Source of the DNA: Halobellus limi
GTDB taxonomy: Archaea > Halobacteriota > Halobacteria > Halobacteriales > Haloferacaceae
Assembly: GCF_004799685.1 (NCBI RefSeq)
Contig: NZ_CP031311.1
Location: 1,116,001 to 1,180,000 of the forward strand
Length of the DNA: 64,000 bases
Reading direction: 5' to 3'
In this document: one piece after another, positions 1-64,000 of the stretch
Position numbering within the stretch: the stretch's first letter is position 1
Layout: each line of letters starts with the position of its first letter
Program-made: the position numbers and the translations under genes
Notes under the pieces: model-generated
The model's input: only the letters and a program-made list of their open reading frames with translations
The model's database searches: none
Told to the model about the DNA's origin: nothing

Positions 1-561
1 CACGAATTTATATTCTGCAAATTGTGCCAATTCGATATTGACTGCTATATCATCGCTTGGGAGTGTCTCCATCCTAGGTATCCTCTTCAGGGCTTCTGCC
101 GAAATTAGCATAGTTGATGGGATACACGGTGCCATCTCGAATGCAAGTGCTTGCGGCAGTACATCTTCCTGTACCTCAGGGTTAGGTTGAAGTATACGTC
201 CGTCTGGCCACTGGATTGCTCCATATACGACTTCTGCTCCAGTTTCTTCTGCAGCCTCAACTTGCGATTCGATAGCAGATTCTGTTAGCGTATCATCGTC
301 ATCTAAGAAGTGGATATACTTGCCATCAGCCTCGTCAATTCCGAGTTGACGGCACCCTGCGATACCGGGATCTGGGGTTGGTGAGAGATAGGTGGCTCCG
401 AAATCTTCAGCAATATGTTGTGCGTTCCCATCAGCACCGTCTACGACGAATATTTCGACATTCTCTTCTGAGACTGTTTGGTTTTTAACACTCTCTAGGG
501 CTCCTTCGAGTGATTCATTCCGTCTAAATGTTGGGATGATAACCGAAATTCTGGATATCAT
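1..561 (-). CDS. Family 2 glycosyltransferase, C-terminus cut by window edge
   Basis: The first 187 codons of a GT-A fold glycosyltransferase run off the left edge. The N-terminus MISRISVIIPTFRRNESLEG is the classic GT2 start, with the nucleotide-binding beta strand followed by a helix. Further on come VDGADGN and a DDDD cluster in HFLDDDDTL, the expected DxD metal and nucleotide-sugar site, near residue 95. The protein probably adds one sugar to a lipid-linked or surface glycan on the cytoplasmic face. ATG at 561 lies 5 bases after the stop of the upstream chimeric ORF, so the two are likely co-transcribed with the glycosyltransferase and sulfatase-fold genes to the right. Donor and acceptor cannot be told from the sequence. 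The family call is strong. Confidence 0.85.
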   Translation of the reverse strand, partial: MISRISVIIPTFRRNESLEGALESVKNQTVSEENVEIFVVDGADGNAQHIAEDFGATYLSPTPDPGIAGCRQLGIDEADGKYIHFLDDDDTLTESAIESQVEAAEETGAEVVYGAIQWPDGRILQPNPEVQEDVLPQALAFEMAPCIPSTMLISAEALKRIPRMETLPSDDIAVNIELAQFAEYKFV

Positions 562-566
562 CTCTG

Positions 567-1082
567 TCACCTCACACTTTGTGATTGGCTGTTATATCGC
601 CACGTGTGTTCACCCTCGCCGGGCGGCTGGACGCCCTCGAGGGCTGAGAGGCTGTCCCGCCCCTTCACACAGTTCGACCAGAACGAGGCGCCGGTGGCGT
701 AGTCGATGTCGTCGGGGTCGACCAGCTCGAGGAAGTCGGCGCGGGTGGCGGAACCCTCGCATTGAAGATAGGCGTACAGCCAGGCAATCGCCCGTCGACG
801 GCGCTCGTAGGTCTCCCCGGAACCGAGAAAGTCGAGGTCGTCGGGCACGTCCGCCGACTCGATCTCGGCGATCGCCTCGCCGCTCTCCTCTGGTTCGGCG
901 TCGACATCGCCGCGCTGCTCGCGGAGGCGGTTGAGTACGTCGTTGAATGACTCGCCGGGGCGTTGCTTCTGTTTGGTGAACCACCGCCAGTTCGGCGTGA
1001 AACTATCTCCAGTACTCAAGCCAGTCTTGTCTGCCCGAAGGCTGTCGATGGTTACAAGAACGATATTGGAGTGTTCAGCCAT
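567..1082 (-). CDS. Chimeric ORF: sulfatase-fold N-terminus fused to an antitoxin-like tail
   Basis: From ATG 1082 the first 20 or so residues (MAEHSNIVLVTIDSLRADKT) match the opening strand and metal-binding Asp of the two sulfatase-fold proteins at 4565-7110. The match then stops. From about residue 35 (RPGESFNDVLNRLRE) the protein resembles the C-terminal part of a haloarchaeal antitoxin-like family, with a PGESFNDVL segment, an acidic linker, and a domain ending in SFWSNCVKGRDSL and GEHTWRY. Neither half is complete: the sulfatase core and the antitoxin N-terminal DNA-binding part are both missing. I read it as a rearrangement scar that left an open frame. It sits between the DUF2206 gene and the GT2 gene in the operon. 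Whether the fusion makes a stable protein is unknown. Confidence 0.6.
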   Translation of the reverse strand: MAEHSNIVLVTIDSLRADKTGLSTGDSFTPNWRWFTKQKQRPGESFNDVLNRLREQRGDVDAEPEESGEAIAEIESADVPDDLDFLGSGETYERRRRAIAWLYAYLQCEGSATRADFLELVDPDDIDYATGASFWSNCVKGRDSLSALEGVQPPGEGEHTWRYNSQSQSVR

Positions 1083-1152
1083 TTTATTTGAATAGTAGAT
1101 CAATCGGTTGATAACATTAAGCCAGTAATGATTCACCGGACTGATTTCGATA

Positions 1153-3462
1153 TCAGTTCAGTGTTCGGTTATCATATGAGTTTTCGTAATAAATAACACC
1201 ATATCCATTCGAATACACCTGGCTTCCAGTCGTGAACGCATTCATATCTCTTTGATAAAAGTTGAATTTGTATCCAATAGCGAAACCACCTAAATCCCGA
1301 TTATGTGCAAGCAAGGCGAGGAAATCGCCGGATGGTACGTCCGACTGATTTGCGCCAATGACGTTGTAACTGAGCGGCAAATCCGTCTGCTCTGCGAGTG
1401 TCCCGCGGTAGTAGTCTCGTTGGTTGTCCATTCGCAGGCCAACGTGAACGGTCTCTTCACGGGGGATCTGATTTCCCCTCCACACGTGCGTCTGAACGTT
1501 ACAGCGCCCACATGCCGTGGCACGTAACCGGAAATCCGGGTCGTCGCTGTTCAATAACCGTTCTCCACTCAACGAATTACTCGGTGCGACATCGTTAGTA
1601 ACGGTCTCGGAGACGACGCCGATATTCAATAACAGAAACACCGCAAGAACGAGAGAAAGCGTTGTCCGACTTGGAAGATACCCGGACCAGGTTGATGAAA
1701 CGCGACTGAAATCGTGCCGGAACATCCACTCCAAGAAGTTCCCAGATTCCCGTGAGCCGATTACTGCGAAGGGAACTGCGAATGTAAATATAATCATCAT
1801 CACGCGCGCGACCGCGAACCCGTTCCCCGAGGGAAGTGCCGACCCGACGAACATACTCATAAAACCGATTGCGACGGCGAGATAACCGGCGTCGATCCGC
1901 TCGTCCCTGAGTACGACGAGCCGAAGCACAGCAATAGCGATGCCGAGCGACATCAGGAGACCGAATACCACATAGAGGTACTTCGAGACAGTGATCGCAG
2001 TCCCGGCATAGGTCTGCTGGAACGACGATACAGTACTCCCACTCGCCTCGGCGTAGAGTACCCCACTTACGGCGTCAATGATCTTGCGAGGCAACACCGC
2101 GAATTTCGCACCCTCGGCGGTATAGAGGTACCAGGCCATTGAGAATATACCATAATAGGCGAGGTACGACGGTCGGAGTAGAGGAGGTGCGACCCCAGTC
2201 AGCGACGTACCCAGAGACCTCCTGCCGCCATCGGATTGAACCGCTGTGAACCGCTTCGGGAGCCACCTCGGAATATTCAGGTAGAGCAATACCTGTAGTG
2301 TGTAAAACGCCGCTAGACCGGACATCAGTGCGAACAGGACCACGTAGGCTGTCCCGTAGTGGGATACGGCAACCCCGAATCCGAACGCGAGCAGGAACAG
2401 TTTCTGAATCGACGCGGGAAGCTGTCTGTCACTAAACGCCAGTCCGAGAAGCGCGATGAAGATGACCGGCGTCGCCGCGCGTCCCGCACCCGGATAGAGG
2501 ACGTAGAACGAGTACGCGGACATAAACAGGAACGCCGACAGGAACGCCTCCTTCGGAGAGATGTGCCGCCGGAACGACTCGTAGAGCGTGACCGGCAGGA
2601 ACGACACGAGGAACGTGTTCACGATACTCCACTCGACCGCTATCGGGAGCCCCGAGACCACCGCGTATACCGGGAATAGAACGCCGTTCGCGAGGAGTGA
2701 CCCGAGCCCGTCGCTGTGGTTCGGAATCCATCGGAGGTGTTCCATCGTCACCTGCGGGAGTGGCTGAGTGATCGTGTACGAACCAAGTCCCATCCCGTGG
2801 AACAAGAGTGCCAGCGCAATCGACCAGACAGTCAGCGGGAGGTACCACGTCTCCCGCGATCGAACCGTGACGACGACTGGGATCACCGCGATCGTCGTCA
2901 GCAGGCCGAGCAACACGAGGTTGTTCCCGGTCAGTTTGTAGTGGATCGTTCCGAGAACGCTCGTTGGGAGAAACAGGAGGAAGAACGGGGTTCGAGGATC
3001 CGAAATTCGATCTTCGGGAACGCGAAACGTCAGTGATCCGCTACTCGTCCAGGCCAGAAGACCACTCAGAACGACCCACGTGACGATGAGCCAGTCCAGC
3101 GAGAGCGGCCGCATAATCCCCACAGCAGGGAACAGGAGGCTCGTCGCGCCGCCGACGAACATCACGAGAAAGAGACTCAGACCGAACGCGTAACAGACGG
3201 TCGTCGTGAAACTCTCCTCGTGGTAGTCGAACTGGAGGAGGACGAACAGTCCCGGAACGAATGTGAGGAAGACGACCGCGAGGAGCGTCCTGAATAACAC
3301 CAGATCGACTACGAGGTCGCCCAACAGATCTGAGAGTTTTACGAGAGCGAGCGCCGCCACGGAGAACGCGAGGAGCGATCGCCCTGTGATCTCGATCTCT
3401 ACGTGACCGTCCTGCCGACGGAACGGCTTGGTTAGCGTCGCACGAACGTAACGAGTGTTCAT
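1153..3462 (-). CDS. DUF2206-type multi-spanning membrane protein
   Basis: A 769-residue membrane protein. After a short basic N-terminus there are about 14-16 hydrophobic segments up to residue 600, then a soluble C-terminal domain of about 150 residues. Segments such as FLTFVPGLFVLL, GLSLFLVMFVG and the GIMRPLSLDW stretch are what I associate with archaeal DUF2206 proteins. Those are large membrane proteins often encoded with glycosyltransferases and possibly acting as polymer handling or GT-C-like enzymes; that role is inferred from context. The soluble tail contains two close cysteines (CGRC). Its ATG overlaps the stop of the upstream GT4 gene by 4 bases (ATGA), which indicates translational coupling and fixes the start. 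No biochemical function is established. Confidence 0.7.
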   Translation of the reverse strand: MNTRYVRATLTKPFRRQDGHVEIEITGRSLLAFSVAALALVKLSDLLGDLVVDLVLFRTLLAVVFLTFVPGLFVLLQFDYHEESFTTTVCYAFGLSLFLVMFVGGATSLLFPAVGIMRPLSLDWLIVTWVVLSGLLAWTSSGSLTFRVPEDRISDPRTPFFLLFLPTSVLGTIHYKLTGNNLVLLGLLTTIAVIPVVVTVRSRETWYLPLTVWSIALALLFHGMGLGSYTITQPLPQVTMEHLRWIPNHSDGLGSLLANGVLFPVYAVVSGLPIAVEWSIVNTFLVSFLPVTLYESFRRHISPKEAFLSAFLFMSAYSFYVLYPGAGRAATPVIFIALLGLAFSDRQLPASIQKLFLLAFGFGVAVSHYGTAYVVLFALMSGLAAFYTLQVLLYLNIPRWLPKRFTAVQSDGGRRSLGTSLTGVAPPLLRPSYLAYYGIFSMAWYLYTAEGAKFAVLPRKIIDAVSGVLYAEASGSTVSSFQQTYAGTAITVSKYLYVVFGLLMSLGIAIAVLRLVVLRDERIDAGYLAVAIGFMSMFVGSALPSGNGFAVARVMMIIFTFAVPFAVIGSRESGNFLEWMFRHDFSRVSSTWSGYLPSRTTLSLVLAVFLLLNIGVVSETVTNDVAPSNSLSGERLLNSDDPDFRLRATACGRCNVQTHVWRGNQIPREETVHVGLRMDNQRDYYRGTLAEQTDLPLSYNVIGANQSDVPSGDFLALLAHNRDLGGFAIGYKFNFYQRDMNAFTTGSQVYSNGYGVIYYENSYDNRTLN

Positions 3463-4568
3463 ATTCTGTAGAGATCAGCCAAGCGATCGACCCGCCGGTC
3501 CCACCGCATCGTCTTGGCTATCTCTTCGACCCTCTCACTCATATCTCTTTGCCGCTCCTCATCCTGCAATACCTCCTGCACCGCGTCCGCGAACGAGGAA
3601 CCAGATTCAACGGCCACTGCCGCGCCCTCGGCCGCAAGTTCCTCGACGACGCTCGGCCCCGCAGAGACCACCATCGGGACTCCGAGGGCCGCGTAATAGT
3701 AGAGTTTCACCGGCGAAGACGCGCGCTGGAGCCCGGACGACTGCTGGGGGTTGATCGCGACCGACGACGACGCCACCAGCTCGAACGCCTCCTCGTCGGG
3801 GAGTCGACCCGCGATCCGTAACGAGTCCAGCCCTCGTGCGTGCTTCCCTTCTTCGAGCACCTCGTGCTTCGCCCCGTCGCCGATCACGATCAGCTCTTCG
3901 ACCTCCGGGAGGGCCGCCGTCTCGAAGAACGCCTCGGCGTCGAGTTTCGGATGGAGCGTCCCGAGGAACGCCACCCGACCGGGGACCGTCTCCGCGGTCC
4001 GGTACGCCTCGATCTCGTCGGCGAAGTACCCATTGGGGATCACCGTGATCGACTCGGGGTCGACGTCCCACGCGTCGCTGACGAGTTCCCGCATCCGCTC
4101 GGAGACGACGACGACCGCCGCGGCACCGCGGACCGCTCGCCCCTCGATTCGCCTGATGGCTCCCTGGACGAGTGACCCCGCGGGGAGATTGCCGTACAGC
4201 GGCGATTCGAACGCGAGGTCGTGCATATCCAAGACGAACTCGTGGGCGCCGAGGATCTGACCGACGCCGCCGAGCGTCGAGTGCTCGAACTGGACCGTCG
4301 CGTCGGTCCGCGATGCGATTCGGTTCGCTCGCCTGGCGATCGCCGCCGCCCGCAGCGGCTGGTCGACGACGCCGGAGTTCGGAACGGAAACGGGCGATAC
4401 GTCGACTGCCGAGAGCCGAGAGGGGAACTCCCCTTCGGGTTCCGGGACCACGAGCGTGACGTCGTGACCGTGGTCGACGAGCCCCGAGGCGAACGCCGAC
4501 ACGCGGTTTGTGCCGCCACTCGGCCGACTCACGTCGCCGCCGTGCGCGATGACGATGCGGTCGCTCAT
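3459..4568 (-). CDS. GT4-like glycosyltransferase with degenerate EX7E motif
   Basis: A 369-residue GT-B fold glycosyltransferase. The N-terminal acceptor domain opens with MSDRIVIAHGGDV and has a Gly-rich loop (RPSGGTNR). The C-terminal Rossmann domain has VAFLGTLHPKLDAE and ends with the nucleotide-sugar site SSPVKLYYYAALGVPMVV. In most GT4 relatives this last stretch reads K-L-x-E-Y, with the second Glu of EX7E. Here Tyr takes the Glu position, as seen directly, so catalysis or donor binding may differ. It overlaps its neighbours by 4 bases on both sides (4565-4568 and 3459-3462), placing it in the middle of a coupled surface-glycan operon. Donor and acceptor are unknown. Confidence 0.8.
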   Translation of the reverse strand: MSDRIVIAHGGDVSRPSGGTNRVSAFASGLVDHGHDVTLVVPEPEGEFPSRLSAVDVSPVSVPNSGVVDQPLRAAAIARRANRIASRTDATVQFEHSTLGGVGQILGAHEFVLDMHDLAFESPLYGNLPAGSLVQGAIRRIEGRAVRGAAAVVVVSERMRELVSDAWDVDPESITVIPNGYFADEIEAYRTAETVPGRVAFLGTLHPKLDAEAFFETAALPEVEELIVIGDGAKHEVLEEGKHARGLDSLRIAGRLPDEEAFELVASSSVAINPQQSSGLQRASSPVKLYYYAALGVPMVVSAGPSVVEELAAEGAAVAVESGSSFADAVQEVLQDEERQRDMSERVEEIAKTMRWDRRVDRLADLYRI

Positions 4569-5794
4569 AACGTCTCGTCCGTCGCGAGGGCGCTCGCCGC
4601 GGAGGCGATCGAACGCCGCTCCCGCTCTCCCGCGCGGTATCGCGCGACGACGGTGTCGATGGCTTCCGGGAGCGTCGAGTCTCCCTCACCCTCCGAAAGC
4701 GCCAGTCGGTGCGTCTCCCCGGGAATCCGTACCGAGAGCGCGTCCCCGTCGCGAGTCCGAGCCACCGCCGGACGCGTGGGGCCGATGGTCGTGTCTCCAG
4801 CGGCGATAGAGGAGAGTACGTCGGGCAGTTCACGGAGTGAAAACGGCTCCGAGATTTCCCCTGCGGGCGGTCCGTCGACGACCAACGGCACCCGCACGTT
4901 CTCCTCGTAGAGATACGGCTCGTGTCCGTACACGTCGTGCTCGCCGAACGCTTCGCCGTGATCTCCGTGGACGGCGATCACGGGGTCGTCCTCCCGGAGG
5001 TCCGAGCGCAGGCGCTCTAAGAACGCGTCCGAGTACCGAACGGAGTCGTCGTACGCGGTCACCAGTTCCCCGTGGACAGTGTCCGAAAAGGGCGTTTCGT
5101 GGCTCTGCCGCCAGAACTCCACGTTCGCGCGGAACTCCCGCAGTCTCGACTGCGTTCGGTACTCCGCAGAGGAGAGATAGGGGTTGTGCGCGTCCATCAG
5201 GAACACCCACAGGAAGTACGGCTCCGTCGCGTTCCGTGTCCACTCGAGGACCTCCTCGTAGTAGGACTCCCAGGGCTTGAACACTTCCTCGCGCTGCCAG
5301 AAGTTCACGAACGCACGGGCGAGCGACGACGCGCCGCTACCCTCCAGGAAGCCCTGAAAGACCGTCTCGTACAGCGATCCGCGGTTCGATTCGTCCATAA
5401 AGTCCTGGAAGTGATCGAACCCCTGATCGAAACCGAAGTGTCGCGAGGTGAAGGGGTTCGGGGTGAACGCGGCGGTTTCGTACCCCAGCTCTCGCATCCG
5501 CTCGGGTAACGTATATCGTGCCTCCATATGCGCGCGGATGCGTTCGCGGCGACGCACGAGCTCGGAGTCGCCGTCGACGTCGCGATCGACGGGCCAGTCG
5601 CCGGTGAAAATCACCGGCATCGACTCCGGCGTCGCCGGGCCGGGAGCGATAGCGTGCTCGAACTTCGTTCCCTCGCGAGCCATCGTATCGAGCGTCGGCG
5701 TCGTGTTCCGCTCGTACCCGTAACACCCGCAGTGATCGGCTCGGAGGCTGTCCACCGTCACTAACACGATATTCGGCCGCTCCACGTCGTTCAT
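4565..5794 (-). CDS. Sulfatase-fold hydrolase or phosphotransferase with Thr in the nucleophile position
   Basis: A 409-residue alkaline-phosphatase/sulfatase superfamily protein. The first strand holds VTVDSLRADHCGCYGY, with the metal ligand Asp15. A second metal site appears near residue 270 in AVHGDHGEAFGEH (Asp-His-Gly-Glu). At the place where true sulfatases carry the formylglycine Cys or Ser of C/S-x-P-S-R, this protein has Thr55 in PATPESMPVIFTG, and the Arg is Met. Thr nucleophiles are known in LtaS and other phosphotransferases of the same fold, so transfer or hydrolysis of a phosphate-type group on a glycan or lipid is as likely as sulfate hydrolysis. I see no signal peptide, so it looks cytoplasmic. 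It is a paralogue of the gene at 5791-7110, with 4-base overlaps on both sides. Confidence 0.8.
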   Translation of the reverse strand: MNDVERPNIVLVTVDSLRADHCGCYGYERNTTPTLDTMAREGTKFEHAIAPGPATPESMPVIFTGDWPVDRDVDGDSELVRRRERIRAHMEARYTLPERMRELGYETAAFTPNPFTSRHFGFDQGFDHFQDFMDESNRGSLYETVFQGFLEGSGASSLARAFVNFWQREEVFKPWESYYEEVLEWTRNATEPYFLWVFLMDAHNPYLSSAEYRTQSRLREFRANVEFWRQSHETPFSDTVHGELVTAYDDSVRYSDAFLERLRSDLREDDPVIAVHGDHGEAFGEHDVYGHEPYLYEENVRVPLVVDGPPAGEISEPFSLRELPDVLSSIAAGDTTIGPTRPAVARTRDGDALSVRIPGETHRLALSEGEGDSTLPEAIDTVVARYRAGERERRSIASAASALATDETL

Positions 5795-7110
5795 AGCTCC
5801 ACCTCACCCTCCGTTACCGCTTCGCGCGCGGCCTCGACCGCGCGACGCTCCTGTTCGTCGTGGACGTGCGATCGAAGAGCATCACCGAAGGCCGCGCTCG
5901 ACTGCGGGTTCTCATCCGAGCGGTCCCGCTGTTCATCGGGATCCGCAGAGAGGTCGTAGAGTTCGCGCCGGTCCGATTCTTCGATGTACTTGCCCGATCG
6001 CGTCCGGACCGCAGCCCGTCGGTTCCCTTCGGCGAACACCTTCGAGACAACCCACGGCCGGGCCTCCTCGGAGTCGGTCAACAACCCATCGACGTCGAAG
6101 GGGTGTTCCGCGCCGCCGAGTTCAGCGATCGTCGGTGCGAGTTGCCGCAGTTCGACCGGTTGCTCGACGCGTCCCCGCTCGTCTGCGTTCCACACCACGA
6201 GCGGCACGTGCGTTAGATCCTCGTAGAGGTACGGCTGGTGACCGTACCGACCGTGCTCGCCGAACTCCTCGCCGTGATCGGCGTGAACCACGAATACGGG
6301 GTCGTCGTCCGCGAGGTCATCCCGCAATCGGGCGAGGAACTGATCCCCGTACCGGATGGAGTCATCGTAGAGGTCGATCAGACGCTGGTGCTCCGCCGCT
6401 GAGAAGTCCGGCGTCCACCCGCTGTCGAACATCTCCCAGTACTGCCGAAACGCGGCGTACTTATCCGACCGCGAACTCCACTGCTGGGTGTCGCTCGGCG
6501 GCATCCACGGATGGTGTGGCTCCAGGAGGAGGACCCAGAGGAAGTACGGCTCCTCGGCGCGTTCGCGAAACGCGAGAATCTCGTCGTAGAAGTCTTCCCA
6601 CGGCCGCAGTACCTCGCTCTGTGTGACGACGTTCCGGAACAACCGCAGGTACGTCGATAGTCCGCCCCCCTCGATCGAACTCTCGAAGATCCGCCGCCAC
6701 GCGCGTTCGAGGACACCACGGTCCTCTGCGAGGAAGTCTTCGAACCAGTCGAACCCCGAATCGAAGCCGAAGTAACTCGACGCCGGCGGATTCGGGGACA
6801 GCGCGCCGGTACTGTATCCGGACTCCGAGAGCACCTCCGCGATCGTCGGCCGTGACGTCACCTGCTCGCGCTGCTGTTCGTTAAAGCCGATCTCGGGACT
6901 CGCCAGCGAATGCCGACCAGTCATCACGCTCGTCATCGACGCGATGGTCGGCACGCCCGACGCGATCGCGTTCTCGAAGAGAAGCCCCGAATCCGCCATC
7001 TCGTCCAGCGTCGGCGTCGTGTTCCGTCCGTACCCGTAACACCCACAGTGATCCGCCCGAAGGCTGTCGTAGGTCACGAGGACGACGTTTCGTCGCTCGT
7101 CCGAGCTCAC
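5791..7110 (-). CDS. Sulfatase-fold hydrolase or phosphotransferase, paralogue of the downstream gene
   Basis: A 439-residue sulfatase-superfamily protein. GTG at 7110 is chosen over a longer frame because it overlaps the upstream GT4 stop by 4 bases (GTGA), the same arrangement as the other junctions, and because homology begins there (NVVLVTYDSLRADHCGCYGY). Asp15 is the first metal ligand, and VHADHGEEFGEHGRYGH forms the second metal cluster. The nucleophile position again holds Thr (Thr55 in VPTIASMTSVMTG) with Met replacing the usual Arg, as in its neighbour. The C-terminus has a degenerate 'ELYDLSADPDEQRD' element, common in sulfatases. It probably modifies a charged sugar or polymer made by the operon; the substrate is unknown. 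Confidence 0.82.
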   Translation of the reverse strand: MSSDERRNVVLVTYDSLRADHCGCYGYGRNTTPTLDEMADSGLLFENAIASGVPTIASMTSVMTGRHSLASPEIGFNEQQREQVTSRPTIAEVLSESGYSTGALSPNPPASSYFGFDSGFDWFEDFLAEDRGVLERAWRRIFESSIEGGGLSTYLRLFRNVVTQSEVLRPWEDFYDEILAFRERAEEPYFLWVLLLEPHHPWMPPSDTQQWSSRSDKYAAFRQYWEMFDSGWTPDFSAAEHQRLIDLYDDSIRYGDQFLARLRDDLADDDPVFVVHADHGEEFGEHGRYGHQPYLYEDLTHVPLVVWNADERGRVEQPVELRQLAPTIAELGGAEHPFDVDGLLTDSEEARPWVVSKVFAEGNRRAAVRTRSGKYIEESDRRELYDLSADPDEQRDRSDENPQSSAAFGDALRSHVHDEQERRAVEAAREAVTEGEVEL

Positions 7111-8363
7111 GCGTGTACCTCCTCGTATACCTCGATGAACCGCTCGGCAACCGACGGCCAAGCGTACTCCGCAGCCTTTGACCGCGCCGCGTCCTCGATG
7201 TCTGTTCTCGAATCTACGATTAGATTCAACATATCCTCGATTGCGTCCGTGAGTCCGGAGACGTCACCGGGATCCGCCAGCGTGCCTGTCCGTTCAGAAT
7301 CGATCAAGTCCGGGAGACCCCCAACTCGTGTGCCGACTACGGGTGTTCCCGCAGCCATCGCCTCGATTGCAGTCATCCCGAATCCTTCTTCGAGAGACGG
7401 AACGACGAGCGCATCCGCGAGGTGATAGAGCGCCGTGAGGTCCTCCCCGGGAACAAAGCCGGGCATCGTAATATGAGAATCCAGTCCGGCGCGTGCTATC
7501 AACCTTTCTACTCGTTGAGTGTACGACACGTCGAGGTCAGCCTCGCCAGCGAGTACGACATCGACGTCATAATCCCGTTCGTTCACGACCCTATCGATCG
7601 CACCCACCAACTCTGTGACACCCTTCCGGGGCATCAGTGTCCCCACGAACAGCAGGACCGGTCGATCGCCGATCCCATATGTCTCACGGACCCGCTTGAG
7701 AGCCGCAGTGTCGACCGTACCGAACCGTTCGATGTCGACGCCATTGGGGATGATCCTCACAGACGACGGAGGAACCCCCCGGTCGACGAACGCCGATTCG
7801 ATGGCTGGATTGAGGACGGTCGTCTGTGCAACGCGGTTCGCGAGGAAGACGTCTGGCGAGAACACGGAGAGGAATGAGGGAACATCGGGACCGTCTCCGT
7901 CACCCTCCTGTCCTCCTTCCAATAGGTCTAACCGCAATTCTCCGAGGTGGGCCGTGTACACCATCCGATCGCGCAACCACGGCGCAACGGTCGCGAGGAC
8001 GTTCGCCGCAAACGGGAGGTGGACGTGAAGCACATCGAACTCCATCCCGCGGAGCCAGCGCAGCGCCGCGAGAGCGAAGTTCGTCCGATCGGCGACGAGG
8101 CGCACCGCACCGCTTGGAGACGTCACTTCCTCGTAGGGAACGCGCGTCCACGGTTCGTCTGCGCCAGTCCGGAGGTCGAGACGGTGGAACGCGACGCCCT
8201 CGTGTTCGGCAGTCGCCGGGAGTCCCTCCCATTGCCGTTCGAGGACCGTCACCTCGTGGCCTGCGGCGGCGGTCCCGCGGGCGACGTTCCAGACGACACC
8301 GGGGACAGATCCACGGCCCCGGTACACCTGTTCGTGGCCGTCGTAGAGGTGAATGACGCGCAT
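7107..8363 (-). CDS. GT4 family glycosyltransferase
   Basis: A 418-residue GT-B retaining glycosyltransferase and the first gene of the minus-strand chain. The N-terminal domain has a Gly-rich loop after MRVIHLYDGHEQ. The C-terminal domain has PVLLFVGTLMPRKGVTELV for donor phosphate contacts and an intact EX7E motif in SLEEGFGMTAIEAMAAGTPVV, so the catalytic machinery looks complete, unlike the GT4 at 3459. Its stop overlaps the next start by 4 bases. The 170 bases upstream of ATG 8363 are free of genes and should contain the operon promoter. The sugar and acceptor cannot be assigned, but the company (sulfatase-fold enzymes, DUF2206, GT2) fits a surface glycan or exopolymer pathway. Confidence 0.88.
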   Translation of the reverse strand: MRVIHLYDGHEQVYRGRGSVPGVVWNVARGTAAAGHEVTVLERQWEGLPATAEHEGVAFHRLDLRTGADEPWTRVPYEEVTSPSGAVRLVADRTNFALAALRWLRGMEFDVLHVHLPFAANVLATVAPWLRDRMVYTAHLGELRLDLLEGGQEGDGDGPDVPSFLSVFSPDVFLANRVAQTTVLNPAIESAFVDRGVPPSSVRIIPNGVDIERFGTVDTAALKRVRETYGIGDRPVLLFVGTLMPRKGVTELVGAIDRVVNERDYDVDVVLAGEADLDVSYTQRVERLIARAGLDSHITMPGFVPGEDLTALYHLADALVVPSLEEGFGMTAIEAMAAGTPVVGTRVGGLPDLIDSERTGTLADPGDVSGLTDAIEDMLNLIVDSRTDIEDAARSKAAEYAWPSVAERFIEVYEEVHA

Positions 8364-8536
8364 TACTGACCAATTCTCCCTCGGTGACGATTACTTCTGG
8401 AGAGAGTCATCCCGAATGACAACGCGTTCGCGATTCCGTAGCTCTGAATGAAGCCGAGTAGAAACGAGCGAGTGAGCAATCCCATACTACGAGAATAGAT
8501 ACGGATCTCGGCTGAGACAGACAGGATTCCCGATCT

Positions 8537-8761
8537 TCATTCGTTGAGGTAGCCGAGAGATTTCAGGCGATCTTCGACTTCCGCTTCGTCAACCGGTTCG
8601 AAGTCGTCATCTTCTGTCTCTTGCTCTACTTGATAAAGCACCTCCTCCATAACGTATGTGATGTACTCACCTGGGTCGTCCCATTCAGTCCGAGAGAGCC
8701 GATTTTCAACGCGTTCAACTATGCGTTCCGGAATATCAACCGAGCGAGTATTTTCCTGCAT
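8537..8761 (-). CDS. Small ribbon-helix-helix (CopG-like) protein
   Basis: About 74 residues from ATG 8761; in-frame ATG 8767 and TTG 8785 are alternatives. A short beta strand (TRSVDIPERIVERV) followed by two helices (RTEWDDPGEYITYVMEEVLYQV) is the ribbon-helix-helix pattern of MetJ/Arc/CopG DNA-binding proteins. A very acidic tail ends in VEDRLKSLGYL. That tail resembles the last residues of many sulfatase-type proteins, and I have seen this small family near sulfatase genes, which fits the neighbouring operon. It may regulate that operon or act as an antitoxin; no partner toxin is visible. Sequence upstream (8790-8815) is A+T-rich and suitable for a promoter. Confidence 0.7.
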   Translation of the reverse strand: MQENTRSVDIPERIVERVENRLSRTEWDDPGEYITYVMEEVLYQVEQETEDDDFEPVDEAEVEDRLKSLGYLNE

Positions 8762-9033
8762 AACCATCGTTTCCTTGATAGACAATCTGTTGTCAGATAG
8801 GTTATTGCGGTTGTATTAACCTTTGGACCGCGTCAAAATATTGCTCACCTGAGTTCGGAGTGGAGCAATATCGGCCACTCTTCGGATGGCTTTTTAGTTG
8901 CTCCCGGAATTATAGGTCTTGTTTTGGACTGCGGTGACGTCGCTGCCCCCCACAAACCCCCATCCCAACAAATACTAAAAACGCGGTTTGTCTCTCCGAC
9001 GGATTTTGTACCACCAGACCCGAAATACGAGAT

Positions 9034-9273
9034 ATGGCCCCGCAGACGTCCCCTCCACAGTCGACACCCGACAGACCCAAGCGAGCGAGCGATCCCGATT
9101 CGCCCCTCGACACCGATGGTACACGGGACGCACACGCCGCGCCGTCGATCCCGGAACTCTGCTCGATCGGCGGACTGCTCGTCGTCTACCTCGCGGCGCT
9201 GACCGCACTCGGGGTGCGGCGCGCCGTGTTGTGGCCGCTTTCGACGAACAGTGACCGGGGTTCGGTGACGTAA
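9034..9273 (+). CDS. Hypothetical small protein with one membrane segment
   Basis: A 79-residue frame: a Pro/Asp-rich hydrophilic N-terminal half, then one hydrophobic stretch (SIGGLLVVYLAALTALGV) followed by Arg residues. Codon third positions are GC-rich like real genes here, and an A+T-rich stretch (about 8965-8980) lies upstream. I do not recognise a family. It stops exactly where the minus-strand remnant at 9274-9366 ends, so it may itself be a gene fragment. Treat as tentative. Confidence 0.35.
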   Translation: MAPQTSPPQSTPDRPKRASDPDSPLDTDGTRDAHAAPSIPELCSIGGLLVVYLAALTALGVRRAVLWPLSTNSDRGSVT

Positions 9274-9366
9274 TCACCCGAGATCAGTCAACCCCGCCGA
9301 CTCCGCAGCCGTCGCACGTCTCTCGGAGTCTCCTCTCAACAGCTCCTCCACCCGTTCCCGATTCGG
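9274..9366 (-). pseudogene. C-terminal stump of an AglF-type nucleotidyltransferase
   Basis: Read on the minus strand this piece gives NRERVEELLRGDSERRATA before a stop. It is very close to the tail of the complete AglF-type protein at 15149-15901 (DRERAEELLRGDTESEAAV). The sequence before it in frame no longer matches. I interpret it as the last 25-30 codons of a lost duplicate. The match is short, so confidence is moderate. Confidence 0.4.
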
Positions 9367-9512
9367 CGGCGCACCGGATGACAGTCTTTGCATCGATTCA
9401 CGATACCGCCAGGTGCCCCGATAGAATAGGTACGCGACCATCCCCGATACGCAGGGCGTAGAGCTCCTCTAACGGATGTCTAACTTTGACACAGTACTCC
9501 ATAGCTATCCAC

Positions 9513-9662
9513 GTGAGTCAGACGATCCCCTCCCAGTGCCCCGAGTGCTCGGAGATCGCGGTCGACGTCTCGTCGGTCCCGCCCGACAGGCACGACCAGG
9601 GGGACCGCTGGGCGACCCGGGCGAAATGCGGCAACTGCGGCGAATTCGTCGGCTGGTATTGA
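9513..9662 (+). CDS. 49-residue zinc-ribbon mini-protein
   Basis: GTG at 9513 opens a 49-residue frame with CPEC near the start and CGNC near the end, separated by about 30 residues: a classic two-knuckle zinc ribbon. It finishes GEFVGWY and stops at 9662. Codon third positions are almost all G or C through the whole frame, as in neighbouring genes, which supports it as coding. Haloarchaea encode many such CPxC mini-proteins, several of which influence gene expression or biofilm behaviour, but this one is not identifiable further. A MITE-like inverted-repeat element (9664-9740) begins one base after its stop. Its size makes it easy to miss in automated annotation. Confidence 0.6.
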   Translation: MSQTIPSQCPECSEIAVDVSSVPPDRHDQGDRWATRAKCGNCGEFVGWY

Positions 9663-9663
9663 T

Positions 9664-9740
9664 ACTGATTACTCTCACTTGTTACCGCCGACGCCACCCC
9701 CGTTGACGGCGCTCGGCGGGAAGAGACGAGAGTAATCAGT
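9664..9740. repeat. MITE-like inverted-repeat element, family 1, copy 1
   Basis: A 77-bp element bounded by a perfect 13-bp inverted repeat: actgattactctc (9664-9676) and its complement (9728-9740). The internal flanks 'ctctcact' and 'aagagacgagag' recur in the second copy at 12791-12870. Both copies lie directly after a stop codon, so a hairpin terminator role is possible as well as a non-autonomous transposon origin. Confidence 0.7.
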
Positions 9741-9819
9741 CTGAGGCGGTCTTCGCCGCAATCGCGGAGCTCGAACCCTCCGACTGTGTGGTCCGTCCTG
9801 GTAGAAACTCTATGCCATA

Positions 9820-10169
9820 GTAGTGACAGAGAGTACGTTTCGTCTGTCTTCGGCTCGGGAGTGCCCCGAGAGAGAGTGGATTTCGTCTGTCTTCGAGTTC
9901 CGCGGAGCGGTCCTCGGCGACCACCATCGGTGCGCACTCTCACAACGGGAATGGGTCGTGTGCATCGACGGAGAGTACGTTTCGTCTGTCTGCGGAACGG
10001 GAGCGTCCCGGACGAACGCTGCGTCTGTCTGCCGAAGAGGGAGAGTGGAATTCGTTTGTCTTCCGGCGCGGTGGAGTCTAGCAGTGCATTTCGAGTGCCA
10101 CTAGCAAGACAGAAGAAACAAACAAAACGAGGTTTTAAATATGATTGGGTAGTTTCGAGCGGTAGACCA
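9820..10169. other. Putative replication origin: ORB-like repeats upstream of orc1
   Basis: No gene fits here; instead a 20-bp box recurs. Identical copies 'agagtacgtttcgtctgtct' lie at 9830-9849 and 9972-9991, with variants at 9873-9892 and 10042-10061 and a partial copy at 10021-10033. Most are followed by a short GC palindrome. An exact inverted copy lies just past the orc1 gene (11384-11403). Repeats of one box next to an orc1/cdc6 gene, with an inverted copy on the far side, is the layout of haloarchaeal origin recognition boxes. The last 40 bases before the start (10105-10145) are A+T-rich with 'ttttaaat', suitable as the orc1 promoter and possibly the unwinding element. Confidence 0.75.
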
Positions 10170-11372
10170 ATGGCCGGGCCATTCAGCGACGTCGAACGGT
10201 CGATTTTCGCTGCCAAAGAAGTTCTCTCTGAGGACCACCAACCCGATCAGATCCTCGAACGTGACGAGGAGATCGAGGAATACCGCCACGCTCTCGAAGA
10301 CGTCCTTTTCGGCCGTACTCCGCAGAACATAATGCTGTACGGGAAGGCGGGACTCGGCAAAACCGCCGTGACGAAATATATGATGGAGGCCCTCCAGACC
10401 GAAGTCACGGAGCGTCCTGACGCTGAGGAGTTACACGTCCACGAACTGAACTGTAACGGGAAGACCGTGTATGCTGTCGTCCGCACGCTCGTCAACGAAC
10501 TGCTTCCGGACACCGCGAGCGACTTTCCCAAGCGAGGCCTCGGGACGGCCGACGCGTTCGAGGAACTCTACGGGCAGCTCGATCGACTCGGTGGGACACA
10601 TCTGATCGTGTTCGACGAGATCGACCACCTCGATGCGGTCGACACGCTCCTGTATGAACTCCCTCGTGCCAGATCGATCGGTCACATTACGAACTCGAAA
10701 GTCGGCGTCATCGGAATCAGTAACAACTACACCTTCCGGCAGTCGCTCTCTCCGAAGGTCAAGGACACGCTGATGGAGAGCGAGATATCGTTCAGCCCGT
10801 ACGATGCGAGCGAACTCCGGGCGATCCTCGCTGACCGCGCCGATCGCGCGTTCGTGGACGGCGTCTGTGAGGAGTCGGCGATCGCGAGAGCGGCGGCGAT
10901 CGCAGCGAAAGACCGCGGGAACGCACGCCAGGCGATCGATCTCCTCCGAGTCGGTGGCGAAGTAGCGAAAAAGCGAGGCGACACCCACGTCGACGACACC
11001 CATATCGTCGCGGCCCAGGAACTCGTGCAACGCGGTCGGCTGCGAAACCGGATCCGGGATCAGACACAGCACGCCCAACTGCTGCTCGAAACCCTGGCAT
11101 ATATCGAACAACACGAGGAGGCACCGGCCCGATCGAAGGCGATCAAAAACCGATACGAAGATGTCGCCGACTCACACGCCGTCGCCCCACTCACGACGCT
11201 GAAGAGCATTCAAAACCACCTCTCGGACCTCCATATGCTCGGATTCCTGCGCCGAACTGGCCAGAATCACGGAGAGGGTGGTGGACGATACTACGAGTAC
11301 AGTCTCGATCTCGATCCTCAGATCGTTCTCGACATCAGGCGCGAGATCGAAGCGGCGGCCAATCCGGGGTGA
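10170..11372 (+). CDS. orc1: Orc1/Cdc6 family replication initiator
   Basis: A 400-residue AAA+ ATPase that binds origin boxes and loads MCM. ATG 10170 is chosen because family homology begins at MAGPFSDVERSIF; the longer open frame upstream covers the repeat array. Walker A is GKAGLGKT (residues 58-65) and Walker B is LIVFDEIDHLD around residue 149. The usual N-terminal lead FAAKEVLSEDHQPDQILERDEEI is present. The C-terminal winged helix runs from about 320 (ARSKAIKNRYED) to 385 with a GRYYEYSL wing. Length is typical. Origin-like boxes lie on both sides, so it probably acts at its own adjacent origin. The gene sits among mobile elements and gene stumps, so it may mark an integrated plasmid or a dormant accessory origin rather than the main chromosomal one. 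Confidence 0.93.
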   Translation: MAGPFSDVERSIFAAKEVLSEDHQPDQILERDEEIEEYRHALEDVLFGRTPQNIMLYGKAGLGKTAVTKYMMEALQTEVTERPDAEELHVHELNCNGKTVYAVVRTLVNELLPDTASDFPKRGLGTADAFEELYGQLDRLGGTHLIVFDEIDHLDAVDTLLYELPRARSIGHITNSKVGVIGISNNYTFRQSLSPKVKDTLMESEISFSPYDASELRAILADRADRAFVDGVCEESAIARAAAIAAKDRGNARQAIDLLRVGGEVAKKRGDTHVDDTHIVAAQELVQRGRLRNRIRDQTQHAQLLLETLAYIEQHEEAPARSKAIKNRYEDVADSHAVAPLTTLKSIQNHLSDLHMLGFLRRTGQNHGEGGGRYYEYSLDLDPQIVLDIRREIEAAANPG

Positions 11373-11383
11373 CGCTCGGACTG

Positions 11384-11403
11384 AGACAGACGAAACGTAC
11401 TCT
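11384..11403 (-). repeat. Inverted ORB-like box downstream of orc1
   Basis: Exact reverse complement of the 20-bp boxes at 9830-9849 and 9972-9991, beginning 11 bases after the orc1 stop. Followed by 'ctctcggg', matching the flank of the upstream copies. Confidence 0.75.
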
Positions 11404-11437
11404 CTCTCGGGAGCGAACTACCGACTGGTATCCGGCG

Positions 11438-11509
11438 AGTGTTTGCAAGTCTTCGCCCACGCGATCGCCCGACGCCGTGCGATCGGATGTGCAATCAGTT
11501 GCAAACGCT
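11438..11509. repeat. MITE-like inverted-repeat element, family 2, copy 1
   Basis: A 72-bp segment starting agtgtttgcaa and ending ttgcaaacgct (inverted ends with one mismatch), with the inner block 'gcgatcggatg'. It matches the 68-bp element at 18843-18910 along its whole length with scattered differences. It abuts the 5' break point of the nucleotidyltransferase stump at 11511. Confidence 0.65.
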
Positions 11510-11510
11510 A

Positions 11511-11726
11511 CGATACGTCGGACCGTACACCTCGATCGGCGCGAATTCAGAACTCGAAGGCGTCCACATCGAGAACAGCGTCGTCATCGGCGATTCAACC
11601 ATCACCGCCAACGGTCGGATCGTCGACAGCCTCCTCGGCCGCGGCGCGAACGTCGAGAGCGCCGAGACCCTCCTCCCGGAGGGCCGTAGACTCGTCGTCG
11701 GCGAGAACTCCCAGCTCAGATTGTGA
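11511..11726 (+). pseudogene. C-terminal beta-helix stump of a glucose-1-phosphate nucleotidyltransferase
   Basis: About 71 codons reading YVGPYTSIGANSELEGVHIE and on through IVDSLLGRGANVESAE to a stop at 11726. The hexapeptide-like rhythm is the C-terminal left-handed beta-helix of long-form glucose-1-phosphate thymidylyl/uridylyltransferases. The catalytic domain is absent: upstream the frame runs into the family 2 inverted-repeat element. A GTG or ATG could start it, but a lone beta-helix tail would have no catalytic activity, so I call it a remnant, with homologous genes still intact at 15149 and 21934. Confidence 0.65.
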
Positions 11727-11728
11727 AA

Positions 11729-11913
11729 ATGAGAATCATCACTCACTCCTGTCCGGCCTGTGGCACCGTCGTCGCCGCGAACGAACTCGAAAGCAATCGC
11801 GTGATGAAGTGTCCCGTCCCGGACTCGGCTGTCAGGAAGTCCTCCGCTTCGCGGACCTTCCCCAAGAGGCGCGCGAACACTTCCTCGACAATCGCGAGCA
11901 GTACCGGATGTAG
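11729..11913 (+). pseudogene. Frameshifted small zinc-binding protein
   Basis: ATG 11729 gives MRIITHSCPACGTVVAANEL and continues to VMKCP. There the sequence 'tcccg' is duplicated in tandem (about 11815-11824), throwing the reading frame. The restored frame reads GLGCQEVLRFADLPQEAREH and ends DNREQYRM at 11913. With the 5-bp duplication removed, a continuous protein of about 60 residues with CPAC and KCPGLGC knuckles results. A second fragment of the same family lies at 14407-14451. The precise duplication points to a recent inactivating event, unless it is a sequence error. Confidence 0.6.
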
Positions 11914-12060
11914 GCGATCGAGCCATCACGGAAGGCGTCGATTCCCTCCCGGCGTCGGGAGGCTTCTTCCAACTTTTCGAGTTCGCATCCCTTCCTGTTG
12001 AGACCTGCTTCTGTGGGAACGTACCGGAGAATTAATTGCTGATTCTCGGAACCGTTAGGT

Positions 12061-12681
12061 ATGCGAGTACCCTCACCGCCCGCTGGATACGATGTCTCGA
12101 AGGTTGTCGGTGGGAGTACGCCGAACTGTGTACGTACAGTTGGCTTCGACCGACAGTCGAACCACATTCCTCGGTTCATCGTTCAACTGCATTATCAAAC
12201 CGGTGTCAACCCCGTTCAGTGGGAGGCCATCGCCCGAATCGATCATAATGAAACTGCCGCACTCGGACACGACATCTATCAAGAAGGCCTCCACATCGAT
12301 ACTGCTCGACGATCCCAGCCGCCTGTGAAGCTCCGTCCGTCCCATAGCCCACTCCCGACGAGTCGGGGCAAAGTAATCCGGTCCTGTACCGACTATCTTG
12401 ATGCCAACGCGGATTATTTTATCGACGTCTATGAGGGCCGAATCACCCCTGGATCGCCGCCACGGTGGCCTGACGGGGGATCCACACCACCTACGTTTAT
12501 ACACTCGTGGGACCTAACTGAGCGTATGAGCCAGGAACCGCCGGCGGAAGACCCCCTCTCGACGGACGAGCTGACCGAACTGCTCGCCGAGGCCGAGGGG
12601 ACTACGCCGGAGGCCATCGAACGGGGTGCAGCGGAGATCGAGATCGCGCCTCCAAGCGAAGCGAACGTTGTTGACGAGTAG
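12061..12681 (+). CDS. Haloarchaeal DUF7718-like protein, possibly fused to a second small gene
   Basis: A 206-residue protein. Residues 35-145 contain IPRFIVQLHYQTGVNPVQWE, then ARIDHNETAALGHDIYQEGLH and later DANADYFIDVYEG, a pattern I associate with haloarchaeal proteins annotated as DUF7718. From residue 156 a distinct acidic segment starts (MSQEPPAEDPLSTDELTELL). A good TATA element 'tttata' (12497-12502) lies 26 bases before that internal ATG at 12526, the spacing of leaderless haloarchaeal promoters. So the last 51 codons may be an independent small gene read in the same frame, or the two have fused by loss of a stop. The main start at 12061 also has 'ttaatt' about 27 bases upstream. 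No function is known; the neighbours are toxin-antitoxin-like genes. Confidence 0.6.
   Translation: MRVPSPPAGYDVSKVVGGSTPNCVRTVGFDRQSNHIPRFIVQLHYQTGVNPVQWEAIARIDHNETAALGHDIYQEGLHIDTARRSQPPVKLRPSHSPLPTSRGKVIRSCTDYLDANADYFIDVYEGRITPGSPPRWPDGGSTPPTFIHSWDLTERMSQEPPAEDPLSTDELTELLAEAEGTTPEAIERGAAEIEIAPPSEANVVDE
12497..12502 (+). promoter_or_regulatory. Internal TATA element before ATG 12526
   Basis: 'tttata' in the context acgtttatacactc, centred 26-27 bases upstream of an in-frame ATG. This suggests a separate leaderless transcript for the last 51 codons of the 12061-12681 frame. Confidence 0.5.
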
Positions 12682-12713
12682 CTCAGCACCCGTCTGCTAC
12701 TGTTCTCGCAGTT

Positions 12714-12791
12714 CTTCTGCGCCGCCCGCAGCTGATGAGCACCGACGAATCGACGAAAACGATCGCCTGATCGCGTTCCCTATCGATTCAT
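12714..12791. repeat. Direct repeat A, left copy, flanking the TumE module
   Basis: Carries 'ctgatgagcaccgacga' then 'tcgacgaaaacgatc'. A diverged copy with small indels lies at 13774-13852. The plus strand begins like a gene (MSTDESTKTIA then stop), so it may descend from the 5' end of a lost gene. It joins the family 1 inverted-repeat element at 12791. Confidence 0.6.
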
Positions 12792-12870
12792 ACTGACTGC
12801 TCTCACTGTGTCCCGGTGATCGCTATCCCCGGTCGTGGTGATCACCGGTAAGAGACGAGAGCAGTCAGTA
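12791..12870. repeat. MITE-like inverted-repeat element, family 1, copy 2
   Basis: An 80-bp element with a perfect 14-bp terminal inverted repeat, tactgactgctctc (12791-12804) and its complement (12857-12870). A second nested inverted repeat (ccggtgatc / gatcaccgg) extends the hairpin potential. It ends on the base before the stop codon of the minus-strand gene at 12871 and shares the internal flanks 'ctctcact' and 'aagagacgagag' with copy 1. Confidence 0.7.
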
Positions 12871-13320
12871 TCACGGCGCGGCAGTGGCCGTGTCGCCACT
12901 CTCTGGATCGAACGGGAGAGCGATGACGAGTTCGTCGAACCAGACGACCGGGCGTTTACGCTGGCCCTCTTCCTCGAAGAAGATGATGCCCAGCTGGGCG
13001 AGCCGACTGAGTTCCTCGTGGACGTTCTTCACGTCCCGGTCAACGACCCGTGCGGTTTCGTTGATGCTGGCTGGCTCTTCTCGGCGGATGGCGTCGATGA
13101 GATCGAGGACGCGCGGCGTCAGCGTCTCCATCAGATCGTCGTAGCTGGTGAACGAGAGCGTCGGCGTGGAATCCACCGCGTCGCCCCCTTCGAGCGCCTC
13201 GATCCCGTCGGTGACGTCGTCGTGGAACTCACTGGAGGACTTCACAGTCACGACGAGGGTTGATTCGGCCCGAAGCTGTTCGCGCTCCATCGGGTGCAGC
13301 GGCGGCGTGGTATCGTTCAT
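12871..13320 (-). CDS. HVO_A0114-family winged-helix protein (antitoxin or regulator of TumE)
   Basis: A 149-residue protein from ATG 13320 (MNDTTPPLHPMEREQL); ATG-proximal homology decides this start over a longer frame. The middle reads SFTSYDDLMETLTPRVLDLI, then DAIRREEPASINETARVVDR and DVKNVHEELSRLAQLGIIFF: a winged helix with recognition helix near residue 100 and a wing ending PVVWFDELVI. I recognise this as the haloarchaeal family called HVO_A0114, regularly paired with TumE-type toxins. The TumE-like gene lies 23 bases upstream in the same operon. It probably neutralises the toxin and represses the shared promoter through the palindrome at 13702-13726. The exact biochemistry of the pair is inferred from gene pairing. 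Confidence 0.85.
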   Translation of the reverse strand: MNDTTPPLHPMEREQLRAESTLVVTVKSSSEFHDDVTDGIEALEGGDAVDSTPTLSFTSYDDLMETLTPRVLDLIDAIRREEPASINETARVVDRDVKNVHEELSRLAQLGIIFFEEEGQRKRPVVWFDELVIALPFDPESGDTATAAP

Positions 13321-13343
13321 AAGTATCACCGTGATTGAAGGCC

Positions 13344-13682
13344 TCACTTGACCTCGAACTCGGATTTTGGGATCTCGCTCCAGAACCGTTCCCAGAGTTC
13401 GACCATCCCGGGGAACGTGATGCTGTCTGGGTCGGAGTCCGGTGCAACGTGTAGTTCGTGTCCTTTTGTGTATTCGTGTGAGTTATCGTAGCGACGAATC
13501 GTTCCATCGTCAAGCGTGCGGGGCGGGTCCGGCTCCGTCGCGCCGTAGTGGAGCTTGTAGGCCCATCCGGACGGGTACGCGTCACGATCTGTCCGCATAC
13601 AGAACACGCGGACGACGGTCCCGTCAGGGTACTTCTCTACCCTACGTACCCCGTCAAGGTCGTCGTCGGTCAGTGAGACCAT
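13344..13682 (-). CDS. TumE-family toxin
   Basis: A 112-residue protein from ATG 13682; GTG 13688 is a near alternative. The sequence includes GWAYKLHYG, then RRYDNSHEYTKGHELHV, the Tyr-Asp-Asn followed by a His-rich segment typical of the TumE family (formerly DUF6516). It is the upstream gene of a two-gene operon with the HVO_A0114-family protein, the standard order for this module. Its target is not predictable from the sequence. A TATA element lies inside an 8-bp inverted repeat just upstream, so expression is probably autorepressed. The pair is bracketed by direct repeats at 12714-12791 and 13774-13852, suggesting acquisition or movement as a cassette. Confidence 0.75.
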   Translation of the reverse strand: MVSLTDDDLDGVRRVEKYPDGTVVRVFCMRTDRDAYPSGWAYKLHYGATEPDPPRTLDDGTIRRYDNSHEYTKGHELHVAPDSDPDSITFPGMVELWERFWSEIPKSEFEVK

Positions 13683-13701
13683 CCTCACCTAATGGTACAC
13701 A

Positions 13702-13726
13702 GACCAATACTATAAGAATATTGGTC
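13702..13726 (-). promoter_or_regulatory. Operator palindrome enclosing the TumE operon TATA box
   Basis: Arms gaccaata (13702-13709) and tattggtc (13719-13726) are perfect inverted repeats. The 9-base spacer read on the minus strand is ttcttatag, a TATA-like element about 30 bases before ATG 13682. A protein bound here would block TBP directly. A further half site 'gccaata' lies at 13732-13738. Confidence 0.65.
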
Positions 13727-13773
13727 AGGAGGCCAATAGCAATTGTCGCACTCCCAATACTCATACGATTTAT

Positions 13774-13852
13774 CTTCGCACCGACCGCAACTGATGAGCA
13801 CCGACGATCGACGAAAACGATCTCCCGTTCGTGTCCCATATCGACTCAATCC
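13774..13852. repeat. Direct repeat A, right copy
   Basis: Partner of 12714-12791: it contains 'ctgatgagcaccgacga' and 'tcgacgaaaacgatc', with a one-base deletion relative to the left copy and a diverged 3' part. It overlaps the stop codon of the minus-strand gene at 13846. Confidence 0.6.
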
Positions 13853-14361
13853 TCGACGATGGGACGGAGTGCATCCAGAATGACGCCCGCTTCCAGGCGC
13901 GTGAGATCCTGTTCGCGAGCCATTATCTGGTGCGTCACAGACCCGTCGACGTACTCGCGAGCGTATTCGAGTGCGACGGCGAGCCCGTCCAGTCCGTGGC
14001 GATCGATGTACGTGTCGATGTCGTCGTCCCGCAGCCGACGAGCGATCGCCTCGATCAACGCCGGCGTGATGCGTCGCTGGGCATCGCCGTCGATCAGTTG
14101 GAGGTCGATGTCGTGAGCCGTATACCTCGCCGGTCGTCCGTCGTTTGACTGCTCGATGAAGCCCGCGGCTTCGAGGTCGTCGACGTATTCGTAGACCGTT
14201 CGCTGCGGGAGATCGAGCGTCTCGACGACGTCCTGGATCGTCGTCGATGGATGATGATGGAGATAGGTGTAGATCCACGCCTTGCGCGGGTTTCCGAGGA
14301 GTTCGAACGCCTCACCGCCGGTATCGAGTGGGGTGTCCCAGCTCGCTTCTCTCGTGGCCAT
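13846..14361 (-). CDS. Winged-helix transcriptional regulator
   Basis: 171 residues from ATG 14361 (MATREASWDTPLDTGG). The N-terminal half is a winged helix: FELLGNPRKAWIYTYLHHHP, then TIQDVVETLDLPQRTVYEYV as helix-turn-helix and RPARYTAHDIDLQL as wing. The C-terminal half is a helical domain (LIEAIARRLRDDDIDTYIDR and onward), possibly for dimerisation. I think this is the haloarchaeal family annotated DUF7437, from memory. A perfect 7-bp palindrome directly upstream (14374-14392) overlaps the likely promoter, so autoregulation is probable. Its partner or target genes are not obvious. It lies among other mobile toxin-antitoxin-like genes. Confidence 0.75.
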   Translation of the reverse strand: MATREASWDTPLDTGGEAFELLGNPRKAWIYTYLHHHPSTTIQDVVETLDLPQRTVYEYVDDLEAAGFIEQSNDGRPARYTAHDIDLQLIDGDAQRRITPALIEAIARRLRDDDIDTYIDRHGLDGLAVALEYAREYVDGSVTHQIMAREQDLTRLEAGVILDALRPIVED

Positions 14362-14373
14362 CCTTAGTAGCGA

Positions 14374-14392
14374 ATTGCACGCAATGTGCAAT
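14374..14392 (-). promoter_or_regulatory. Palindromic operator upstream of the wHTH gene
   Basis: attgcac (14374-14380), 5-base spacer, gtgcaat (14386-14392). It begins 13 bases before ATG 14361 and overlaps a minus-strand TATA-like 'ccttatt', consistent with repressor binding across the promoter. Confidence 0.6.
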
Positions 14393-14406
14393 AAGGTTTC
14401 CGCGTG

Positions 14407-14451
14407 ATGAAGTGTCCCGGAATCGGCTGGGAAGAGGTTCTCGGGTTCGCT
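14407..14451 (+). pseudogene. Fragment of the small zinc-protein family
   Basis: ATG 14407 reads MKCPGIGWEEVLGFA and then loses similarity. It matches the second half of the frameshifted gene at 11729-11913 (VMKCP, then GLGCQEVLRFA). The second Cys has become Trp. Only about 15 codons survive. Confidence 0.5.
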
Positions 14452-14467
14452 GGAAGACCGTCACCTG

Positions 14468-14836
14468 TCATTTCGCAGGTGACTCCTCGTCGTCGGAGTC
14501 CTCCTCGTCGAATTCGAGTTCGCTCGCTGCCTCTACTTCGTAGGCTGCGTCGTCTTCGTCAACGAGTCCGAGGCGGAGCTCAACACCGTGCTCACGGAGG
14601 ATGTCCCGCATCGTCCACCGGTCGACGTCAGCGAGTCTCGCAGCATCGCCGAGTGTGATCCGCTCGCGTTCGTAGAGGGCGACCGCAGCCGCAATGCGCT
14701 CGTTTTCGTGGTCCTTGAAGTATTCACGCACGAACTCTCGCAACGCATCGCTCTTGCCTCCGAACACACCAGCCTCGACAGCACCCTCAATGAGGAGGTC
14801 GAGGTCGTCCGGATAGGAGCCGGTGATTCGTGCCAT
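14468..14836 (-). CDS. UPF0175-family antitoxin-like protein
   Basis: A 122-residue protein. Residues 1-45 look like a ribbon-helix-helix-type N-terminus (MARITGSYPDDLDLLIEGAV, then KSDALREFVREYF). Residues 48-90 are the UPF0175 helix-turn-helix: AAVALYERERITLGDAARLA, then DRWTMRDILREHGVEL. An acidic tail follows. UPF0175 proteins are commonly antitoxins of PIN-domain ribonucleases encoded immediately downstream. Here that position holds only the 45-base zinc-protein fragment, so the gene looks orphaned. A+T-rich sequence 'cataaatag' about 30 bases upstream is a fitting TATA box. Confidence 0.75.
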   Translation of the reverse strand: MARITGSYPDDLDLLIEGAVEAGVFGGKSDALREFVREYFKDHENERIAAAVALYERERITLGDAARLADVDRWTMRDILREHGVELRLGLVDEDDAAYEVEAASELEFDEEDSDDEESPAK

Positions 14837-14977
14837 CGTTCTACTCTAGACTACAACTTCATACTATTTATGAACTACGCCAGAATGTCATCTGCATTGG
14901 GGGGCAGGTCTCAACTTCTGGACCGTCCGCCACGCCGGTATCACAGTAATGAGGGTATAGCGAGTACGCTCACCCCA

Positions 14978-15097
14978 ATGACCACTCAGGAGCCCCGAAT
15001 CGTCGCGGCCGACGAGTCCGAGATCCATACCGAGCCACACATTCGGGGAAGCCGACTGACGGTTCGGTTCGTCCGCAAACTCGTCGAGGAAGAATAA
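14978..15097 (+). pseudogene. Truncated DUF433 antitoxin-like gene
   Basis: ATG 14978 reads MTTQEPRIVAADESEIHTEP, then HIRGSRLTVRFVRKLVEE and stops after 39 codons. The PHIRGSRLTVRFV segment is the conserved opening of DUF433 proteins, which normally run to 75-85 residues with a C-terminal winged helix. That half is missing, so this is a 3' truncated copy. A TATA-like 'ggtata' lies about 23 bases before the ATG. A complete but different DUF433 protein is at 18500-18781. Confidence 0.6.
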
Positions 15098-15148
15098 GCG
15101 GTCCTTCCAAAGTCTTCTCCGTACCGATTCCGACAATTCCCCCCGCGA

Positions 15149-15901
15149 TCAGTCGCCGTCTGCCGACTCCACGGCCGCTTCGCTCTCGGTGTCGCCCCGA
15201 AGCAACTCCTCAGCTCTCTCCCGGTCCTCCGGATACCCGACGTCCACGCGCCAGCCCTCCAACGCGATCGCGTCGATCGTCCGCCCGCTCTGAATGAGTA
15301 GGTCGATCGCCTCGCTGATCTCGTACTCGCCCCGGTTCGACGGCTGCACCAGGTGACAGGCGTGGAAGATCGCCGGCGAAAACGTATAGAATCCCGTCAT
15401 CACCAGATTCGACGGGGGATCTTCGGGCTTTTCGACCACGTCGGTGATCTCGCCGTACTTGTTCGTATCACACACGCCGTACCGACTCGCCTCCTCCCAG
15501 GGGACCTCCTCGACCAGGAAGGCCGCGTCGGCCCGGTCCTCGCGCTGCCGCCGCACCACGTCCGACAGGTTCGCCTGGAAGACGTTGTCCCCGAGCATCA
15601 GCATGAAGTCGTCGTCGATGTGCTCCTCCACGCTCAACAGCGCGTGCGCTAGCCCCTGCTGTTCGCGCTGGTGGGCGTAAGTGATCGGGACGCCGTCGTA
15701 TTCGTCTCCGTAGTGTTCGATGATATTCTGCTTCAGATACCCGACGACCACGACGAGTTCGTCCGCGCCGAGATCGACGAGCTGGTCGAAACAGTGGGTG
15801 AGGATGGGCTGTCCGTCGACTTCGACCATCCCCTTGGGTTTGTCCTCCGTCAGCGGACGCAGTCGCGTCCCCTCGCCGGCCGCTAAGACGACGGCTTTCA
15901 T
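15149..15901 (-). CDS. aglF: AglF-type UTP--glucose-1-phosphate uridylyltransferase
   Basis: 250 residues from ATG 15901 (MKAVVLAAGEGTRLRPLTED). The signature GEGTRLRPLTEDKPKGMVEV binds the nucleotide triphosphate; LMLGDNVFQANL is the metal-binding segment, and GEYEISEAIDLLIQSGRTID is characteristic. The resemblance to Haloferax volcanii AglF is close along the whole length as I remember that protein. AglF makes UDP-glucose, precursor of the UDP-glucuronate used in S-layer N-glycosylation. It therefore fits with the AglJ-like and other glycosyltransferases nearby, although mobile elements now separate it from them. It ends in an acidic tail typical of halophiles. A stump of a duplicate C-terminus lies at 9274-9366. 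Confidence 0.85.
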   Translation of the reverse strand: MKAVVLAAGEGTRLRPLTEDKPKGMVEVDGQPILTHCFDQLVDLGADELVVVVGYLKQNIIEHYGDEYDGVPITYAHQREQQGLAHALLSVEEHIDDDFMLMLGDNVFQANLSDVVRRQREDRADAAFLVEEVPWEEASRYGVCDTNKYGEITDVVEKPEDPPSNLVMTGFYTFSPAIFHACHLVQPSNRGEYEISEAIDLLIQSGRTIDAIALEGWRVDVGYPEDRERAEELLRGDTESEAAVESADGD

Positions 15902-16053
15902 ACTGGGGGAGAATCGGGATTTCCTCATAGGTCTTTTCATCGACTCAACCAGATTAGCAAGTGCCGCGACGGGACGAGCCCGAGAGATCCACTCCGGGAG
16001 AGGACGTTTTTTCTGCTTCAACACCCCTAGTGCCGTCGCAGTCCGGTGAAAAC

Positions 16054-16130
16054 CACACGAAACCACCTGTCTCCCGTATTTGTCCTGATAAAGCTCTCGG
16101 CGGAGGTAGTGGGAGCGAACGTTTCGTGTG
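16054..16130. repeat. Inverted 10-bp boxes resembling the origin repeat core
   Basis: cacacgaaac (16054-16063) and its complement gtttcgtgtg (16121-16130), 57 bases apart, between the divergent aglF and 16239 genes. The right box in context gcgaacgtttcgtgtgtt differs from the orc1-linked box core cgtttcgtctg by one base. It may be a regulator site or a stray origin box. Confidence 0.4.
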
Positions 16131-16238
16131 TTCCCCGTTGACGACGCAGACACAGGAGAAGCGTCCCTCTCTTTCACCGTCTAATCGATATTTCTACTCT
16201 AGAAAAGATATATATCTTCATAGCTCGAACGGCGACGT

Positions 16239-16799
16239 ATGTCCGAAGACGAGTCGACGGAGCCGTCGCCACGGAGCGACGCGGAGCCAGCGCGACGCCA
16301 GTGGCGCGAGGATCGGACGACGTTCCAGCGGGTGTACGACGTGCTCACCGGCCTGACCGAGTACGAACGAGTCGAGACGATCGCAGAGCGCGCGGCGTGC
16401 TCGGCGGATGGTGCCCGAAACGCACTCACGCAACTGACGGAGATGGGAATCGCGACACGTCGGGGAAGTCGTCCGGCGAAGTTCCGGCGGAACGACTCGT
16501 ACTTCCGGTGGAAACGGATCGAAACGCTCGCCGATGAGCACTCGCTTCCCGAACTCCGAGAGCGGCGCGCAGAACTAATCGACGAAGACGCCGAGTTTCA
16601 AGCACAGTTCGAGGTCCCGGATCCGAACGCCGTTCCGTCCACCCAACTCGCTGACAGCGACCACGAGACGGCTCACGAGCGCCTTGAGTCACTGTCCCGC
16701 TGGCGGACAGTTCGATACGATATCGAACTCGTTCAAGACGCGATCACACGCGCGGAGCGTCGACAACGTGGCGACGATGGAGCTGGGATCTCCGCGTGA
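16239..16799 (+). CDS. Winged-helix regulator, DUF7342-like, first gene of a two-gene module
   Basis: 186 residues. An N-terminal charged segment is followed by QWREDRTTFQRVYDVLTGL, then YERVETIAERAACSADGARN and ALTQLTEMGIATRRGSRPAK: a winged helix of the type I know in haloarchaeal DUF7342 proteins. The C-terminal half (LPELRERRAELIDEDAEFQA, then SRWRTVRYDIELVQDAI) is helical. A paralogue with the same plan is at 19347-19862. Each is followed by a small gene, here broken by the IS element, so they look like two copies of one module. 'atatatatc' at 16206-16216 lies about 27 bases upstream, a good promoter. A toxin-antitoxin or regulatory role is inference. Confidence 0.7.
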   Translation: MSEDESTEPSPRSDAEPARRQWREDRTTFQRVYDVLTGLTEYERVETIAERAACSADGARNALTQLTEMGIATRRGSRPAKFRRNDSYFRWKRIETLADEHSLPELRERRAELIDEDAEFQAQFEVPDPNAVPSTQLADSDHETAHERLESLSRWRTVRYDIELVQDAITRAERRQRGDDGAGISA

Positions 16800-16813
16800 C
16801 GGAGGCGCAGTAG

Positions 16814-16888
16814 ATGCGCGATGAACACGACGGCACGCCGGAGAGTGGTCGACTCGATCGAACGACGATGGAAACGCTCGCCCGATAG
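16814..16888 (+). pseudogene. 5' fragment of the module's second gene, cut by the IS element
   Basis: ATG 16814, 14 bases after the wHTH stop, reads MRDEHDGTPESGRLDRTTME and reaches a stop after 24 codons. The probable continuation is on the far side of the TnpB element at 18390-18506. Codon use is haloarchaeal. Too short to classify alone. Confidence 0.45.
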
Positions 16889-16929
16889 TCCGAAACGCAT
16901 CCGTTGGTCGCGTCGTGACCTCGTTCACA

Positions 16930-18393
16930 GAATAGCGAGGCGGATGCCACGGGGCTTGACCCCGTGGAGGAAGCCGACACTTGATGAAACAAACCACGCT
17001 CGAAAGCAAGGCCGACTCCCTACTCTACAATTAAACTTTTATTAGGCAACAGAACTGAATGTGAACCACGATGGACGACGCGCCACGACGCACCGTCCCC
17101 ATCAAACTCGACGTGTCCGAAGAGCGTCGTGGCGACCTCCACCAAACCAAGAAGCAATTCCTGCACTGTGTCAACCGAACGAGCGAGTGGGCGTGGCGCT
17201 ACGACGACTACTGTGTCACCAGCAAGTCAAAAGCCGAAAATGCCCTGTACGACGAGTTGCGCGAGGAAACCGACCTCACCGCCAACCTCGTCCAGAAAGG
17301 CATCCGCCGCGCCATCGAAGCCGTCACGAGCGGAGTCGAGAAACTGAAGCAAGGCGAGAACACGAGTCAACCAGAGTTCGACTCGTGGAGCGTCGTCTAC
17401 GACAAACGCTCCGCGTCGTTCAACGACGACCACGCCACGCTCTCCACTCCGAACGGCAGAGTCACTGCCGAATACGTCCTCCCGCCCAAGGTGGAGCGAG
17501 AGGAGACGCCGTTCGGACGCTACTACGAGAGCGACGACTGGGATGCGTCGAGCGCCACGCTCCAGTACGACGAACAAGACGACACGTTCTACCTGCACGT
17601 CACGCTGAAGAACCCCGACTACACGGTTGACGGAACGGAACGCCAAGAAGCCAAGTCACCCGATGACCACGAAAAGAACGGAGTGGTTCTTGGTGTGGAT
17701 TTGAACGTGACTGGCGCGTTCGCCGTCACCAGCACGGGAGCCTTCATCGGCAGTGCGGACTACCTCACCCACAAGCGCGACCAGTACGAACAACGCCGCG
17801 CCAAACTGCACCAGACAGGCACTCGATCCGCGCATCTAACGATTCAGTCCATCGGCAGCCGCTTTTCGGATTGGTTGTTGGACTGGTTGCACAACAGAGC
17901 AAACGATCTCATCGCGGAAGCGCAAGAAACGGATGTGGACGGCATCATTTTCGAGAACCTTGACCATATCCGCGAGAACATTGCAAATGGGTCGAAGTTC
18001 CAGCAGTGGGCCTATGCGAAGTTCGTGGGGCTCGTGGAGTACAAGGTTGAGTCCACGGCGTTGTTCGTGGACTTTGTGAATCCTGCGTACACGAGTCAGC
18101 GGTGTAGTCACTGTGGGTTTCCCCACGAGGACAACCGCGACGACAAGGCGTTCGAGTGCCAGTCGTGTGGGTATGAGGTAAATGCGGATTACAACGCGGC
18201 GAAGAACATCGCCGTCAGGTATTGCGGGTATATCCATCGCGGGCAGAAGTCTCGCGGTGGATGGGCCACCAGTCAACTGGCCCTCAAGTCAGGGACGTTG
18301 AACGTGAACGGCGACTACACGCCTACCGAACTACTCGGTTAGAACGGGAGTCCACTGACAAGCCTCGGGGCTTGACCCCGAGGAAGTTGACGC
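16930..18393 (+). mobile_element. IS200/IS605-superfamily element of IS1341 type (tnpB only)
   Basis: One tnpB gene lies between two hairpins with the same loop: ccacgggg-cttga-ccccgtgg at 16947-16967 and cctcgggg-cttga-ccccgagg at 18363-18383. Such subterminal hairpins and the absence of terminal inverted repeats or target duplication are typical of the superfamily. There is no TnpA, so movement would need one in trans. Outer limits are estimated to within about 20 bases. Remnants of one small gene lie on both sides, showing the element entered a wHTH module. The region around the tnpB 3' end and right hairpin is where the guide (omega) RNA of TnpB elements is normally encoded. Confidence 0.8.
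17071..18342 (+). CDS. tnpB: TnpB RNA-guided endonuclease, IS1341 type
   Basis: A 423-residue TnpB. The RuvC-like triad is visible: Asp210 in VVLGVDLNVTGAF, Glu295 in GIIFENLDHIREN, and Asp373 in NADYNAAKNIAV. Between the last two lies the zinc finger CSHCGF then CQSCGYEVN (about residues 345-366). The N-terminal half carries the expected helical and wedge-like segment with SEWAWRYDDYC. All key residues are present and the frame is full length, so the nuclease could be active. TnpB proteins cut DNA matching the end of their omega RNA and help retain the element. The tail NGDYTPTELLG is a usual haloarchaeal ending. Confidence 0.92.
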   Translation: MDDAPRRTVPIKLDVSEERRGDLHQTKKQFLHCVNRTSEWAWRYDDYCVTSKSKAENALYDELREETDLTANLVQKGIRRAIEAVTSGVEKLKQGENTSQPEFDSWSVVYDKRSASFNDDHATLSTPNGRVTAEYVLPPKVEREETPFGRYYESDDWDASSATLQYDEQDDTFYLHVTLKNPDYTVDGTERQEAKSPDDHEKNGVVLGVDLNVTGAFAVTSTGAFIGSADYLTHKRDQYEQRRAKLHQTGTRSAHLTIQSIGSRFSDWLLDWLHNRANDLIAEAQETDVDGIIFENLDHIRENIANGSKFQQWAYAKFVGLVEYKVESTALFVDFVNPAYTSQRCSHCGFPHEDNRDDKAFECQSCGYEVNADYNAAKNIAVRYCGYIHRGQKSRGGWATSQLALKSGTLNVNGDYTPTELLG

Positions 18394-18506
18394 CGGATCG
18401 ACTGTCTCCACGATCGCTCGAAATCACACTTGACGCGTCGGCGTATCCCCCGTACGTTGACGCTGTACGCCTCGATATCCACTGGTTCGTGACTGGCAAT
18501 TACTTC
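18390..18506 (+). pseudogene. Internal fragment of the module's second gene beyond the IS element
   Basis: The plus frame reads DRLSPRSLEITLDASAYPPY, then VDAVRLDIHWFVTGNYF, and similarity ends where the convergent DUF433 gene stops. RLDIHWFVTGNYF parallels LDVEWRFTADDQYYRI in the intact second gene at 18912-19343. Together with 16814-16888 it represents a gene split by the IS and also missing its 3' end. Confidence 0.45.
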
Positions 18507-18781
18507 GGAGCGCGACTCGTCTCGCGCAGTCGCTCGCGGGTCGTCGCGGCCTCGTCGGCGATCGCCGCCATCTCGTCGGGATTGGCGTCGTAGTACTCCA
18601 ATGCAGCGTCGATCTCGTCGGCGGTCAGGTCGAACTCGTCGGCGACCGCTGTCGTCGACCATCCGTGTTCGCGGACGAGCGCCCCGAGCTGCTGCACGCC
18701 AACGCGGATCCCTTCAATGCGTGGCTTGCCACCGAGGACGTCCGGTGTCGACACCACGGGTATCGTCACATTTATACGCAC
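18500..18781 (-). CDS. DUF433-type antitoxin-like protein
   Basis: A 93-residue frame from GTG 18781. Conserved DUF433 features are VSTPDVLGGKPRIEGIRVGV, then a helix-turn-helix part WSTTAVADEFDLTADEIDAA and LEYYDANPDEM. Family proteins often start just before VSTPDVLGG, so internal GTG codons at 18769 or 18757 are possible starts. A 'ttatac' element about 22 bases upstream favours 18781. DUF433 proteins are usually antitoxins next to a DUF5615/PIN-like gene. The gene that would follow is missing here, replaced by the broken module gene and IS, so it appears orphaned. Confidence 0.7.
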   Translation of the reverse strand: MRINVTIPVVSTPDVLGGKPRIEGIRVGVQQLGALVREHGWSTTAVADEFDLTADEIDAALEYYDANPDEMAAIADEAATTRERLRETSRAPK

Positions 18782-18842
18782 GGATTCGCCGCCAGGAAGT
18801 ATAACGCTTTGGCGAGGTCCCTCGGTTGTGTGTAATTATAGT

Positions 18843-18910
18843 AGCGTTTGCAAGTCTTCACTCACTCATACGACAGCGTGCGATCGGATGAGCAAGTAGT
18901 TGCAAACGCT
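18843..18910. repeat. MITE-like inverted-repeat element, family 2, copy 2
   Basis: 68 bp with perfect 11-bp inverted ends agcgtttgcaa (18843-18853) and ttgcaaacgct (18900-18910). The inner block 'gtgcgatcggatg' is shared with copy 1 at 11438-11509. It ends one base before the stop codon of the minus-strand gene at 18912. Confidence 0.7.
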
Positions 18911-18911
18911 C

Positions 18912-19343
18912 CTATCGTTCCGGCAGTTTTTCCTCGAACAGTCGGTCGAGCGCTGTCCAGAGTACCTCCGTCGGAATTTCGTTCTCGAACGTGGCGTGTT
19001 GGTGATCCGCAGCTCCTGTCGTGGGGTTCTCGTACTGGAAGTGTACGGGGCCGAGTTCGGGGTGATCATCGTCTCGATGCCAGCCACAGTTGAATCCGGT
19101 ATTTGGGTCCGCGTAGTGAATTCGATAGTACTGGTCGTCTGCCGTGAAGCGCCATTCGACGTCAAGTGTCGGTGGATTCGGGCCGATCGAAGGATCGAGG
19201 CGCGCTGGATCGATGTGTGCACGGAGGAATTTCTTGGTGATGCTGTCGGGTTCGTAGGTGACTCTCGTTACGAACGGATAGCGTTGGAGGACATCTTTGA
19301 GTCCCTCGTAAACTGCACTATCGATTGTACCGGAGAGACCCAT
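18912..19343 (-). CDS. Second gene of a wHTH module, TumE-like in layout
   Basis: 143 residues with no firm family. Visible features are a helical start (AVYEGLKDVLQRYP), a beta-rich core LDVEWRFTADDQYYRIHYAD, and a His-rich part GWHRDDDHPELGPVHFQYEN followed by DHQHATF. The alternation of an aromatic beta sheet with a closely spaced His cluster recalls TumE-type toxins, but this is only a resemblance in plan. It starts 3 bases after the stop of the wHTH gene at 19347-19862, so they are one transcription unit. The broken gene at 16814/18390 appears to be a homologue in the second copy of the module. It could be a toxin or effector. Confidence 0.6.
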   Translation of the reverse strand: MGLSGTIDSAVYEGLKDVLQRYPFVTRVTYEPDSITKKFLRAHIDPARLDPSIGPNPPTLDVEWRFTADDQYYRIHYADPNTGFNCGWHRDDDHPELGPVHFQYENPTTGAADHQHATFENEIPTEVLWTALDRLFEEKLPER

Positions 19344-19346
19344 CGG

Positions 19347-19862
19347 TCAGACGGAGACGGAGTCGTGCTCGCTTGCCCAATCGTATTCGTTGAGTGCGGC
19401 GCGAACGATGGGAATGCGATCCGCAAGGTGTTCCCATTCGGTAGCTGCCTCCCGGCGGGCTGTGATTTCGTCAGGATCGTCGAGGTCGGCGATGGTTGCA
19501 CGCAGCTCGCCCGGCGTTTCGACGTCGTATGCCGTCTTCCACTCCGTAATCTCGGACCGCATCGACTCGAGCGCGGACGTGAGTTCTTCTCGCGTGTGCT
19601 CGCGCTGGAGGGAGGCGACTTCACGATAGGTCGCCATCAGCTGATCGACGCAGTAGAGCGTCTGGTCGCCCTGCTCGAGTTTCCGCAAGACGTTGTCGGC
19701 GACGAGCTGGTCGAGGTACTTTTGCGCTGTTTTGACCGAGACATCGGTCTCATCGGCGACCCAAGAAGCGGTTCGAGGTGTCCGCAGCGTTCGTGCTGCC
19801 GCGCGGATACGCTCCCCCCTCGTCATCGAGGCGTGAATATCTTGGCCTGGATCTTCGGACAT
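19347..19862 (-). CDS. Winged-helix regulator, DUF7342-like, of the intact two-gene module
   Basis: 171 residues from ATG 19862 (MSEDPGQDIHASMTRGERIR). An 'atatatatt' element lies about 24 bases before this ATG, and the longer frame upstream of it reads as hydrophobic nonsense. The N-terminal winged helix reads TASWVADETDVSVKTAQKYL, then DQLVADNVLRKLEQGDQTLY. The C-terminal helices resemble the tail of the 16239 protein (REAATEWEHLADRIPIVRAA). It is probably the DNA-binding, antitoxin-like member of the pair with 18912-19343 and likely autoregulates. Family naming is from memory. Confidence 0.7.
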   Translation of the reverse strand: MSEDPGQDIHASMTRGERIRAAARTLRTPRTASWVADETDVSVKTAQKYLDQLVADNVLRKLEQGDQTLYCVDQLMATYREVASLQREHTREELTSALESMRSEITEWKTAYDVETPGELRATIADLDDPDEITARREAATEWEHLADRIPIVRAALNEYDWASEHDSVSV

Positions 19863-20065
19863 ACTTACTACTACCACGATCTGGAATATATATCTAATGA
19901 GGTGGAAATATGTTAGAACCTTCGACGCGAGTAGTAATCGGAGAGCCAATACGGACGGGCTACGTTCCAACTGATCGGGGTGATTGGGTCTCTGAGTAGT
20001 CTCGGCGCTCCACGACACCTAACGCCGTTCCAACTGCACAGTTCCCTTCCGGACCCCCCGACTGT

Positions 20066-20653
20066 CTACGTATCCAAGTTCGAGGAATCGTCGACTTCTG
20101 TCTCGAATCCTTCGACGAGACGAGCAACGCCGGATCGAAGCGAGAATTCGGCATCCGCCTTCGTTTCTCGGAGATCCTTCTGCTGTTTGCCTTCGGCCTC
20201 CGCGGCCATCTCCTCCAGTTTGATCACGAGCGCTTCCAGCGTCTCCTCGTCGCCGAGGGCGTCGTAGGTTCGGAAGACGTCCTGGAGGCCGCGTCTGGCC
20301 GACTGCCTGACGCGACCGTCGTCGTCCGTGAGCGCCTCCAGCAGAAAGCCACCGATCGCGTCCGTCTGGTCGCGGATGTCCGCTTCGTCGGCCCCAATCG
20401 ACCGGTCGTCGTTGTCGACTGCCATCACGGTCGGAATCCCGGGCGTGAGTTGGTCTGCCACGCGGACGAGGGACTGCCGGACGTAGCCGTCGGCGGCCGC
20501 CTCGTACGTTTGGGTTACCTCGTCGAAGCAGACGTCGAAGAGTTCGACCCGCTCGTCGAGACTCATCTCGCCGATCTCGTCGATCACGTCGTTGACGCGG
20601 TCCGGTTCACCCGATTCGAGTGCTGTCGCGAACTGCGACCATCGGTCGTGCAT
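20066..20653 (-). CDS. Helical-repeat (HEAT-like) hypothetical protein
   Basis: 195 residues from ATG 20653 (MHDRWSQFATALESGEPDRV); an earlier ATG at 20680 is possible. It is nearly all alpha-helical with repeated paired helices, for example GGFLLEALTDDDGRVRQSAR then RGLQDVFRTYDALGDEETLE. This D-x-x-G-R-V-R-Q-x-A pattern resembles HEAT repeats. The C-terminus contains a charged helix with many Lys and Glu (KLEEMAAEAEGKQQKDLRET). I do not recognise a named family. It lies alone between the island's wHTH module and a decayed intergenic region; no function is proposed. Confidence 0.6.
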   Translation of the reverse strand: MHDRWSQFATALESGEPDRVNDVIDEIGEMSLDERVELFDVCFDEVTQTYEAAADGYVRQSLVRVADQLTPGIPTVMAVDNDDRSIGADEADIRDQTDAIGGFLLEALTDDDGRVRQSARRGLQDVFRTYDALGDEETLEALVIKLEEMAAEAEGKQQKDLRETKADAEFSLRSGVARLVEGFETEVDDSSNLDT

Positions 20654-21116
20654 ACTCGAACCGTTGCTCCGCATCGACAAACACTTGACTCCCTCTCTGG
20701 CTTGCCGGCCGTGAACCGCCCGGTATCAAGTCATTCGAGAATCTTAGATTCTCGTCGTCACGAGAGAGCTTCGCTCTCTCGCACGGTCCGAGACTTCCCG
20801 TGGGTCAGTTGGAAACACACACTCGGCCATCGGCTCGATAGCCTCGGGCGGTCGGGGGGTCACGGTCGGGGCGTCCACGGCCCCTGAGGCCAGCTATCGT
20901 CCGGAACTCGGATTTTTCGTGCTCACGAAAAACGGAGTCTTTCGAACGACACCTTCCGCACAACGAGATAGTCGTTGAGAGCAGACACATTCGAATCGAG
21001 TTTCTTGCTGGCTTTCACGGCAATATCGACGCTCGCACCACGGTCGCTGTGGTCTTGATCAGTGTGAGGAGCCGCCACCGTCAGTTCTTAGCCAACCGCC
21101 TCCGACGCCACCGACG
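20654..21116. other. Gene-free stretch with two tandem hairpins
   Basis: No convincing gene. Two perfect hairpins stand side by side: cgagaatc-tta-gattctcg (20736-20754) and cgagagagc-ttc-gctctctcg (20761-20781). Short minus-strand reading frames with haloarchaeal codon bias continue to about 21050 (for example a stretch ASVDIAVKASKKLDSNV) but are interrupted, so a decayed gene or IS is possible. Promoters for both outward-facing genes should lie at its ends. Confidence 0.5.
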
Positions 21117-21860
21117 ATGCGCGTCACGTTGCTCGGCACCGGAAGCGCCCTTCCCTCCGCGAACAGGCTCCAGGCGGGGATCCACCTCGAACGGAACGAC
21201 CATCACCTGCTCGTCGACTGCGGGAGCGGCGTCACCCACCGCCTCGCACAGGCGGGAATCGATCACCGGGACGTCGACACCGTCCTCCTGACGCACCACC
21301 ACCTCGATCACGTCGCCGACCTGACGACGCTGGCGAAGGCGCGCTGGCTGGAGGGGCACCCCTCGTTCACCGTGGTCGGCCCACCCGGCACTCAGGAGAT
21401 CTGCGAGCGGCTGTTCGGGATCGACGACCTCGATACCAGAATCGACCTGAAGATAACGGAACTCGACGCCGACCCCGCCGCCTTCGATCTCGGCCCGTAT
21501 CGCGTCTCGACGGCGCAGACGAAGCACTCGAAGCCGGGATTTGCTTACCGGTTCGACGACGCGCTCACGATCAGCGGCGACACGGCGCCTACCCAAGCCG
21601 TCGCCGCCCTCGCGGACGGGTCGAACGTCCTGGTCCACGAGTGTGCGTACCCGGACGGAACCGACACCGAGACCCACTCGACGCCGTCGGCGCTCGGCCG
21701 AACGCTCGCCGACGTCGACGTCGATGTCGGCCGCGTGCTCCTCACCCACCTCTTCCCGGAGACGGGGGTACAGACCGAGGAGCTCGCGGAGACCGTCAGT
21801 CAGTACACGGACGCGGCGGTCGACGTCGTGTCCGACGGGGACGAGGTGACTATCGGGTGA
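21117..21860 (+). CDS. MBL-fold metallo-hydrolase (RNase Z-like)
   Basis: 247 residues with the metallo-beta-lactamase fold. N-terminal MRVTLLGTGSALPSANR is the typical RNase Z/ribonuclease-like start. The zinc motif HxHxDH is His60-His62-Asp64-His65 in LLTHHHLDHVADL. A further metal Asp is in LTISGDTAPTQAV, and VLLTHLFPE supplies a late His. The insert arm of true RNase Z is not evident, so it may be a phosphodiesterase or other hydrolase of this large family acting in the cytosol. The gene faces away from the nucleotidyltransferase at 21934 (convergent). All metal ligands look intact. Confidence 0.85.
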   Translation: MRVTLLGTGSALPSANRLQAGIHLERNDHHLLVDCGSGVTHRLAQAGIDHRDVDTVLLTHHHLDHVADLTTLAKARWLEGHPSFTVVGPPGTQEICERLFGIDDLDTRIDLKITELDADPAAFDLGPYRVSTAQTKHSKPGFAYRFDDALTISGDTAPTQAVAALADGSNVLVHECAYPDGTDTETHSTPSALGRTLADVDVDVGRVLLTHLFPETGVQTEELAETVSQYTDAAVDVVSDGDEVTIG

Positions 21861-21933
21861 GGTCGACACGGGAGCGGACGGAGCCGAGCGGTCGACCGCC
21901 GCCCCGTGCCCGATCACGATTTCTCGTGTGTGA

Positions 21934-22635
21934 TCACGACACCAGCGCCGCGGCGCGGTCGAGATCCTCGGGAGTGTTCACGTTGACGCGGTCACCGGCC
22001 TCGACCGTCTCGAACGTGTACCCCGCGTGGAGCAGTAGCCCGACTGCCTCGCTTAGTTGGTACTCCCCCTCGGCTGTGGGCCGAAGGAGTCGACACGCGC
22101 GGAAGATCTCCGGTGGCAGCACGTAACACCCTGTCGTGACCAGCGTCGACGGCGCCTCGTCCGGCTTCTCGACGATTCCGGTGACCGTCCCGTCGTCGAG
22201 TTCGAGCACGCCCGTCGTCCGCGCGACCTCGCGCGAGACCGACTCGACCGCGAGCGCGCCGTCGACGCCGGGTGAGTCGGCCGCCTCGACGACCGGGTCG
22301 AGCGCGTCCGCGAAGACGTTGTCCCCGTTCACGAGCAGGAACCGCTCGTCGACGTGCGGTTCGGCCTGCAGCACCGCGTGACCGAGCCCTAGCCGCTCGC
22401 GCTGGTGGACGTACGTGAGGGGTACGTCGCGGTAGGCGTCGCCGAACCGGTCGACGATCTGTGCGCCCTCGTAGCCGACGACGACCACCAGTTCGGTGAC
22501 GCCGGCGTCGATCGCCGCGTCGAACGCGTACGCGAGAAGCGGTCGCTCGGCCACCTCGACGAGGCCCTTGGGCCGCTCGTCGGTCAGCGCGCCGAGTCGC
22601 GTGCCCCGCCCGGCGGCCGGCACGAGTCCCTGCAT
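21934..22635 (-). CDS. Sugar-1-phosphate nucleotidyltransferase, AglF-like paralogue
   Basis: 233 residues from ATG 22635 (MQGLVPAAGRGTRLGALTDE), which restores the standard nucleotidyltransferase start. GRGTRLGALTDERPKGLVEV is the triphosphate-binding signature, LLVNGDNVFADAL the metal segment, and EGEYQLSEAVGLLLHAG parallels the AglF-type protein at 15149. No beta-helix domain follows, so it is a short form. It probably activates glucose-1-phosphate or a related sugar for glycosylation. Compared with AglF it has 'PAAG' for 'LAAG' at the N-terminus and shorter loops, so specificity may differ. It lies next to the AglJ-like gene but with a 220-base gap. Confidence 0.85.
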   Translation of the reverse strand: MQGLVPAAGRGTRLGALTDERPKGLVEVAERPLLAYAFDAAIDAGVTELVVVVGYEGAQIVDRFGDAYRDVPLTYVHQRERLGLGHAVLQAEPHVDERFLLVNGDNVFADALDPVVEAADSPGVDGALAVESVSREVARTTGVLELDDGTVTGIVEKPDEAPSTLVTTGCYVLPPEIFRACRLLRPTAEGEYQLSEAVGLLLHAGYTFETVEAGDRVNVNTPEDLDRAAALVS

Positions 22636-22855
22636 AGGACAGCGTCGACTCGCCAGTGTCCTCAAATCAACGGTGCCGCCGGGAGGCGAGCGACGGAGAA
22701 CGGACCACCCGATGCGACGGATGGACGTCCGGGGATCAGCCGGAACTGAGAGACTGAGGCGTTCGTCGACGAGAGACGACCCTCAGAAGTCGACGGCGGA
22801 TGTCGGAACGCCGAGATAGGCGACCAGAAGCGGGACCGACGAGTCTCAAAAACGC

Positions 22856-24082
22856 CTACTCGCGGTTCGCGATCGCGCTCATAAAGAACGCGTTGAAGAC
22901 GATCTGCACGCCCAGGACGATCGCGGTGAACGCCACGACGTCGCCGATCACCATCGGCAGTTGGGTGAAGCCCGTCTGGGCCCACTGGACGACCAGCCAG
23001 GTGGCGTAGACGGCCCCGCCGGTGAACACTATCAACCCCAGCGTGGACATCCGTTCGAGCGTCAGGTGCTCGACGATGGTCTCCGTGAGCACGTCGTTCG
23101 GGCGTTGGATCGGATCGCTCGCGATGGTCGCGAACGCACCCATAATGCTCACCTGAAAACCGACGAGCGTCAGCAACGACCCCGCGATGGCCGTGTGGAT
23201 CCCGAACGAGGTGCTGCCGAGTGAGATATCGCTGAAGGCCAAAAGCAGGACGAGCAGTCCCAGGACGCCCATCACGGTCCCGGGGATCGAAAACAGATAC
23301 CCCGGGGCATTCAACAGCATAAAGCGGACGTGCCGCCACCCGTCGCGGAAGCTCTCCAGCGTCGCCTCGCCCTCGCGTTCGTGGTAGACGATCGGGATCT
23401 CCTCGATCGTGACGTCGCGAGCGCCGGCGTCCATAATCATCTCCGAGGCGAACTCCATCCCCGTCGTCTGGAGGTGCAACTCGTCGAGCATCCCCGCTCG
23501 GAACGCGCGGAATCCCGAGTGCGCGTCGCTGACGCCCGCGTCGTAGAAGACGTTCAGGAACTTCGTCAACAGGGGGTTCCCGACGTACTGGTGGAGCGCC
23601 GGCATCGCGCCCGGCTTGATGTCGCCCTCCAACCGACTGCCCATCACCATATCGGCCTCGCCACGAATGACCGGTTCGAGGAGTTTGGGGAACTGCTCGA
23701 AGTCGTACGTCGTGTCCGCGTCGCCGATGACGATGTAATCTCCCCGACAGTGTTCGAACGCGTACCGGTAGGCGTAGCCGTAGCCCGACTCTTCGGGTTC
23801 GACGACGATCGCGCCCAGTTCCCGGGCGATCTCCGGCGTGCGGTCCGTCGAGTCGTCGCTGATGATGACCTCGGTCGAATAGCCCGACTTCCGAATCGCT
23901 CGCTTCACCCGTTCGATGCACTCGCGGATGCCCGCCTCTTCGTTCATCGTGGGCATCACGATGCTGACCATCGGGTCGATCTCGCTGTCCGCGCCGAGTA
24001 GGAGGTCCGTCTCGGGTACCGTCGTGTCTTCGTCGTGCTGTACCTCGCCGCGCTGCTGGTTCTGAACCTCTGTTGATGCCAT
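22856..24082 (-). CDS. AglJ-like dolichyl-phosphate hexosyltransferase (GT2) with C-terminal membrane domain
   Basis: 408 residues from ATG 24082. After an acidic N-terminal 35 residues the GT2 catalytic domain begins (MVSIVMPTMNEEAGIRECIE). Key parts are SDDSTDRTPEIARELGAIVV, the GDADTTYDF DxD site, GSRLEGDIKPGAMPALHQYV and DAHSGFRAFR. This closely resembles haloarchaeal AglJ, which charges dolichol phosphate with the first sugar of the N-glycan. Past residue 265 there are four hydrophobic segments; Haloferax AglJ as I recall it is shorter (about 300 residues), so the membrane part may make this a related dolichol-phosphate transferase. It probably works with the sugar-nucleotide enzymes at 15149 and 21934. 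Confidence 0.82.
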   Translation of the reverse strand: MASTEVQNQQRGEVQHDEDTTVPETDLLLGADSEIDPMVSIVMPTMNEEAGIRECIERVKRAIRKSGYSTEVIISDDSTDRTPEIARELGAIVVEPEESGYGYAYRYAFEHCRGDYIVIGDADTTYDFEQFPKLLEPVIRGEADMVMGSRLEGDIKPGAMPALHQYVGNPLLTKFLNVFYDAGVSDAHSGFRAFRAGMLDELHLQTTGMEFASEMIMDAGARDVTIEEIPIVYHEREGEATLESFRDGWRHVRFMLLNAPGYLFSIPGTVMGVLGLLVLLLAFSDISLGSTSFGIHTAIAGSLLTLVGFQVSIMGAFATIASDPIQRPNDVLTETIVEHLTLERMSTLGLIVFTGGAVYATWLVVQWAQTGFTQLPMVIGDVVAFTAIVLGVQIVFNAFFMSAIANRE

Positions 24083-24547
24083 TCTCGATTGTCTCGTGGC
24101 GATGGTCGTACGTTCCAAGCGGTGATCGCCGTCCCCACGCTTTTCCGCGCCCCACTACCTCTGGCCCTTCCACGTTGGAAGACGCCGACGCGCCCGCGTC
24201 GACCCACCCTGTGGGCAACGTGTCACTACCGTATGCAATAGGAGATGCACATAAAGGTGTTTCTCTCCCAACCCTTTTCGCGGGCGGTTTCTTTCAGGTA
24301 AATACATTATAGACGCCCTCAGCTCGGCGATCTCGTGACGAGGTCGGCACCGGGATCCGTCCCGGTTGGTGAGTCACTCCCGGGGTACGACCGGATTCCG
24401 GAGTCGTTCCGTTCGCGTTAGCCGACACTCTCTCCACGGCTGAGGATGTGAGAGTCCGCTCCGAAGGTGTCGGAATACGGGCAGAGAGGAAAAAAAGTAA
24501 GAGGGGGAATAAAAGTCCGCCGCGTTTCACCACCGTATCGACGACGG
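24083..24547. other. Intergenic region upstream of the AglJ-like gene
   Basis: 465 bases without a credible gene. It must hold the promoter of the AglJ-like gene near 24083-24130 and the 3' flank of the ABC permease operon. A purine-rich run (about 24485-24510) follows the permease stop. I see no repeat or RNA gene. Confidence 0.4.
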
Positions 24548-25777
24548 TCAGCTCAACTCTTCCAGCGGCGAGAGCCGCGAGACGCGCCAGCCCGCGACGA
24601 GCGCCCCGCCGATGCCGATCACGAGCGCGACGGCGATCCCGGCGAGGAGGATCCGCGGTTGGACGCTCACCACGTTCTCGAAGCCGACGACCGTCTCGGC
24701 GACGACGTTCAACACGCGGATCGCCGGAACGGTCAACGCGGCTCCGAGGAGGCCGCCGGCGAGGCTGAGGAGGATCGCCTGCGTCCCGACCACGCCGACG
24801 AGCGTCGAGGCGGTCGCGCCCTGCGCGCGCAGGGCCGCAAGAATCCGCCGCTGCTGGTAGACCAACGAGAGCAGGAGGTTCGTTGTCAGCGCGATGCCGG
24901 CGATCGCCGCCAGGACCACGAGGCTGCCGCCCGCGGCGAGCAACACCGCCTGCCGTTCGAGCGTCGCCTGCAACTGCTCGCGGTTGGTCCGGACGTCGTA
25001 CTCCGGATACGCCGCTTGGAGGTCGCGTTCGACCCGGGCGACGTCGGCGTCGTCCGCCACGTCGACGGTGATCATCGTTGCCTTGTCGTTGGCCGTCTGG
25101 CCGGTGAGCTCCTGCAGTTCGCTCAGGTGCAACACGACTGTCGGCGTCCCGAGGAACCGCGAGAACGTCGGTGAGACGCCTACGATCCGGAACTCGTTGT
25201 TCCGGGCGCCGCCGATCGAGCCGCCGATGTAGAGCGTGTCGTTGACGCCGACGTCGTAGAGCTCGGCCGTCTGGGGAGAGATGACGACCTCGTGGGTCAT
25301 CGGGCCGTCGTAGGTGCCGTCCGCGTAGTGCGTGTCTCTCGAAGAGAATCCCGAGCCCTCCGTGATCCGGACCGATCCGCCCCGGGCGGGCGCGCCGGTG
25401 CCGATGAGCGTGTCGAACTCCGAGCCGTTCGCGGAGATGTACACCGTCTGGAAGGCCAGCGGGACCGCGGTGTTCACGTCCTCGCGCGCCGAGATGTTCT
25501 CGGCCATCGGATGCGCGTCGTAGACGGTGTTCTCGAAGCCGCCGACGCTCCCGGGCGAGAGCTGAACCGGGCCGCCGGTGACCCACAGGTCCCGCCCCGA
25601 CTCGTCGAACTTCTCTTCGCCGGTCTCGATGACGCCGAGCCCGACGCTTCCGAGTAGCGTCATCGAGAGCACCGCCAGGCAGATTCCTATGACTGCGAGA
25701 ACCGTCCGCCCGCGGTCGTGTCGCAGCTGCTGGACGGCGATGCCGACCACGGCCCGGAGTTTCGAGAGCAGCCACAT
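24548..25777 (-). CDS. MacB/FtsX-type ABC transporter permease, last gene of a three-gene operon
   Basis: 409 residues. One N-terminal membrane helix (TVLAVIGICLAVLSMTLLGS) is followed by a large extracytoplasmic MacB-PCD-like domain (residues 60-260), then three membrane helices near residues 280-400 (LAAIAGIALTTNLLLSLVYQ, ILLSLAGGLLGAALTVPAIR and the last hydrophobic segment) with the FtsX signature LRAQGATAS. This 1+3 topology fits mechanotransmitters that couple ATP hydrolysis to extraction or export of lipoproteins, peptides or small molecules. Its ATG shares one base with the stop of the upstream permease (TGATG), so translation is coupled. Substrate unknown. Confidence 0.87.
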   Translation of the reverse strand: MWLLSKLRAVVGIAVQQLRHDRGRTVLAVIGICLAVLSMTLLGSVGLGVIETGEEKFDESGRDLWVTGGPVQLSPGSVGGFENTVYDAHPMAENISAREDVNTAVPLAFQTVYISANGSEFDTLIGTGAPARGGSVRITEGSGFSSRDTHYADGTYDGPMTHEVVISPQTAELYDVGVNDTLYIGGSIGGARNNEFRIVGVSPTFSRFLGTPTVVLHLSELQELTGQTANDKATMITVDVADDADVARVERDLQAAYPEYDVRTNREQLQATLERQAVLLAAGGSLVVLAAIAGIALTTNLLLSLVYQQRRILAALRAQGATASTLVGVVGTQAILLSLAGGLLGAALTVPAIRVLNVVAETVVGFENVVSVQPRILLAGIAVALVIGIGGALVAGWRVSRLSPLEELS

Positions 25778-27009
25778 CAGCCGAGCACCTCCAGGACGTC
25801 CGTCCGGCGGGTGAGCCAGACGGGATAGATCGAGGCCGCGGCGGCGATGAGGACCGCGACCGCTCCCGCCGCGCCGACCAGGATCGGATCGAAGACGGCG
25901 ACCGACTGGACGCCGAGGTACCGCGTCGCGAGCGCGTTCGTCGCCGCGATGCCGCCGACCCCGAGCGCGATCCCGACGACGGTGCCACAGAGCGTCAGGA
26001 TGAACGTCTCGGCGACGACGAGGAACGCCTGCGAGCGCGTCCGGTAGCCGATGGCGGCCAGGACGGCGAGTCGCCGGCGGTCGGCGTGCAGTTCGAGGCC
26101 CATCATCGTCGCGACGAAGAGCGTGCCGACGACGACCGCGGTCAGCACGGCCGTCAGCGCGACCGCGACGGGGAGACTCGACGTCGAGACGCTTTGTTCG
26201 GCGAAGCCGCTCTTCGTGATCACCGACGACTGCGGGTAGAGCGCTTCGAGTTCGGATCTAACCCCGGCGGAGGTCGTGCTCACGAGGATCTGATCGGCCG
26301 GGTCGCCCGCGGTCGCGCCCGTGATTGCCTGAAGTTCGCTCTGGTGGACGACGACGATGGGCAGCGGGCCCGCCCCGGTGTTGTAGCTGCCCGTCGAGAC
26401 GTTCTCGACGTGCAGCGATCGGTTCGAACCCTGTCGCGGCGTCGCCAGCGGATCCCCCCCTTCCAGCGCCAGCAGCTCGGCGGCCGGTCCGCTCGCGACG
26501 ACCTCGCCGGTCCACTCGCCGTCGTAGGTCCCGTTCGCGTAGTAGGGATCGCCCGGCGTCAGCGCCGCCGTCGAGACGCCGAGGACCTCCCGGTCGCCGC
26601 CGTCGGGGATGACGCCCGCGACGAGCACGAATTCCGACGTATCTGAGGCGGGCGCCCGCAACTGCACCACCCGGAGCAACACGGGCGTCGCGTACTCCAC
26701 CTGTGGGTTCCGGTTCAATCGGGCGGTGACGTCGTGTGTTCCGCCGAGCTGGGGGCCGTCGACCGAGACGGCGATCGAGGAGGCGGTCCGGTCCTCCGGG
26801 ACGATCCAGTAGTCGACGTCGTCGCCCTGGATCGCCGACTGGGAGGCGAGGCCGAGCGCGACGCCGCCGACGGTGACCATCACCATAATCGCGATCGCGA
26901 CGCCGAGGACGCTCACCGCGAGCTGTTTGCCCTCGCCGCGGCGGAACCGACCGGCGAGTCGCCCGAGCGCGACGCCGAGGAGCCCGGCGTAGCGGTGTCT
27001 GCTACCCAT
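25777..27009 (-). CDS. MacB/FtsX-type ABC transporter permease
   Basis: 410 residues, same plan as its downstream partner: N-terminal helix (QLAVSVLGVAIAIMVMVTVG), extracytoplasmic domain to about residue 265, and three C-terminal helices including AVALTAVLTAVVVGTLFVAT and LTLCGTVVGIALGVGGIAAT. The FtsX-like LAAIGYRTRSQ is present. The two permeases differ enough to be a heterodimer, as in LolCE. The start overlaps the 3' end of the ATPase gene by 8 bases. Both permeases carry a conserved 'YYANGTYDG' or 'HYADGTYDG' motif in the external domain, which supports common ancestry. Confidence 0.87.
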   Translation of the reverse strand: MGSRHRYAGLLGVALGRLAGRFRRGEGKQLAVSVLGVAIAIMVMVTVGGVALGLASQSAIQGDDVDYWIVPEDRTASSIAVSVDGPQLGGTHDVTARLNRNPQVEYATPVLLRVVQLRAPASDTSEFVLVAGVIPDGGDREVLGVSTAALTPGDPYYANGTYDGEWTGEVVASGPAAELLALEGGDPLATPRQGSNRSLHVENVSTGSYNTGAGPLPIVVVHQSELQAITGATAGDPADQILVSTTSAGVRSELEALYPQSSVITKSGFAEQSVSTSSLPVAVALTAVLTAVVVGTLFVATMMGLELHADRRRLAVLAAIGYRTRSQAFLVVAETFILTLCGTVVGIALGVGGIAATNALATRYLGVQSVAVFDPILVGAAGAVAVLIAAAASIYPVWLTRRTDVLEVLG

Positions 27010-27733
27010 CGCTCACGAGGCGTCCGTCGCGGAGCCGGAGGACCCGGTCGGTCTCTTCGAGCACGCGTTCGTCGTGGGAGGCGACGACGACCGCGCGGTC
27101 GTCGGTGCTCGCGCGCAGCACCCCGATGATTCGATCGCCCGTCTCGGTGTCGAGTTCGCCGGTGGGCTCGTCGGCGATCAGCACTTCTGGATCCGTCGCG
27201 AGCGCGCGGGCGATCGCGACGCGCTGTTGCTCGCCGCCGCTCAGCTCGCCCGGCTTGTGGGTCGTTCGGTTGTCGAGACCGACGCGACCCAGGAGGTCCG
27301 TCGCCGTCTCGCGGCGGGTCGACTTGCCGACGCCGTACTCGACGAGCGGCAGCGCGACGTTGCCGCGCGCGGAGATCGACGGCAGCAGATAGAAGTGCTG
27401 GAAGACGATGCCGACGTGCTCCAACCGAAGTCGCGCGCGGCGCTGTTCGGAGAGTCCCGTCGTTTTCGTCCCGGCCAGCGTCACCTCGCCCTCGCTTGGC
27501 GTGTCGAGGCCGGCGAGCAGGTGCAGCAGAGTCGACTTGCCGCTCCCGCTGGGGCCGGCGATCCCGACGAACTCGCCGGGGCGGATGTCTACGGAAACTC
27601 CTTCGAGGGCCGTTACCGTCGGATGCGTCTGCCTGGAGAATCTGGATTCTGAGCCGCGCGTGTACTCTCGCGTCACGTCGCGGCAGGCGACGACTTGGGG
27701 TCGTTCGGAGGGCGTCTGGGCGGCCTCTGCCAT
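27002..27733 (-). CDS. ABC transporter ATP-binding protein (LolD/MacB type)
   Basis: 243 residues from ATG 27733 (MAEAAQTPSERPQVVACRDV); the longer frame has no family support. Walker A is GPSGSGKST (residues 60-68), Q-loop in GIVFQHFYLLPSISARGNVA, signature LSGGEQQRVAIARAL, Walker B VLIADEPTGELD, and the switch His in VVVASHDERVL. It is typical in length and sequence for the LolD/MacB/FtsE class. First gene of the operon with two permeases, powering them from the cytoplasmic side. Located beside the giant surface-protein gene, so a role in envelope traffic is plausible but inferred. Confidence 0.93.
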   Translation of the reverse strand: MAEAAQTPSERPQVVACRDVTREYTRGSESRFSRQTHPTVTALEGVSVDIRPGEFVGIAGPSGSGKSTLLHLLAGLDTPSEGEVTLAGTKTTGLSEQRRARLRLEHVGIVFQHFYLLPSISARGNVALPLVEYGVGKSTRRETATDLLGRVGLDNRTTHKPGELSGGEQQRVAIARALATDPEVLIADEPTGELDTETGDRIIGVLRASTDDRAVVVASHDERVLEETDRVLRLRDGRLVSDG

Positions 27734-28466
27734 CGTGTATTCTGAGTGTACCTTTGTGCGTATATAATCTCTGCGAGGCGGTGATCCCGTCTCGAAAGGA
27801 TAACCACAACGAACGTAGCCTCGTATGCGCGATCGGGATACGACAACGGGGTCGACCACCAGAACCGTATACTCATCCTACACGTTGTATTCTCACGGCG
27901 TCGTCGATCTGGAGCCTCTAATTTCGTCTGTTGATACTCAAGGTACAGGTGTCGTGTAGAATCGCTGAAACGGGATTACACGGAATATATAGCTGATACA
28001 AACATTGATATTGGGAAGGAATTACCATATTAATTACCCATCTTATACTATATCAAAAATATGATTACTACGGGTAAAACCGTCTTCGATATTGGGTCGG
28101 TCGCCCTTCGATCGGCTGTGTCCGGAGTGGTTATCGATTTCCTTCGATAGGTCTCAGAGCGACTTGGGGAGCCGTCGAAACGAGATGTAGATTCTCTAAT
28201 CAGGGCGAGGCAGAAACAGCGTATCTATGACTTCTCGACCCGAATATGAGCCAATACAGAAAACGATACGGTACGAAACTTGGACTGTCGTGTACGTAGT
28301 AATATCCGCATAACGTGACTTCCTCGATGAAAAATACCGCGACACTTCCCGACGGCTGGACCCGGTCGAACCACATCAACTACGAGGGGCCGAGTAACCT
28401 ATAATTAACCGAGACACTTCGGTCGAGCAAAACAATTATGTCACTACGTTAGGAATACGAGTGCAT
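27734..28466. other. Long A+T-rich intergenic region before the giant surface-protein gene
   Basis: 733 bases with no supported gene. The part from about 27955 to 28110 is clearly richer in A+T than its surroundings ('attaattaccc', 'atactatatc'). Close to the giant gene, 'cctataattaacc' (about 28396-28408) is a candidate TATA element, implying a leader of roughly 30-40 bases. Divergent promoters for the ABC operon (left end) and surface gene (right end) are expected. I saw no tRNA, IS or hairpin of note. Confidence 0.5.
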
Positions 28467-31400
28467 ATGAGCCCATTGGGTGGGAACCAATTTTTCGCTG
28501 CCGTCTTTGCCTTCCTCATGATCACTTCCGGGATGACCTCGGGCGTGGTCGCTGCAGAGGAACCTGCAGACGGTTTCGAGCGAATCGACGATAGCGAGAC
28601 AGTACAGCAAATGGGGGGGAGCAATACGACGCTCAACTTCTCCGTACAGACGTCTTCGGCTAGTGGGGTAGAAACCTACGATGCCACAGTAAACGGTGAG
28701 ATCGACAACCTCACTACAGACTCCGTCGAGGTGTACTTCGAGTGGCGCCCCGAGTCTGAATCCGAGTACCGGAGGACAGAGAGTCAGACTATTTCTGATA
28801 ACGGAACGTTCAACGAGACGCTGACGTTCCTCGATCCGGGAACGACGTTCGAGTACCGCGCCGTTGCCGAATCCGAAAATGGGCGCGGTGAAGGAGATAT
28901 TGATACGTTCACCACCTCTGATGTAGATATTGCTACTCAAGAGTTCACCCAGGCACCTAACACCGACAACATATACCTGTTTAATTTGTTTTTCCAGGGA
29001 TTACAGGTTGAAGTCGACGATTCCGAGGTAGGAATGCAGACTGACGTCCCGGAGGTGCAACTCGAGGCCGGCGGGCTCTCCCCGAGCGTGTATCCCAATG
29101 AGAAGGGAACCATTCCTGTACACAACGAGGACGAAACACTCCAATTTGATTTTGAAGGTGGTGACACCCTTCAGCCATTTAGTGGGTCACAGGCCGACAT
29201 CGTCGCGGTAAAGACCGATTCATCTGAGGGGCTCGATACGTTCTCACAGATTTCACAACTTGAGGACTTTCTCAACGACGAGGATTCAACTGTCGAAGTA
29301 TTCGAGACCACGACTATCGGTGACGGTGAGCAGATTACGTACGATCTACAGGCCGATGGTCGTGGCAGCGGCAACTATGTCTTCTTAGCGGTCAACAATG
29401 GTAGTGTCAGTGTCGACGACACTGGAAACGTCACGTTAGACAACGTGCGCGTCGTCGGACTTGACTTCGCTGTCGTCCAAGACGGGGAATCGACCGTTGA
29501 TACGTCGCGGCAGGACTCCGATTACCCGGCCCCGGAATACCGTCCGGGAGAGAACGTGACTGTCGAAGCCGAGGCCGCGTTATCCGGTCAAGGTGAGATC
29601 ACGCAGGCGGTCATTCTGTACGATGAAAATGATCTCGGTGACGAAACGGTAACTGCTGTAATCAGCGATCTTTCCAACGTCGATCCCAACAATATCACGG
29701 TCGAATCGAGTATATCCGGGTTCGAGGGGGTTCGTCGAGTCGAAGAGGGTTCCACGTTAATGGGAGAGGATCTCGGTGAACGTGATGAAACAGGTGTCTT
29801 CACTGTCGACGACGCGTTCCGCTTCATCGGCGGAAACATTGGTGATCGGCTCACCGACAACCCTGATGCAGAGGTCCAAAACGCCTCGATAGTCGCAAAA
29901 GCGAATACGGGAACGGAGACGACTTTCGAGATCGGAACCTTCGAGAACTTCTCCACTGGCCAATATTCGGTCATTCACATCGCCGAGAACAACGAAACTG
30001 GCGAAGTCTACACGAACAAAGAATCGGTCACGCTGACTGAAGAGCTTGATCCGTGGGCGACCGTCGAAATCGATGAGGAGGATTCGGATCTCAACGTCGT
30101 AGACGGTGAAGAGATCGTCATCAACGCGACGGTGACTAATATTGGTAACGGGACGGTCAATGATACGGCTGATTTGTACTTTGACGGTAATCAGGTTGTC
30201 ATCGGGGGATCACTTGGTAGCCCAGAATATGAACAAGAGGGCATCAACCTCTCTGCCGGGGAGTCACAACAGATATCACTAGTGTATGACACAGATGAGG
30301 ATGTTGGCGGTTACTTTGATAACGTACCTGAAACCGTAACAGCAGAAATTCGAACTCCCAACGGTACCGATTCAACCACCGTTCGAGTCGGCGATCAGGG
30401 AGCAAACTTCTCTGTTGATATTGATGGAGGAGCCTCCGACGACGAGGTAACCCAGGGAGATAACCTGACAATAGTCTCGGACATCACGAATGACGGAGAC
30501 ATCTCCGGGACGCAAACGATCGAAGCGGAATTCGGAGGAGCGACTGAATCCACGGAAATATCGGTTGATCCCGGCACGACCGAAACGGTCGAATTCACCT
30601 TCGAGAACGTGGAGGTCGACGCTGACACCTACGAGGTGAACGTCAGCTCCGAAAACGACTTCGCCACCACCGACGTCACGGTCAACCCCGGACCGAACTT
30701 CGTCGTCGGTCCGCTTGAGACGGACGACACGGTCACAGCGGGCGAAGATATCTCGGTGAACACGACCGTCGAAAACACCGGCGGCGCGGAGGGAACCCAG
30801 GACGTCGAATTCCTGTTCAACGGCACGGTCGTCGAGACCAGATCGGACGTCACGATCGGTTCCGGTGCGTCACAGGAGTTCAACTTCACTGTGCCCACGT
30901 CTGAAGCCGATGCCGGTAGTCGCGACGTGACTGTGCGCACGGCGGACGATACGGCAACTCAGAGCGTGACGATCCTCGGCCCGCCTGAGTTCCAAGTCGA
31001 AATCGACGGGGACGCTTCCAACGACACCGTCGTTCCCGGTGGAACCGCGACGATCGTCGCGAACGTGACCAACTTCGGCGGCCAGTTCGCCGAACAGGAC
31101 ATCACGCTGGAACACAACAGTGACCAGGTCAAGAGTAAGAGCCTCGGGCTGGAACCCGGCGAGTCCGGGTCGGTCACGTTCGAGTACCAGGCCGACGGCG
31201 CTACCCCCGGTGAACCTCTCACTTTCGCTGTCGCCAGCGAGGACGACACCGCCGATTGGTCGGTGTCGGTCGTCCAAGACGCCACCTTCGACGTGGCGAT
31301 CACCGAACCGGCCGAAGGCGCTGAATTCGTGGCCGGCGAAGACACGATCACGGTCACGGCAAACGTCGAGAATGTCGGTGACCTGTCCGATAGCCAGGAC

Positions 31401-34400
31401 GTCCGGCTGCTCGTGAACGGGAGTGAGGCCAACAGCACGGATGTCTCACTCAATGCAGGCGGAACCGAGACGGTCAGCTTCGACTACGACCCGAGTGAGA
31501 GCGACGTCGGGGAACTGAACCTCACCATCGCGAGCGCGGACGCTGCGGACGTGCGAAACATCACGATTCAGAGTCCCGCGGCGGTGAGCTACTCGAACTT
31601 CGAGTCGTCAGCTGACGCGGTTACCGTCGGTGACTCTGTCACCGTCACCGCGGACGTCGAGAACACGGGCGATATCAAGACGACGGTCGACGCGACGCTC
31701 CAGGTCTCGTTAGAGGGTGAAGAGGTGACCACGCTGGAAGACTCGGTGCCCCTCGCCGGCGGCGCAGAGGATCAGCTGCAGTTCGAGTACACCTTCGAAG
31801 AGCCGGGAACGTACAACCTAACGCTCGTCGATTCGGGGCTCGGTCCCCTGAGCGTCGAGGCCAACCAGGAGGTCGTTGATCTGTCCATCGCGGCGAACAC
31901 GACCCAGCCGTCCAACGGAAGCGTCGTCCGGTTCACGGTGACGAACGCCTCGGCCGAAGAGGATCCGATCCCGAACGCGACAGTCACCGTCGGTGAAGCG
32001 ACTGGGACGACCGGCGCGGACGGCGTAACCAACCTCACGGTGACGGGCGACGGCGAGACCACCGCAACCGCGACGAAGGAAGGGAACGAAACGATCGCGT
32101 ACAACAGCTCGTCGATCGACCTCTACGTCCTCCAGCCGTCCGATATCGTGTACAGCGACCTCTCGGTCGATCCGTTCGATCCGGAAACCGGCCAAGCGGT
32201 GACCATCACTGCCAACGTCACGAACGAGGACGGCGTCGAACGGGAGTTCAACGCCTCCGTCTACGCCGACGGTCAACGGATCGATGCCGAGGAGAGTTAC
32301 AGCGGTTCGCTCAACGCCAGTGAGACGCGGACCCTGACCTTCACCACCTCGTTCGACACCGCGGGGACCCGAACGATCACCGTCGGCGACGCCGACCTCG
32401 ACGGTGAAGTCCAGACCGCACCGTCGACAGTGGTCGTCGACCGCGCGGCGCGGCAGTTGAACATCACCGCCGACCCGAGGGAGGTCACCGAAGGTGACTC
32501 CGTCGAGTTCAACGTCACGAGCGAGACCGACGGGCAGCCGGTGAACGCGTCGATCACCGTGGCCGGCGAGCAGCGCTGGACCGACAACGAATCGGTCACG
32601 ATCCAACTCAACGAATCGGGCGACTACACGGCGGCGGCGACCAAGCCGGCGACGCCGAGCGTGGACTACCTCAACGACTCCGTGGACGTCCGAGTCAACG
32701 CGCCCGCTGACATTCAGGTGATCGACGTCTCGCCACTGCGAACCCAGCTCTACGAGGGCGATGACCTGACCGTCGAGGTGACCGTGGAGAACCTCGGCGA
32801 TCTGCAGGGATCCGAAGAGATAAACTTCAGCTTCCAAGGGCCGGAGCCGAGCCAGCCCGTCGAGCTGAACGGCAGCGAGCGAACGACGCTCGTCTTCACC
32901 GCAGAAGCGCCGAACGAGGGTGACTACAACGTCACCGTCGAAGGTGAGGAGTACCAGACGATCACGGTCGATCCCGCACTCGCCACGACTGACCTCTCAG
33001 TCGCGCCGACCGTGACGAGTGGCGAGGAACTCGTGGTGACCGCGACGGTCGAGAACCGGGGTTCGACTCAGGATACGAAGACGGTCGAGCTTGAGATCGA
33101 AGGAGAAAACAACCCGGTCGACTCCCAGGACGTCGTCGTCAACGGGAGTAGTTCCAACACGACCGAATTGATATGGGACACCACGGATGTGGCCGCCGGT
33201 GACCGGACCGTCTCCGTCGACGACCTCGAACAGACGGTGACGGTCGAACGTCAGAGCGTCGGCCTCCAGATCGAATCGAACGCGACGTCTACGACGACGA
33301 CCAACGAGACGGTCGAATTCCTCGTCGAAGACCAAAACGACAACCCGGTCGAAGGAGCGACGATCCGCGTGGGTGGGCAGACGCTCATCACTGACGCGAG
33401 CGGGACGAACACCACCACGTTCGAAGAAGCCGGTCGGTACACCGCTCGCGCCTCGAACGAGAGCACGAACACCACGGCATTCGAGCGCGCCTCGACGAGC
33501 GTCACGATCCGAGAGCCGGCGAACCTCACGGTCACCGAGGCGTTCCTCCCGACTGACGAGGTCTACGCCGGCGACGACGCCGAGGTCTTCGCAGCTGTCG
33601 AGAACGACGGCGGCGTTCCGGGCACGCTCGAACTGAACGTCACGAACAGTTCGGACGAGTCGGTCACGACGCGGAACGTGACGCTCGGCGCCGGGGAGTC
33701 GCGGACGGTCACCCTGACGCCGCAGCTCAACGCGACGGCGGACGAGGAGACGTTCACCGTCAACGGCGTCGAGGCCGGCGATGTCACGATCCTGCCGCAG
33801 TCGATCGTGACTGACGTCTCGCTCAACGCCACGGCGGTGACGACCGAAGACGCCGTGCGCGTGGACGCAGTCGTCACGAACCGCGGGAGTACTTCCGACG
33901 ACCCCGTCACCGTCAACTTCACCACGGGAGAAGGCGAAACGAGAGAACCGAACACGGGGGAGATCCCCGACGGCGAATCCGTAACCGTCTCTGAAACGTT
34001 CACGTTCAGCGAGGATACCACGGTAACGGTCGAGGGGCCGACAGGTGAAGGATTCACGCGGACAGTCACCGTCGCTGAGGCCGTCGAAGACCTCCAGATC
34101 TCGGCGAACCCGGCCACTGTGACTGAAGGCACGGACCTGAACATCACCGTGCGAAACGAAAGTGGTGATCTCGTCGACGCGACACTCGTCATCGGCGACG
34201 AGACGTACGACGTCACCGACGGCGTCCGGAACATTACCACGCCCGAAACGCTCGATGCCGGTGATTACACGGTGACTGCCACGAAGGAACCCGAGGATAT
34301 CGGAACGAGCTACAACAGCTCCTCGGTCGATGTCACAGTCCAGGCACCGGCCGCTATCGAAGTCACGGACGCCTACCGACTGACGACCCAGGCGTACACC

Positions 34401-37400
34401 GGTGACGAGGTCGAGGTGGAGGCAGTCGTCGTGAACGACGGCGACCGGTCTGGAGAAGCGACGATCAACCTCACCGACGACTCCGGCGAGGTGCTCGACA
34501 ACCAGACCGTCGACCTCGCTGGCAACGCCAACACCACGATCACGCTGAACGCGACGTTCAACGAGACTGGCTCGCCGACGCTCTCCGTCGGCGACGAGGT
34601 GGCCGGCGAAGTCGAGATCGATCCGCAGACGGTCGTGACGGACTACACGCTCACGAACACGTCTGTGACCGTCGACGAGCAGGAGACGACGATCAACGCG
34701 ACGGTTCGCAACCGCGGATCCGAAATCGATGAGAGCTTCGCGGTGAACCTCAGCGTGGGCGGTCAGGAGGACGTCGACAACGCCACCGTCAGAAACCTCG
34801 GATCGGGCGAGGAGGAGTACGTCGAATTCAATCGGACGTTCGACACCGTCGGCCGGACGCCGGTCACCGTCAACGAGGAACCGGAGACGAGCGTCCTCGT
34901 GACCGAGCAGATCGTCGACCTCTCCGTGGAAGTCGAGACCGAGAACCCGACGACCGACGACGAGGTCGTCTTCAACGTCACCGACAGTAACGACGACGCG
35001 ATCGAGAACGTGACGATCGTCGCGCGCGGTCAGGTTCTCGAGACGGGACCGAGCGGGCAGGCGAGCGCGAACTTCACCTCTGGAACGGTCTCAGCCTCGG
35101 TGACGGCGGACGGAGAACAGATCTCCTACAACCCCGACAGCGTGGAGTTCACGGTCAACCGCCCGGCGAACGTGCTCCTGCTCGGCGCTGACGTGACGAG
35201 CGAGGACACGGTGTATCAGGGCGAGACGGTCGACGTCTCTGTCGACCTGCTGAACCTCGGCGGCGTCGCCGGCGAGCGCAACGTCACGCTGAACGTCAGC
35301 GGGACGACGGCGGACTACTCCGTCCGGTCCGTCGATCCGGGCGACTCGGAGACGGTGACGCTCTCGGCGCAGCTCAACGACACGGGCGAACAGACGCTCA
35401 CCGCCACGCACAACGGGACCGACGCCGACGAAGAGGCGACGGTCGATGTCCAGCCGGCGGCCGTCGTCGCCAACTACACGGTGAACCAGACGGCGATCTC
35501 GGTCGATGATGCCATTCGCGTGCAGGCGAACGTCACGAACCGCGGCGAAATCACCGACTCAGCCGAGGTCGACGTGTCGATCACGCCGGCCGCCAACGAG
35601 TCGTACGATCCGGTGACAGTCGACGTCGCGCCCGGCGAGACCAACTCGACGAACTTCACGTTCACCTTCGCGGACAACGCGACGCGCACGGTCTCGGTCA
35701 ACGACCTCGATCCGACCGAGATCTCGATCGCGCGGAACCAGAACGAGCTCAACCTGACGACGACGACCTCGACGGTGACGTCGGGTGAAACGGTCGAGTT
35801 CACCGTGACGAACGAGGACGCGGACGGCGCCGGCGTCGACGATGCGACGATCGCGATCGCCGGTCAGTCGGTCTCGACCACGGGTGGCGTAGCCGAGACG
35901 ACCGTCCGCGAGAGCGGCACGTACACGGCAGTCGTGACGAAGACCGGAACGGAGGAAGTGGTCTACGAACGCGACACCGTCGAGATCACCGTCACCGATC
36001 CGCTCACGGTTCCGGACGAAGCCGAGTTCGGTGAGGTCGGTGCCGCACCGGACGGTGGAACCGAAGAGACGCTCACGGTCGAGATCGCGAACGACGGCGG
36101 ACGCAGCGTCTCCCTCGGAAGCGCCAGCGTCATCGGCGGCAACGCCAGCCAGTTCGAGGTTCTGGAGGCACCCGATTCGATCGCCGCCGGCGAGAACGGC
36201 ACGGTGACCGTCGCGTACACGCCCACCACGCGCGGTGACACGTCCGCGACGCTTCGGTTCCGTGCCGACACGCCGCGGGACCCAGTCCGCGAGGTCAACC
36301 TCTCCGGGACCGGCGTCGCGCCGGGAATCAGCGTCGATCCCTCGTCGCTACGGTTCAGTGACACCGACCTCGGAGACAGTCCGACCGAAACGGTCACCAT
36401 CGAGAACACGGGCAACCGCGACCTCCGGATCACCACTGAGTCGATGGGCGACGGGTTCAGTCGCTCGGAGACCGGCACGATTACGATCGACCGGGACACC
36501 ACCAAGACGATCGACGTCGAGTTCGATCCGGACGAGGCCGGCGAGTACGGCAGTCTGCTGAGCCTCTCGTCGAACGATCCGTTCAACGGTACTGTCGAGG
36601 TGCGCGCGAGCGGCACCGGACTCGGCGGCGAACTCCTCCTCTCACCGAGCGGGGAGTACTCGTTCGGCGAGGTCACGCAGGACTCCACCGAGAGCGCGAG
36701 CGTCCTCATCGAGAACACTGGAACTGACACTCTCACGGTGACGCCCGTTGTGGACGACGAAACCAACGGGACGTTCACCGTCGACAGCGAGGTCGACGAC
36801 ATCTCCCTCGATCCCGGAGAGTCCGAGTTCGTCACGGTCGAGATGACGCCGACGGATCTCTCGCCCACCGCGAACCTCACGTTCGATACGAACAATCAGG
36901 AGGTCGAGAACGGAACGCTGAACCTCTCCGCGACGACGCTGACGCCGACGGCAGAGGTGACGACGCCGGCCGACGACGCCAACCTGACGTTCGGCGACGT
37001 CGCGGTCGGCGGCTCCTCGACCAACGCGACCGTGATCGAGAACACGGACGACGCGGCACTGGAGATCGAAACGGCGGACGCGCTGTCGAACTCCGACTTC
37101 GAGTTCGTCGGCTCGCCCGGGACGATCACCGTCCAGCCCGACGAGACGCGCGAGATTCCGGTCAGACTCTCCCCGACGAGCCCGGGTCTGAGGACGACGA
37201 ACCTGACGCTCACGACGAACGACCCGAACAACGAGACGGTCAACGTCACGCTGGAGGGCCAGGGCCAGGCGACCGATCTGACGGGAAGTCCCTCCACCGT
37301 CGAGTACGAGACGATCGGTGAGGACAACGTGACCGTCGAGACCGTCACGCTCGAAAACGACGGGACGGAGGAACTCACGGGACTGCGCGTCACCTCCAAG

Positions 37401-40400
37401 AGCGGAAGCGGCGCGGGCCAGTTCGCGGTCGACTCGAGCACCGTTCCGGACTCTCTCGGTGAGGGAGAGACGGCGGACGTCGAGATCGCGTTCGCACCCA
37501 CCGAAGACGGCAGCCACTCGGCGACCGTGACCTTCGAGGCGACGGGCGACGTCGCCGGAAGCAGCCAGTTCGCGGTCTCCCTGTCCGGCGAGGCAACGCC
37601 GCCGGACGTCTCGGTCAACGAGACCGACCTCGGGTTCGGCTACGTGAACACCGCCGGGGACGAGGAGGCGACCGAGACGGTCCGGATCACGAACGACGGA
37701 CTGCCGGGCACGAACCTCACGATCGAGGACGTCTCGATCGCCGACGACGAGACGGATGCGTTCAACGTGACCTCACCGGAAGAGACGGAGATCGCCGGCA
37801 ACGAATCGGCGATCGTCGCTGTCGACTTCAACCCCGACACGACGGGCGAACAGACCGCGACGCTAGAGATCGAGACCAACGATCCCGACGAGGACACCGT
37901 CGAGGTCTCCCTGACCGGCGTCGGCTCGGCGCCGAGCGTCTCGGTCGATCCGGAGTCGGTCCAGTTCGGCCAGGTCCCGACCGACACGACGAGCGAGTCG
38001 AGGACGGTCGAGATCACGAACGACGGCGGTGAGACGCTCACGATCGAGGGTGTCTCGACCACCACGGATCAGTTCACGGTGACCGACGGCGTCGGTGACG
38101 ACACCACCGTCGTCCCCGGCGCGAGCCGCACCGTCTCGATCGCGGCCGAACCGACCGAGACGGGTGAGCAGACGGCTGACCTCACCATCTCGACGGCGTC
38201 GGTCGGCGACACGAACGTGAGACTCACCTCAGAGGGCATCGAGGCCAACCTCAGCGTCACCAGCGACCTGAACGGGACGTTCGGTGACGTCCGCACCGGT
38301 AGCTCCGAGCGTCGCACGCTCACCGTCACCAACGACGGCAACGCGACGCTGGAGATCGATGATGCGACGGTCAGCGACTCGGACGCCTTCACCGTCGTGA
38401 GCGGGGGCTCGACTTCGCTCGAACGCGGCGAGACCGAGACCTACACCGTGGCGTTCGGCCCCGATGCGCAGACCGAGTACGAGGGGACATTCGAGCTGAC
38501 GTCGAACGGTGGTCCCCACACGGTCGATCTCAACGGCACGGGCGTCGAGGGCAACGCCTCTCTCTCGCCGTCGACGAACGACTTCGGTGACGTCCAGATC
38601 GAGAACAGCTCAGAGGAGACGTTCGAGTTCGCGAACACCGGCGACGCGCCGCTGGAGATCACGAGCGTCTCGGTGACCGGCGACGACGCCGGTGCCTTCG
38701 AGGTGAGCGGTCTCTCGACCGGCACGGTCGGGGACGGTGGCTCTGAGACCTTCACCGTCGAGGCCGCGCCGAGCGTGACCGGCAGCGCGACCGCGACGCT
38801 CGAGATCCAGACGGCCGAGTCCGGGACAACGACCGCTAGCCTCGGCGCGACCGGCGTCGAGCAGGACATCGAACTCGGCAGTGGAAGCATCGAGTTCGAC
38901 CGCACTCGACTCGGAACGACCACAACCACGACGGTCACGGTCTCGAACGACGGGAACGCAGACCTGAGCGTCTCCGACCTCACGGTCGCCGGCGCGGACT
39001 CCGATCAGTTCGAGGTAGTCGATCCGACCGTCACCGACGCGTCGTCGCTGACGATCGAGCCCGGAGACAGCCGAGAGGTCGAACTAGAGTTCTCACCGCC
39101 GACAGACGACGTTGAGGACGCCCAGGACGGCATCGCGCAGACCGCGCGGCTGATCGTCCGGAGCGACGATCCCGACGAGGGCACGCTGGAAGTCGATCTC
39201 AGCGGGACGGGCAAGACGCCCGATCTCCAGGTGAGCACCGACGCGCTCCAGTTCGGTTCGACGTCGATCGGCGATACGTCCACGCGGACGCTGACGATCA
39301 CGAACGGCGTCAACGCGACCGCGGACGTGAACCTCCGCGCGGTGGCCGCCTCGGGCGGCATCGGCAACGAGTTCACGGTGACCGACGCGGGGGCTGACGC
39401 CCTGGCGCCGGGTGAATCCACGACCGTCACGGTGGCGCTGACGCCGCAGGTGCCCGGACCGAAGTTCGGTTCGCTGAACGTCATCACGACCGATCCGCGG
39501 CAGCCCGGCAAGTCGGTGTTCCTCTCGAACTCCGAGACCATCGTCACCGTCGCGTACGGCAGCGTGGATGTCTCCTACGAGAACGTCAACCCCGGACTCC
39601 AGCCGGAGCGTAGCTTCCGGCCGTACCCGGACGCCGACGCCGAGGTGACCGGCACGCAGCCGTTCGTCCAGACCAGCGACGACTTCGAGCTCCGGATCGA
39701 TGGCCAGCCGGATCCGTTCGGAGCCGCCGTCGAAGACGATGACTACGGCGCGATCCGCTACGTCTCGGCGACGAAGTCGAACCTCTCTGCGAGCTCACTC
39801 GAGAACAACACCTTCACCTTCCGGGTGAGCAAGGCCGCACTCGCCGACCTGGACGCCAGCGAGTCCGACGTTGAGCTCCTCCGATACGACGGAAGCAGTT
39901 ACGAACCCGTCAGCGGCGGAACGACGCTCGAAAGCGAGGAGCGGGCCGACTACACCTACGAGGCGACGACCGACAGCCTCTCGCAGTTCGCGATCGTCGT
40001 CGAGGATCCGCAGCCGAACCTCGGCGTGGTGAGCGGAAGCGCGAACCTGAACACCACCTCCGTCACGGAGAATAATCCCGTGTCGGTGACAGCCGAGGTC
40101 GAAAACACCGGCGCCGCGGACGGCGAGGCTGACTTCGAGCTCACCCTCGATGGGGACACGGTCGCGACCAAGACCGTTGACGTCGACGCGGGTGACACGA
40201 CGGAAGTCACGGTCGCGTTCACGCCGAGCGAGATTGGGACGTTCCCCGTCGCGTTCGGCGGTGAGCCCGCAGGCAATCTGGAAGTTACCGAAGCAGACGA
40301 CGAACAGCCACCCAGCGGTGGCGGCGGTGGCGGCGGACAGCCCGCCGCGCCGACCCAGCCCGCACGGGTCGACGTGACCGTTCAGGACGGCACCGCCGAG

Positions 40401-41258
40401 GTGTCAATCACCGGCGCCACCGCCGGCCAGCCGGTGACGATCGAACCCGGCGTGACCGGCGAGGGCGCGGCGAGTCCGCAGCTCGACGCCGTGAGCGTGG
40501 ACTTCAGCGAGGACGTCGAGAGCACGTCGATGTCCGTCAGCGGCTCTCCCGGTGACACGCCGCCGGTGAACGAGGAGGGCGATCTCGGCTACTTCAACAT
40601 CGAACACGACTTCACCGACGAGCAGGTCGGTGACGTGACGTTCGACTTCACGGTCGAGCGCGACCGCCTCGAGGAACGCGGCGTCGCGCCCGAGGACGTC
40701 GTGCTCTACCGGTACCACGACGGCTCCTGGAACGCGCTGGAGACGTCACAGACCGGCAGCGCCGACGGAGCGGTCCAGTTCGAGGCCGTCTCGCCCGGCC
40801 TCTCCGTGTTCGCGGTGAGCACGGCGCAGGCCCAACAGCCCGCGTTCGAGGTGACTGACGCGACGCTCGGATCGACGGAGATCGGGACGGGTGACTCCGT
40901 CGACGTCACGGCGACCGTCGAGAACACCGGTGACGGGTCCGGCACGTTCACGGCGAACCTCACCGTCGACGGCGAGACCGTCACGCAGGAGTCGGTGACC
41001 GTCGACGCCGGAAGCTCAGAGACGGTGACGTTCACCCGGACGTTCGAGGAGGCCGGCACCTACGACGTCGGCGTCAGCGGCTCGAACGCCGGCACGCTGA
41101 CCGTCTCTGAGGACGCGACTGCGACGACGACCGCGACGGCGACGACGACCGAGGAGGTGTCCGCGCTGGGCGACGTCGACCTCGCCCTGCTCGGACTGCT
41201 CGCGCTGCTCGTCCTGGCCATCGCCGGATTCTTCGTCTACCGGCGCCGCGAGCTGTAA
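28467..41258 (+). CDS. Giant (4263-residue) surface protein of CARDB-like and choice-of-anchor-D-like repeats
   Basis: ATG 28467 starts an export signal (FFAAVFAFLMITSGMTSGVV then AAEE). Order: a fibronectin-III-like domain (about 50-155); a beta-rich region to about 525; CARDB-like units (about 525-2510), the later part in a higher-order repeat of about 275 residues; eleven choice-of-anchor-D/ASPM-SPD2-Hydin-like units of about 105 residues (about 2515-3690), each closing in a variant of 'SGTG' or 'EG'; two PGF-pre-PGF-like domains (about 3690-3850 and 3965-4110) separated by a CARDB unit and a poly-Gly linker; a last CARDB unit; and a Thr-rich stalk with one membrane helix (LALLGLLALLVLAIAGFFVY) and RRREL. 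It is extremely acidic and full of N-x-S/T sequons. It is probably a long adhesive or protective fibre anchored in the membrane. The tail lacks a PGF tripeptide. Confidence 0.88.
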   Translation: MSPLGGNQFFAAVFAFLMITSGMTSGVVAAEEPADGFERIDDSETVQQMGGSNTTLNFSVQTSSASGVETYDATVNGEIDNLTTDSVEVYFEWRPESESEYRRTESQTISDNGTFNETLTFLDPGTTFEYRAVAESENGRGEGDIDTFTTSDVDIATQEFTQAPNTDNIYLFNLFFQGLQVEVDDSEVGMQTDVPEVQLEAGGLSPSVYPNEKGTIPVHNEDETLQFDFEGGDTLQPFSGSQADIVAVKTDSSEGLDTFSQISQLEDFLNDEDSTVEVFETTTIGDGEQITYDLQADGRGSGNYVFLAVNNGSVSVDDTGNVTLDNVRVVGLDFAVVQDGESTVDTSRQDSDYPAPEYRPGENVTVEAEAALSGQGEITQAVILYDENDLGDETVTAVISDLSNVDPNNITVESSISGFEGVRRVEEGSTLMGEDLGERDETGVFTVDDAFRFIGGNIGDRLTDNPDAEVQNASIVAKANTGTETTFEIGTFENFSTGQYSVIHIAENNETGEVYTNKESVTLTEELDPWATVEIDEEDSDLNVVDGEEIVINATVTNIGNGTVNDTADLYFDGNQVVIGGSLGSPEYEQEGINLSAGESQQISLVYDTDEDVGGYFDNVPETVTAEIRTPNGTDSTTVRVGDQGANFSVDIDGGASDDEVTQGDNLTIVSDITNDGDISGTQTIEAEFGGATESTEISVDPGTTETVEFTFENVEVDADTYEVNVSSENDFATTDVTVNPGPNFVVGPLETDDTVTAGEDISVNTTVENTGGAEGTQDVEFLFNGTVVETRSDVTIGSGASQEFNFTVPTSEADAGSRDVTVRTADDTATQSVTILGPPEFQVEIDGDASNDTVVPGGTATIVANVTNFGGQFAEQDITLEHNSDQVKSKSLGLEPGESGSVTFEYQADGATPGEPLTFAVASEDDTADWSVSVVQDATFDVAITEPAEGAEFVAGEDTITVTANVENVGDLSDSQDVRLLVNGSEANSTDVSLNAGGTETVSFDYDPSESDVGELNLTIASADAADVRNITIQSPAAVSYSNFESSADAVTVGDSVTVTADVENTGDIKTTVDATLQVSLEGEEVTTLEDSVPLAGGAEDQLQFEYTFEEPGTYNLTLVDSGLGPLSVEANQEVVDLSIAANTTQPSNGSVVRFTVTNASAEEDPIPNATVTVGEATGTTGADGVTNLTVTGDGETTATATKEGNETIAYNSSSIDLYVLQPSDIVYSDLSVDPFDPETGQAVTITANVTNEDGVEREFNASVYADGQRIDAEESYSGSLNASETRTLTFTTSFDTAGTRTITVGDADLDGEVQTAPSTVVVDRAARQLNITADPREVTEGDSVEFNVTSETDGQPVNASITVAGEQRWTDNESVTIQLNESGDYTAAATKPATPSVDYLNDSVDVRVNAPADIQVIDVSPLRTQLYEGDDLTVEVTVENLGDLQGSEEINFSFQGPEPSQPVELNGSERTTLVFTAEAPNEGDYNVTVEGEEYQTITVDPALATTDLSVAPTVTSGEELVVTATVENRGSTQDTKTVELEIEGENNPVDSQDVVVNGSSSNTTELIWDTTDVAAGDRTVSVDDLEQTVTVERQSVGLQIESNATSTTTTNETVEFLVEDQNDNPVEGATIRVGGQTLITDASGTNTTTFEEAGRYTARASNESTNTTAFERASTSVTIREPANLTVTEAFLPTDEVYAGDDAEVFAAVENDGGVPGTLELNVTNSSDESVTTRNVTLGAGESRTVTLTPQLNATADEETFTVNGVEAGDVTILPQSIVTDVSLNATAVTTEDAVRVDAVVTNRGSTSDDPVTVNFTTGEGETREPNTGEIPDGESVTVSETFTFSEDTTVTVEGPTGEGFTRTVTVAEAVEDLQISANPATVTEGTDLNITVRNESGDLVDATLVIGDETYDVTDGVRNITTPETLDAGDYTVTATKEPEDIGTSYNSSSVDVTVQAPAAIEVTDAYRLTTQAYTGDEVEVEAVVVNDGDRSGEATINLTDDSGEVLDNQTVDLAGNANTTITLNATFNETGSPTLSVGDEVAGEVEIDPQTVVTDYTLTNTSVTVDEQETTINATVRNRGSEIDESFAVNLSVGGQEDVDNATVRNLGSGEEEYVEFNRTFDTVGRTPVTVNEEPETSVLVTEQIVDLSVEVETENPTTDDEVVFNVTDSNDDAIENVTIVARGQVLETGPSGQASANFTSGTVSASVTADGEQISYNPDSVEFTVNRPANVLLLGADVTSEDTVYQGETVDVSVDLLNLGGVAGERNVTLNVSGTTADYSVRSVDPGDSETVTLSAQLNDTGEQTLTATHNGTDADEEATVDVQPAAVVANYTVNQTAISVDDAIRVQANVTNRGEITDSAEVDVSITPAANESYDPVTVDVAPGETNSTNFTFTFADNATRTVSVNDLDPTEISIARNQNELNLTTTTSTVTSGETVEFTVTNEDADGAGVDDATIAIAGQSVSTTGGVAETTVRESGTYTAVVTKTGTEEVVYERDTVEITVTDPLTVPDEAEFGEVGAAPDGGTEETLTVEIANDGGRSVSLGSASVIGGNASQFEVLEAPDSIAAGENGTVTVAYTPTTRGDTSATLRFRADTPRDPVREVNLSGTGVAPGISVDPSSLRFSDTDLGDSPTETVTIENTGNRDLRITTESMGDGFSRSETGTITIDRDTTKTIDVEFDPDEAGEYGSLLSLSSNDPFNGTVEVRASGTGLGGELLLSPSGEYSFGEVTQDSTESASVLIENTGTDTLTVTPVVDDETNGTFTVDSEVDDISLDPGESEFVTVEMTPTDLSPTANLTFDTNNQEVENGTLNLSATTLTPTAEVTTPADDANLTFGDVAVGGSSTNATVIENTDDAALEIETADALSNSDFEFVGSPGTITVQPDETREIPVRLSPTSPGLRTTNLTLTTNDPNNETVNVTLEGQGQATDLTGSPSTVEYETIGEDNVTVETVTLENDGTEELTGLRVTSKSGSGAGQFAVDSSTVPDSLGEGETADVEIAFAPTEDGSHSATVTFEATGDVAGSSQFAVSLSGEATPPDVSVNETDLGFGYVNTAGDEEATETVRITNDGLPGTNLTIEDVSIADDETDAFNVTSPEETEIAGNESAIVAVDFNPDTTGEQTATLEIETNDPDEDTVEVSLTGVGSAPSVSVDPESVQFGQVPTDTTSESRTVEITNDGGETLTIEGVSTTTDQFTVTDGVGDDTTVVPGASRTVSIAAEPTETGEQTADLTISTASVGDTNVRLTSEGIEANLSVTSDLNGTFGDVRTGSSERRTLTVTNDGNATLEIDDATVSDSDAFTVVSGGSTSLERGETETYTVAFGPDAQTEYEGTFELTSNGGPHTVDLNGTGVEGNASLSPSTNDFGDVQIENSSEETFEFANTGDAPLEITSVSVTGDDAGAFEVSGLSTGTVGDGGSETFTVEAAPSVTGSATATLEIQTAESGTTTASLGATGVEQDIELGSGSIEFDRTRLGTTTTTTVTVSNDGNADLSVSDLTVAGADSDQFEVVDPTVTDASSLTIEPGDSREVELEFSPPTDDVEDAQDGIAQTARLIVRSDDPDEGTLEVDLSGTGKTPDLQVSTDALQFGSTSIGDTSTRTLTITNGVNATADVNLRAVAASGGIGNEFTVTDAGADALAPGESTTVTVALTPQVPGPKFGSLNVITTDPRQPGKSVFLSNSETIVTVAYGSVDVSYENVNPGLQPERSFRPYPDADAEVTGTQPFVQTSDDFELRIDGQPDPFGAAVEDDDYGAIRYVSATKSNLSASSLENNTFTFRVSKAALADLDASESDVELLRYDGSSYEPVSGGTTLESEERADYTYEATTDSLSQFAIVVEDPQPNLGVVSGSANLNTTSVTENNPVSVTAEVENTGAADGEADFELTLDGDTVATKTVDVDAGDTTEVTVAFTPSEIGTFPVAFGGEPAGNLEVTEADDEQPPSGGGGGGGQPAAPTQPARVDVTVQDGTAEVSITGATAGQPVTIEPGVTGEGAASPQLDAVSVDFSEDVESTSMSVSGSPGDTPPVNEEGDLGYFNIEHDFTDEQVGDVTFDFTVERDRLEERGVAPEDVVLYRYHDGSWNALETSQTGSADGAVQFEAVSPGLSVFAVSTAQAQQPAFEVTDATLGSTEIGTGDSVDVTATVENTGDGSGTFTANLTVDGETVTQESVTVDAGSSETVTFTRTFEEAGTYDVGVSGSNAGTLTVSEDATATTTATATTTEEVSALGDVDLALLGLLALLVLAIAGFFVYRRREL
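31871..35990 (+). repeat. Higher-order repeat of about 275 codons in the giant gene
   Basis: Unit starts are marked by a strand like VDLSIAANTT or LQISANPATV at about 31871, 32448, 33252, 34085, 34914 and 35740. Each full unit has an N-terminal Ig-like or carboxypeptidase-regulatory-like module ending 'Y-N-S-S-V' or similar, then two CARDB-like modules. The first spacing is shorter (one CARDB missing). Copies are diverged, so the expansion is old. Confidence 0.7.
36010..39540 (+). repeat. Eleven tandem choice-of-anchor-D-like units in the giant gene
   Basis: About 320 bases each. Typical unit: a leader such as ISVDPSSLRFSDTDLGD, then TVTIENTGNRDLRI, then a variant of 'V-x-F-x-P-x-x-x-G' and 'L-x-x-x-S-N-D-P', ending 'V-x-L-S-G-T-G'. 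Units start near 36010, 36330, 36640, 36950, 37275, 37605, 37935, 38250, 38560, 38870 and 39220. Confidence 0.7.
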
Positions 41259-41357
41259 CCCGCGACCGCGGTTTCTCGACGCCGGTTCTCGATTTCGTTC
41301 GTTCGACCCGACCGTCCGACCCACACGTATTTTTAATCCGGGCGGCGAGGTAGGTCC

Positions 41358-42197
41358 GTGAGCGTCCGGCCGGCCTCCATTGCCGACGAGTTCGCCCGGC
41401 GATCAGCCTGGTACGACGTCCTGCTTTTAGCGATCGTTCCAGCCGTCCTCCTCGGAGTGTTCACACTGCCGTACGGCGTCCGCCGGCAGTTCGCACTGCA
41501 GTACTCCGATCCGTCGGTCGTCTCGTTGTACGTCGCGAACTTCACGCATTTTTCACGATCCCATCTGATCAGCAATCTCGTCGGGTACGCGCTGGTCGCG
41601 CCGACGGCGTACCTGCTGTGTACGCTCGCGGAGTACCGCGACACGTTCTGGGGCGTCTTTGCGGTGTTCGTGCTCGTGTTTCCCGTCGTGCTGTCGATGC
41701 TCATCGTCGGTCTCTTCCGCGGGAGGACGGGCGTTGCGATCGGCTTTTCGGGCGTCCTCGCCGCGTTCTTCGGGTTTCTGCCGATCGCGCTGCTGTGGTA
41801 TCTGCGCCGTCGCTTCACTGAGGCACTCGTCCTCCAGCAGGCGCCGCTTCTGTACTTCGTCGGGATCGGGACGATCACGCTGATCGCCGCTCCGCTCAAC
41901 CGGCTGAGTTACCTCGTGTTGGGAATCTCGGCGGTGGGTCTGGCTTTGCTCGGCCGGCAACTGTTCGTCGACCTCTCGCGGCTCACCGTCGCGAACCTCA
42001 AGCGGTCGTTCTTCCCGCCGGGGTACGCCGAACTCGCGAGCGTCGGCATCCTCCTGTTCTTCGCGTTCCCGTTCGCCGCGTTTCCGTCGGTCCGCGTCAC
42101 CGGATCGTCGTTCACCAACCTCTACGTCCACCTCGTCGGGTACTCCCTCGGATACCTCGTTCCGTACGTGACCTTCGCGGTCGTCGCTCGGGAGTGA
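41358..42197 (+). CDS. Rhomboid-family intramembrane serine protease
   Basis: 279 residues with about six to seven membrane helices. GTG 41358 has 'tttttaat' about 24 bases upstream, fitting a leaderless transcript. Rhomboid hallmarks are FTHFSRSHLISNLVGY (residues 62-77, the H-x(4)-H-x(3)-N element), GFSG with Ser131 as nucleophile (AIGFSGVLAAFFGF), and His258 in YVHLVGYSLGYLVPY (H-x-x-G-x-x-x-G helix). Both catalytic residues are therefore visible. Rhomboids cut single-pass membrane proteins near the outer face. It directly follows the giant protein gene, which has a C-terminal membrane helix, and precedes another anchored protein, so one of these may be a substrate. That link is inference. 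Confidence 0.8.
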   Translation: MSVRPASIADEFARRSAWYDVLLLAIVPAVLLGVFTLPYGVRRQFALQYSDPSVVSLYVANFTHFSRSHLISNLVGYALVAPTAYLLCTLAEYRDTFWGVFAVFVLVFPVVLSMLIVGLFRGRTGVAIGFSGVLAAFFGFLPIALLWYLRRRFTEALVLQQAPLLYFVGIGTITLIAAPLNRLSYLVLGISAVGLALLGRQLFVDLSRLTVANLKRSFFPPGYAELASVGILLFFAFPFAAFPSVRVTGSSFTNLYVHLVGYSLGYLVPYVTFAVVARE

Positions 42198-42633
42198 GCG
42201 ACGGTGTCACAGCGGCCACCGAAGCGAGGTGGGCTCCGTTCGTCAATTCGATATCTCCGGGTGGTGTGGACGTGTCGCTGTCGCGGCGACAGACGAGTAT
42301 CGAGGCACCCGTTTGTACCCGCAGTAGCCTGGTCTCTTTCTCAGAAATAAGAGTGAGATACAACTAATATCTGATATGTGTTAGGCGTTCATAGAAGACT
42401 GAATATTCGCTTAGACGTCATTTAGTGTGTGAAATACCATTTTGAATAAATGGTGTATTATTATTTCTAAAAACAGGCGTTTAGATGGCCTCTCCCGGTA
42501 ATTTTTTACATATTCACTAACTGATATAGCAATATGTTCCGTGGTGGGGACTTGACGAGACGGGGTCAGTTGAGTAGTGTCCGGACGACCGACCGGCAGA
42601 ATCAATCGCCGCACATCTAATTTTCGCGATAAA
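42198..42633. other. Intergenic region between rhomboid and PGF-CTERM protein genes
   Basis: 436 bases without a gene. The segment 42350-42510 is A+T-rich ('ggtgtattattatttc'). Promoter elements for the following gene should lie in 42560-42610; 'ttttcgcgataaa' immediately precedes the ATG. No repeat or RNA gene was noticed. Confidence 0.4.
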
Positions 42634-45600
42634 ATGGATACACCAATTTCACGATACGGTCGCGTCGCGTTCGTACTGGTCGTCTGCGTACTGCTCGTCG
42701 TGAGTCCGGTCGCCGGGGTCGCGATGGTACCGGGGATCGACGCCCAGCAGTCGTCCTTGATGGGGAGCGCCAGCGCGGAGAGCTCATCAGGCGGGACTTC
42801 GGCGTCAACGGCACCGACCTGTTCGGAGGTCGGATATGAAGGAGATGGAACCGAATCGAGTCCGTACGAGATCACGAACGTCTCCCAACTGCAGTGTATC
42901 GAGTCACAGGGACTCGGCGCACACTACGTACTCATCTCCGATATCGACGCGTCGAGTACGAGTGAGTGGAATAACGGCGCGGGATTCGATCCGATCGGAG
43001 ACGCTTCTGCTTCGTTCACCGGATCGTTCGACGGGGCCGGACATACGATTTCAGGTCTCACAGTCAACCGTCCGGAGGATCTCGATACGGGGCTGTTTGG
43101 GGCTGTAAATGATGGCGGAACAATCGAGAACGTTCACCTCAGGGAGGCGAACGTCACGGGAGATCTGAGAAGCGCCCTCCTCGTCGGCGGTATTAATTCT
43201 GACGGCCTCGTGCGTTCCTCCACTACAACAGGAAACGTAACTGGTGGTGCCCGCGTCGGTGGGGCTGTTGGGGACGTGAACGGGGGAACGATCCAGAATG
43301 TTTCGGCGACCGCCGACGTTCAGGGCAATGAGTCCGTTGGCGGGCTTGCGGGATCCGTCAGAGGATCTGGTGCCGTCGAGAACTCGGCGGCACAGGGTAC
43401 AGTAAGCGGTGAAAGCTCCGTCGGTGGATTCGTCGGATCGATGTCTCTCAGGGTTGCGACCGTAATTGATTCTTCGACGGAGAGTACGGTTAACGGCACG
43501 GCCGACGTCGGCGGATTCGCCGGACGGATCGAGGCGAGTACGATCGAACGATCGTCGGCATCAGGCAGCGTGACGGCTTCTGATCGCGTCGGCGGCTTCG
43601 TTGGAACCGTCACCACCGGTCCGAACGATAACGAGGGAGAGATACTCAATTCCTACACGACCGCATCCGTCGAAACAGTCGAGGACACCCAAGCGGTCGG
43701 TGGGTTCGCCGGCCTCGTTCAGAACGGTAGTGTTACGACGTCGTATGCGGCCGGATCGATCACCGGGGCGGCAACGCAACCGGGCGGTCTCGTCGGGAAC
43801 GGTACCGATGCGTCGGTGTCGGAGTCCTACTGGGACACTGATGTGACTGGTGTGTCGACCTCCGACGGTGGAACCGGTCTAACCACAGCGGAAATGACCG
43901 GTGAGACCGCCAGCGGGAATATGACTGGGTTCGACTTCGCTGCGATATGGACGACCACGACGTCGTATCCGGAGTTGAGAGAGCAACCCGCGACAGCGAG
44001 CATCGAAGGATCACTCTCTACGGAGAATGGGGTGTCACTTGACGGCGATGTAGTCGGCGCGTTTTACGAATCCGATGAAAGCACTGACGATGGAGGTGCC
44101 GACGATGATGACGGCGGCTCTGATGGTGACGATAACGTCGTCGGAGAAGACACTGAAGTCGCAGCCGACGGGACGTTTGAGATCGACGGCCTTGCGGCCG
44201 ATCAGACGTACAACTTAGTCTACGGCGACGACGATATCGGAGAGGAACGTAACGGCGTCCCGGACCTCTACGCGATCAAAAGAGTCACTCCACCTGCCGA
44301 GGTCGAAGAAACCCTTCCGCAGGCACACAACGTCTCGATTCGGGTCACGGATCAGTTCGGAAATCCGATCGAGGATGCGGACTTGGTGATCCGTCACACC
44401 AACGGTGACGCCGTCGTCGAAGACGGCGTGTACAACGCGACGAACGAAACGGGATACGTCTCGGAGGACGGATCGAGCCAGCTCGAATTCAACGGCAGCC
44501 TCACCGTTCAAGCCGAGTTCAACGGCGTCAACAACTCCACGGACGTGACTGTCGACGACGAGACAGACATCACCGTCGAACTACCCGGTGCCACCGTCAA
44601 CGGCACGATCAATACCACTACGGAGCCGCCGGAGGGTGATACGGTTAGTGTCTTTACCCTGACCGACGACGGGGTCGAGGGTATCGACACGACAGTCGGA
44701 GAGAACGGCCAGTTCGAGATCGGCGGCCTGTCCCCGGATCGAGAGTATATGCTGGCGTTCGGCGACAAGGAGGTCGGTGACGTGACGAACGGCGTGCCGG
44801 ACCTCTATGCGATCCAGCCCGTTTCACCGTCGAGTGCGGATCAGAACATCAGCGTTGGTGAGGTCGATATTCCGGAAGCCTACAACGTCTCCGTGCAGGT
44901 CGTCGACCAGGACGGTGAGCCGATCGAGGGCGCCGACGTCGCGATCGGACATACGAACGGCGATGCTATTATTGAGGACGGCGAGCGCAACGCCACGAAC
45001 GAGAGCGGGTACTTCTTCCGTGAGGGCGATGCTCCCCTCGAACTCGTCGGCAACGTGACCGTCGGAGCGGCGTACCGCGGCGTCAACAACACGACGAACG
45101 TGCCAGATCTGAGTGACGACCGGAAAATCACCGTTCAATTATCGGGTAGCACGGTCACCGGAACTGTTAGAGACGCTGACGACGATGCGGTCCCGAACGC
45201 TACCATCACTTACCTCCCCATTGAAGACGGAGAATTCGACGACGATCGAGAAGTCGAGTTCGACGAGACCGACGATACTGGGTCGTACGAGCTCTCGTTG
45301 ACTCCGGGAGACTACCAGGTTCTCTTCCGGCAGGGAGTAGAAGAGTACCCGATTGACGGCGTGCCTGACGTCTACAGCGCCGATCAAATCTCCGTTAGCG
45401 GACAGACGCAAAACGATATCTCGCTTCCCGAGGGTAACCGCCTCCAGATCCGGCTTGTCAATCAGTCGGGCGATCCGCTCTCAAATGAGACGATCGAAGT
45501 GAACCACCGAAACGAGGAAGGCTTCAACTCCGGCGTAGCACTGGAAACTAACGAAACCGGTTGGGCCTACGTCGGCGGGACGCCCGGCCTGGAAGTCAAC

Positions 45601-48600
45601 GGGACGGTAGATGTCTTACTCGAGTCTGATAGCTATTACGCACAACGAGACCTTGAGGTCACAGAAAACGAGACGGTGATACTCGACGCGAGGGGACTAC
45701 TCAACGTCACCGGAAATCTCACGACTGCCGACGACACCGACGTGACAGAGGGAGAAGTGTTCGCTCAGAGTCCGAAGACGGGCCACTACGCCGATACAGA
45801 ACTCTCCCCAGATGGTGAATTCAGGCTCTCGCTCCTGCGTAATGCGAGCTACGAACTCGGCTTCCGACAAGATGGGATCGACACGCAAACGGACTTCCCG
45901 GAGGATGGAGTTCCGGATGTCCAATCGCTCACACGGGTCGAGACTGGAACGGACGACATCGACCTGGCTACCCAGCAACTCGGCGTCGGGCATCCGTTCG
46001 AGATCACCGTGAAGAACCCGGACGGCTCCAACGCCTCCGGAGTTAACGTCTACGTATCGGACAACAACGTCGGAGAGGAATTCGCTGTCAGCGTCACCGG
46101 CGAAACGAACGAGAACGGCTCGGTCGTGCTCGACGGCGCTGAATCGCCCGGCGTAGAGCTGAACGGTTCGATCGACGTGTACGTGGACGCGCCCGAAGAC
46201 TCGGGCCTCGCGGATACGAATCGACGAAACGTCGTCGTCGACGAGCCGGGAGGCATCACGGTCCAATTCCAACCGGCGGCGTCGGTGAACGGGACGATCC
46301 TCGAATCTGACGGGGAAACGCCCGCAGCCGGTGAAGTGGTACAGGTCAACCCGGTCGGTGACGGTGTCGGCGACACCGTCCCCACCGACGAGAACGGGTT
46401 CTTCGATGCGCGTGTCGCCGCCGACGGTGCCTACCACGTCGGGTTCGTTCAGGGCGACGCGGACAGCGAGTTCACTCCACCCTACCCGCAGGACGGCACC
46501 GTCGACGTCTACGCCATCGCTAACGTGACGAGCGCACAGGAAGCCGAACTCGGAACCGTCACGCTTCCTGAAGCGCACAACCTCACCGTGAACGTCTTCG
46601 ATCCGAGCGGAGACCGCGTCGAGGACGCGACGATCGAGATCTGGAGCACGGCGAACGACGCCTACCAGTGGGGCGGCGACACCACCGTCTCCGACGGCAC
46701 GCTCACCGTGGAGGCCAACGGATCGCTCGACATCCGGGCGTCAGCCCCCGAAGGGACGGAGCTACGAACCGAGTACGAACGGGTCAACGTGACAGAAGAG
46801 GACACCGTCAACGTCACGCTCGATCGCAACGTGACCGTCTCCGGCAGTGTCGAGTACTGGAACGGTGACGGGGTCTCCGGATACCGGATGGAACTGTTCA
46901 GCAGCGGCGACGGCGGCGACTACCGTCCGACCAACGACAGCGGCTACTTCGAGCTGTACCCCGAGCCGAACCAGTTCTACGCGCTCGGATTCAAACAGAT
47001 CGATGTGGAGGGCGACCGACCGAACTTCCCGAAGGACGGCCGCCCCGACCTCCACACATTCAGTGCAATCGAGCTTGAGAACGAGGACCGTGATGTGGGT
47101 GATCTGACGCTGCCGCCGGCACACCTCGTGAACGTCACGGTTGAGTACACGAACGGCGAACCGGTCTCGGGAGCGACGGTGGATCTCCAGCAGTTCGAGG
47201 GAGCCGCCTCCTCGCACCACCCGGGAACGACGAACGCGACCGGCGAGGTCGTCCTCGACGGGGCGAGTTCGCCCGGCATCGAGGTGAACGGGACGCTCCG
47301 CGTTGGCGTCAGAGGGACTGACGACTACGCGTGGAACACGACGGAGTTCGAGATCGACAGTGAGCGTAACGTCACGGTCGTCGTCAGAGAGCGTGTCAAC
47401 GTGACCGGCCAACTGGAGAACGAATCGGGCGATTCCCTGACTGACTTCGACGTCCTGGTCGGACAGAGCGCGCGCTCCTTCGTCTCCGAAGAGGTGAACG
47501 ACACCGGTCAGTTCGCTGTCCCGGTCGGCGCGAACCAGACTTACAGCGTCGCGGTCGGACAACGCGACGCGGAGACTGATACGCTCGCGCCGCGCGACGG
47601 CGTGACGGACTTATACGAGCTTACAACCGTCAAGGTCGGTGCCGGCGATTACGACCTCGCCGAGCAGACTGTCCCGGACGCTCACGGCGTGCTCAACGTC
47701 AGCGTCGAGAACGAGTCCGGCGTACCGGTCGAGAATGCGCTGGTGACCATCGTTCCCAACCAGTCCGGAACGCCCGAGCCGACAAGCGCCCGACTCGGAA
47801 GCCTGACCGACGAACGGGGCTACCTCGTCGTCGGCGACAAGCCGGGAATCGAGGCCGCGGGGAACTACACGGTCCGCGTCGAACGACCACCGAACGCCGA
47901 GCAGTTCGTCGACGAGACCTATGTCCGGGAAGTGAACGTCACCGAAGCGGGTGGCGACGAAAACGTCACCGTGACGCTGAACGAGGTCGATACGACCGAG
48001 CCTGAATCCGACATCAGCATCCAGAGCGCTTCGGCCGTGGACGATAACATCACGGTCGGTGACCAGGTGATTGTTGACGTCACACTCGAAAATCAGGGTG
48101 ACGCGGAAGGGGAGACAACGGTCGAACTGACCTCCGCAGATGGATCGATTTCGGCTTCTGAGACCACCTCGGTCCCCGCGGACGGTACTGCCAGCGTCGA
48201 TCTCCAAACGACAATCGACTCAGCCGACACGTACGATTTGACTGTCACCGCAGCCGGTGACAGCGTCGACGTGGGATCCGTGACCGTCGAAGAACCGACA
48301 GAGCCGGCGAACGTCACCATCGCCGACGCCGGACTCTCACGGACCGATATCACCGCGGACGAGACCGTCCTCGTCAACGTGACGCTGCAGAACACTGGAG
48401 ATGAAGAGGGCGAAATCAACCTCTCCCTGTATCGCGGCGAGGGCATTATGGTGACGTCGTCGTACAACGTCTCAGCAGGCGACACGAGGACTGTCACTTA
48501 TGAGATGCCGTTCCCGGAGGCCGGCACCTACGACGTCAGCGCTCAGGTCGACACTGGCGACCAAGTTGAGGCTGGGACCGTGAACGTCGAGGAAGAGAGT

Positions 48601-48684
48601 TCCACCGAAACGCCCGGATTCGGCATTGTCCCCGCGGTCGTCGCACTGCTCGGAGCCGCGATGGTTCTGCGGCGACGCCGCTGA
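42634..48684 (+). CDS. PGF-CTERM surface protein with GLUG and carboxypeptidase-regulatory-like repeats
   Basis: 2016 residues from ATG 42634 (MDTPISRYGRVAFVLVVCVL), a clear signal peptide; the earlier GTG adds 19 non-signal residues. Residues 65-130 form a Cys-containing start typical of GLUG proteins (CSEVGYEGDGTESSPYEITN). Residues 150-440 hold GLUG-type repeats (units like VGGFVG with IENS or VENS), predicted to form a beta solenoid. Residues 460-1790 are seven carboxypeptidase-regulatory-like units, each with a 'DGVPDLYAI'-type motif. Two CARDB-like domains follow (about 1790-1985). The end TPGFGIVPAVVALLGAAMVL then RRRR is a PGF-CTERM signal, cut and lipid-anchored by archaeosortase A. 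Acidic and sequon-rich. Likely a glycosylated surface adhesin or scaffold. Confidence 0.9.
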   Translation: MDTPISRYGRVAFVLVVCVLLVVSPVAGVAMVPGIDAQQSSLMGSASAESSSGGTSASTAPTCSEVGYEGDGTESSPYEITNVSQLQCIESQGLGAHYVLISDIDASSTSEWNNGAGFDPIGDASASFTGSFDGAGHTISGLTVNRPEDLDTGLFGAVNDGGTIENVHLREANVTGDLRSALLVGGINSDGLVRSSTTTGNVTGGARVGGAVGDVNGGTIQNVSATADVQGNESVGGLAGSVRGSGAVENSAAQGTVSGESSVGGFVGSMSLRVATVIDSSTESTVNGTADVGGFAGRIEASTIERSSASGSVTASDRVGGFVGTVTTGPNDNEGEILNSYTTASVETVEDTQAVGGFAGLVQNGSVTTSYAAGSITGAATQPGGLVGNGTDASVSESYWDTDVTGVSTSDGGTGLTTAEMTGETASGNMTGFDFAAIWTTTTSYPELREQPATASIEGSLSTENGVSLDGDVVGAFYESDESTDDGGADDDDGGSDGDDNVVGEDTEVAADGTFEIDGLAADQTYNLVYGDDDIGEERNGVPDLYAIKRVTPPAEVEETLPQAHNVSIRVTDQFGNPIEDADLVIRHTNGDAVVEDGVYNATNETGYVSEDGSSQLEFNGSLTVQAEFNGVNNSTDVTVDDETDITVELPGATVNGTINTTTEPPEGDTVSVFTLTDDGVEGIDTTVGENGQFEIGGLSPDREYMLAFGDKEVGDVTNGVPDLYAIQPVSPSSADQNISVGEVDIPEAYNVSVQVVDQDGEPIEGADVAIGHTNGDAIIEDGERNATNESGYFFREGDAPLELVGNVTVGAAYRGVNNTTNVPDLSDDRKITVQLSGSTVTGTVRDADDDAVPNATITYLPIEDGEFDDDREVEFDETDDTGSYELSLTPGDYQVLFRQGVEEYPIDGVPDVYSADQISVSGQTQNDISLPEGNRLQIRLVNQSGDPLSNETIEVNHRNEEGFNSGVALETNETGWAYVGGTPGLEVNGTVDVLLESDSYYAQRDLEVTENETVILDARGLLNVTGNLTTADDTDVTEGEVFAQSPKTGHYADTELSPDGEFRLSLLRNASYELGFRQDGIDTQTDFPEDGVPDVQSLTRVETGTDDIDLATQQLGVGHPFEITVKNPDGSNASGVNVYVSDNNVGEEFAVSVTGETNENGSVVLDGAESPGVELNGSIDVYVDAPEDSGLADTNRRNVVVDEPGGITVQFQPAASVNGTILESDGETPAAGEVVQVNPVGDGVGDTVPTDENGFFDARVAADGAYHVGFVQGDADSEFTPPYPQDGTVDVYAIANVTSAQEAELGTVTLPEAHNLTVNVFDPSGDRVEDATIEIWSTANDAYQWGGDTTVSDGTLTVEANGSLDIRASAPEGTELRTEYERVNVTEEDTVNVTLDRNVTVSGSVEYWNGDGVSGYRMELFSSGDGGDYRPTNDSGYFELYPEPNQFYALGFKQIDVEGDRPNFPKDGRPDLHTFSAIELENEDRDVGDLTLPPAHLVNVTVEYTNGEPVSGATVDLQQFEGAASSHHPGTTNATGEVVLDGASSPGIEVNGTLRVGVRGTDDYAWNTTEFEIDSERNVTVVVRERVNVTGQLENESGDSLTDFDVLVGQSARSFVSEEVNDTGQFAVPVGANQTYSVAVGQRDAETDTLAPRDGVTDLYELTTVKVGAGDYDLAEQTVPDAHGVLNVSVENESGVPVENALVTIVPNQSGTPEPTSARLGSLTDERGYLVVGDKPGIEAAGNYTVRVERPPNAEQFVDETYVREVNVTEAGGDENVTVTLNEVDTTEPESDISIQSASAVDDNITVGDQVIVDVTLENQGDAEGETTVELTSADGSISASETTSVPADGTASVDLQTTIDSADTYDLTVTAAGDSVDVGSVTVEEPTEPANVTIADAGLSRTDITADETVLVNVTLQNTGDEEGEINLSLYRGEGIMVTSSYNVSAGDTRTVTYEMPFPEAGTYDVSAQVDTGDQVEAGTVNVEEESSTETPGFGIVPAVVALLGAAMVLRRRR
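44245..47615 (+). repeat. Seven carboxypeptidase-regulatory-like units
   Basis: Motif positions: NGVPDLYAI about 44250 and 44790, DGVPDVYSA about 45355, DGVPDVQSL about 45905, DGTVDVYAI about 46495, DGRPDLHTF about 47035, DGVTDLYEL about 47595. The spacing of 540-590 bases gives units of 180-197 residues. The D-G-x-x-D-[LV] core looks like a possible calcium loop (D-x-D/N-G-like), which is inference. Confidence 0.7.
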
Positions 48685-48722
48685 ACCCTTTCGGTCTCGT
48701 CCTTCTTTCTCGGATTTCAGGC

Positions 48723-49838
48723 TCAGTACCGCCGTCGGACCAACAGCATTAGCGCGAGGAACGCGCCGACGACGTTGAGCGGGAACATCGGGGTCGACGT
48801 CCCGGTTCCCTGTGCCTGTGAGTCCGAGTCAGTCGGCGTCGACGGTTCGATGACGTCCGAGTCAGTCGCCGTCGACCCGCCGGACTCCCCCGCCGACGAG
48901 TCCGTGCTCGTGTCGACATCGGTACCCGGCGACGCCGGCGTCGACACGTCCGTCACGGTCGCGTTCGTCGGTGTGGCGGTCACGTTCTCGGGCGTCGCCG
49001 TCGTGTTCGTCGGTGTCTCCGTCGCGGGCGTCGACGTGGCGGTTCCCGCCGAACCGCCGGGTTGCGCGCCCCCGCCGCCGGAGGACTCCGTCGTCGTACT
49101 GGTGCTCGGCGCCTCGGTTGTGGTCTGCTCTTCCTCCTCGGCCGTGATGTTGAGCCGCTGGACGGCGCTGACGCCGGTCGCTTCGTCACGACCGTTGATT
49201 TCTTCCTCTCCGCGAGCGGCCGCGTAGAACCGGTACTCGTCCGGGTCCAGGTCCTCGATGACCACGTTGTACGTCCGGTCGTCGACGCGAACCGCGTCGT
49301 ATCGGTGCGTCGAATCGTTCATCACCACGACGTCGACGTAGTTCGGCCGCTCCGTGTCGTCAGTCAGTTCGACCGTGATCGAGACGCGCTCGTCCTCCGG
49401 AACCTCCTCGGGAGCGTCGACTGCGAAGTCGTAGCCGGACATCACGATCGGCTGGATCGCCTCTCTATCGTCCCCGACTTCGAGCGAGAGCACGTACGTG
49501 CCCCGTTCCAGCGAGGTGGTCTGATCGAGCGTGTAGGTTCCGTTCTCCGATCCCTCCACGGAATCCATCGTCAGTCCGTCACCGTTGTACATACTGACGG
49601 TGAAACCCTCGTCTCCCGGCCGCGTCACCTCCACCGGGACCGTCTCGCCGACGTCTCTGTAACCGAGCGACGAGACGGTGTAGTCCTCTCCGAGGACCGT
49701 GACCGTTCTGGAGGGCGTGTCGATGCTCGACGTCGATTCGACGGTATACTCCGAAGAAGCCAGCGCCGACCCGGCGGCCAGGAGCAGCGCGGCGACGAGG
49801 GCGAGGAGGACGACGGTGCGAAGGCGGGGCCGCTTCAT
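48723..49838 (-). CDS. Anchored surface protein with Ser/Thr-rich stalk
   Basis: 371 residues: signal peptide (TVVLLALVAALLLAAGSALA), two beta-rich domains to about residue 240, then a stalk of about 100 residues rich in Thr, Ser, Pro and Gly with many N-A/T-T sequons (for example TATPENVTATPTNATV), and a C-terminal helix VVGAFLALMLLVRRRY preceded by TSTPMFPLN. The architecture is that of PGF-CTERM proteins, but the PGF tripeptide is replaced by 'PMF'. It may be a variant sorting signal or a plain anchor. Convergent with the 42634 gene and co-directional with the DUF1616 and DUF4129-like genes. Confidence 0.75.
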   Translation of the reverse strand: MKRPRLRTVVLLALVAALLLAAGSALASSEYTVESTSSIDTPSRTVTVLGEDYTVSSLGYRDVGETVPVEVTRPGDEGFTVSMYNGDGLTMDSVEGSENGTYTLDQTTSLERGTYVLSLEVGDDREAIQPIVMSGYDFAVDAPEEVPEDERVSITVELTDDTERPNYVDVVVMNDSTHRYDAVRVDDRTYNVVIEDLDPDEYRFYAAARGEEEINGRDEATGVSAVQRLNITAEEEEQTTTEAPSTSTTTESSGGGGAQPGGSAGTATSTPATETPTNTTATPENVTATPTNATVTDVSTPASPGTDVDTSTDSSAGESGGSTATDSDVIEPSTPTDSDSQAQGTGTSTPMFPLNVVGAFLALMLLVRRRY

Positions 49839-49959
49839 ACTACATCAGTCCCGTCGATTTTGTGAAAAGTGTGTCGTCCTGCCACTGACGGCCGTCGGAG
49901 GGTTCAGCGAGATCGGGGGTCGTCAGGCTGTCGAGAACGCCCCACGCCGTTCTCGTCCG

Positions 49960-50997
49960 CTACGCCGCTCTGACGGTGACCCACAGGTGGACTTCCCGGT
50001 ACGCGTTCTCGACGCTCGGTGAAGCGGGCGGCGCGCCCTTGTAGAGCAGATACGTCAGTCGGAGTCGCTCGCCGGTCATCGTCGGCTCGATCCGATGCGG
50101 CCGGTGCCACGTCTCGTTGTGCGCGACCCGCGGTGAGAACGTCCGGAGCCGGTCTTCTTCGAGGACCGTCGTGGAGTTGTTGGCCACTTCGACCCGCTGG
50201 AGGGCGACGACGACCGTGTAGTTCGTCGGCTGATGCTCCTGGTTGCCGACGCCGACCACGAGCGACGCGGGTTCGCCTTCGACGAGTTCCTCGGGGTAGC
50301 CGTCGGCGACGAGTTCGCCCTCATCGTTCTCGGTGAGGAGATACAGTTCGCTGAAGGACTCCCCGGTCTTCGGGACCGCGACCGCGTACCCGACGCTCGC
50401 GGTCGCGAGGAGCACGCTCACCACCAGCAGGACGTTCAGCGCGGCGTCGGCCCGGGAGTCGGGGTGGAACAGCTCCTCGGTCGCCGCCCGGTACCACCGG
50501 TCGTACGGGACCGCGAACCGCTCGTCCTCGGGGAGCGCCTTCCGCCGGGCTGACCCGACGGCGACGGCGGCGACGGTGAACCCGCTCACGGCGACGAGGA
50601 TCGGCACGAGCCTGATCCCCCACGGCGTGAAGTTGAGCACGAGCCCGAGCAGGGGCACGACGGCGATGCTCGTCCCGAACGAGAGCGCGACCCGCTCGAT
50701 GCCGTCGATCCCCGACTCGCCTCTTGCGGTCCCGTCTGGGTCGTCCGTTCCGTCGGTGTCGGTTCTCTCCTCGGCCGTCGATCCGCGCTCGGGAAACAGC
50801 GCGGCGATCAGGGCGTACCCGGGGACGAAGAGCACGAACGGCAGACCGAGGACGACCCGCAGCGGCGTCTCGTTCAGCACCGGCGTGAGGGTGACAAGTA
50901 ACTGGAGTCCCACGAGGGTGAGCACCGCGGCGAGGTCGGCCGGAAGGGTGCGAACCGACTCGGGAAGGTAGAGCTTCCAGTCTGCGCGCTCGGGCAT
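49960..50997 (-). CDS. DUF1616 membrane protein
   Basis: 345 residues. The N-terminal two thirds has four to five membrane helices, starting with LAAVLTLVGLQLLVTLTPVL and LPFVLFVPGYALIAALFPE; the FVPGYAL segment is a mark of DUF1616. A long Asp/Thr linker (EERTDTDGTDDPDGT) lies between helices, then IERVALSFGTSIAVVPLLGL. A C-terminal external beta domain (residues 215-345) contains PASLVVGVGNQEHQPTNYTV, as usual for the family. Function unknown; DUF1616 proteins recur in archaeal surface-glycan and MoxR/DUF58 neighbourhoods, both present here. Confidence 0.82.
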   Translation of the reverse strand: MPERADWKLYLPESVRTLPADLAAVLTLVGLQLLVTLTPVLNETPLRVVLGLPFVLFVPGYALIAALFPERGSTAEERTDTDGTDDPDGTARGESGIDGIERVALSFGTSIAVVPLLGLVLNFTPWGIRLVPILVAVSGFTVAAVAVGSARRKALPEDERFAVPYDRWYRAATEELFHPDSRADAALNVLLVVSVLLATASVGYAVAVPKTGESFSELYLLTENDEGELVADGYPEELVEGEPASLVVGVGNQEHQPTNYTVVVALQRVEVANNSTTVLEEDRLRTFSPRVAHNETWHRPHRIEPTMTGERLRLTYLLYKGAPPASPSVENAYREVHLWVTVRAA

Positions 50998-51099
50998 CTA
51001 TCCGAATGTCGGTGTCAGTACACAAAAATCAGTTGTTCGAACGGAACCGGTCGCGGGACGGGCGCGCCGAAGAGCCGTAGCGAGCCGAATGGATCGGGA

Positions 51100-53322
51100 T
51101 CATCGCGCCTCGGTCGCATCCAGAAGCGACCGTGCACTCTCCAACAGCGCTTCGGCGTCGTCGTCACTCACCGCCAGCCCGCTGTAGGCCGCCTTCTCGT
51201 AGCCCGTCGTCAGCGATTCGAGCGACGCCGCCCCGTCGATCCCGCGGTCGACGCACTGACGGTAGAACTCCCAGTGGGTGGCGCTCGGATCGACGTCCAT
51301 CCGCGCCGCGAGCGCCTCGCGGACGCCGCCGTACGCCGTCACGACGGCGTCGTTCGGCCGTCCGGAGGAGAGCGCCGTCGCGGCCGACTGGAGCGCCGAC
51401 TCCGACACGTCGGGATCGGTCGCTGTCGGGGGTTCGGGATCGCTCCCGGCCTCACTGGGCGAAGCGGCATCTGCCGCGGTGTCGTCGTCGCCGGCGGCCG
51501 CCCCGTTTCGCCGGAGGAGCACGACGGTGACGATTCCGACGACGGCCACCCCTGCGATCACCCAGAGGAGCTCCGAGCGGTTGAGCGGGAAGGACTCGCC
51601 CGAAGCGACCCCGCTCTGGTCGCCGTCCTCGCCGTCGATCTCCTGCCCGACCGCGTCGGCCGGCGTCACGGCGGCGGTCGCCTCCGCGGATTCGAGGTTC
51701 GTCCCGCTGCCGTCGAAGGCGACGGAGACCGTCGCGTTCTCGACGTCCGCGTCCACCGGCGGGTCGATCGCCGCCCGATAGGTTCCCGACGCACCGGTCG
51801 TCGTTTCGAGCGACTGGCCGCCGAGTTCGACCGAGACCGGCTGATCCTCGACGGCCTCGTCCTCGGCCGTCAGGAGCCGCCCCTCGACGACGACCGTTCC
51901 CTCGGCGTTCGCGCTGGCGCCCGCCGAGAGATCCGTCGCCTCCGATTCGATCGGCAGCGACTCGGTCGCCGGTTCGACTCGCACGGCGCGGTCGTCGCGA
52001 TCGGACGCGACGCGGAGTGTTGCGTCTCCTGTCGGTACGTTCGCGGGAACCACCCCGGTGAGCGTCGCGCGGCCGCTCGCGTTCGTCGGTGTCGTCGTCA
52101 GCGACGCCCCCTCCAGCGAGAGCGAGAGCGGGTAGTCCGCGACCGGGGTGTCGTCCGCGCGGACGGACGCGTCGACGGCGATCCGGTCTGCGTACCCGTA
52201 GGACGCCTCCGCGGGTCTGGCGGTGCGCACCGTCGCGGTCACCTGAGTCACGTCGACGGCCAGCGTCTCGTTGCTCGATCGGTACACCGAGGCGTCGGCT
52301 GGCCGGTACTCGACACCGAGTTCGGAGGTGTTCGCGTCGATCACCGTCGGTCGGTAGGCGAGTTCGAACGTTCCGTCGTCGTCGACGGTCGTTCGAACCG
52401 TCCGCCCGCCCACGGCGAAGCGCGCCGTCTCGGTCTCGACGGGCGTTCCGTTGGCGGTTTCGAGCGCGCCCGAGACCACGAGCGGATCCGAGAAGGAGAT
52501 ATCGCGATCGTAGGAGCGAACGACGAGGCGCGTCTCGACCAACTCCCGAGCGACGATCTCCTCGCTCTGGTCCGTGATCTCCGATTGGACCGCCGTGATA
52601 CGTTCCCTGCTCTCGGAGAGGTCGTCGCCGGTCGCGTTCGCGATCCCGCCGTAGGCGTCGATCAACCGATCCGATTGGGATCCGCCCTCGTCGGCCAGCC
52701 GGTTCAGCTCACGGGCGAGTTCGCGCGCCCGCTCCCCGTCGCCGGCCTGCCTCGCCTCCTCGTACTCGCGCTGGGTCTCGCGGAACTCGCCGACCGTGTC
52801 GGCGTACTCGCGCTGGGTCTCCTGGACGGTCCGGTACTCCTCGCTCGCCCCGTCGCCGTCGGTCTCGCCGTCGACGTCGACGTACTTCCCGAGCGAGTCG
52901 GAGTAGTCGTCGCCGAGGACGGACCTGGCGGCGTCGTACTCTCCCTGGCTGAGCCGGAGCGAGCTCTCGCCGATGCGGCCGTTCAGGTCGCCCGAGAGGT
53001 ACGAGACGAGGCGGTCGAGGCGGTTCTCGCTCTCGACTTCCTCGGGGTTCCGATGGAGGACGTCGCTGTCGTTGCCGTCGGTGGTGTTGCCGCTCGTCCC
53101 GTTTTCGGCCTGGTACTGGAGAGCCGTCCCCCCGAGCGATCGGACGGGCGACGACCGTGTGGTGTCACCGAGCGACGAGGCAGACGAGGTGTCCGCGGGT
53201 GGCTGGTCCGCGGGCGCGCCGGCGACAACCACGGCGGCCGCGGCCGACGTCGGGGCGACGACACTGACCGCTACCAGGAGCGTCAGCAGCAGACGGATCG
53301 AGACTCCCCGGGTTCCGCGCAC
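51100..53322 (-). CDS. Exported membrane protein with C-terminal DUF4129-type domain
   Basis: 740 residues from GTG 53322, where a signal-like helix begins (VSIRLLLTLLVAVSVVAPTS); the longer frame upstream is not protein-like. Residues 75-280 are helical and coiled-coil-like (TQREYADTVGEFRETQREYE), residues 290-590 several Ig-like or carboxypeptidase-like beta domains, then one membrane helix (LLWVIAGVAVVGIVTVVLL). The cytoplasmic tail has the DUF4129 pattern: DAVVTAYGGVREALAARMDV, then SATHWEFYRQCVDRGI and LTTGYEKAAYSGLAVSDDDA. DUF4129 proteins are encoded with MoxR and DUF58 proteins and may be part of an envelope or transglutaminase-like assembly. It is divergent from the DUF58 operon. Confidence 0.78.
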   Translation of the reverse strand: MRGTRGVSIRLLLTLLVAVSVVAPTSAAAAVVVAGAPADQPPADTSSASSLGDTTRSSPVRSLGGTALQYQAENGTSGNTTDGNDSDVLHRNPEEVESENRLDRLVSYLSGDLNGRIGESSLRLSQGEYDAARSVLGDDYSDSLGKYVDVDGETDGDGASEEYRTVQETQREYADTVGEFRETQREYEEARQAGDGERARELARELNRLADEGGSQSDRLIDAYGGIANATGDDLSESRERITAVQSEITDQSEEIVARELVETRLVVRSYDRDISFSDPLVVSGALETANGTPVETETARFAVGGRTVRTTVDDDGTFELAYRPTVIDANTSELGVEYRPADASVYRSSNETLAVDVTQVTATVRTARPAEASYGYADRIAVDASVRADDTPVADYPLSLSLEGASLTTTPTNASGRATLTGVVPANVPTGDATLRVASDRDDRAVRVEPATESLPIESEATDLSAGASANAEGTVVVEGRLLTAEDEAVEDQPVSVELGGQSLETTTGASGTYRAAIDPPVDADVENATVSVAFDGSGTNLESAEATAAVTPADAVGQEIDGEDGDQSGVASGESFPLNRSELLWVIAGVAVVGIVTVVLLRRNGAAAGDDDTAADAASPSEAGSDPEPPTATDPDVSESALQSAATALSSGRPNDAVVTAYGGVREALAARMDVDPSATHWEFYRQCVDRGIDGAASLESLTTGYEKAAYSGLAVSDDDAEALLESARSLLDATEAR

Positions 53323-53459
53323 TGTCCGGAGCCAGTCGTGCGAACCTAATGTGTTTTCGCATTCGGCTGACGAGTCCGCCTCGCGGTTCGGCCGGCGAGT
53401 CCGTCTCGCGGGCCGGCGAACACAAACATTCAACTTCGGTGCCACGAATCCGTAGCACG

Positions 53460-54884
53460 ATGCTTCCGACCCGCCGGTGGGCCGCACTCGCAGGGGCCGC
53501 GTGTTTCTTCGCCCTCTTCGCCGTCGCCCTCGGCGAGCCGACGCCGCTCCTGGCCGCGGGGGGACTCGGCGCGTGGCTCCTGCTCGCGCAGGTCGACGCG
53601 GCGCGGACGATGCAGACCGTCGATCGCTCCCTGTCGGCGACCGTCTCCGTCGCCGACACGAGCGTCTTCGTCGGCGACCGGACGGCGATCACGCTGCGCG
53701 CGTCGCTGTCGACCCCCGTCGACGCACCGGTCGAGGTCGAACTCGTCGAACCACCGAGCGTTCGGGGCCCCGGACGGGACCACCGAACGGTGACCATCGA
53801 GCCGGGTGAGCGCTCGGCCTCGACCACCTGCAGCGTGACGCTTCCGGTCGCCGGCCGGATCTCCTTCGAGACGGTCCGCGTCAGGATCGGCGATCGCGCG
53901 GGCTACTTCACCGAGGAGGTGTCGCTGGCGGCCGACGCCCAGTGTCTCGTCGAGCCGCCCGCGCCCGACGACGTCCACGTCGGACAGGGCGGTCACGCCG
54001 TCGGCACGATGTACGGCGAGCACTCGACGGATCAGACCGGACCGGGACTGGTCCCCCACGAGACCCGACAGTACGTGATGGGCGATACGCTCTCGCGGGT
54101 CGACTGGAAGACGACGGCCCGGATGAACCAGCCGTACATCCGCGAGTTCGAATCCGAGTCCGACTACCAGCTGTCGCTGGTGTTTGACGCCGGAGCGGAT
54201 ATGGGGTCCGGACCCACGGGCCGGACGAAACTCGACTACGCCCGGGAAATCGCCCTGGGGTGCGTCTACGCCGCGGAGTCGTACGGCGACCCGGTTTCGG
54301 CACGGCTCGTCGACGACGACGGAACGCGCTGGCAGTACGGCCCGTCGGCGTCCGCGACGGCCTACCGGACGGTCCGGAGCCGCCTCCTCGACCTCGATTC
54401 GGGCGCTGGCCGGCGTCGAGATGTCGACCGCTCGCGCCCGATCTCGCCCGCTGACGCCGGCTCGCGGGGACAGCTTCTCGACGACGACTCGCCGTTCGCG
54501 AGTCGGCTCCGGCCGTTCCTCGCCGACACGGAGAGCTACGTCTCCCGGGTGAGCGACCGGCCGCTGTTCGGCGCCGTCGGCGCCGCGTGTTCGGACGCCG
54601 ACCGTCGACACCACCTGGTGCTCGTCACCGACGACACGGCGAAGGTCGAGACGTACGAGGCCGCCGTCCTCGCGTCGAAACAGAGCGGCCGCGTGAGCGT
54701 GTTCATCACGCCGAGCGCGCTGTTCGAACGGGACGAGACGGTCGGCGACGACGGCTTCGTCGAGTTCGAGGAGTTCCGCGCCCGGCTCGACCGGCTGGAG
54801 AACGTCACCGCCTACGAAGTCGCGCCGCGGACCGCGGTCGAGCGGGCGACGACCAGCGCGGCCACAGCCCTGGGTGAGTCCTGA
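53460..54884 (+). CDS. DUF58 domain protein
   Basis: 474 residues from ATG 53460 (MLPTRRWAALAGAACFFALF). Two short membrane helices at the N-terminus are followed by an extracytoplasmic-type beta domain (residues 55-165), then the DUF58 core: GPGLVPHETRQYVMGDTLSR, then VDWKTTARMNQPYIREFESE and a VWA-like domain beginning LVFDAGADMGSG. DUF58 proteins partner with MoxR ATPases, probably as von Willebrand-like adaptors. The MoxR gene is at 56419-57405, convergent rather than adjacent in line. The stop shares one base with the next start (TGATG). Confidence 0.87.
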   Translation: MLPTRRWAALAGAACFFALFAVALGEPTPLLAAGGLGAWLLLAQVDAARTMQTVDRSLSATVSVADTSVFVGDRTAITLRASLSTPVDAPVEVELVEPPSVRGPGRDHRTVTIEPGERSASTTCSVTLPVAGRISFETVRVRIGDRAGYFTEEVSLAADAQCLVEPPAPDDVHVGQGGHAVGTMYGEHSTDQTGPGLVPHETRQYVMGDTLSRVDWKTTARMNQPYIREFESESDYQLSLVFDAGADMGSGPTGRTKLDYAREIALGCVYAAESYGDPVSARLVDDDGTRWQYGPSASATAYRTVRSRLLDLDSGAGRRRDVDRSRPISPADAGSRGQLLDDDSPFASRLRPFLADTESYVSRVSDRPLFGAVGAACSDADRRHHLVLVTDDTAKVETYEAAVLASKQSGRVSVFITPSALFERDETVGDDGFVEFEEFRARLDRLENVTAYEVAPRTAVERATTSAATALGES

Positions 54885-55387
54885 TGGAGGAGCGACTGCA
54901 ACTCGTTGGGCGGTCGTTTCGGTCGACGCTGGGGACGAACGCGCTCACGCCGCTCGACGGCGTCGGCGTCGTTCTTTTCACCGGCACGCTGGCCGTAACG
55001 CACGGACCGTGGGGGCTTCTCGCGGGCCTACTCGTCTTCGGTACAGCCATCGCGAGCGCCGGCCCCGCCGCGTTCGTCCTCGCCCAACTCGGGATCGTCT
55101 CGCTGCTCGCCGCGTCGAGCACCTGGACGATGGCCCTGGCACAGTTCGCGGCGTTCTTCCTCCTCGTGGGCGCGGCGTACGGCCGGGCACCGACACGACA
55201 CCAACTGGGGCGGCTGGCACTCGCGTATTTCGCGAGCCTCGGCGTCGTCTGGGTGCTGGTGAACAGTCTCCGGTGGCTCTGGCAGTCCGCGCTGGCGTTC
55301 CTCGCGCTCGCGGCGCTGCTCGCGTACGCGGTGCACCGATACGAACGCGTCGCGCTCGGCCTCGTCACCGCGGAGGGCGACCGATGA
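54884..55387 (+). CDS. Small multi-spanning membrane protein, DUF7519-like
   Basis: 167 residues, five or so hydrophobic helices (WGLLAGLLVFGTAIASAGPA, IVSLLAASSTWTMALAQFAA and others) with short charged ends and no soluble domain. It is translationally coupled on both sides: TGATG with the DUF58 gene and ATGA with the next gene. From memory this matches haloarchaeal proteins annotated DUF7519 in DUF58 operons; the family name is tentative. It probably forms a membrane partner of the DUF58 protein. Confidence 0.7.
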   Translation: MEERLQLVGRSFRSTLGTNALTPLDGVGVVLFTGTLAVTHGPWGLLAGLLVFGTAIASAGPAAFVLAQLGIVSLLAASSTWTMALAQFAAFFLLVGAAYGRAPTRHQLGRLALAYFASLGVVWVLVNSLRWLWQSALAFLALAALLAYAVHRYERVALGLVTAEGDR

Positions 55388-56385
55388 CCGACGAGAGCCA
55401 GGCGGGGGTGCCCTCGAACGAGTCACGACCACGCGAGGCCGCGAGCGATGGGGGACGAGCGGACGAACGACGAGCGCGCGGCCCCGCGAACGCAACGTCG
55501 TCGACCGAGGGCGAGCGAACGTCTCCGGCGGGAACGGACCGTGAGGACGCCGCCGATACAGACGATTCAGATGCAGGTAATGCCGAAGAGATCGCGTCGC
55601 TCCGGCGGGAGAACGCCCGTCTCCGACGACGTTACGAACGCCTCCGTCGGGGCCAGTACCGGAAGACCGCAATCGTCCTACTGGGACTCGGCATCGCCGG
55701 CCTCGTGGGGGCGGTGCTCTTTCCGCCCGTCAGAGACGTCCTCGTCGTACTCGGGGCGATCGGAGTGTTCTCGGCCGCCGTCACGCGCTATCTCAGTCCC
55801 GAGCAGTTCATCCCGGTCGACGTCGGGGCGACGGTCTTCGGAGCGCACGCCTCGAACCACGCGGCGATCGTCGACGAACTGGGCCTCCAGGAGACGACCG
55901 TGTACGTCCCGGACGCCGAACGGGAGACGGTCCGCCTGTTCGTTCCGGAGCACCGTGACTACGCCCTCCCGTCGGCGGCGGAACTCAGAGACACGTTCGT
56001 GGTGGCCGACGAGGAGACCCGTCGCGGCCTCGCCGTCACGCCCAGCGGCGTCGGCCTGTTCGAGGAGTTCGACCGGAACCGGGACGGACCGCTCGGGACC
56101 GACCCCGGAACGCTCGCCCGGCAGGCGACCGACGCCTTGGTCGAACTGTTCGAGCTCGTCGAGACGGCGAACGCGGAAACTGACGTCGAGGACGGCCGGC
56201 TGACGGTCCGTATCGGCGGGTGTCGGTTCGGGTCGGCGAGCACCTTCGACACGCCCGTGGCGTCGTTCCTCGCCGTCACCGTCGCCCGGGGACTGGACAC
56301 GCCCGTCGTCACCGAAGTCACGCCCGAAGCCGAGGAGGAGTTCGTCGTGACGTGTCGCTGGGAGCCCGCTTCGGCGGAAGAGTAA
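55384..56385 (+). CDS. Coiled-coil membrane protein of the DUF58 operon
   Basis: 333 residues from ATG 55384, set by the 4-base overlap with the previous stop. There is a disordered, Glu/Ser-rich N-terminus of about 65 residues, a short coiled coil (EEIASLRRENARLRRRYERL), two membrane helices (IVLLGLGIAGLVGAVLFPPV, VLVVLGAIGVFSAAVTRYL), then a cytosolic alpha/beta domain of about 200 residues including TTVYVPDAERETVRLFVPEH and VRIGGCRFGSASTFDTPVAS. I recall a haloarchaeal DUF7982 of this form, without certainty. No catalytic motif seen. Third gene of the operon and 33 bases from the convergent MoxR gene. Confidence 0.7.
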   Translation: MTDESQAGVPSNESRPREAASDGGRADERRARGPANATSSTEGERTSPAGTDREDAADTDDSDAGNAEEIASLRRENARLRRRYERLRRGQYRKTAIVLLGLGIAGLVGAVLFPPVRDVLVVLGAIGVFSAAVTRYLSPEQFIPVDVGATVFGAHASNHAAIVDELGLQETTVYVPDAERETVRLFVPEHRDYALPSAAELRDTFVVADEETRRGLAVTPSGVGLFEEFDRNRDGPLGTDPGTLARQATDALVELFELVETANAETDVEDGRLTVRIGGCRFGSASTFDTPVASFLAVTVARGLDTPVVTEVTPEAEEEFVVTCRWEPASAEE

Positions 56386-56418
56386 AAATGTCGCCGGCGC
56401 GCCGATAGTGATCGCTGA

Positions 56419-57405
56419 TCAGTCGTCGTCATCGGCGGTCGAGGGCGTCGCCTCTCGGAGTTCGTACTCCGGCGTGGGGACGCTCTCGACCACCTCCTCG
56501 ACGATGTCTCGGGGTTCGCGACCGCTGATCTCCGCCTCCGTGTCGAGCACGAGCCGGTGCGAGAGGATGAGCGGCGCGAGGCGCTTGACGTCGTCGGGGA
56601 TCACGTACTCGCGCCCGCGGATGGCCGCGGCGGCCTTCCCCGAGTGGAGGAACGCGAGCGACGCGCGGGGGGAGGCGCCGTACTCGATGGCCGAGTGCTC
56701 GCGCGTCGCCGAGACCAGATCCAGGATGTAGTCGTACACCTTCTCGTCGACGTGGACGTTCGCGACGGCCTGCCGCGCCGCGTCGATGTCGGCTAACTCG
56801 ACGACGTTCGAGATGTCCGACGGCGCGAGTTCCGGCGAGCGGTCGAACCGCTTCAGGATCTCCCGCTCGTCGGAGCGATCGGGCACGTCGACGACGATCT
56901 TGAACTGGAAGCGGTCGCGCTGTGCCTCCGGCAGGGCGAAGGTGCCCTCGTACTCGATGGGGTTCTGCGTGGCGACGACGATGAACGGATCGGGCAGATC
57001 GAGCGTCTCGCCCTCGATCGTGGCCTGACCCTCCTCCATCGCCTCCAGGAGCGCCGACTGGGTCTTCGGCGTCGCGCGGTTGATCTCGTCGGCGAGGACG
57101 ACGTTCGCGAAGACGGGGCCCCGCTGGAGGTCGAACTCGCCCAGGTTCTCCCGGTAGATGTGCGTCCCGGTGATGTCCGCCGGGAGCACGTCGGGCGTCA
57201 TCTGAATGCGTTGGTACTCCAGGTTCGACGCCTGCGCGAAGAGGTTCGCGATCGTCGTCTTGGCCACGCCCGGGACGCCCTCGAGGAGGACGTGGCCGTC
57301 GGTCAAGAGCGCGATCGTGAGCGCCTCCACCGCGTCCTCGTTGCCGACGAGGAGCTGTGAGGTCTCCTCGACGATCGCGTCGTAGACCTCCTCGGGCGAA
57401 CTCAT
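56419..57405 (-). CDS. MoxR-family AAA+ ATPase
   Basis: 328 residues. Walker A GVPGVAKTT (about residues 43-51), Walker B VVLADEINRATPKTQSAL, the MoxR-specific stretch RIQMTPDVLPADITGTHIY, sensor 1 VVATQNPIEYEGTFALPEAQ, arginine finger in RDRFQFK, and sensor 2 with SPRASLAFLHSGKAAAAI. All ATPase residues are intact. MoxR ATPases act as chaperones that insert or activate partner proteins together with VWA/DUF58 proteins; here DUF58, DUF4129-like and DUF4350 proteins surround it. Start ATG 57405 gives the usual family N-terminus. Confidence 0.93.
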   Translation of the reverse strand: MSSPEEVYDAIVEETSQLLVGNEDAVEALTIALLTDGHVLLEGVPGVAKTTIANLFAQASNLEYQRIQMTPDVLPADITGTHIYRENLGEFDLQRGPVFANVVLADEINRATPKTQSALLEAMEEGQATIEGETLDLPDPFIVVATQNPIEYEGTFALPEAQRDRFQFKIVVDVPDRSDEREILKRFDRSPELAPSDISNVVELADIDAARQAVANVHVDEKVYDYILDLVSATREHSAIEYGASPRASLAFLHSGKAAAAIRGREYVIPDDVKRLAPLILSHRLVLDTEAEISGREPRDIVEEVVESVPTPEYELREATPSTADDDD

Positions 57406-57638
57406 AGCGAATCAGCCCGCCGTTCCGCACGGAGGGGTGGCTGTCGCGCGTCGCTGCGGTGAACCTTCGTCGATCGGTGGCTGCAGATCATAGGGAGAGA
57501 CGACGTCTGCCGGGCGTGACAGCGTTCGTTGATTACATATACGCGCAGAAACATATAAATGCGGCCTTCCGGGAGAGCGGCCCGGGCGCGCCCCCGGTCG
57601 GTCGTCGGCTACCGCGTCTGTGCGGCTCGTGTCCGCTG

Positions 57639-58544
57639 CTAGGACTCGAAGCCGCGACGCGAGACTACCGCCACCGCGCCGAGGACCGTCGCGCCGACGA
57701 AGAACTGGAGGAGAGGCGATCCGCGAAGGAGGTACAGCGCGACCCGGAGCGGCGGCCGCTCGTCGACGTGGGAGCGATCCAGGAGAGCGGTCTCGTGGGG
57801 ACCGATCAGCGCCGCGGCGAAGGCGCGGTTGTCCGGTCGTTCGAGCATCGCGTTGATGAAGACGCTCGGGTCGCTGACGACGACGACATCGCCCGCACCG
57901 ACCGGCTCGACGGTCACGATCGGGTACGATCGGAGCGGTTCGTCGTCGTCGAGTTCGTCGTCGGCGTCGCGGTCGAGATACGAGAAGTTCGAAGAGCGGA
58001 CGAGCACCGCGCTCCCGTTCGGTCGCACCGTCGCCGGGTGGTTCAGGGTCAGCTGTTCGACGTCCTCGGTGTAGGGGTCCGTCGCCGTCCGCGTCGCGAC
58101 CGGCAGCGCGCCCGAGCGGAAGTTGTGCCGCTCGTCGCGCAGCGGCGTCTCGTTCACCCTGGCCGCGACGCCGACCCGGTCGAGGAGGTCGTTGCTGTGC
58201 GGTCTGAAGTCGTCGGCGACGACGAGCGTACCGCCGGCGCGGACGAACGATTCCACGCGCGCCGCCTCGGCGTCGGAGTAGGAGCGTTCCGGCGAGATGA
58301 CGAACGCGACCGTCTCGGCGGCGTCGACGCCGCCGTAGTCGTCGGTGGCGAAGGCGACGCGGTACTCGGTGTCCGTCTCCGTCGCGACCGCGCTCACGCC
58401 CGAGGCGCCGTCCCACTCGGGGTTGAACGCGCCGTAGGTCGTCGCCGACGTGCTCGCACCGACGGCGATGCCGACTAAGAGCGTGAGGAACAGCGCGGTG
58501 GCGAGCAGGTGCGGGTAGCCCACCTCCCGGGAGCCGATCCGCAC
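57639..58544 (-). CDS. DUF4350 domain protein
   Basis: 301 residues from GTG 58544, which abuts the previous stop (TGA then GTG). N-terminal anchor helix (LLATALFLTLLVGIAVGAST), then a DUF4350 domain: AFVISPERSYSDAEAARVES, FVRAGGTLVVADDFRP, and later GDVVVVSDPSVFINAMLERP, a ThuA/glutamine-amidotransferase-like flavodoxin fold. One C-terminal helix (LLQFFVGATVLGAVAVVSRR). In haloarchaea DUF4350 is regularly found with MoxR, DUF58 and DUF4129. It is probably membrane-anchored with the domain outside. 233 bases separate it from the MoxR gene; function unknown. Confidence 0.85.
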   Translation of the reverse strand: MRIGSREVGYPHLLATALFLTLLVGIAVGASTSATTYGAFNPEWDGASGVSAVATETDTEYRVAFATDDYGGVDAAETVAFVISPERSYSDAEAARVESFVRAGGTLVVADDFRPHSNDLLDRVGVAARVNETPLRDERHNFRSGALPVATRTATDPYTEDVEQLTLNHPATVRPNGSAVLVRSSNFSYLDRDADDELDDDEPLRSYPIVTVEPVGAGDVVVVSDPSVFINAMLERPDNRAFAAALIGPHETALLDRSHVDERPPLRVALYLLRGSPLLQFFVGATVLGAVAVVSRRGFES

Positions 58545-58820
58545 TCAGATCACCCCCGGCGGGAGGATCGCGAGGATCTCTCGGACGACGATGTAGCCGA
58601 AGACGACGAGACCGATCCCAATGAGCCACCGGAGGCGGCGGCGCCACGCCGGCGTCACCGCGATGGGCGCGGTGAGTTCGACGACGACGAGAAAGCCGAT
58701 GAGCGAGACGACGAAGACCAGTTCGTAAGACAGCGAGTCGAGGAGGACGAGCACGAGCGTCGCGCCGAGCATCCACGCCAACTGTGCGCGGATGAACCGT
58801 TCGCGTCGTGCCGTCGCCAT
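58545..58820 (-). CDS. Small membrane protein upstream of DUF4350
   Basis: 91 residues, three hydrophobic helices (AWMLGATLVLVLLDSLSYEL, VFVVSLIGFLVVVELTAPIA, LIGIGLVVFGYIVVREILAI) and basic connecting loops. First gene of the two-gene unit with DUF4350. ATG 58820 is the only good start. I do not recognise a named family with certainty. It may assist membrane assembly of the MoxR-linked complex. Confidence 0.65.
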   Translation of the reverse strand: MATARRERFIRAQLAWMLGATLVLVLLDSLSYELVFVVSLIGFLVVVELTAPIAVTPAWRRRLRWLIGIGLVVFGYIVVREILAILPPGVI

Positions 58821-58934
58821 ACTCCGTGGTTCGCGTCCGGGCTAACTAAACTGTCGCTTGCGGGGACTTCGCGGCGTGTCCGGGTCCGACAGAGACCACA
58901 CGCTTGATGGGTCTCGGTCCCCTCGGCTCCGCTA

Positions 58935-59462
58935 GTGTTCCCGATCGGCCACGCCGCTCTCGGCTACCTCGCCGTCGCTCTCCTCCACCGCGTTCGCGGA
59001 CTGTCGCTCCCGAACGGCTGGCTCCTGGTATCCGTGTTCGTCGGCTCGCAGCTCCCCGATCTGATCGACAAGCCGCTCACCTACTACGGGGTGCTCGAGA
59101 GCGGGCGCTCGTTCGGGCACTCGCTGCTCGTGATGGTCCCAGCGCTCGTCGTGCTCGTGTTCGTGGCCCGCCGGCGGGGGTACGCCCGACACGGCGGCGC
59201 GCTCGCGGTCGCGACCCTCTCGCACTTCCTCGGCGACACCTATCGGATCGCGCTCGCCGGCGAGTGGTACGAGATGCGCTTTCTCCTGTGGCCGCTCGTC
59301 CCGGCGATAACGTATCCTTCCGACGGGACCCCTCCGTGGATCCGCGTGCTCGACTCCCTCGGGGACCCCCGCTTTGGCTTCCAGTACGGACTCGCTGCCC
59401 TCGCGTTCGGGATCTGGTTGTACGATCGCTACGGCGGTCGGACGAGGATCGAGCCCGAATGA
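58935..59462 (+). CDS. YdjM/DUF457-type membrane metal-dependent hydrolase
   Basis: 175 residues from GTG 58935. MFPIGHAALGYLAVALLHRV contains the His of the first motif; GSQLPDLIDKPL has the Asp-Leu-Ile-Asp metal motif; GRSFGHSLLVMVPALVV and LSHFLGDTYR add the remaining conserved His and Asp. These four elements define the YdjM/DUF457 inner-membrane putative hydrolases. Four or five membrane helices. Substrate unknown; relatives are linked to stress or phospholipid metabolism only loosely. Confidence 0.8.
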   Translation: MFPIGHAALGYLAVALLHRVRGLSLPNGWLLVSVFVGSQLPDLIDKPLTYYGVLESGRSFGHSLLVMVPALVVLVFVARRRGYARHGGALAVATLSHFLGDTYRIALAGEWYEMRFLLWPLVPAITYPSDGTPPWIRVLDSLGDPRFGFQYGLAALAFGIWLYDRYGGRTRIEPE

Positions 59463-59566
59463 ACGAGCCCCGCTGTGGAAGTCGACGGCGATCCGATCGT
59501 TCTATCGAGCAACGATCAGAGGGCCGTTCGGACGTGCTCGATGGCGATCGCGACAGGTGACGGTGA

Positions 59567-59908
59567 TCAGAGCACTGCGGCGGCGATCACGGCTCCGTTC
59601 CACACCGTGACGACGAATCCGAGCGCGCACAGCCCGAGCGGGACGCCGAGGTTGTGCGGGTCGGGGACGACCCGGTAGAACCCGTAGAATCCACAGACGA
59701 CGGCCAACTTGAGCGGGACGATCAGGAAGAGCCCGTGATCGTTGATGAGCCACGCGGCCAGGGGGCTGGCTTCCACGATCGTCCGCAGTTGGAGGCCGGC
59801 GAACGTCGTCACGAGGTCACCGACGAGAAAGAACGCGATGGCACCGTACCACCACAGCCGGGTGTTGTCTTCGAGAATCTGGATGGAGGGCTGGAAGTCC
59901 GAGTTCAT
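59567..59908 (-). CDS. Small multi-spanning membrane protein
   Basis: 113 residues with four helices: WWYGAIAFFLVGDLVTTFAG, then SPLAAWLINDHGLFLIVPLK, LAVVCGFYGFYRVV and LCALGFVVTVWNGAVIAAAV. The GDLVTT and N-DHG patterns resemble DUF5658-type proteins, a tentative match. The 280 bases upstream contain 'gttaaatatttgc' around 60003-60015, but 95-110 bases from the ATG, so a transcribed leader is implied. Function unknown. Confidence 0.6.
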   Translation of the reverse strand: MNSDFQPSIQILEDNTRLWWYGAIAFFLVGDLVTTFAGLQLRTIVEASPLAAWLINDHGLFLIVPLKLAVVCGFYGFYRVVPDPHNLGVPLGLCALGFVVTVWNGAVIAAAVL

Positions 59909-60190
59909 GTTCTTGAACGGTTGTTGTCCGGGGGTCGCCAGTCTGAGTCCGAAGTTGGGTGTTAGAGACTAGTCGGCGTAGATACACGTTCTCTGCGGTT
60001 CGTGTTAAATATTTGCACCGAAGGTGCGTCCCCGTGACGTCGGATCGACTGTGGCAACGCTGAGACGGTAGTCGGGAAGCGTCGATATCGGGCGGATGAA
60101 AGCAGCTACGACCTCGGAACCGGTCGACAAGGGACGTTCCAGTCGAAGTACACAAGGCGTTCGGCCTCTACCCTCCTATAAGAAACGCGA

Positions 60191-61773
60191 ATGAACCGGT
60201 CGCTGCTGTACGTTGGGCTGTTGTTCATTCTCGTCGGCGCGACGTTGACGATCGTGCCGACCGCGAGCTTCAGCACCATCGCGGGCGACCGACCGGTCGA
60301 CGTGTCCGTCGCGGACGACAGCGAGGCGTTCGTGGCGGTCGCGAACACCCAGACCCCGGTGACACAGCCCGGAGACGGCGTCGCCGTCGCCGAGCTGGTA
60401 AACAACCTCGACGCGTCGATGACCGTCGAATACGAGGCCAGCGTCACGTCCGGTTCCGTCGCGGTCGAAAACCCCTCCCGCACGGTGACGATCCCGCAGG
60501 GCGGACGCGAACCGATCACCGTCGCGTGTTCGCCGCCGGGTGGGGGGCCGGGACCGCGACGCTCCGGATCGACGTGGTCGAAGCACGGGGCGGCTCGGCG
60601 ACGATCACCGACGCGACGCTGGAAACCACCGTCGAATACGACTGCCCGGGGCGACCGGGCGGCGGCCCGGGACAGCCCGGTAACCCGAGCGGCCCGCCAG
60701 GCGGAGCGGTCGCGTACGTCGACGACGATCAGGACCTCGAATACGACGAAGGCGAGCGCACCGTCAGCGAGGGCGAACTCGCGGAGTTCGATAACGACAG
60801 CGCTCACCTCGTCGTCGCGGCCGGCGGAGGCCGGATCAACTTCCGGAACAGCGAGGTCGAGATGGCGGCGAAGTCGATCACCGTCGGCGACGCGACGCTC
60901 GCGAGCAACCGCGAAATCACGCTTGAGGCCGAGGAGGGCACGCTCTCGCTTCTGGACTCGACGATCGACGCGAAGAACGGCGCGATCGAGCTGTCGGCGG
61001 GCGAGATCACCGCCGCGGATTCGACGGTCAGCACCAACCGAGAGATCTCGATGAGCGCGGAGTCGGGGGCGCTCGCGTTCAGCGATTCGCACATCGACGC
61101 GAAGAACGGCGAGATCGAGCTCTCCGGCCGATCGATCGAGATGCCACGGACGACGGTCAGTACTAACCGCGAGATCTCGATGAGCGCCGGTTCCGGTTCG
61201 CTGACGCTCACTGACGCCACGATCGACGCGAAAAACGGCGCGATCGAACTCGCGGGGAGTCGCGTCGACGCGGCCCGCGCGACGATCTCGACCAACGCGG
61301 CGATCACCGCCACCGCCGACTCCGGGACGCTGCGCCTGACCGATGCGACGGTTGACAGCAAGAACGGAGAGATCGAGTTGGGCGGCGGGAGTATCGACGC
61401 AGCGGGTGCGACAATTTCGACCAACGTCGGGATTTCGCTCGCGACGGAGTCCGGCGACCTCCAACTGGGGGAGGCGACGGTCGAGAGCAAGAACGGCGAG
61501 GTAACCGTCGAATCGAGCGGGGACCTCCTCGCCAGCGGCGCGGTCTTCGAGACCAACGTGGAGATTTCCCTCAGCGCCTCCGGCGACGTGCTGTTGGACG
61601 CCGCCCGACTCACCTCCTCGAACGGCCAAGCGACAGTTGCTCTCGACGTCGAATCGGCCACGCTGTCGATCGACAGCGCGGTCCTCGACGACCGGGACTC
61701 GACGATCACCTACAGTCCGAGCGAGGCGGCCGTCACGGGGACCCCCTCGCGGGGGAGCGTCCAGGCCGATTGA
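60191..61773 (+). pseudogene. Frameshifted surface protein with beta-repeat domain
   Basis: ATG 60191 gives a signal or anchor (SLLYVGLLFILVGATLTIVP) and an exported domain up to PITVACSPP. There the frame breaks at a run of six G (60542-60547). With one more G the protein continues as GAGTATLRIDVVEARGGSAT and runs to 61773 with a Gly/Pro linker and nine or ten repeats of about 30 residues, each containing 'STNREISMSA' and 'TIDAKNGAIEL'-type segments, probably a beta solenoid. Intact length would be about 527 residues. Cause: real frameshift, phase-variable tract or sequencing error. The second frame could also start at GTG 60526 but would lack a signal. Confidence 0.7.
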
Positions 61774-61830
61774 GGCCGACAGCCGAATCGCGACTTCGGG
61801 GTTCTCGACGGCGCTCGGACGCCTGAGCGA

Positions 61831-62409
61831 TCAGGGTGGCCGATCGAGGTTCTCGAAGCGGTTCTGCCGGTTCGCGTACACGTGGTACGCGGCGGAGACG
61901 GTGAACAGCGCGATCAGGACCGTCGGGTACGCCAGGACCGGCAGTTGCTCGGTCGGGAGGAAGTCGACCCACAGCGCGACGAGGATGAGGCTGCTGATGA
62001 GCGACAGCCCGAGGTAGTAGACGCTCCAGGGGATCGAACTCTCCGGTACGATATCGAGGTAGATGTCCAGTCGGTCGACCCGGTCTGTCAGTTCGACCGT
62101 TCCGTTCTCGAACTCGATCACGCCCGCGCGATCGAGGCGGGGGAGGTGCGTCTGCTGGAGCGACGTGTAGACGGTCTTTCGTTCCGCGGAGGTGACCTCC
62201 TCGATCTGCTTGTCGTGTTCCCAGGCGGCGACCTGCTCTGCGAGGTCGGACAACTCGACCGGACCGTCGGTCTGTTTGCAGTAGTGGATCGCGTATCGCC
62301 GCCGGTGGTTACCCATCAGGTCGAAGATCTCGTCTTTGGGAAGCCTCTCTTCGGCCCCATCCCCGGTGCCGTCGTCGGTCGTCAACTCTGTTGCGGCCCG
62401 TTGGCCCAT
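61831..62409 (-). CDS. DUF7344-type winged-helix membrane protein
   Basis: 192 residues from ATG 62409 (MGQRAATELTTDDGTGDGAE). The winged-helix domain has IFDLMGNHRRRYAIHYCKQT, then AERKTVYTSLQQTHLPRLDR and AGVIEFENGTVELTD. Two membrane helices follow (VYYLGLSLISSLILVALWVD and LAYPTVLIALFTVSAAYHVY). I recognise this layout as the haloarchaeal DUF7344 family: DNA-binding proteins tethered to the membrane, likely sensing envelope signals. It lies 58 bases from the convergent frameshifted surface gene and precedes exported DUF1102-like genes on the same strand, possible targets. Confidence 0.8.
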   Translation of the reverse strand: MGQRAATELTTDDGTGDGAEERLPKDEIFDLMGNHRRRYAIHYCKQTDGPVELSDLAEQVAAWEHDKQIEEVTSAERKTVYTSLQQTHLPRLDRAGVIEFENGTVELTDRVDRLDIYLDIVPESSIPWSVYYLGLSLISSLILVALWVDFLPTEQLPVLAYPTVLIALFTVSAAYHVYANRQNRFENLDRPP

Positions 62410-62486
62410 CCGTCGGATGTCAATAATAACGACACCTACAAATAGCCTCTCCATTCGCTCCGGCTGACAGCTCCCGTGCGGAGCGC

Positions 62487-63095
62487 CTACTCCTCGCCTT
62501 CGACCAGGACTCGGAGCGTCATCTCGTAGTCCTCGGGGTCGGGGAGGTCCGTCAGCGTCGACGGGCCGTGGTCCGCGATGAGGTCGACCTGGACCCCGAA
62601 CGGGACGGACTCGCCGGGGGTGAGGACGCCGTCGCCCGCGGCGTCGTCGGGACTCACCGCCAGGAGGTCGTCGCCGGATCCCCCGGTCGTTTCGAGGGTG
62701 TCGCCGCCGGCGGTCACCGACAGCGCGTCTTCGACGTCCGAGAGCGTCTCCGTCGAGAGGGTGTCGCTCTCGGCCTCGAACTCGAAGTACAGCCCCGTGA
62801 GGTCGATCGTCCCCGAGTTAGCGACCTCGACGATGTCCGCAAACTGCGTGATCGCGCGCTGGTTCAACCCCGTATCGCCGCCCGGAGTGATGGCCGTGAC
62901 GCGGTTTTCGCTGTTGGTTTCGACGTGGATCGGCGGGTCGTTCGCGGGCGTGAGTTCGATGAGGCGGGGATAGACGACCGTGAAAGAGGCCTCGGAACTG
63001 GAGGACGTGGCGGTGAACGCCGCCGTCGAACTGACGACGCCGGCGCTGACGAAGGCGCTACCGAGGCCGGCGACGAGTTGGCGGCGAGTGAGCAT
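62487..63095 (-). CDS. Exported DUF1102-like protein
   Basis: 202 residues. Tat-like signal MLTRRQLVAGLGSAFVSAGV (RR motif) is followed by AAFTATSSSSEASFTVVYPR and a beta-rich body with IVEVANSGTIDLTGLYFEFE and DGVLTPGESVPFGVQVDLIA. These features match haloarchaeal secreted DUF1102/SipW-like proteins found in surface or fibre loci. No C-terminal anchor, so probably secreted or part of a filament. The neighbouring 63178 gene has the same design, and the two may be co-expressed. Confidence 0.72.
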   Translation of the reverse strand: MLTRRQLVAGLGSAFVSAGVVSSTAAFTATSSSSEASFTVVYPRLIELTPANDPPIHVETNSENRVTAITPGGDTGLNQRAITQFADIVEVANSGTIDLTGLYFEFEAESDTLSTETLSDVEDALSVTAGGDTLETTGGSGDDLLAVSPDDAAGDGVLTPGESVPFGVQVDLIADHGPSTLTDLPDPEDYEMTLRVLVEGEE

Positions 63096-63177
63096 ATGAA
63101 GTTCCTATTATTTGGATAGGCCAATATGGAGAGCGATATTAGTAGAAACTAAAACTTGAGTTCCTTACTCGACGGCT

Positions 63178-63933
63178 CTAGCTTGTCTGAGTCGGGGTTT
63201 CGTCTGCCACCGCTGTGATCTCCGAAATGAGCTCTGACCGTCCTGCTGGATCTCCTTCGCCTTCTGCAGCGAAGTCACCTGCACCTTCGTATTCATCATT
63301 GTACACATCATCATACGGCAGACCTTCACGCGATGCATCTACGTCAAGATTGACCCCTTGATTACTACCACTCCCAACAGAAACCATATTTGCAGGTGTT
63401 TCTCCGTTATTGCTACTAGCCGGCGAAAGCAGAGAACCATCTCCTCTAAATTGGAAAACCGAGTTTGCAGTGCTTTTCGACACACCATTATCGACATCTG
63501 TCCCATATCCAGTGTAGGCAAATCCTACATCGTAGCTTCGATCGTCGTTATTGACTATAGCAATGATATTACTGAAGTCAATATCTCCTGGAGGAGTTCC
63601 TGCAGCAACAGCCGTCTGGACGGTAGCCATCCCATTTCCAGCATCCTTGGCTATCGCTAGTGGTAAATCGTCGAGAGAAAGAGAATCAAAGGCGATGTTA
63701 CCGCTACTGTCGATGTATTCTGGAGAGTTATCACCAGTATACACATGGGATCCTACTGTGAGTCCTTTATCATCTCCAGGAACAATATCGAGTTCGACAT
63801 CCTCGCTTTGTGTCACTATCGACATCGCGGAGTCACTGTTAGCTGACGTAGCGTCGAACGCACCCGTTCCGAGTGCCGTCCCTGCGCCGAGTGCGAGCGT
63901 TCCGATCGCCGTGATGACCTGTCTTCGTTTCAT
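63178..63933 (-). CDS. Exported DUF1102-like protein with A+T-richer codon use
   Basis: 251 residues: signal MKRRQVITAIGTLALGAGTA then GTGAFDATSANSDSAMSIVT, the same style as the 62487 protein. The body has ELDIVPGDDKGLTVGSHVYT, FSNIIAIVNNDDRSYDVGFA and NSVFQFRGDGSLLSPASSN. The signal-peptide codons are GC-rich like the neighbours, but codons 40-240 use many A- and T-ending triplets, which suggests recombination of the mature part or recent transfer. No anchor at the C-terminus. It probably forms or decorates a surface structure. Upstream (63934-64000) is A+T-rich and likely carries the promoter. Confidence 0.75.
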   Translation of the reverse strand: MKRRQVITAIGTLALGAGTALGTGAFDATSANSDSAMSIVTQSEDVELDIVPGDDKGLTVGSHVYTGDNSPEYIDSSGNIAFDSLSLDDLPLAIAKDAGNGMATVQTAVAAGTPPGDIDFSNIIAIVNNDDRSYDVGFAYTGYGTDVDNGVSKSTANSVFQFRGDGSLLSPASSNNGETPANMVSVGSGSNQGVNLDVDASREGLPYDDVYNDEYEGAGDFAAEGEGDPAGRSELISEITAVADETPTQTS

Positions 63934-64000
63934 TGTGGAGTGAATTTGAATTTATAGTAAGATTTTATAATAATTATGGCTCGTTTCGACTAGTTCTCCC

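Follow-up and report, generated by a model that had tools for sequence, protein, structure and literature searches.

The window analyzed here is a stretch of 64,000 nucleotides from Halobellus limi (contig NZ_CP031311.1), in which all features described below lie on the forward strand. It contains the gene for a secreted giant protein of 4265 amino acids, P0002 (28461..41258), the proposed substrate, followed by the complete gene for P0001 (41358..42197; 279 amino acids), a rhomboid intramembrane protease of a tail-associated clade and the proposed processing enzyme, which starts 99 bases past the P0002 stop. P0002 is composed of CARDB repeats, choice-of-anchor D/ASH repeats, a PGF-pre-PGF domain, a last CARDB domain, a stalk, and a C-terminal helix. 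With the PGF-pre-PGF model TIGR04213, the whole protein scores 89.5 bits (cut-off 28), and its best-scoring PGF-pre-PGF domain (40590..40820, residues 4044-4120) has no PGF-CTERM tail behind it; the PGF-CTERM model TIGR04126 finds no match at the P0002 C-terminus. There, the Thr-rich stalk EDATATTTATATTT (41109..41150, residues 4217-4230) is followed by EEVSALGDVD (41151..41180), a candidate pre-helix recognition region, by the transmembrane helix LALLGLLALLVLAIAGFFV (41181..41237; hydropathy 2.9), and by the basic end YRRREL (41238..41255). Direct reading of the sequence confirms two elements of the original prediction, a single membrane helix after a Thr-rich stalk and an intact rhomboid gene close behind the giant. 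A second giant, P0003 (42577..48684; 2035 amino acids), carries an orthodox PGF-CTERM tail of the archaeosortase route (TIGR04126, 35.2 bits vs. a cut-off of 24.5); ArtA is encoded in the same genome, and P0003 is a neighbor outside the rhomboid pair.

P0001 is a divergent rhomboid

P0001 displays the motifs HxxxN, GxSG, and HxxG in full, as H69-x3-N73 (oxyanion region, 41562..41576), G129-x-S131-G132, and H258-x2-G261. The predicted catalytic Ser131 of GFSG (41748..41750) is a serine in all 110 clade members, the predicted catalytic His258 of HLVG (42129..42131) is a histidine in all 109 members readable at this position, and N73 is found in 107/110. The residues after the serine vary, most of the clade reading GFSG[VILM]NMA and P0001 reading GFSGVLAA. 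With 15.5 bits, P0001 remains below the cut-off of the Pfam Rhomboid model PF01694 (22.6), which matched 11 of 15 relatives at E ≤ 0.1 (best 1e-4) and which also misses true rhombosortases (Haft and Varghese, 2011, PMC3237569). The NCBIfam rhombosortase model TIGR03902 gives 18.9 bits for P0001, far under its equivalog cut-off of 84, and matches all 15 relatives (best E 3.3e-6); as rhomboids of control clades also produce matches, if weaker ones (4/10 at E < 0.01), such a match is not specific to the clade and this model was dropped as a discriminator. The AlphaFold model of P0001 (pLDDT 85) has a rhomboid fold with six or more membrane helices, and nearly all of its best Foldseek matches are GlpG, most with probabilities of 0.72-0.99, though E-values are weak (0.09 and up) and TM-scores modest. 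A phmmer search with P0001 against solved structures found nothing. P0001 is a real but divergent rhomboid.

Clade rhomboids are mostly encoded next to tail-bearing secreted proteins

At 84 of 110 clade loci, counted by hand, an adjacent gene encodes a tail-bearing secreted protein, with its 3' end towards the rhomboid gene; 25 loci have no tail neighbor and one lies at a contig edge. Four loci, three of them automatically called as lacking a partner (L038, L101, L126) and L130, had a rhomboid open reading frame over-extended across a real tail protein. None of 32 control loci with rhomboids of other clades had a tail neighbor (Fisher p 2e-16, a value that ignores kinship, like all p-values here lacks a phylogeny correction, and comes from samples weighted towards one genus, g13). 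In the adjacent 3'-facing position, 79/127 genes encode a C-terminal helix, compared with 4/362 at positions 2-5. It is evident that the rhomboid-tail adjacency is far above chance. Most partners have 260-560 amino acids, and giants are one kind of partner among others.

The tail might instead be only a stop-transfer anchor, with the rhomboid acting as a housekeeping or quality-control protease that happens to be encoded in the same surface-protein cluster. In favor of this, about half of the partners (43/85) are members of a single homologous family and come from the same conserved operon, and rhomboids outside this clade are common throughout the haloarchaea. Many partners share an operon with genes for a signal peptidase I-like and a DUF5305 protein. 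However, about ten partners are encoded on the opposite strand, convergent with the rhomboid gene, so that the rhomboid-tail link exceeds mere operon membership, the partners form 31 clusters at strict linkage, and pairing is wholly absent from the control clades. With loose clustering (E 1e-4), nearly all partners merged via shared CARDB, PGF-pre-PGF, or DUF1102 domains.

The associated tails share the motif E-x-[GAS]-G-[FIL]

Tails associated with the clade consist of E-x-[GAS]-G-[FIL], a helix, and then usually Arg. The pattern E.[GAS]G[FIL] occurs in 65 of 80 partners, in 2 of 99 other proteins with a C-terminal helix, and in 0.3% of random 23-mers. Glu and the second Gly are invariant in alignment A4, the rows of which had been picked for the Glu, and also in family A2, which was not picked by motif. 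Among the existing NCBIfam tail models, none recurs across most of 28 tails examined, the best single match being to GPS-CTERM (E 3.7e-5, 2/28), with GVDTG-CTERM matching 6/28. The description of the P0002 tail as a non-PGF membrane tail is correct insofar as TIGR04126 misses it, but it does not distinguish this protein: several proteins with such tails have no rhomboid nearby, and any non-PGF helical tail was therefore rejected as the signal. The distinguishing feature is the motif, and its fixed E-x-x-G core also argues against a mere stop-transfer anchor.

Tails and clade rhomboids tend to occur in the same genomes

Of 392 genomes, 68 contain a tail-profile match at E ≤ 1e-4, and 66 of these 68 belong to the 100 genomes that have a clade rhomboid, a co-occurrence that is partly circular because A4 was built from rhomboid-adjacent tails. 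In 34 of the 100 clade genomes there is no match at this threshold. Among genomes lacking the clade rhomboid, G222 has a tail with a nearly full motif and G063 a match to the helix part alone. A less circular test uses full-motif tails encoded far from any clade rhomboid: these occur in 12 of the 68 genomes, 11 of which have the rhomboid (hypergeometric 2e-6). Genome G004 encodes about six dispersed tails, on proteins including ones of 373, 922, and 2406 amino acids, and one intact rhomboid adjacent to none of them, while in G007 and G013 the rhomboid has no adjacent partner and giants with EPGGF are encoded elsewhere in the genome. The full-length A2 family is present in 9/60 genomes, all nine with a clade rhomboid. 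With distant tails confined to clade genomes save for one exception, the anchor-only explanation appears quite improbable, and the rhomboids of this clade very probably serve the E-x-[GAS]-G-[FIL] tails.

The window pair is an off-pattern example

The segment EVSAL of P0002 is off-pattern with respect to the strict motif and fits only the loose form E-x-[GASF]-[GA]-[FIL]; the tail profile matched the helix part alone (positions 16-38 of 39, E 5e-4). V[SG]xxG[DG] was considered as a separate variant motif of P0002, L031, and L133 and was dropped, the tree grouping their rhomboids too poorly. In a sister genome (G003), the P0002 ortholog and its helical tail are present and the clade rhomboid is absent, with no rhomboid remnant found in the intergenic region, so the rhomboid is dispensable to the giant; this ortholog is also a point for the anchor-only explanation. 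In addition, a promoter-like TATTTTTAAT about 20-30 bases upstream of the P0001 start, together with the 99-base gap, suggests that P0001 may be transcribed separately from P0002. These observations would fit an accidental or decayed adjacency, with P0001 serving another protein and P0002 anchored by its own helix. On the other hand, the tail-profile search found no better tail in the window genome, where the sole other match at E ≤ 0.01 was a 395-amino-acid protein with mainly the helix covered. The nearest rhomboid to P0001 (45% identity) is encoded 51 bases past a 560-amino-acid protein that has the tail EQSGFDL and matches P0002 at 48% in its C-terminal domains, and in the rhomboid-less ortholog from G003 it is the motif region that differs, EVSAL being gone and replaced by DEPEQDGINF with the helix kept. 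An accidental adjacency is thus unlikely, and P0002 in particular may well be a substrate of P0001. The gene for the 395-amino-acid protein adjoins one for an ABC-transporter-like ATPase.

Discussion

Rhomboids of the clade probably act as proteases dedicated to processing secreted proteins whose C-terminal tail consists of E-x-[GAS]-G-[FIL], one helix, and a usually Arg-rich end, the P0001-P0002 pair included. P0002 would be exported via its signal peptide and tethered by its C-terminal helix, at the outer end of which P0001 would cut. By analogy with VesB, the cut is predicted to follow the second of the motif's two small residues (E-x-G-G / F), which for P0002 would probably mean EEVSA / L. 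Cleavage would either free the giant or yield a new C-terminus that gets re-anchored.

Canonical rhomboids release ectodomains, and the clade enzymes might do the same, acting as simple sheddases that release surface proteins into the medium with no re-anchoring. In line with such a role, the residues that the motif places at the outer helix end are small and break helices, and in the general survey of the neighborhoods no lipid-transfer partner was recognized beside the pairs. A tripartite tail with a fixed motif, however, is more like sorting systems, in which a cut is followed by attachment, and so are the dispersed many-to-one tails of G004 and the homologous stalk domains that occur with either this tail or a PGF tail; release alone is therefore somewhat unlikely. 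A more far-reaching possibility, which we put forward tentatively, is that haloarchaea have, besides archaeosortase and independent of it, a second full system for C-terminal sorting: the rhomboid would cut E-x-G-G/F, the new C-terminal Gly would, like that of VesB, become covalently attached to a lipid of the membrane, and surface proteins would have swapped systems by tail exchange alone.

Like ArtA/PGF-CTERM (TIGR04125, TIGR04126), the system described here marks secreted proteins of haloarchaea with a three-part signal at the C-terminus, and PGF-pre-PGF and CARDB stalk domains are common to both, but the enzyme is unrelated and the motif and the partner's tail are different. The rhombosortase/GlyGly-CTERM system is similar in its rhomboid-family protease, in a tail of two small residues, helix, and basic end, in adjacent pairs for single targets and dispersed many-to-one sets, and in matched phylogenetic profiles. 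Rhombosortases form dedicated adjacent pairs in 16/21 single-target genomes (Haft and Varghese, 2011, PMC3237569), and they cleave the tail and permit attachment of an ethanolamine lipid, the cut in VesB exposing the second Gly (PMC3237569; Gadwal et al., 2018, PMC6219818), a residue whose position shows almost no variation in the haloarchaeal tails. In contrast to the rhombosortase serine motif GLSGMLHGL, in which SGMLH has its His in TM4 (PMC3237569), the haloarchaeal clade has GFSGxNMA and P0001 GFSGVLAA; the haloarchaeal tail, unlike GlyGly-CTERM, contains a conserved Glu, and its Gly is followed by a large hydrophobic residue, and the clade is archaeal, with giant and fimbrial-type partners and with neither type II secretion nor an outer membrane. 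As it falls short of both the rhombosortase cut-off and the serine motif, we call the clade an analog and not a rhombosortase.

The rhomboids Rho1 (HVO_1474) and Rho2 (HVO_0727) of Haloferax volcanii, compared here by their published description, are likewise haloarchaeal and tied to cell-surface traits; the 2025 paper on them (PMC11985538) treats the substrates of haloarchaeal rhomboids as an open question, and the passages found in it mention neither sorting tails nor a pairing with substrates. Taf-type fimbrial proteins (NCBIfam NF052520-NF052523) and TasA/SipW-like operons offer a further comparison: the most frequent partner family has a weak match to TafF, and genes near pairs weakly match TafE, TafC, or TafA, followed by the signal peptidase I-like and DUF5305 genes, with all Taf matches far under curated cut-offs; an operon of this type is absent from the window locus. 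In the open-access literature, neither a search for an archaeal rhombosortase nor one for the Taf fimbriae turned up an earlier description.

The anticipated rhomboid-based C-terminal route beside archaeosortase has strong support from pairing and co-occurrence for the clade as a whole, and less for the window pair, given the P0002 tail and the G003 ortholog. Rhomboid and tail look like a means of cutting and sorting surface proteins that had not been described in archaea before, of which P0002 is a slightly off-pattern example. The rhomboid clade, the tail motif, and the list of candidate substrates make the question of haloarchaeal rhomboid substrates directly testable, and, to judge from the most frequent partners, the clade may help to build surface fibers. 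If cleavage leads to anchoring, the recruitment of rhomboids as enzymes of protein sorting would have taken place independently in archaea and in bacteria.

A putative rhomboid encoded next to a giant secreted protein

The giant secreted protein P0002, the proposed substrate (4265 aa, window positions 28461-41258, plus strand), carries, according to curated family models, a PGF-pre-PGF domain as well as repeats of the CARDB and choice-of-anchor D types. After the last domain its C-terminus consists, in order, of EDATATTTATATTT, EEVSALGDVD, a single strong helix and YRRREL, and no match to the PGF-CTERM model was found in P0002; direct reading thus bears out the original prediction of a giant with a C-terminal membrane helix and a non-PGF tail. 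The rhomboid gene expected just behind it is indeed present, as the gene for P0001 (279 aa) starts at 41358, 99 bases past the end of P0002. A promoter-like TATTTTTAAT is located at 41329-41338, about 20-30 bases upstream of the P0001 GTG, with GAGGT between the two and nearer the GTG, and because of this element P0001 might be transcribed separately from P0002. The next giant, P0003 (2035 aa, 42577-48684), displays GLUG, carboxypeptidase-regulatory and CARDB repeats and an orthodox PGF-CTERM matched by the model. The C-terminal helix of a 371-aa protein (48723-49838) reads STPMFPLNVVGAFLALMLLVRRRY and shows a PGF-like motif with M for G.

P0001 scores under the curated cut-offs of Pfam (15.5 versus 22.6 bits) and of the rhombosortase model (18.9 versus 84 bits). 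Its catalytic signature HxxxN, GxSG and HxxG is complete, and among the 110 members of its clade the catalytic Ser is invariant, as is the His wherever readable. Nearly all best matches of its predicted structure (pLDDT 85) are GlpG structures, with weak E-values. From sequence and model, P0001 is taken to be a divergent, putatively active-type rhomboid. A second, distant rhomboid of the window's genome (L028, G000:C1:1677626-1678327) is of the control type used below and lacks a tail neighbor.

The rhomboid clade is paired with tail-bearing proteins

When a rhomboid profile (A1) built from 15 relatives was searched against 392 genomes of the order, about 110 loci formed the P0001 clade at 200 bits or more, a few intermediate loci scored about 160, and the remaining haloarchaeal rhomboids did not exceed 115; genus g13 (Halorubrum) is over-represented in this sample, and G005, G007 and G011 belong to the genus of the window's genome. 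In the tree the clade is separated from nearly all other rhomboids with 97% support, the exception being long-branched control L191, which falls on the clade side but outside the core (99% support).

Regions of 14-18 kb were fetched around clade loci and control loci of other rhomboid clades. With a simple purpose-made gene scorer and a hydropathy rule for C-terminal helices, both crude, a helix tail was detected in 79 of 127 genes at the adjacent 3'-facing position versus 4 of 362 at positions 2 to 5. After genes missed by the caller were checked by hand, the predicted co-occurrence stood for tail proteins in general (an adjacent partner at 84 of 110 clade loci, none at 25 and a contig edge at one, versus 0 of 32 controls), whereas giants make up only some of the partners. 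The partner's 3' end faces the rhomboid gene: either both genes share a strand and the partner comes first, or, at about ten loci, the two converge from opposite strands and cannot form an operon.

The motif E.[GAS]G[FIL] stands immediately ahead of the helix in 65 of 80 partners versus 2 of 99 other C-terminal-helix proteins and occurs in 0.3% of random 23-mers. Partners fall into about 30 clusters under strict linkage. They include a family of 480-560 aa (DUF1102-like, PGF-pre-PGF, CARDB, weakly TafF-like) whose operon also contains genes for a signal peptidase I-like protein and a DUF5305 protein, a family of approximately 300 aa, and giants of 846-4265 aa. In one partner family, whose members are 29-54% identical to the reference, the few invariant columns include Glu and the second Gly.

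At L132, L134, L136, L137 and L138 the clade rhomboid lies, in a similar setting, 3' of a protein of about 500 aa whose end has no helix; possibly the tail was lost while the protease was retained. Clade rhomboids L040, L041 and L043 lie without adjacent partner amid conserved housekeeping genes (NikR-like, sugar-kinase-like); of their three genomes, two encode an EPGGF giant at another locus, and G004 has several dispersed tails.

Tails and rhomboids across genomes

A tail profile (A4) made from 28 tails was searched against whole genomes. At E<=1e-4, 12 of 60 relatives matched, all among the 14 with the clade; over 392 genomes 68 matched, 66 of them within the 100 clade-bearing genomes, a test that is partly circular because the A4 tails came from rhomboid-adjacent genes. 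Less circular is a hand-made list of 12 genomes of the sample in which a tail with the full motif lies at a distance from every clade rhomboid; 11 of these genomes possess the rhomboid (p about 2e-6, uncorrected for phylogeny). In G004 the tails of different proteins read AEPGGFDL, TEPGGFDP, SELGGFDS, EERAGFNP and LEPGGVGI; the intact rhomboid of this genome is away from the tail genes, and a second copy, apparently broken, adjoins one of them. G013 and G007 likewise possess EPGGF giants distant from their own partnerless rhomboid. Such dispersed tails follow the one-to-many layout described for rhombosortase. No strong tail was found in 34 of the 100 clade genomes; for these and the 25 partnerless loci, either drift has altered the tails or some clade members do another job.

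At L405 (G004:C3:347581-348425) and G254:C17:34476-35417, rhomboid genes next to intact tail proteins are in two pieces and so apparently broken. The one clear exception among the 392 genomes is a near-full-motif tail on a 637-aa frame (G222:C21:192713-192814) in a genome without the clade. In the window's genome, a 395-aa protein adjoining an ABC-transporter-like ATPase (L408, G000:C1:1429995) has the tail DSGGLQLTVIGG...YLWRR and could be a second substrate or a chance match.

P0002 and the tail pattern

The tail of P0002 is off-pattern, with EVSAL in place of E-x-G-G-F, and the tail profile aligns to the helix alone. The nearest rhomboid to P0001 in the tree, L115 (45% identity), has 51 bases upstream a 560-aa protein with the tail EQSGFDL, whose C-terminal domains are 48% identical to P0002 over 175 aa. 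Sister genome G003 encodes syntenic orthologues of P0002 (78% identical in its C-terminal part) and of P0003, and the rhomboid gene is absent both between these giants and genome-wide. The G003 giant retains the helix, its pre-helix segment is DEPEQDGINF, and identity to P0002 drops from about 80% to about 40% over the last 50 residues. This single comparison can be read as decay of the motif once the protease is lost, or as a sign that the giant does not need the protease.

A candidate analogue of rhombosortase

The tail would be an N-out, C-in anchor, as suggested by its basic end and the signal-peptide-like start. Cleavage of the bacterial GlyGly-CTERM protein VesB leaves the motif's second Gly exposed, and a glycerophosphoethanolamine-containing moiety is then attached to this residue (PMC6219818). 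The archaeal tail might be cut at the same place, which fits because a near-invariant Gly precedes a large hydrophobic residue there, and the product would be either released or re-anchored. The haloarchaeal pair is predicted from sequence to work similarly to rhombosortase and GlyGly-CTERM; unlike rhombosortase, P0001 stays under the family score cut-off and lacks the SGMLH serine motif. None of the curated tail models covers the tails, and no prior description of a haloarchaeal rhomboid-tail system was found in the open literature. As neither family score nor serine motif nor any curated tail model fits, we call the pair a putative haloarchaeal analogue of rhombosortase/GlyGly-CTERM. Archaeosortase ArtA is present in the window's genome, and therefore the rhomboid and archaeosortase routes would coexist.
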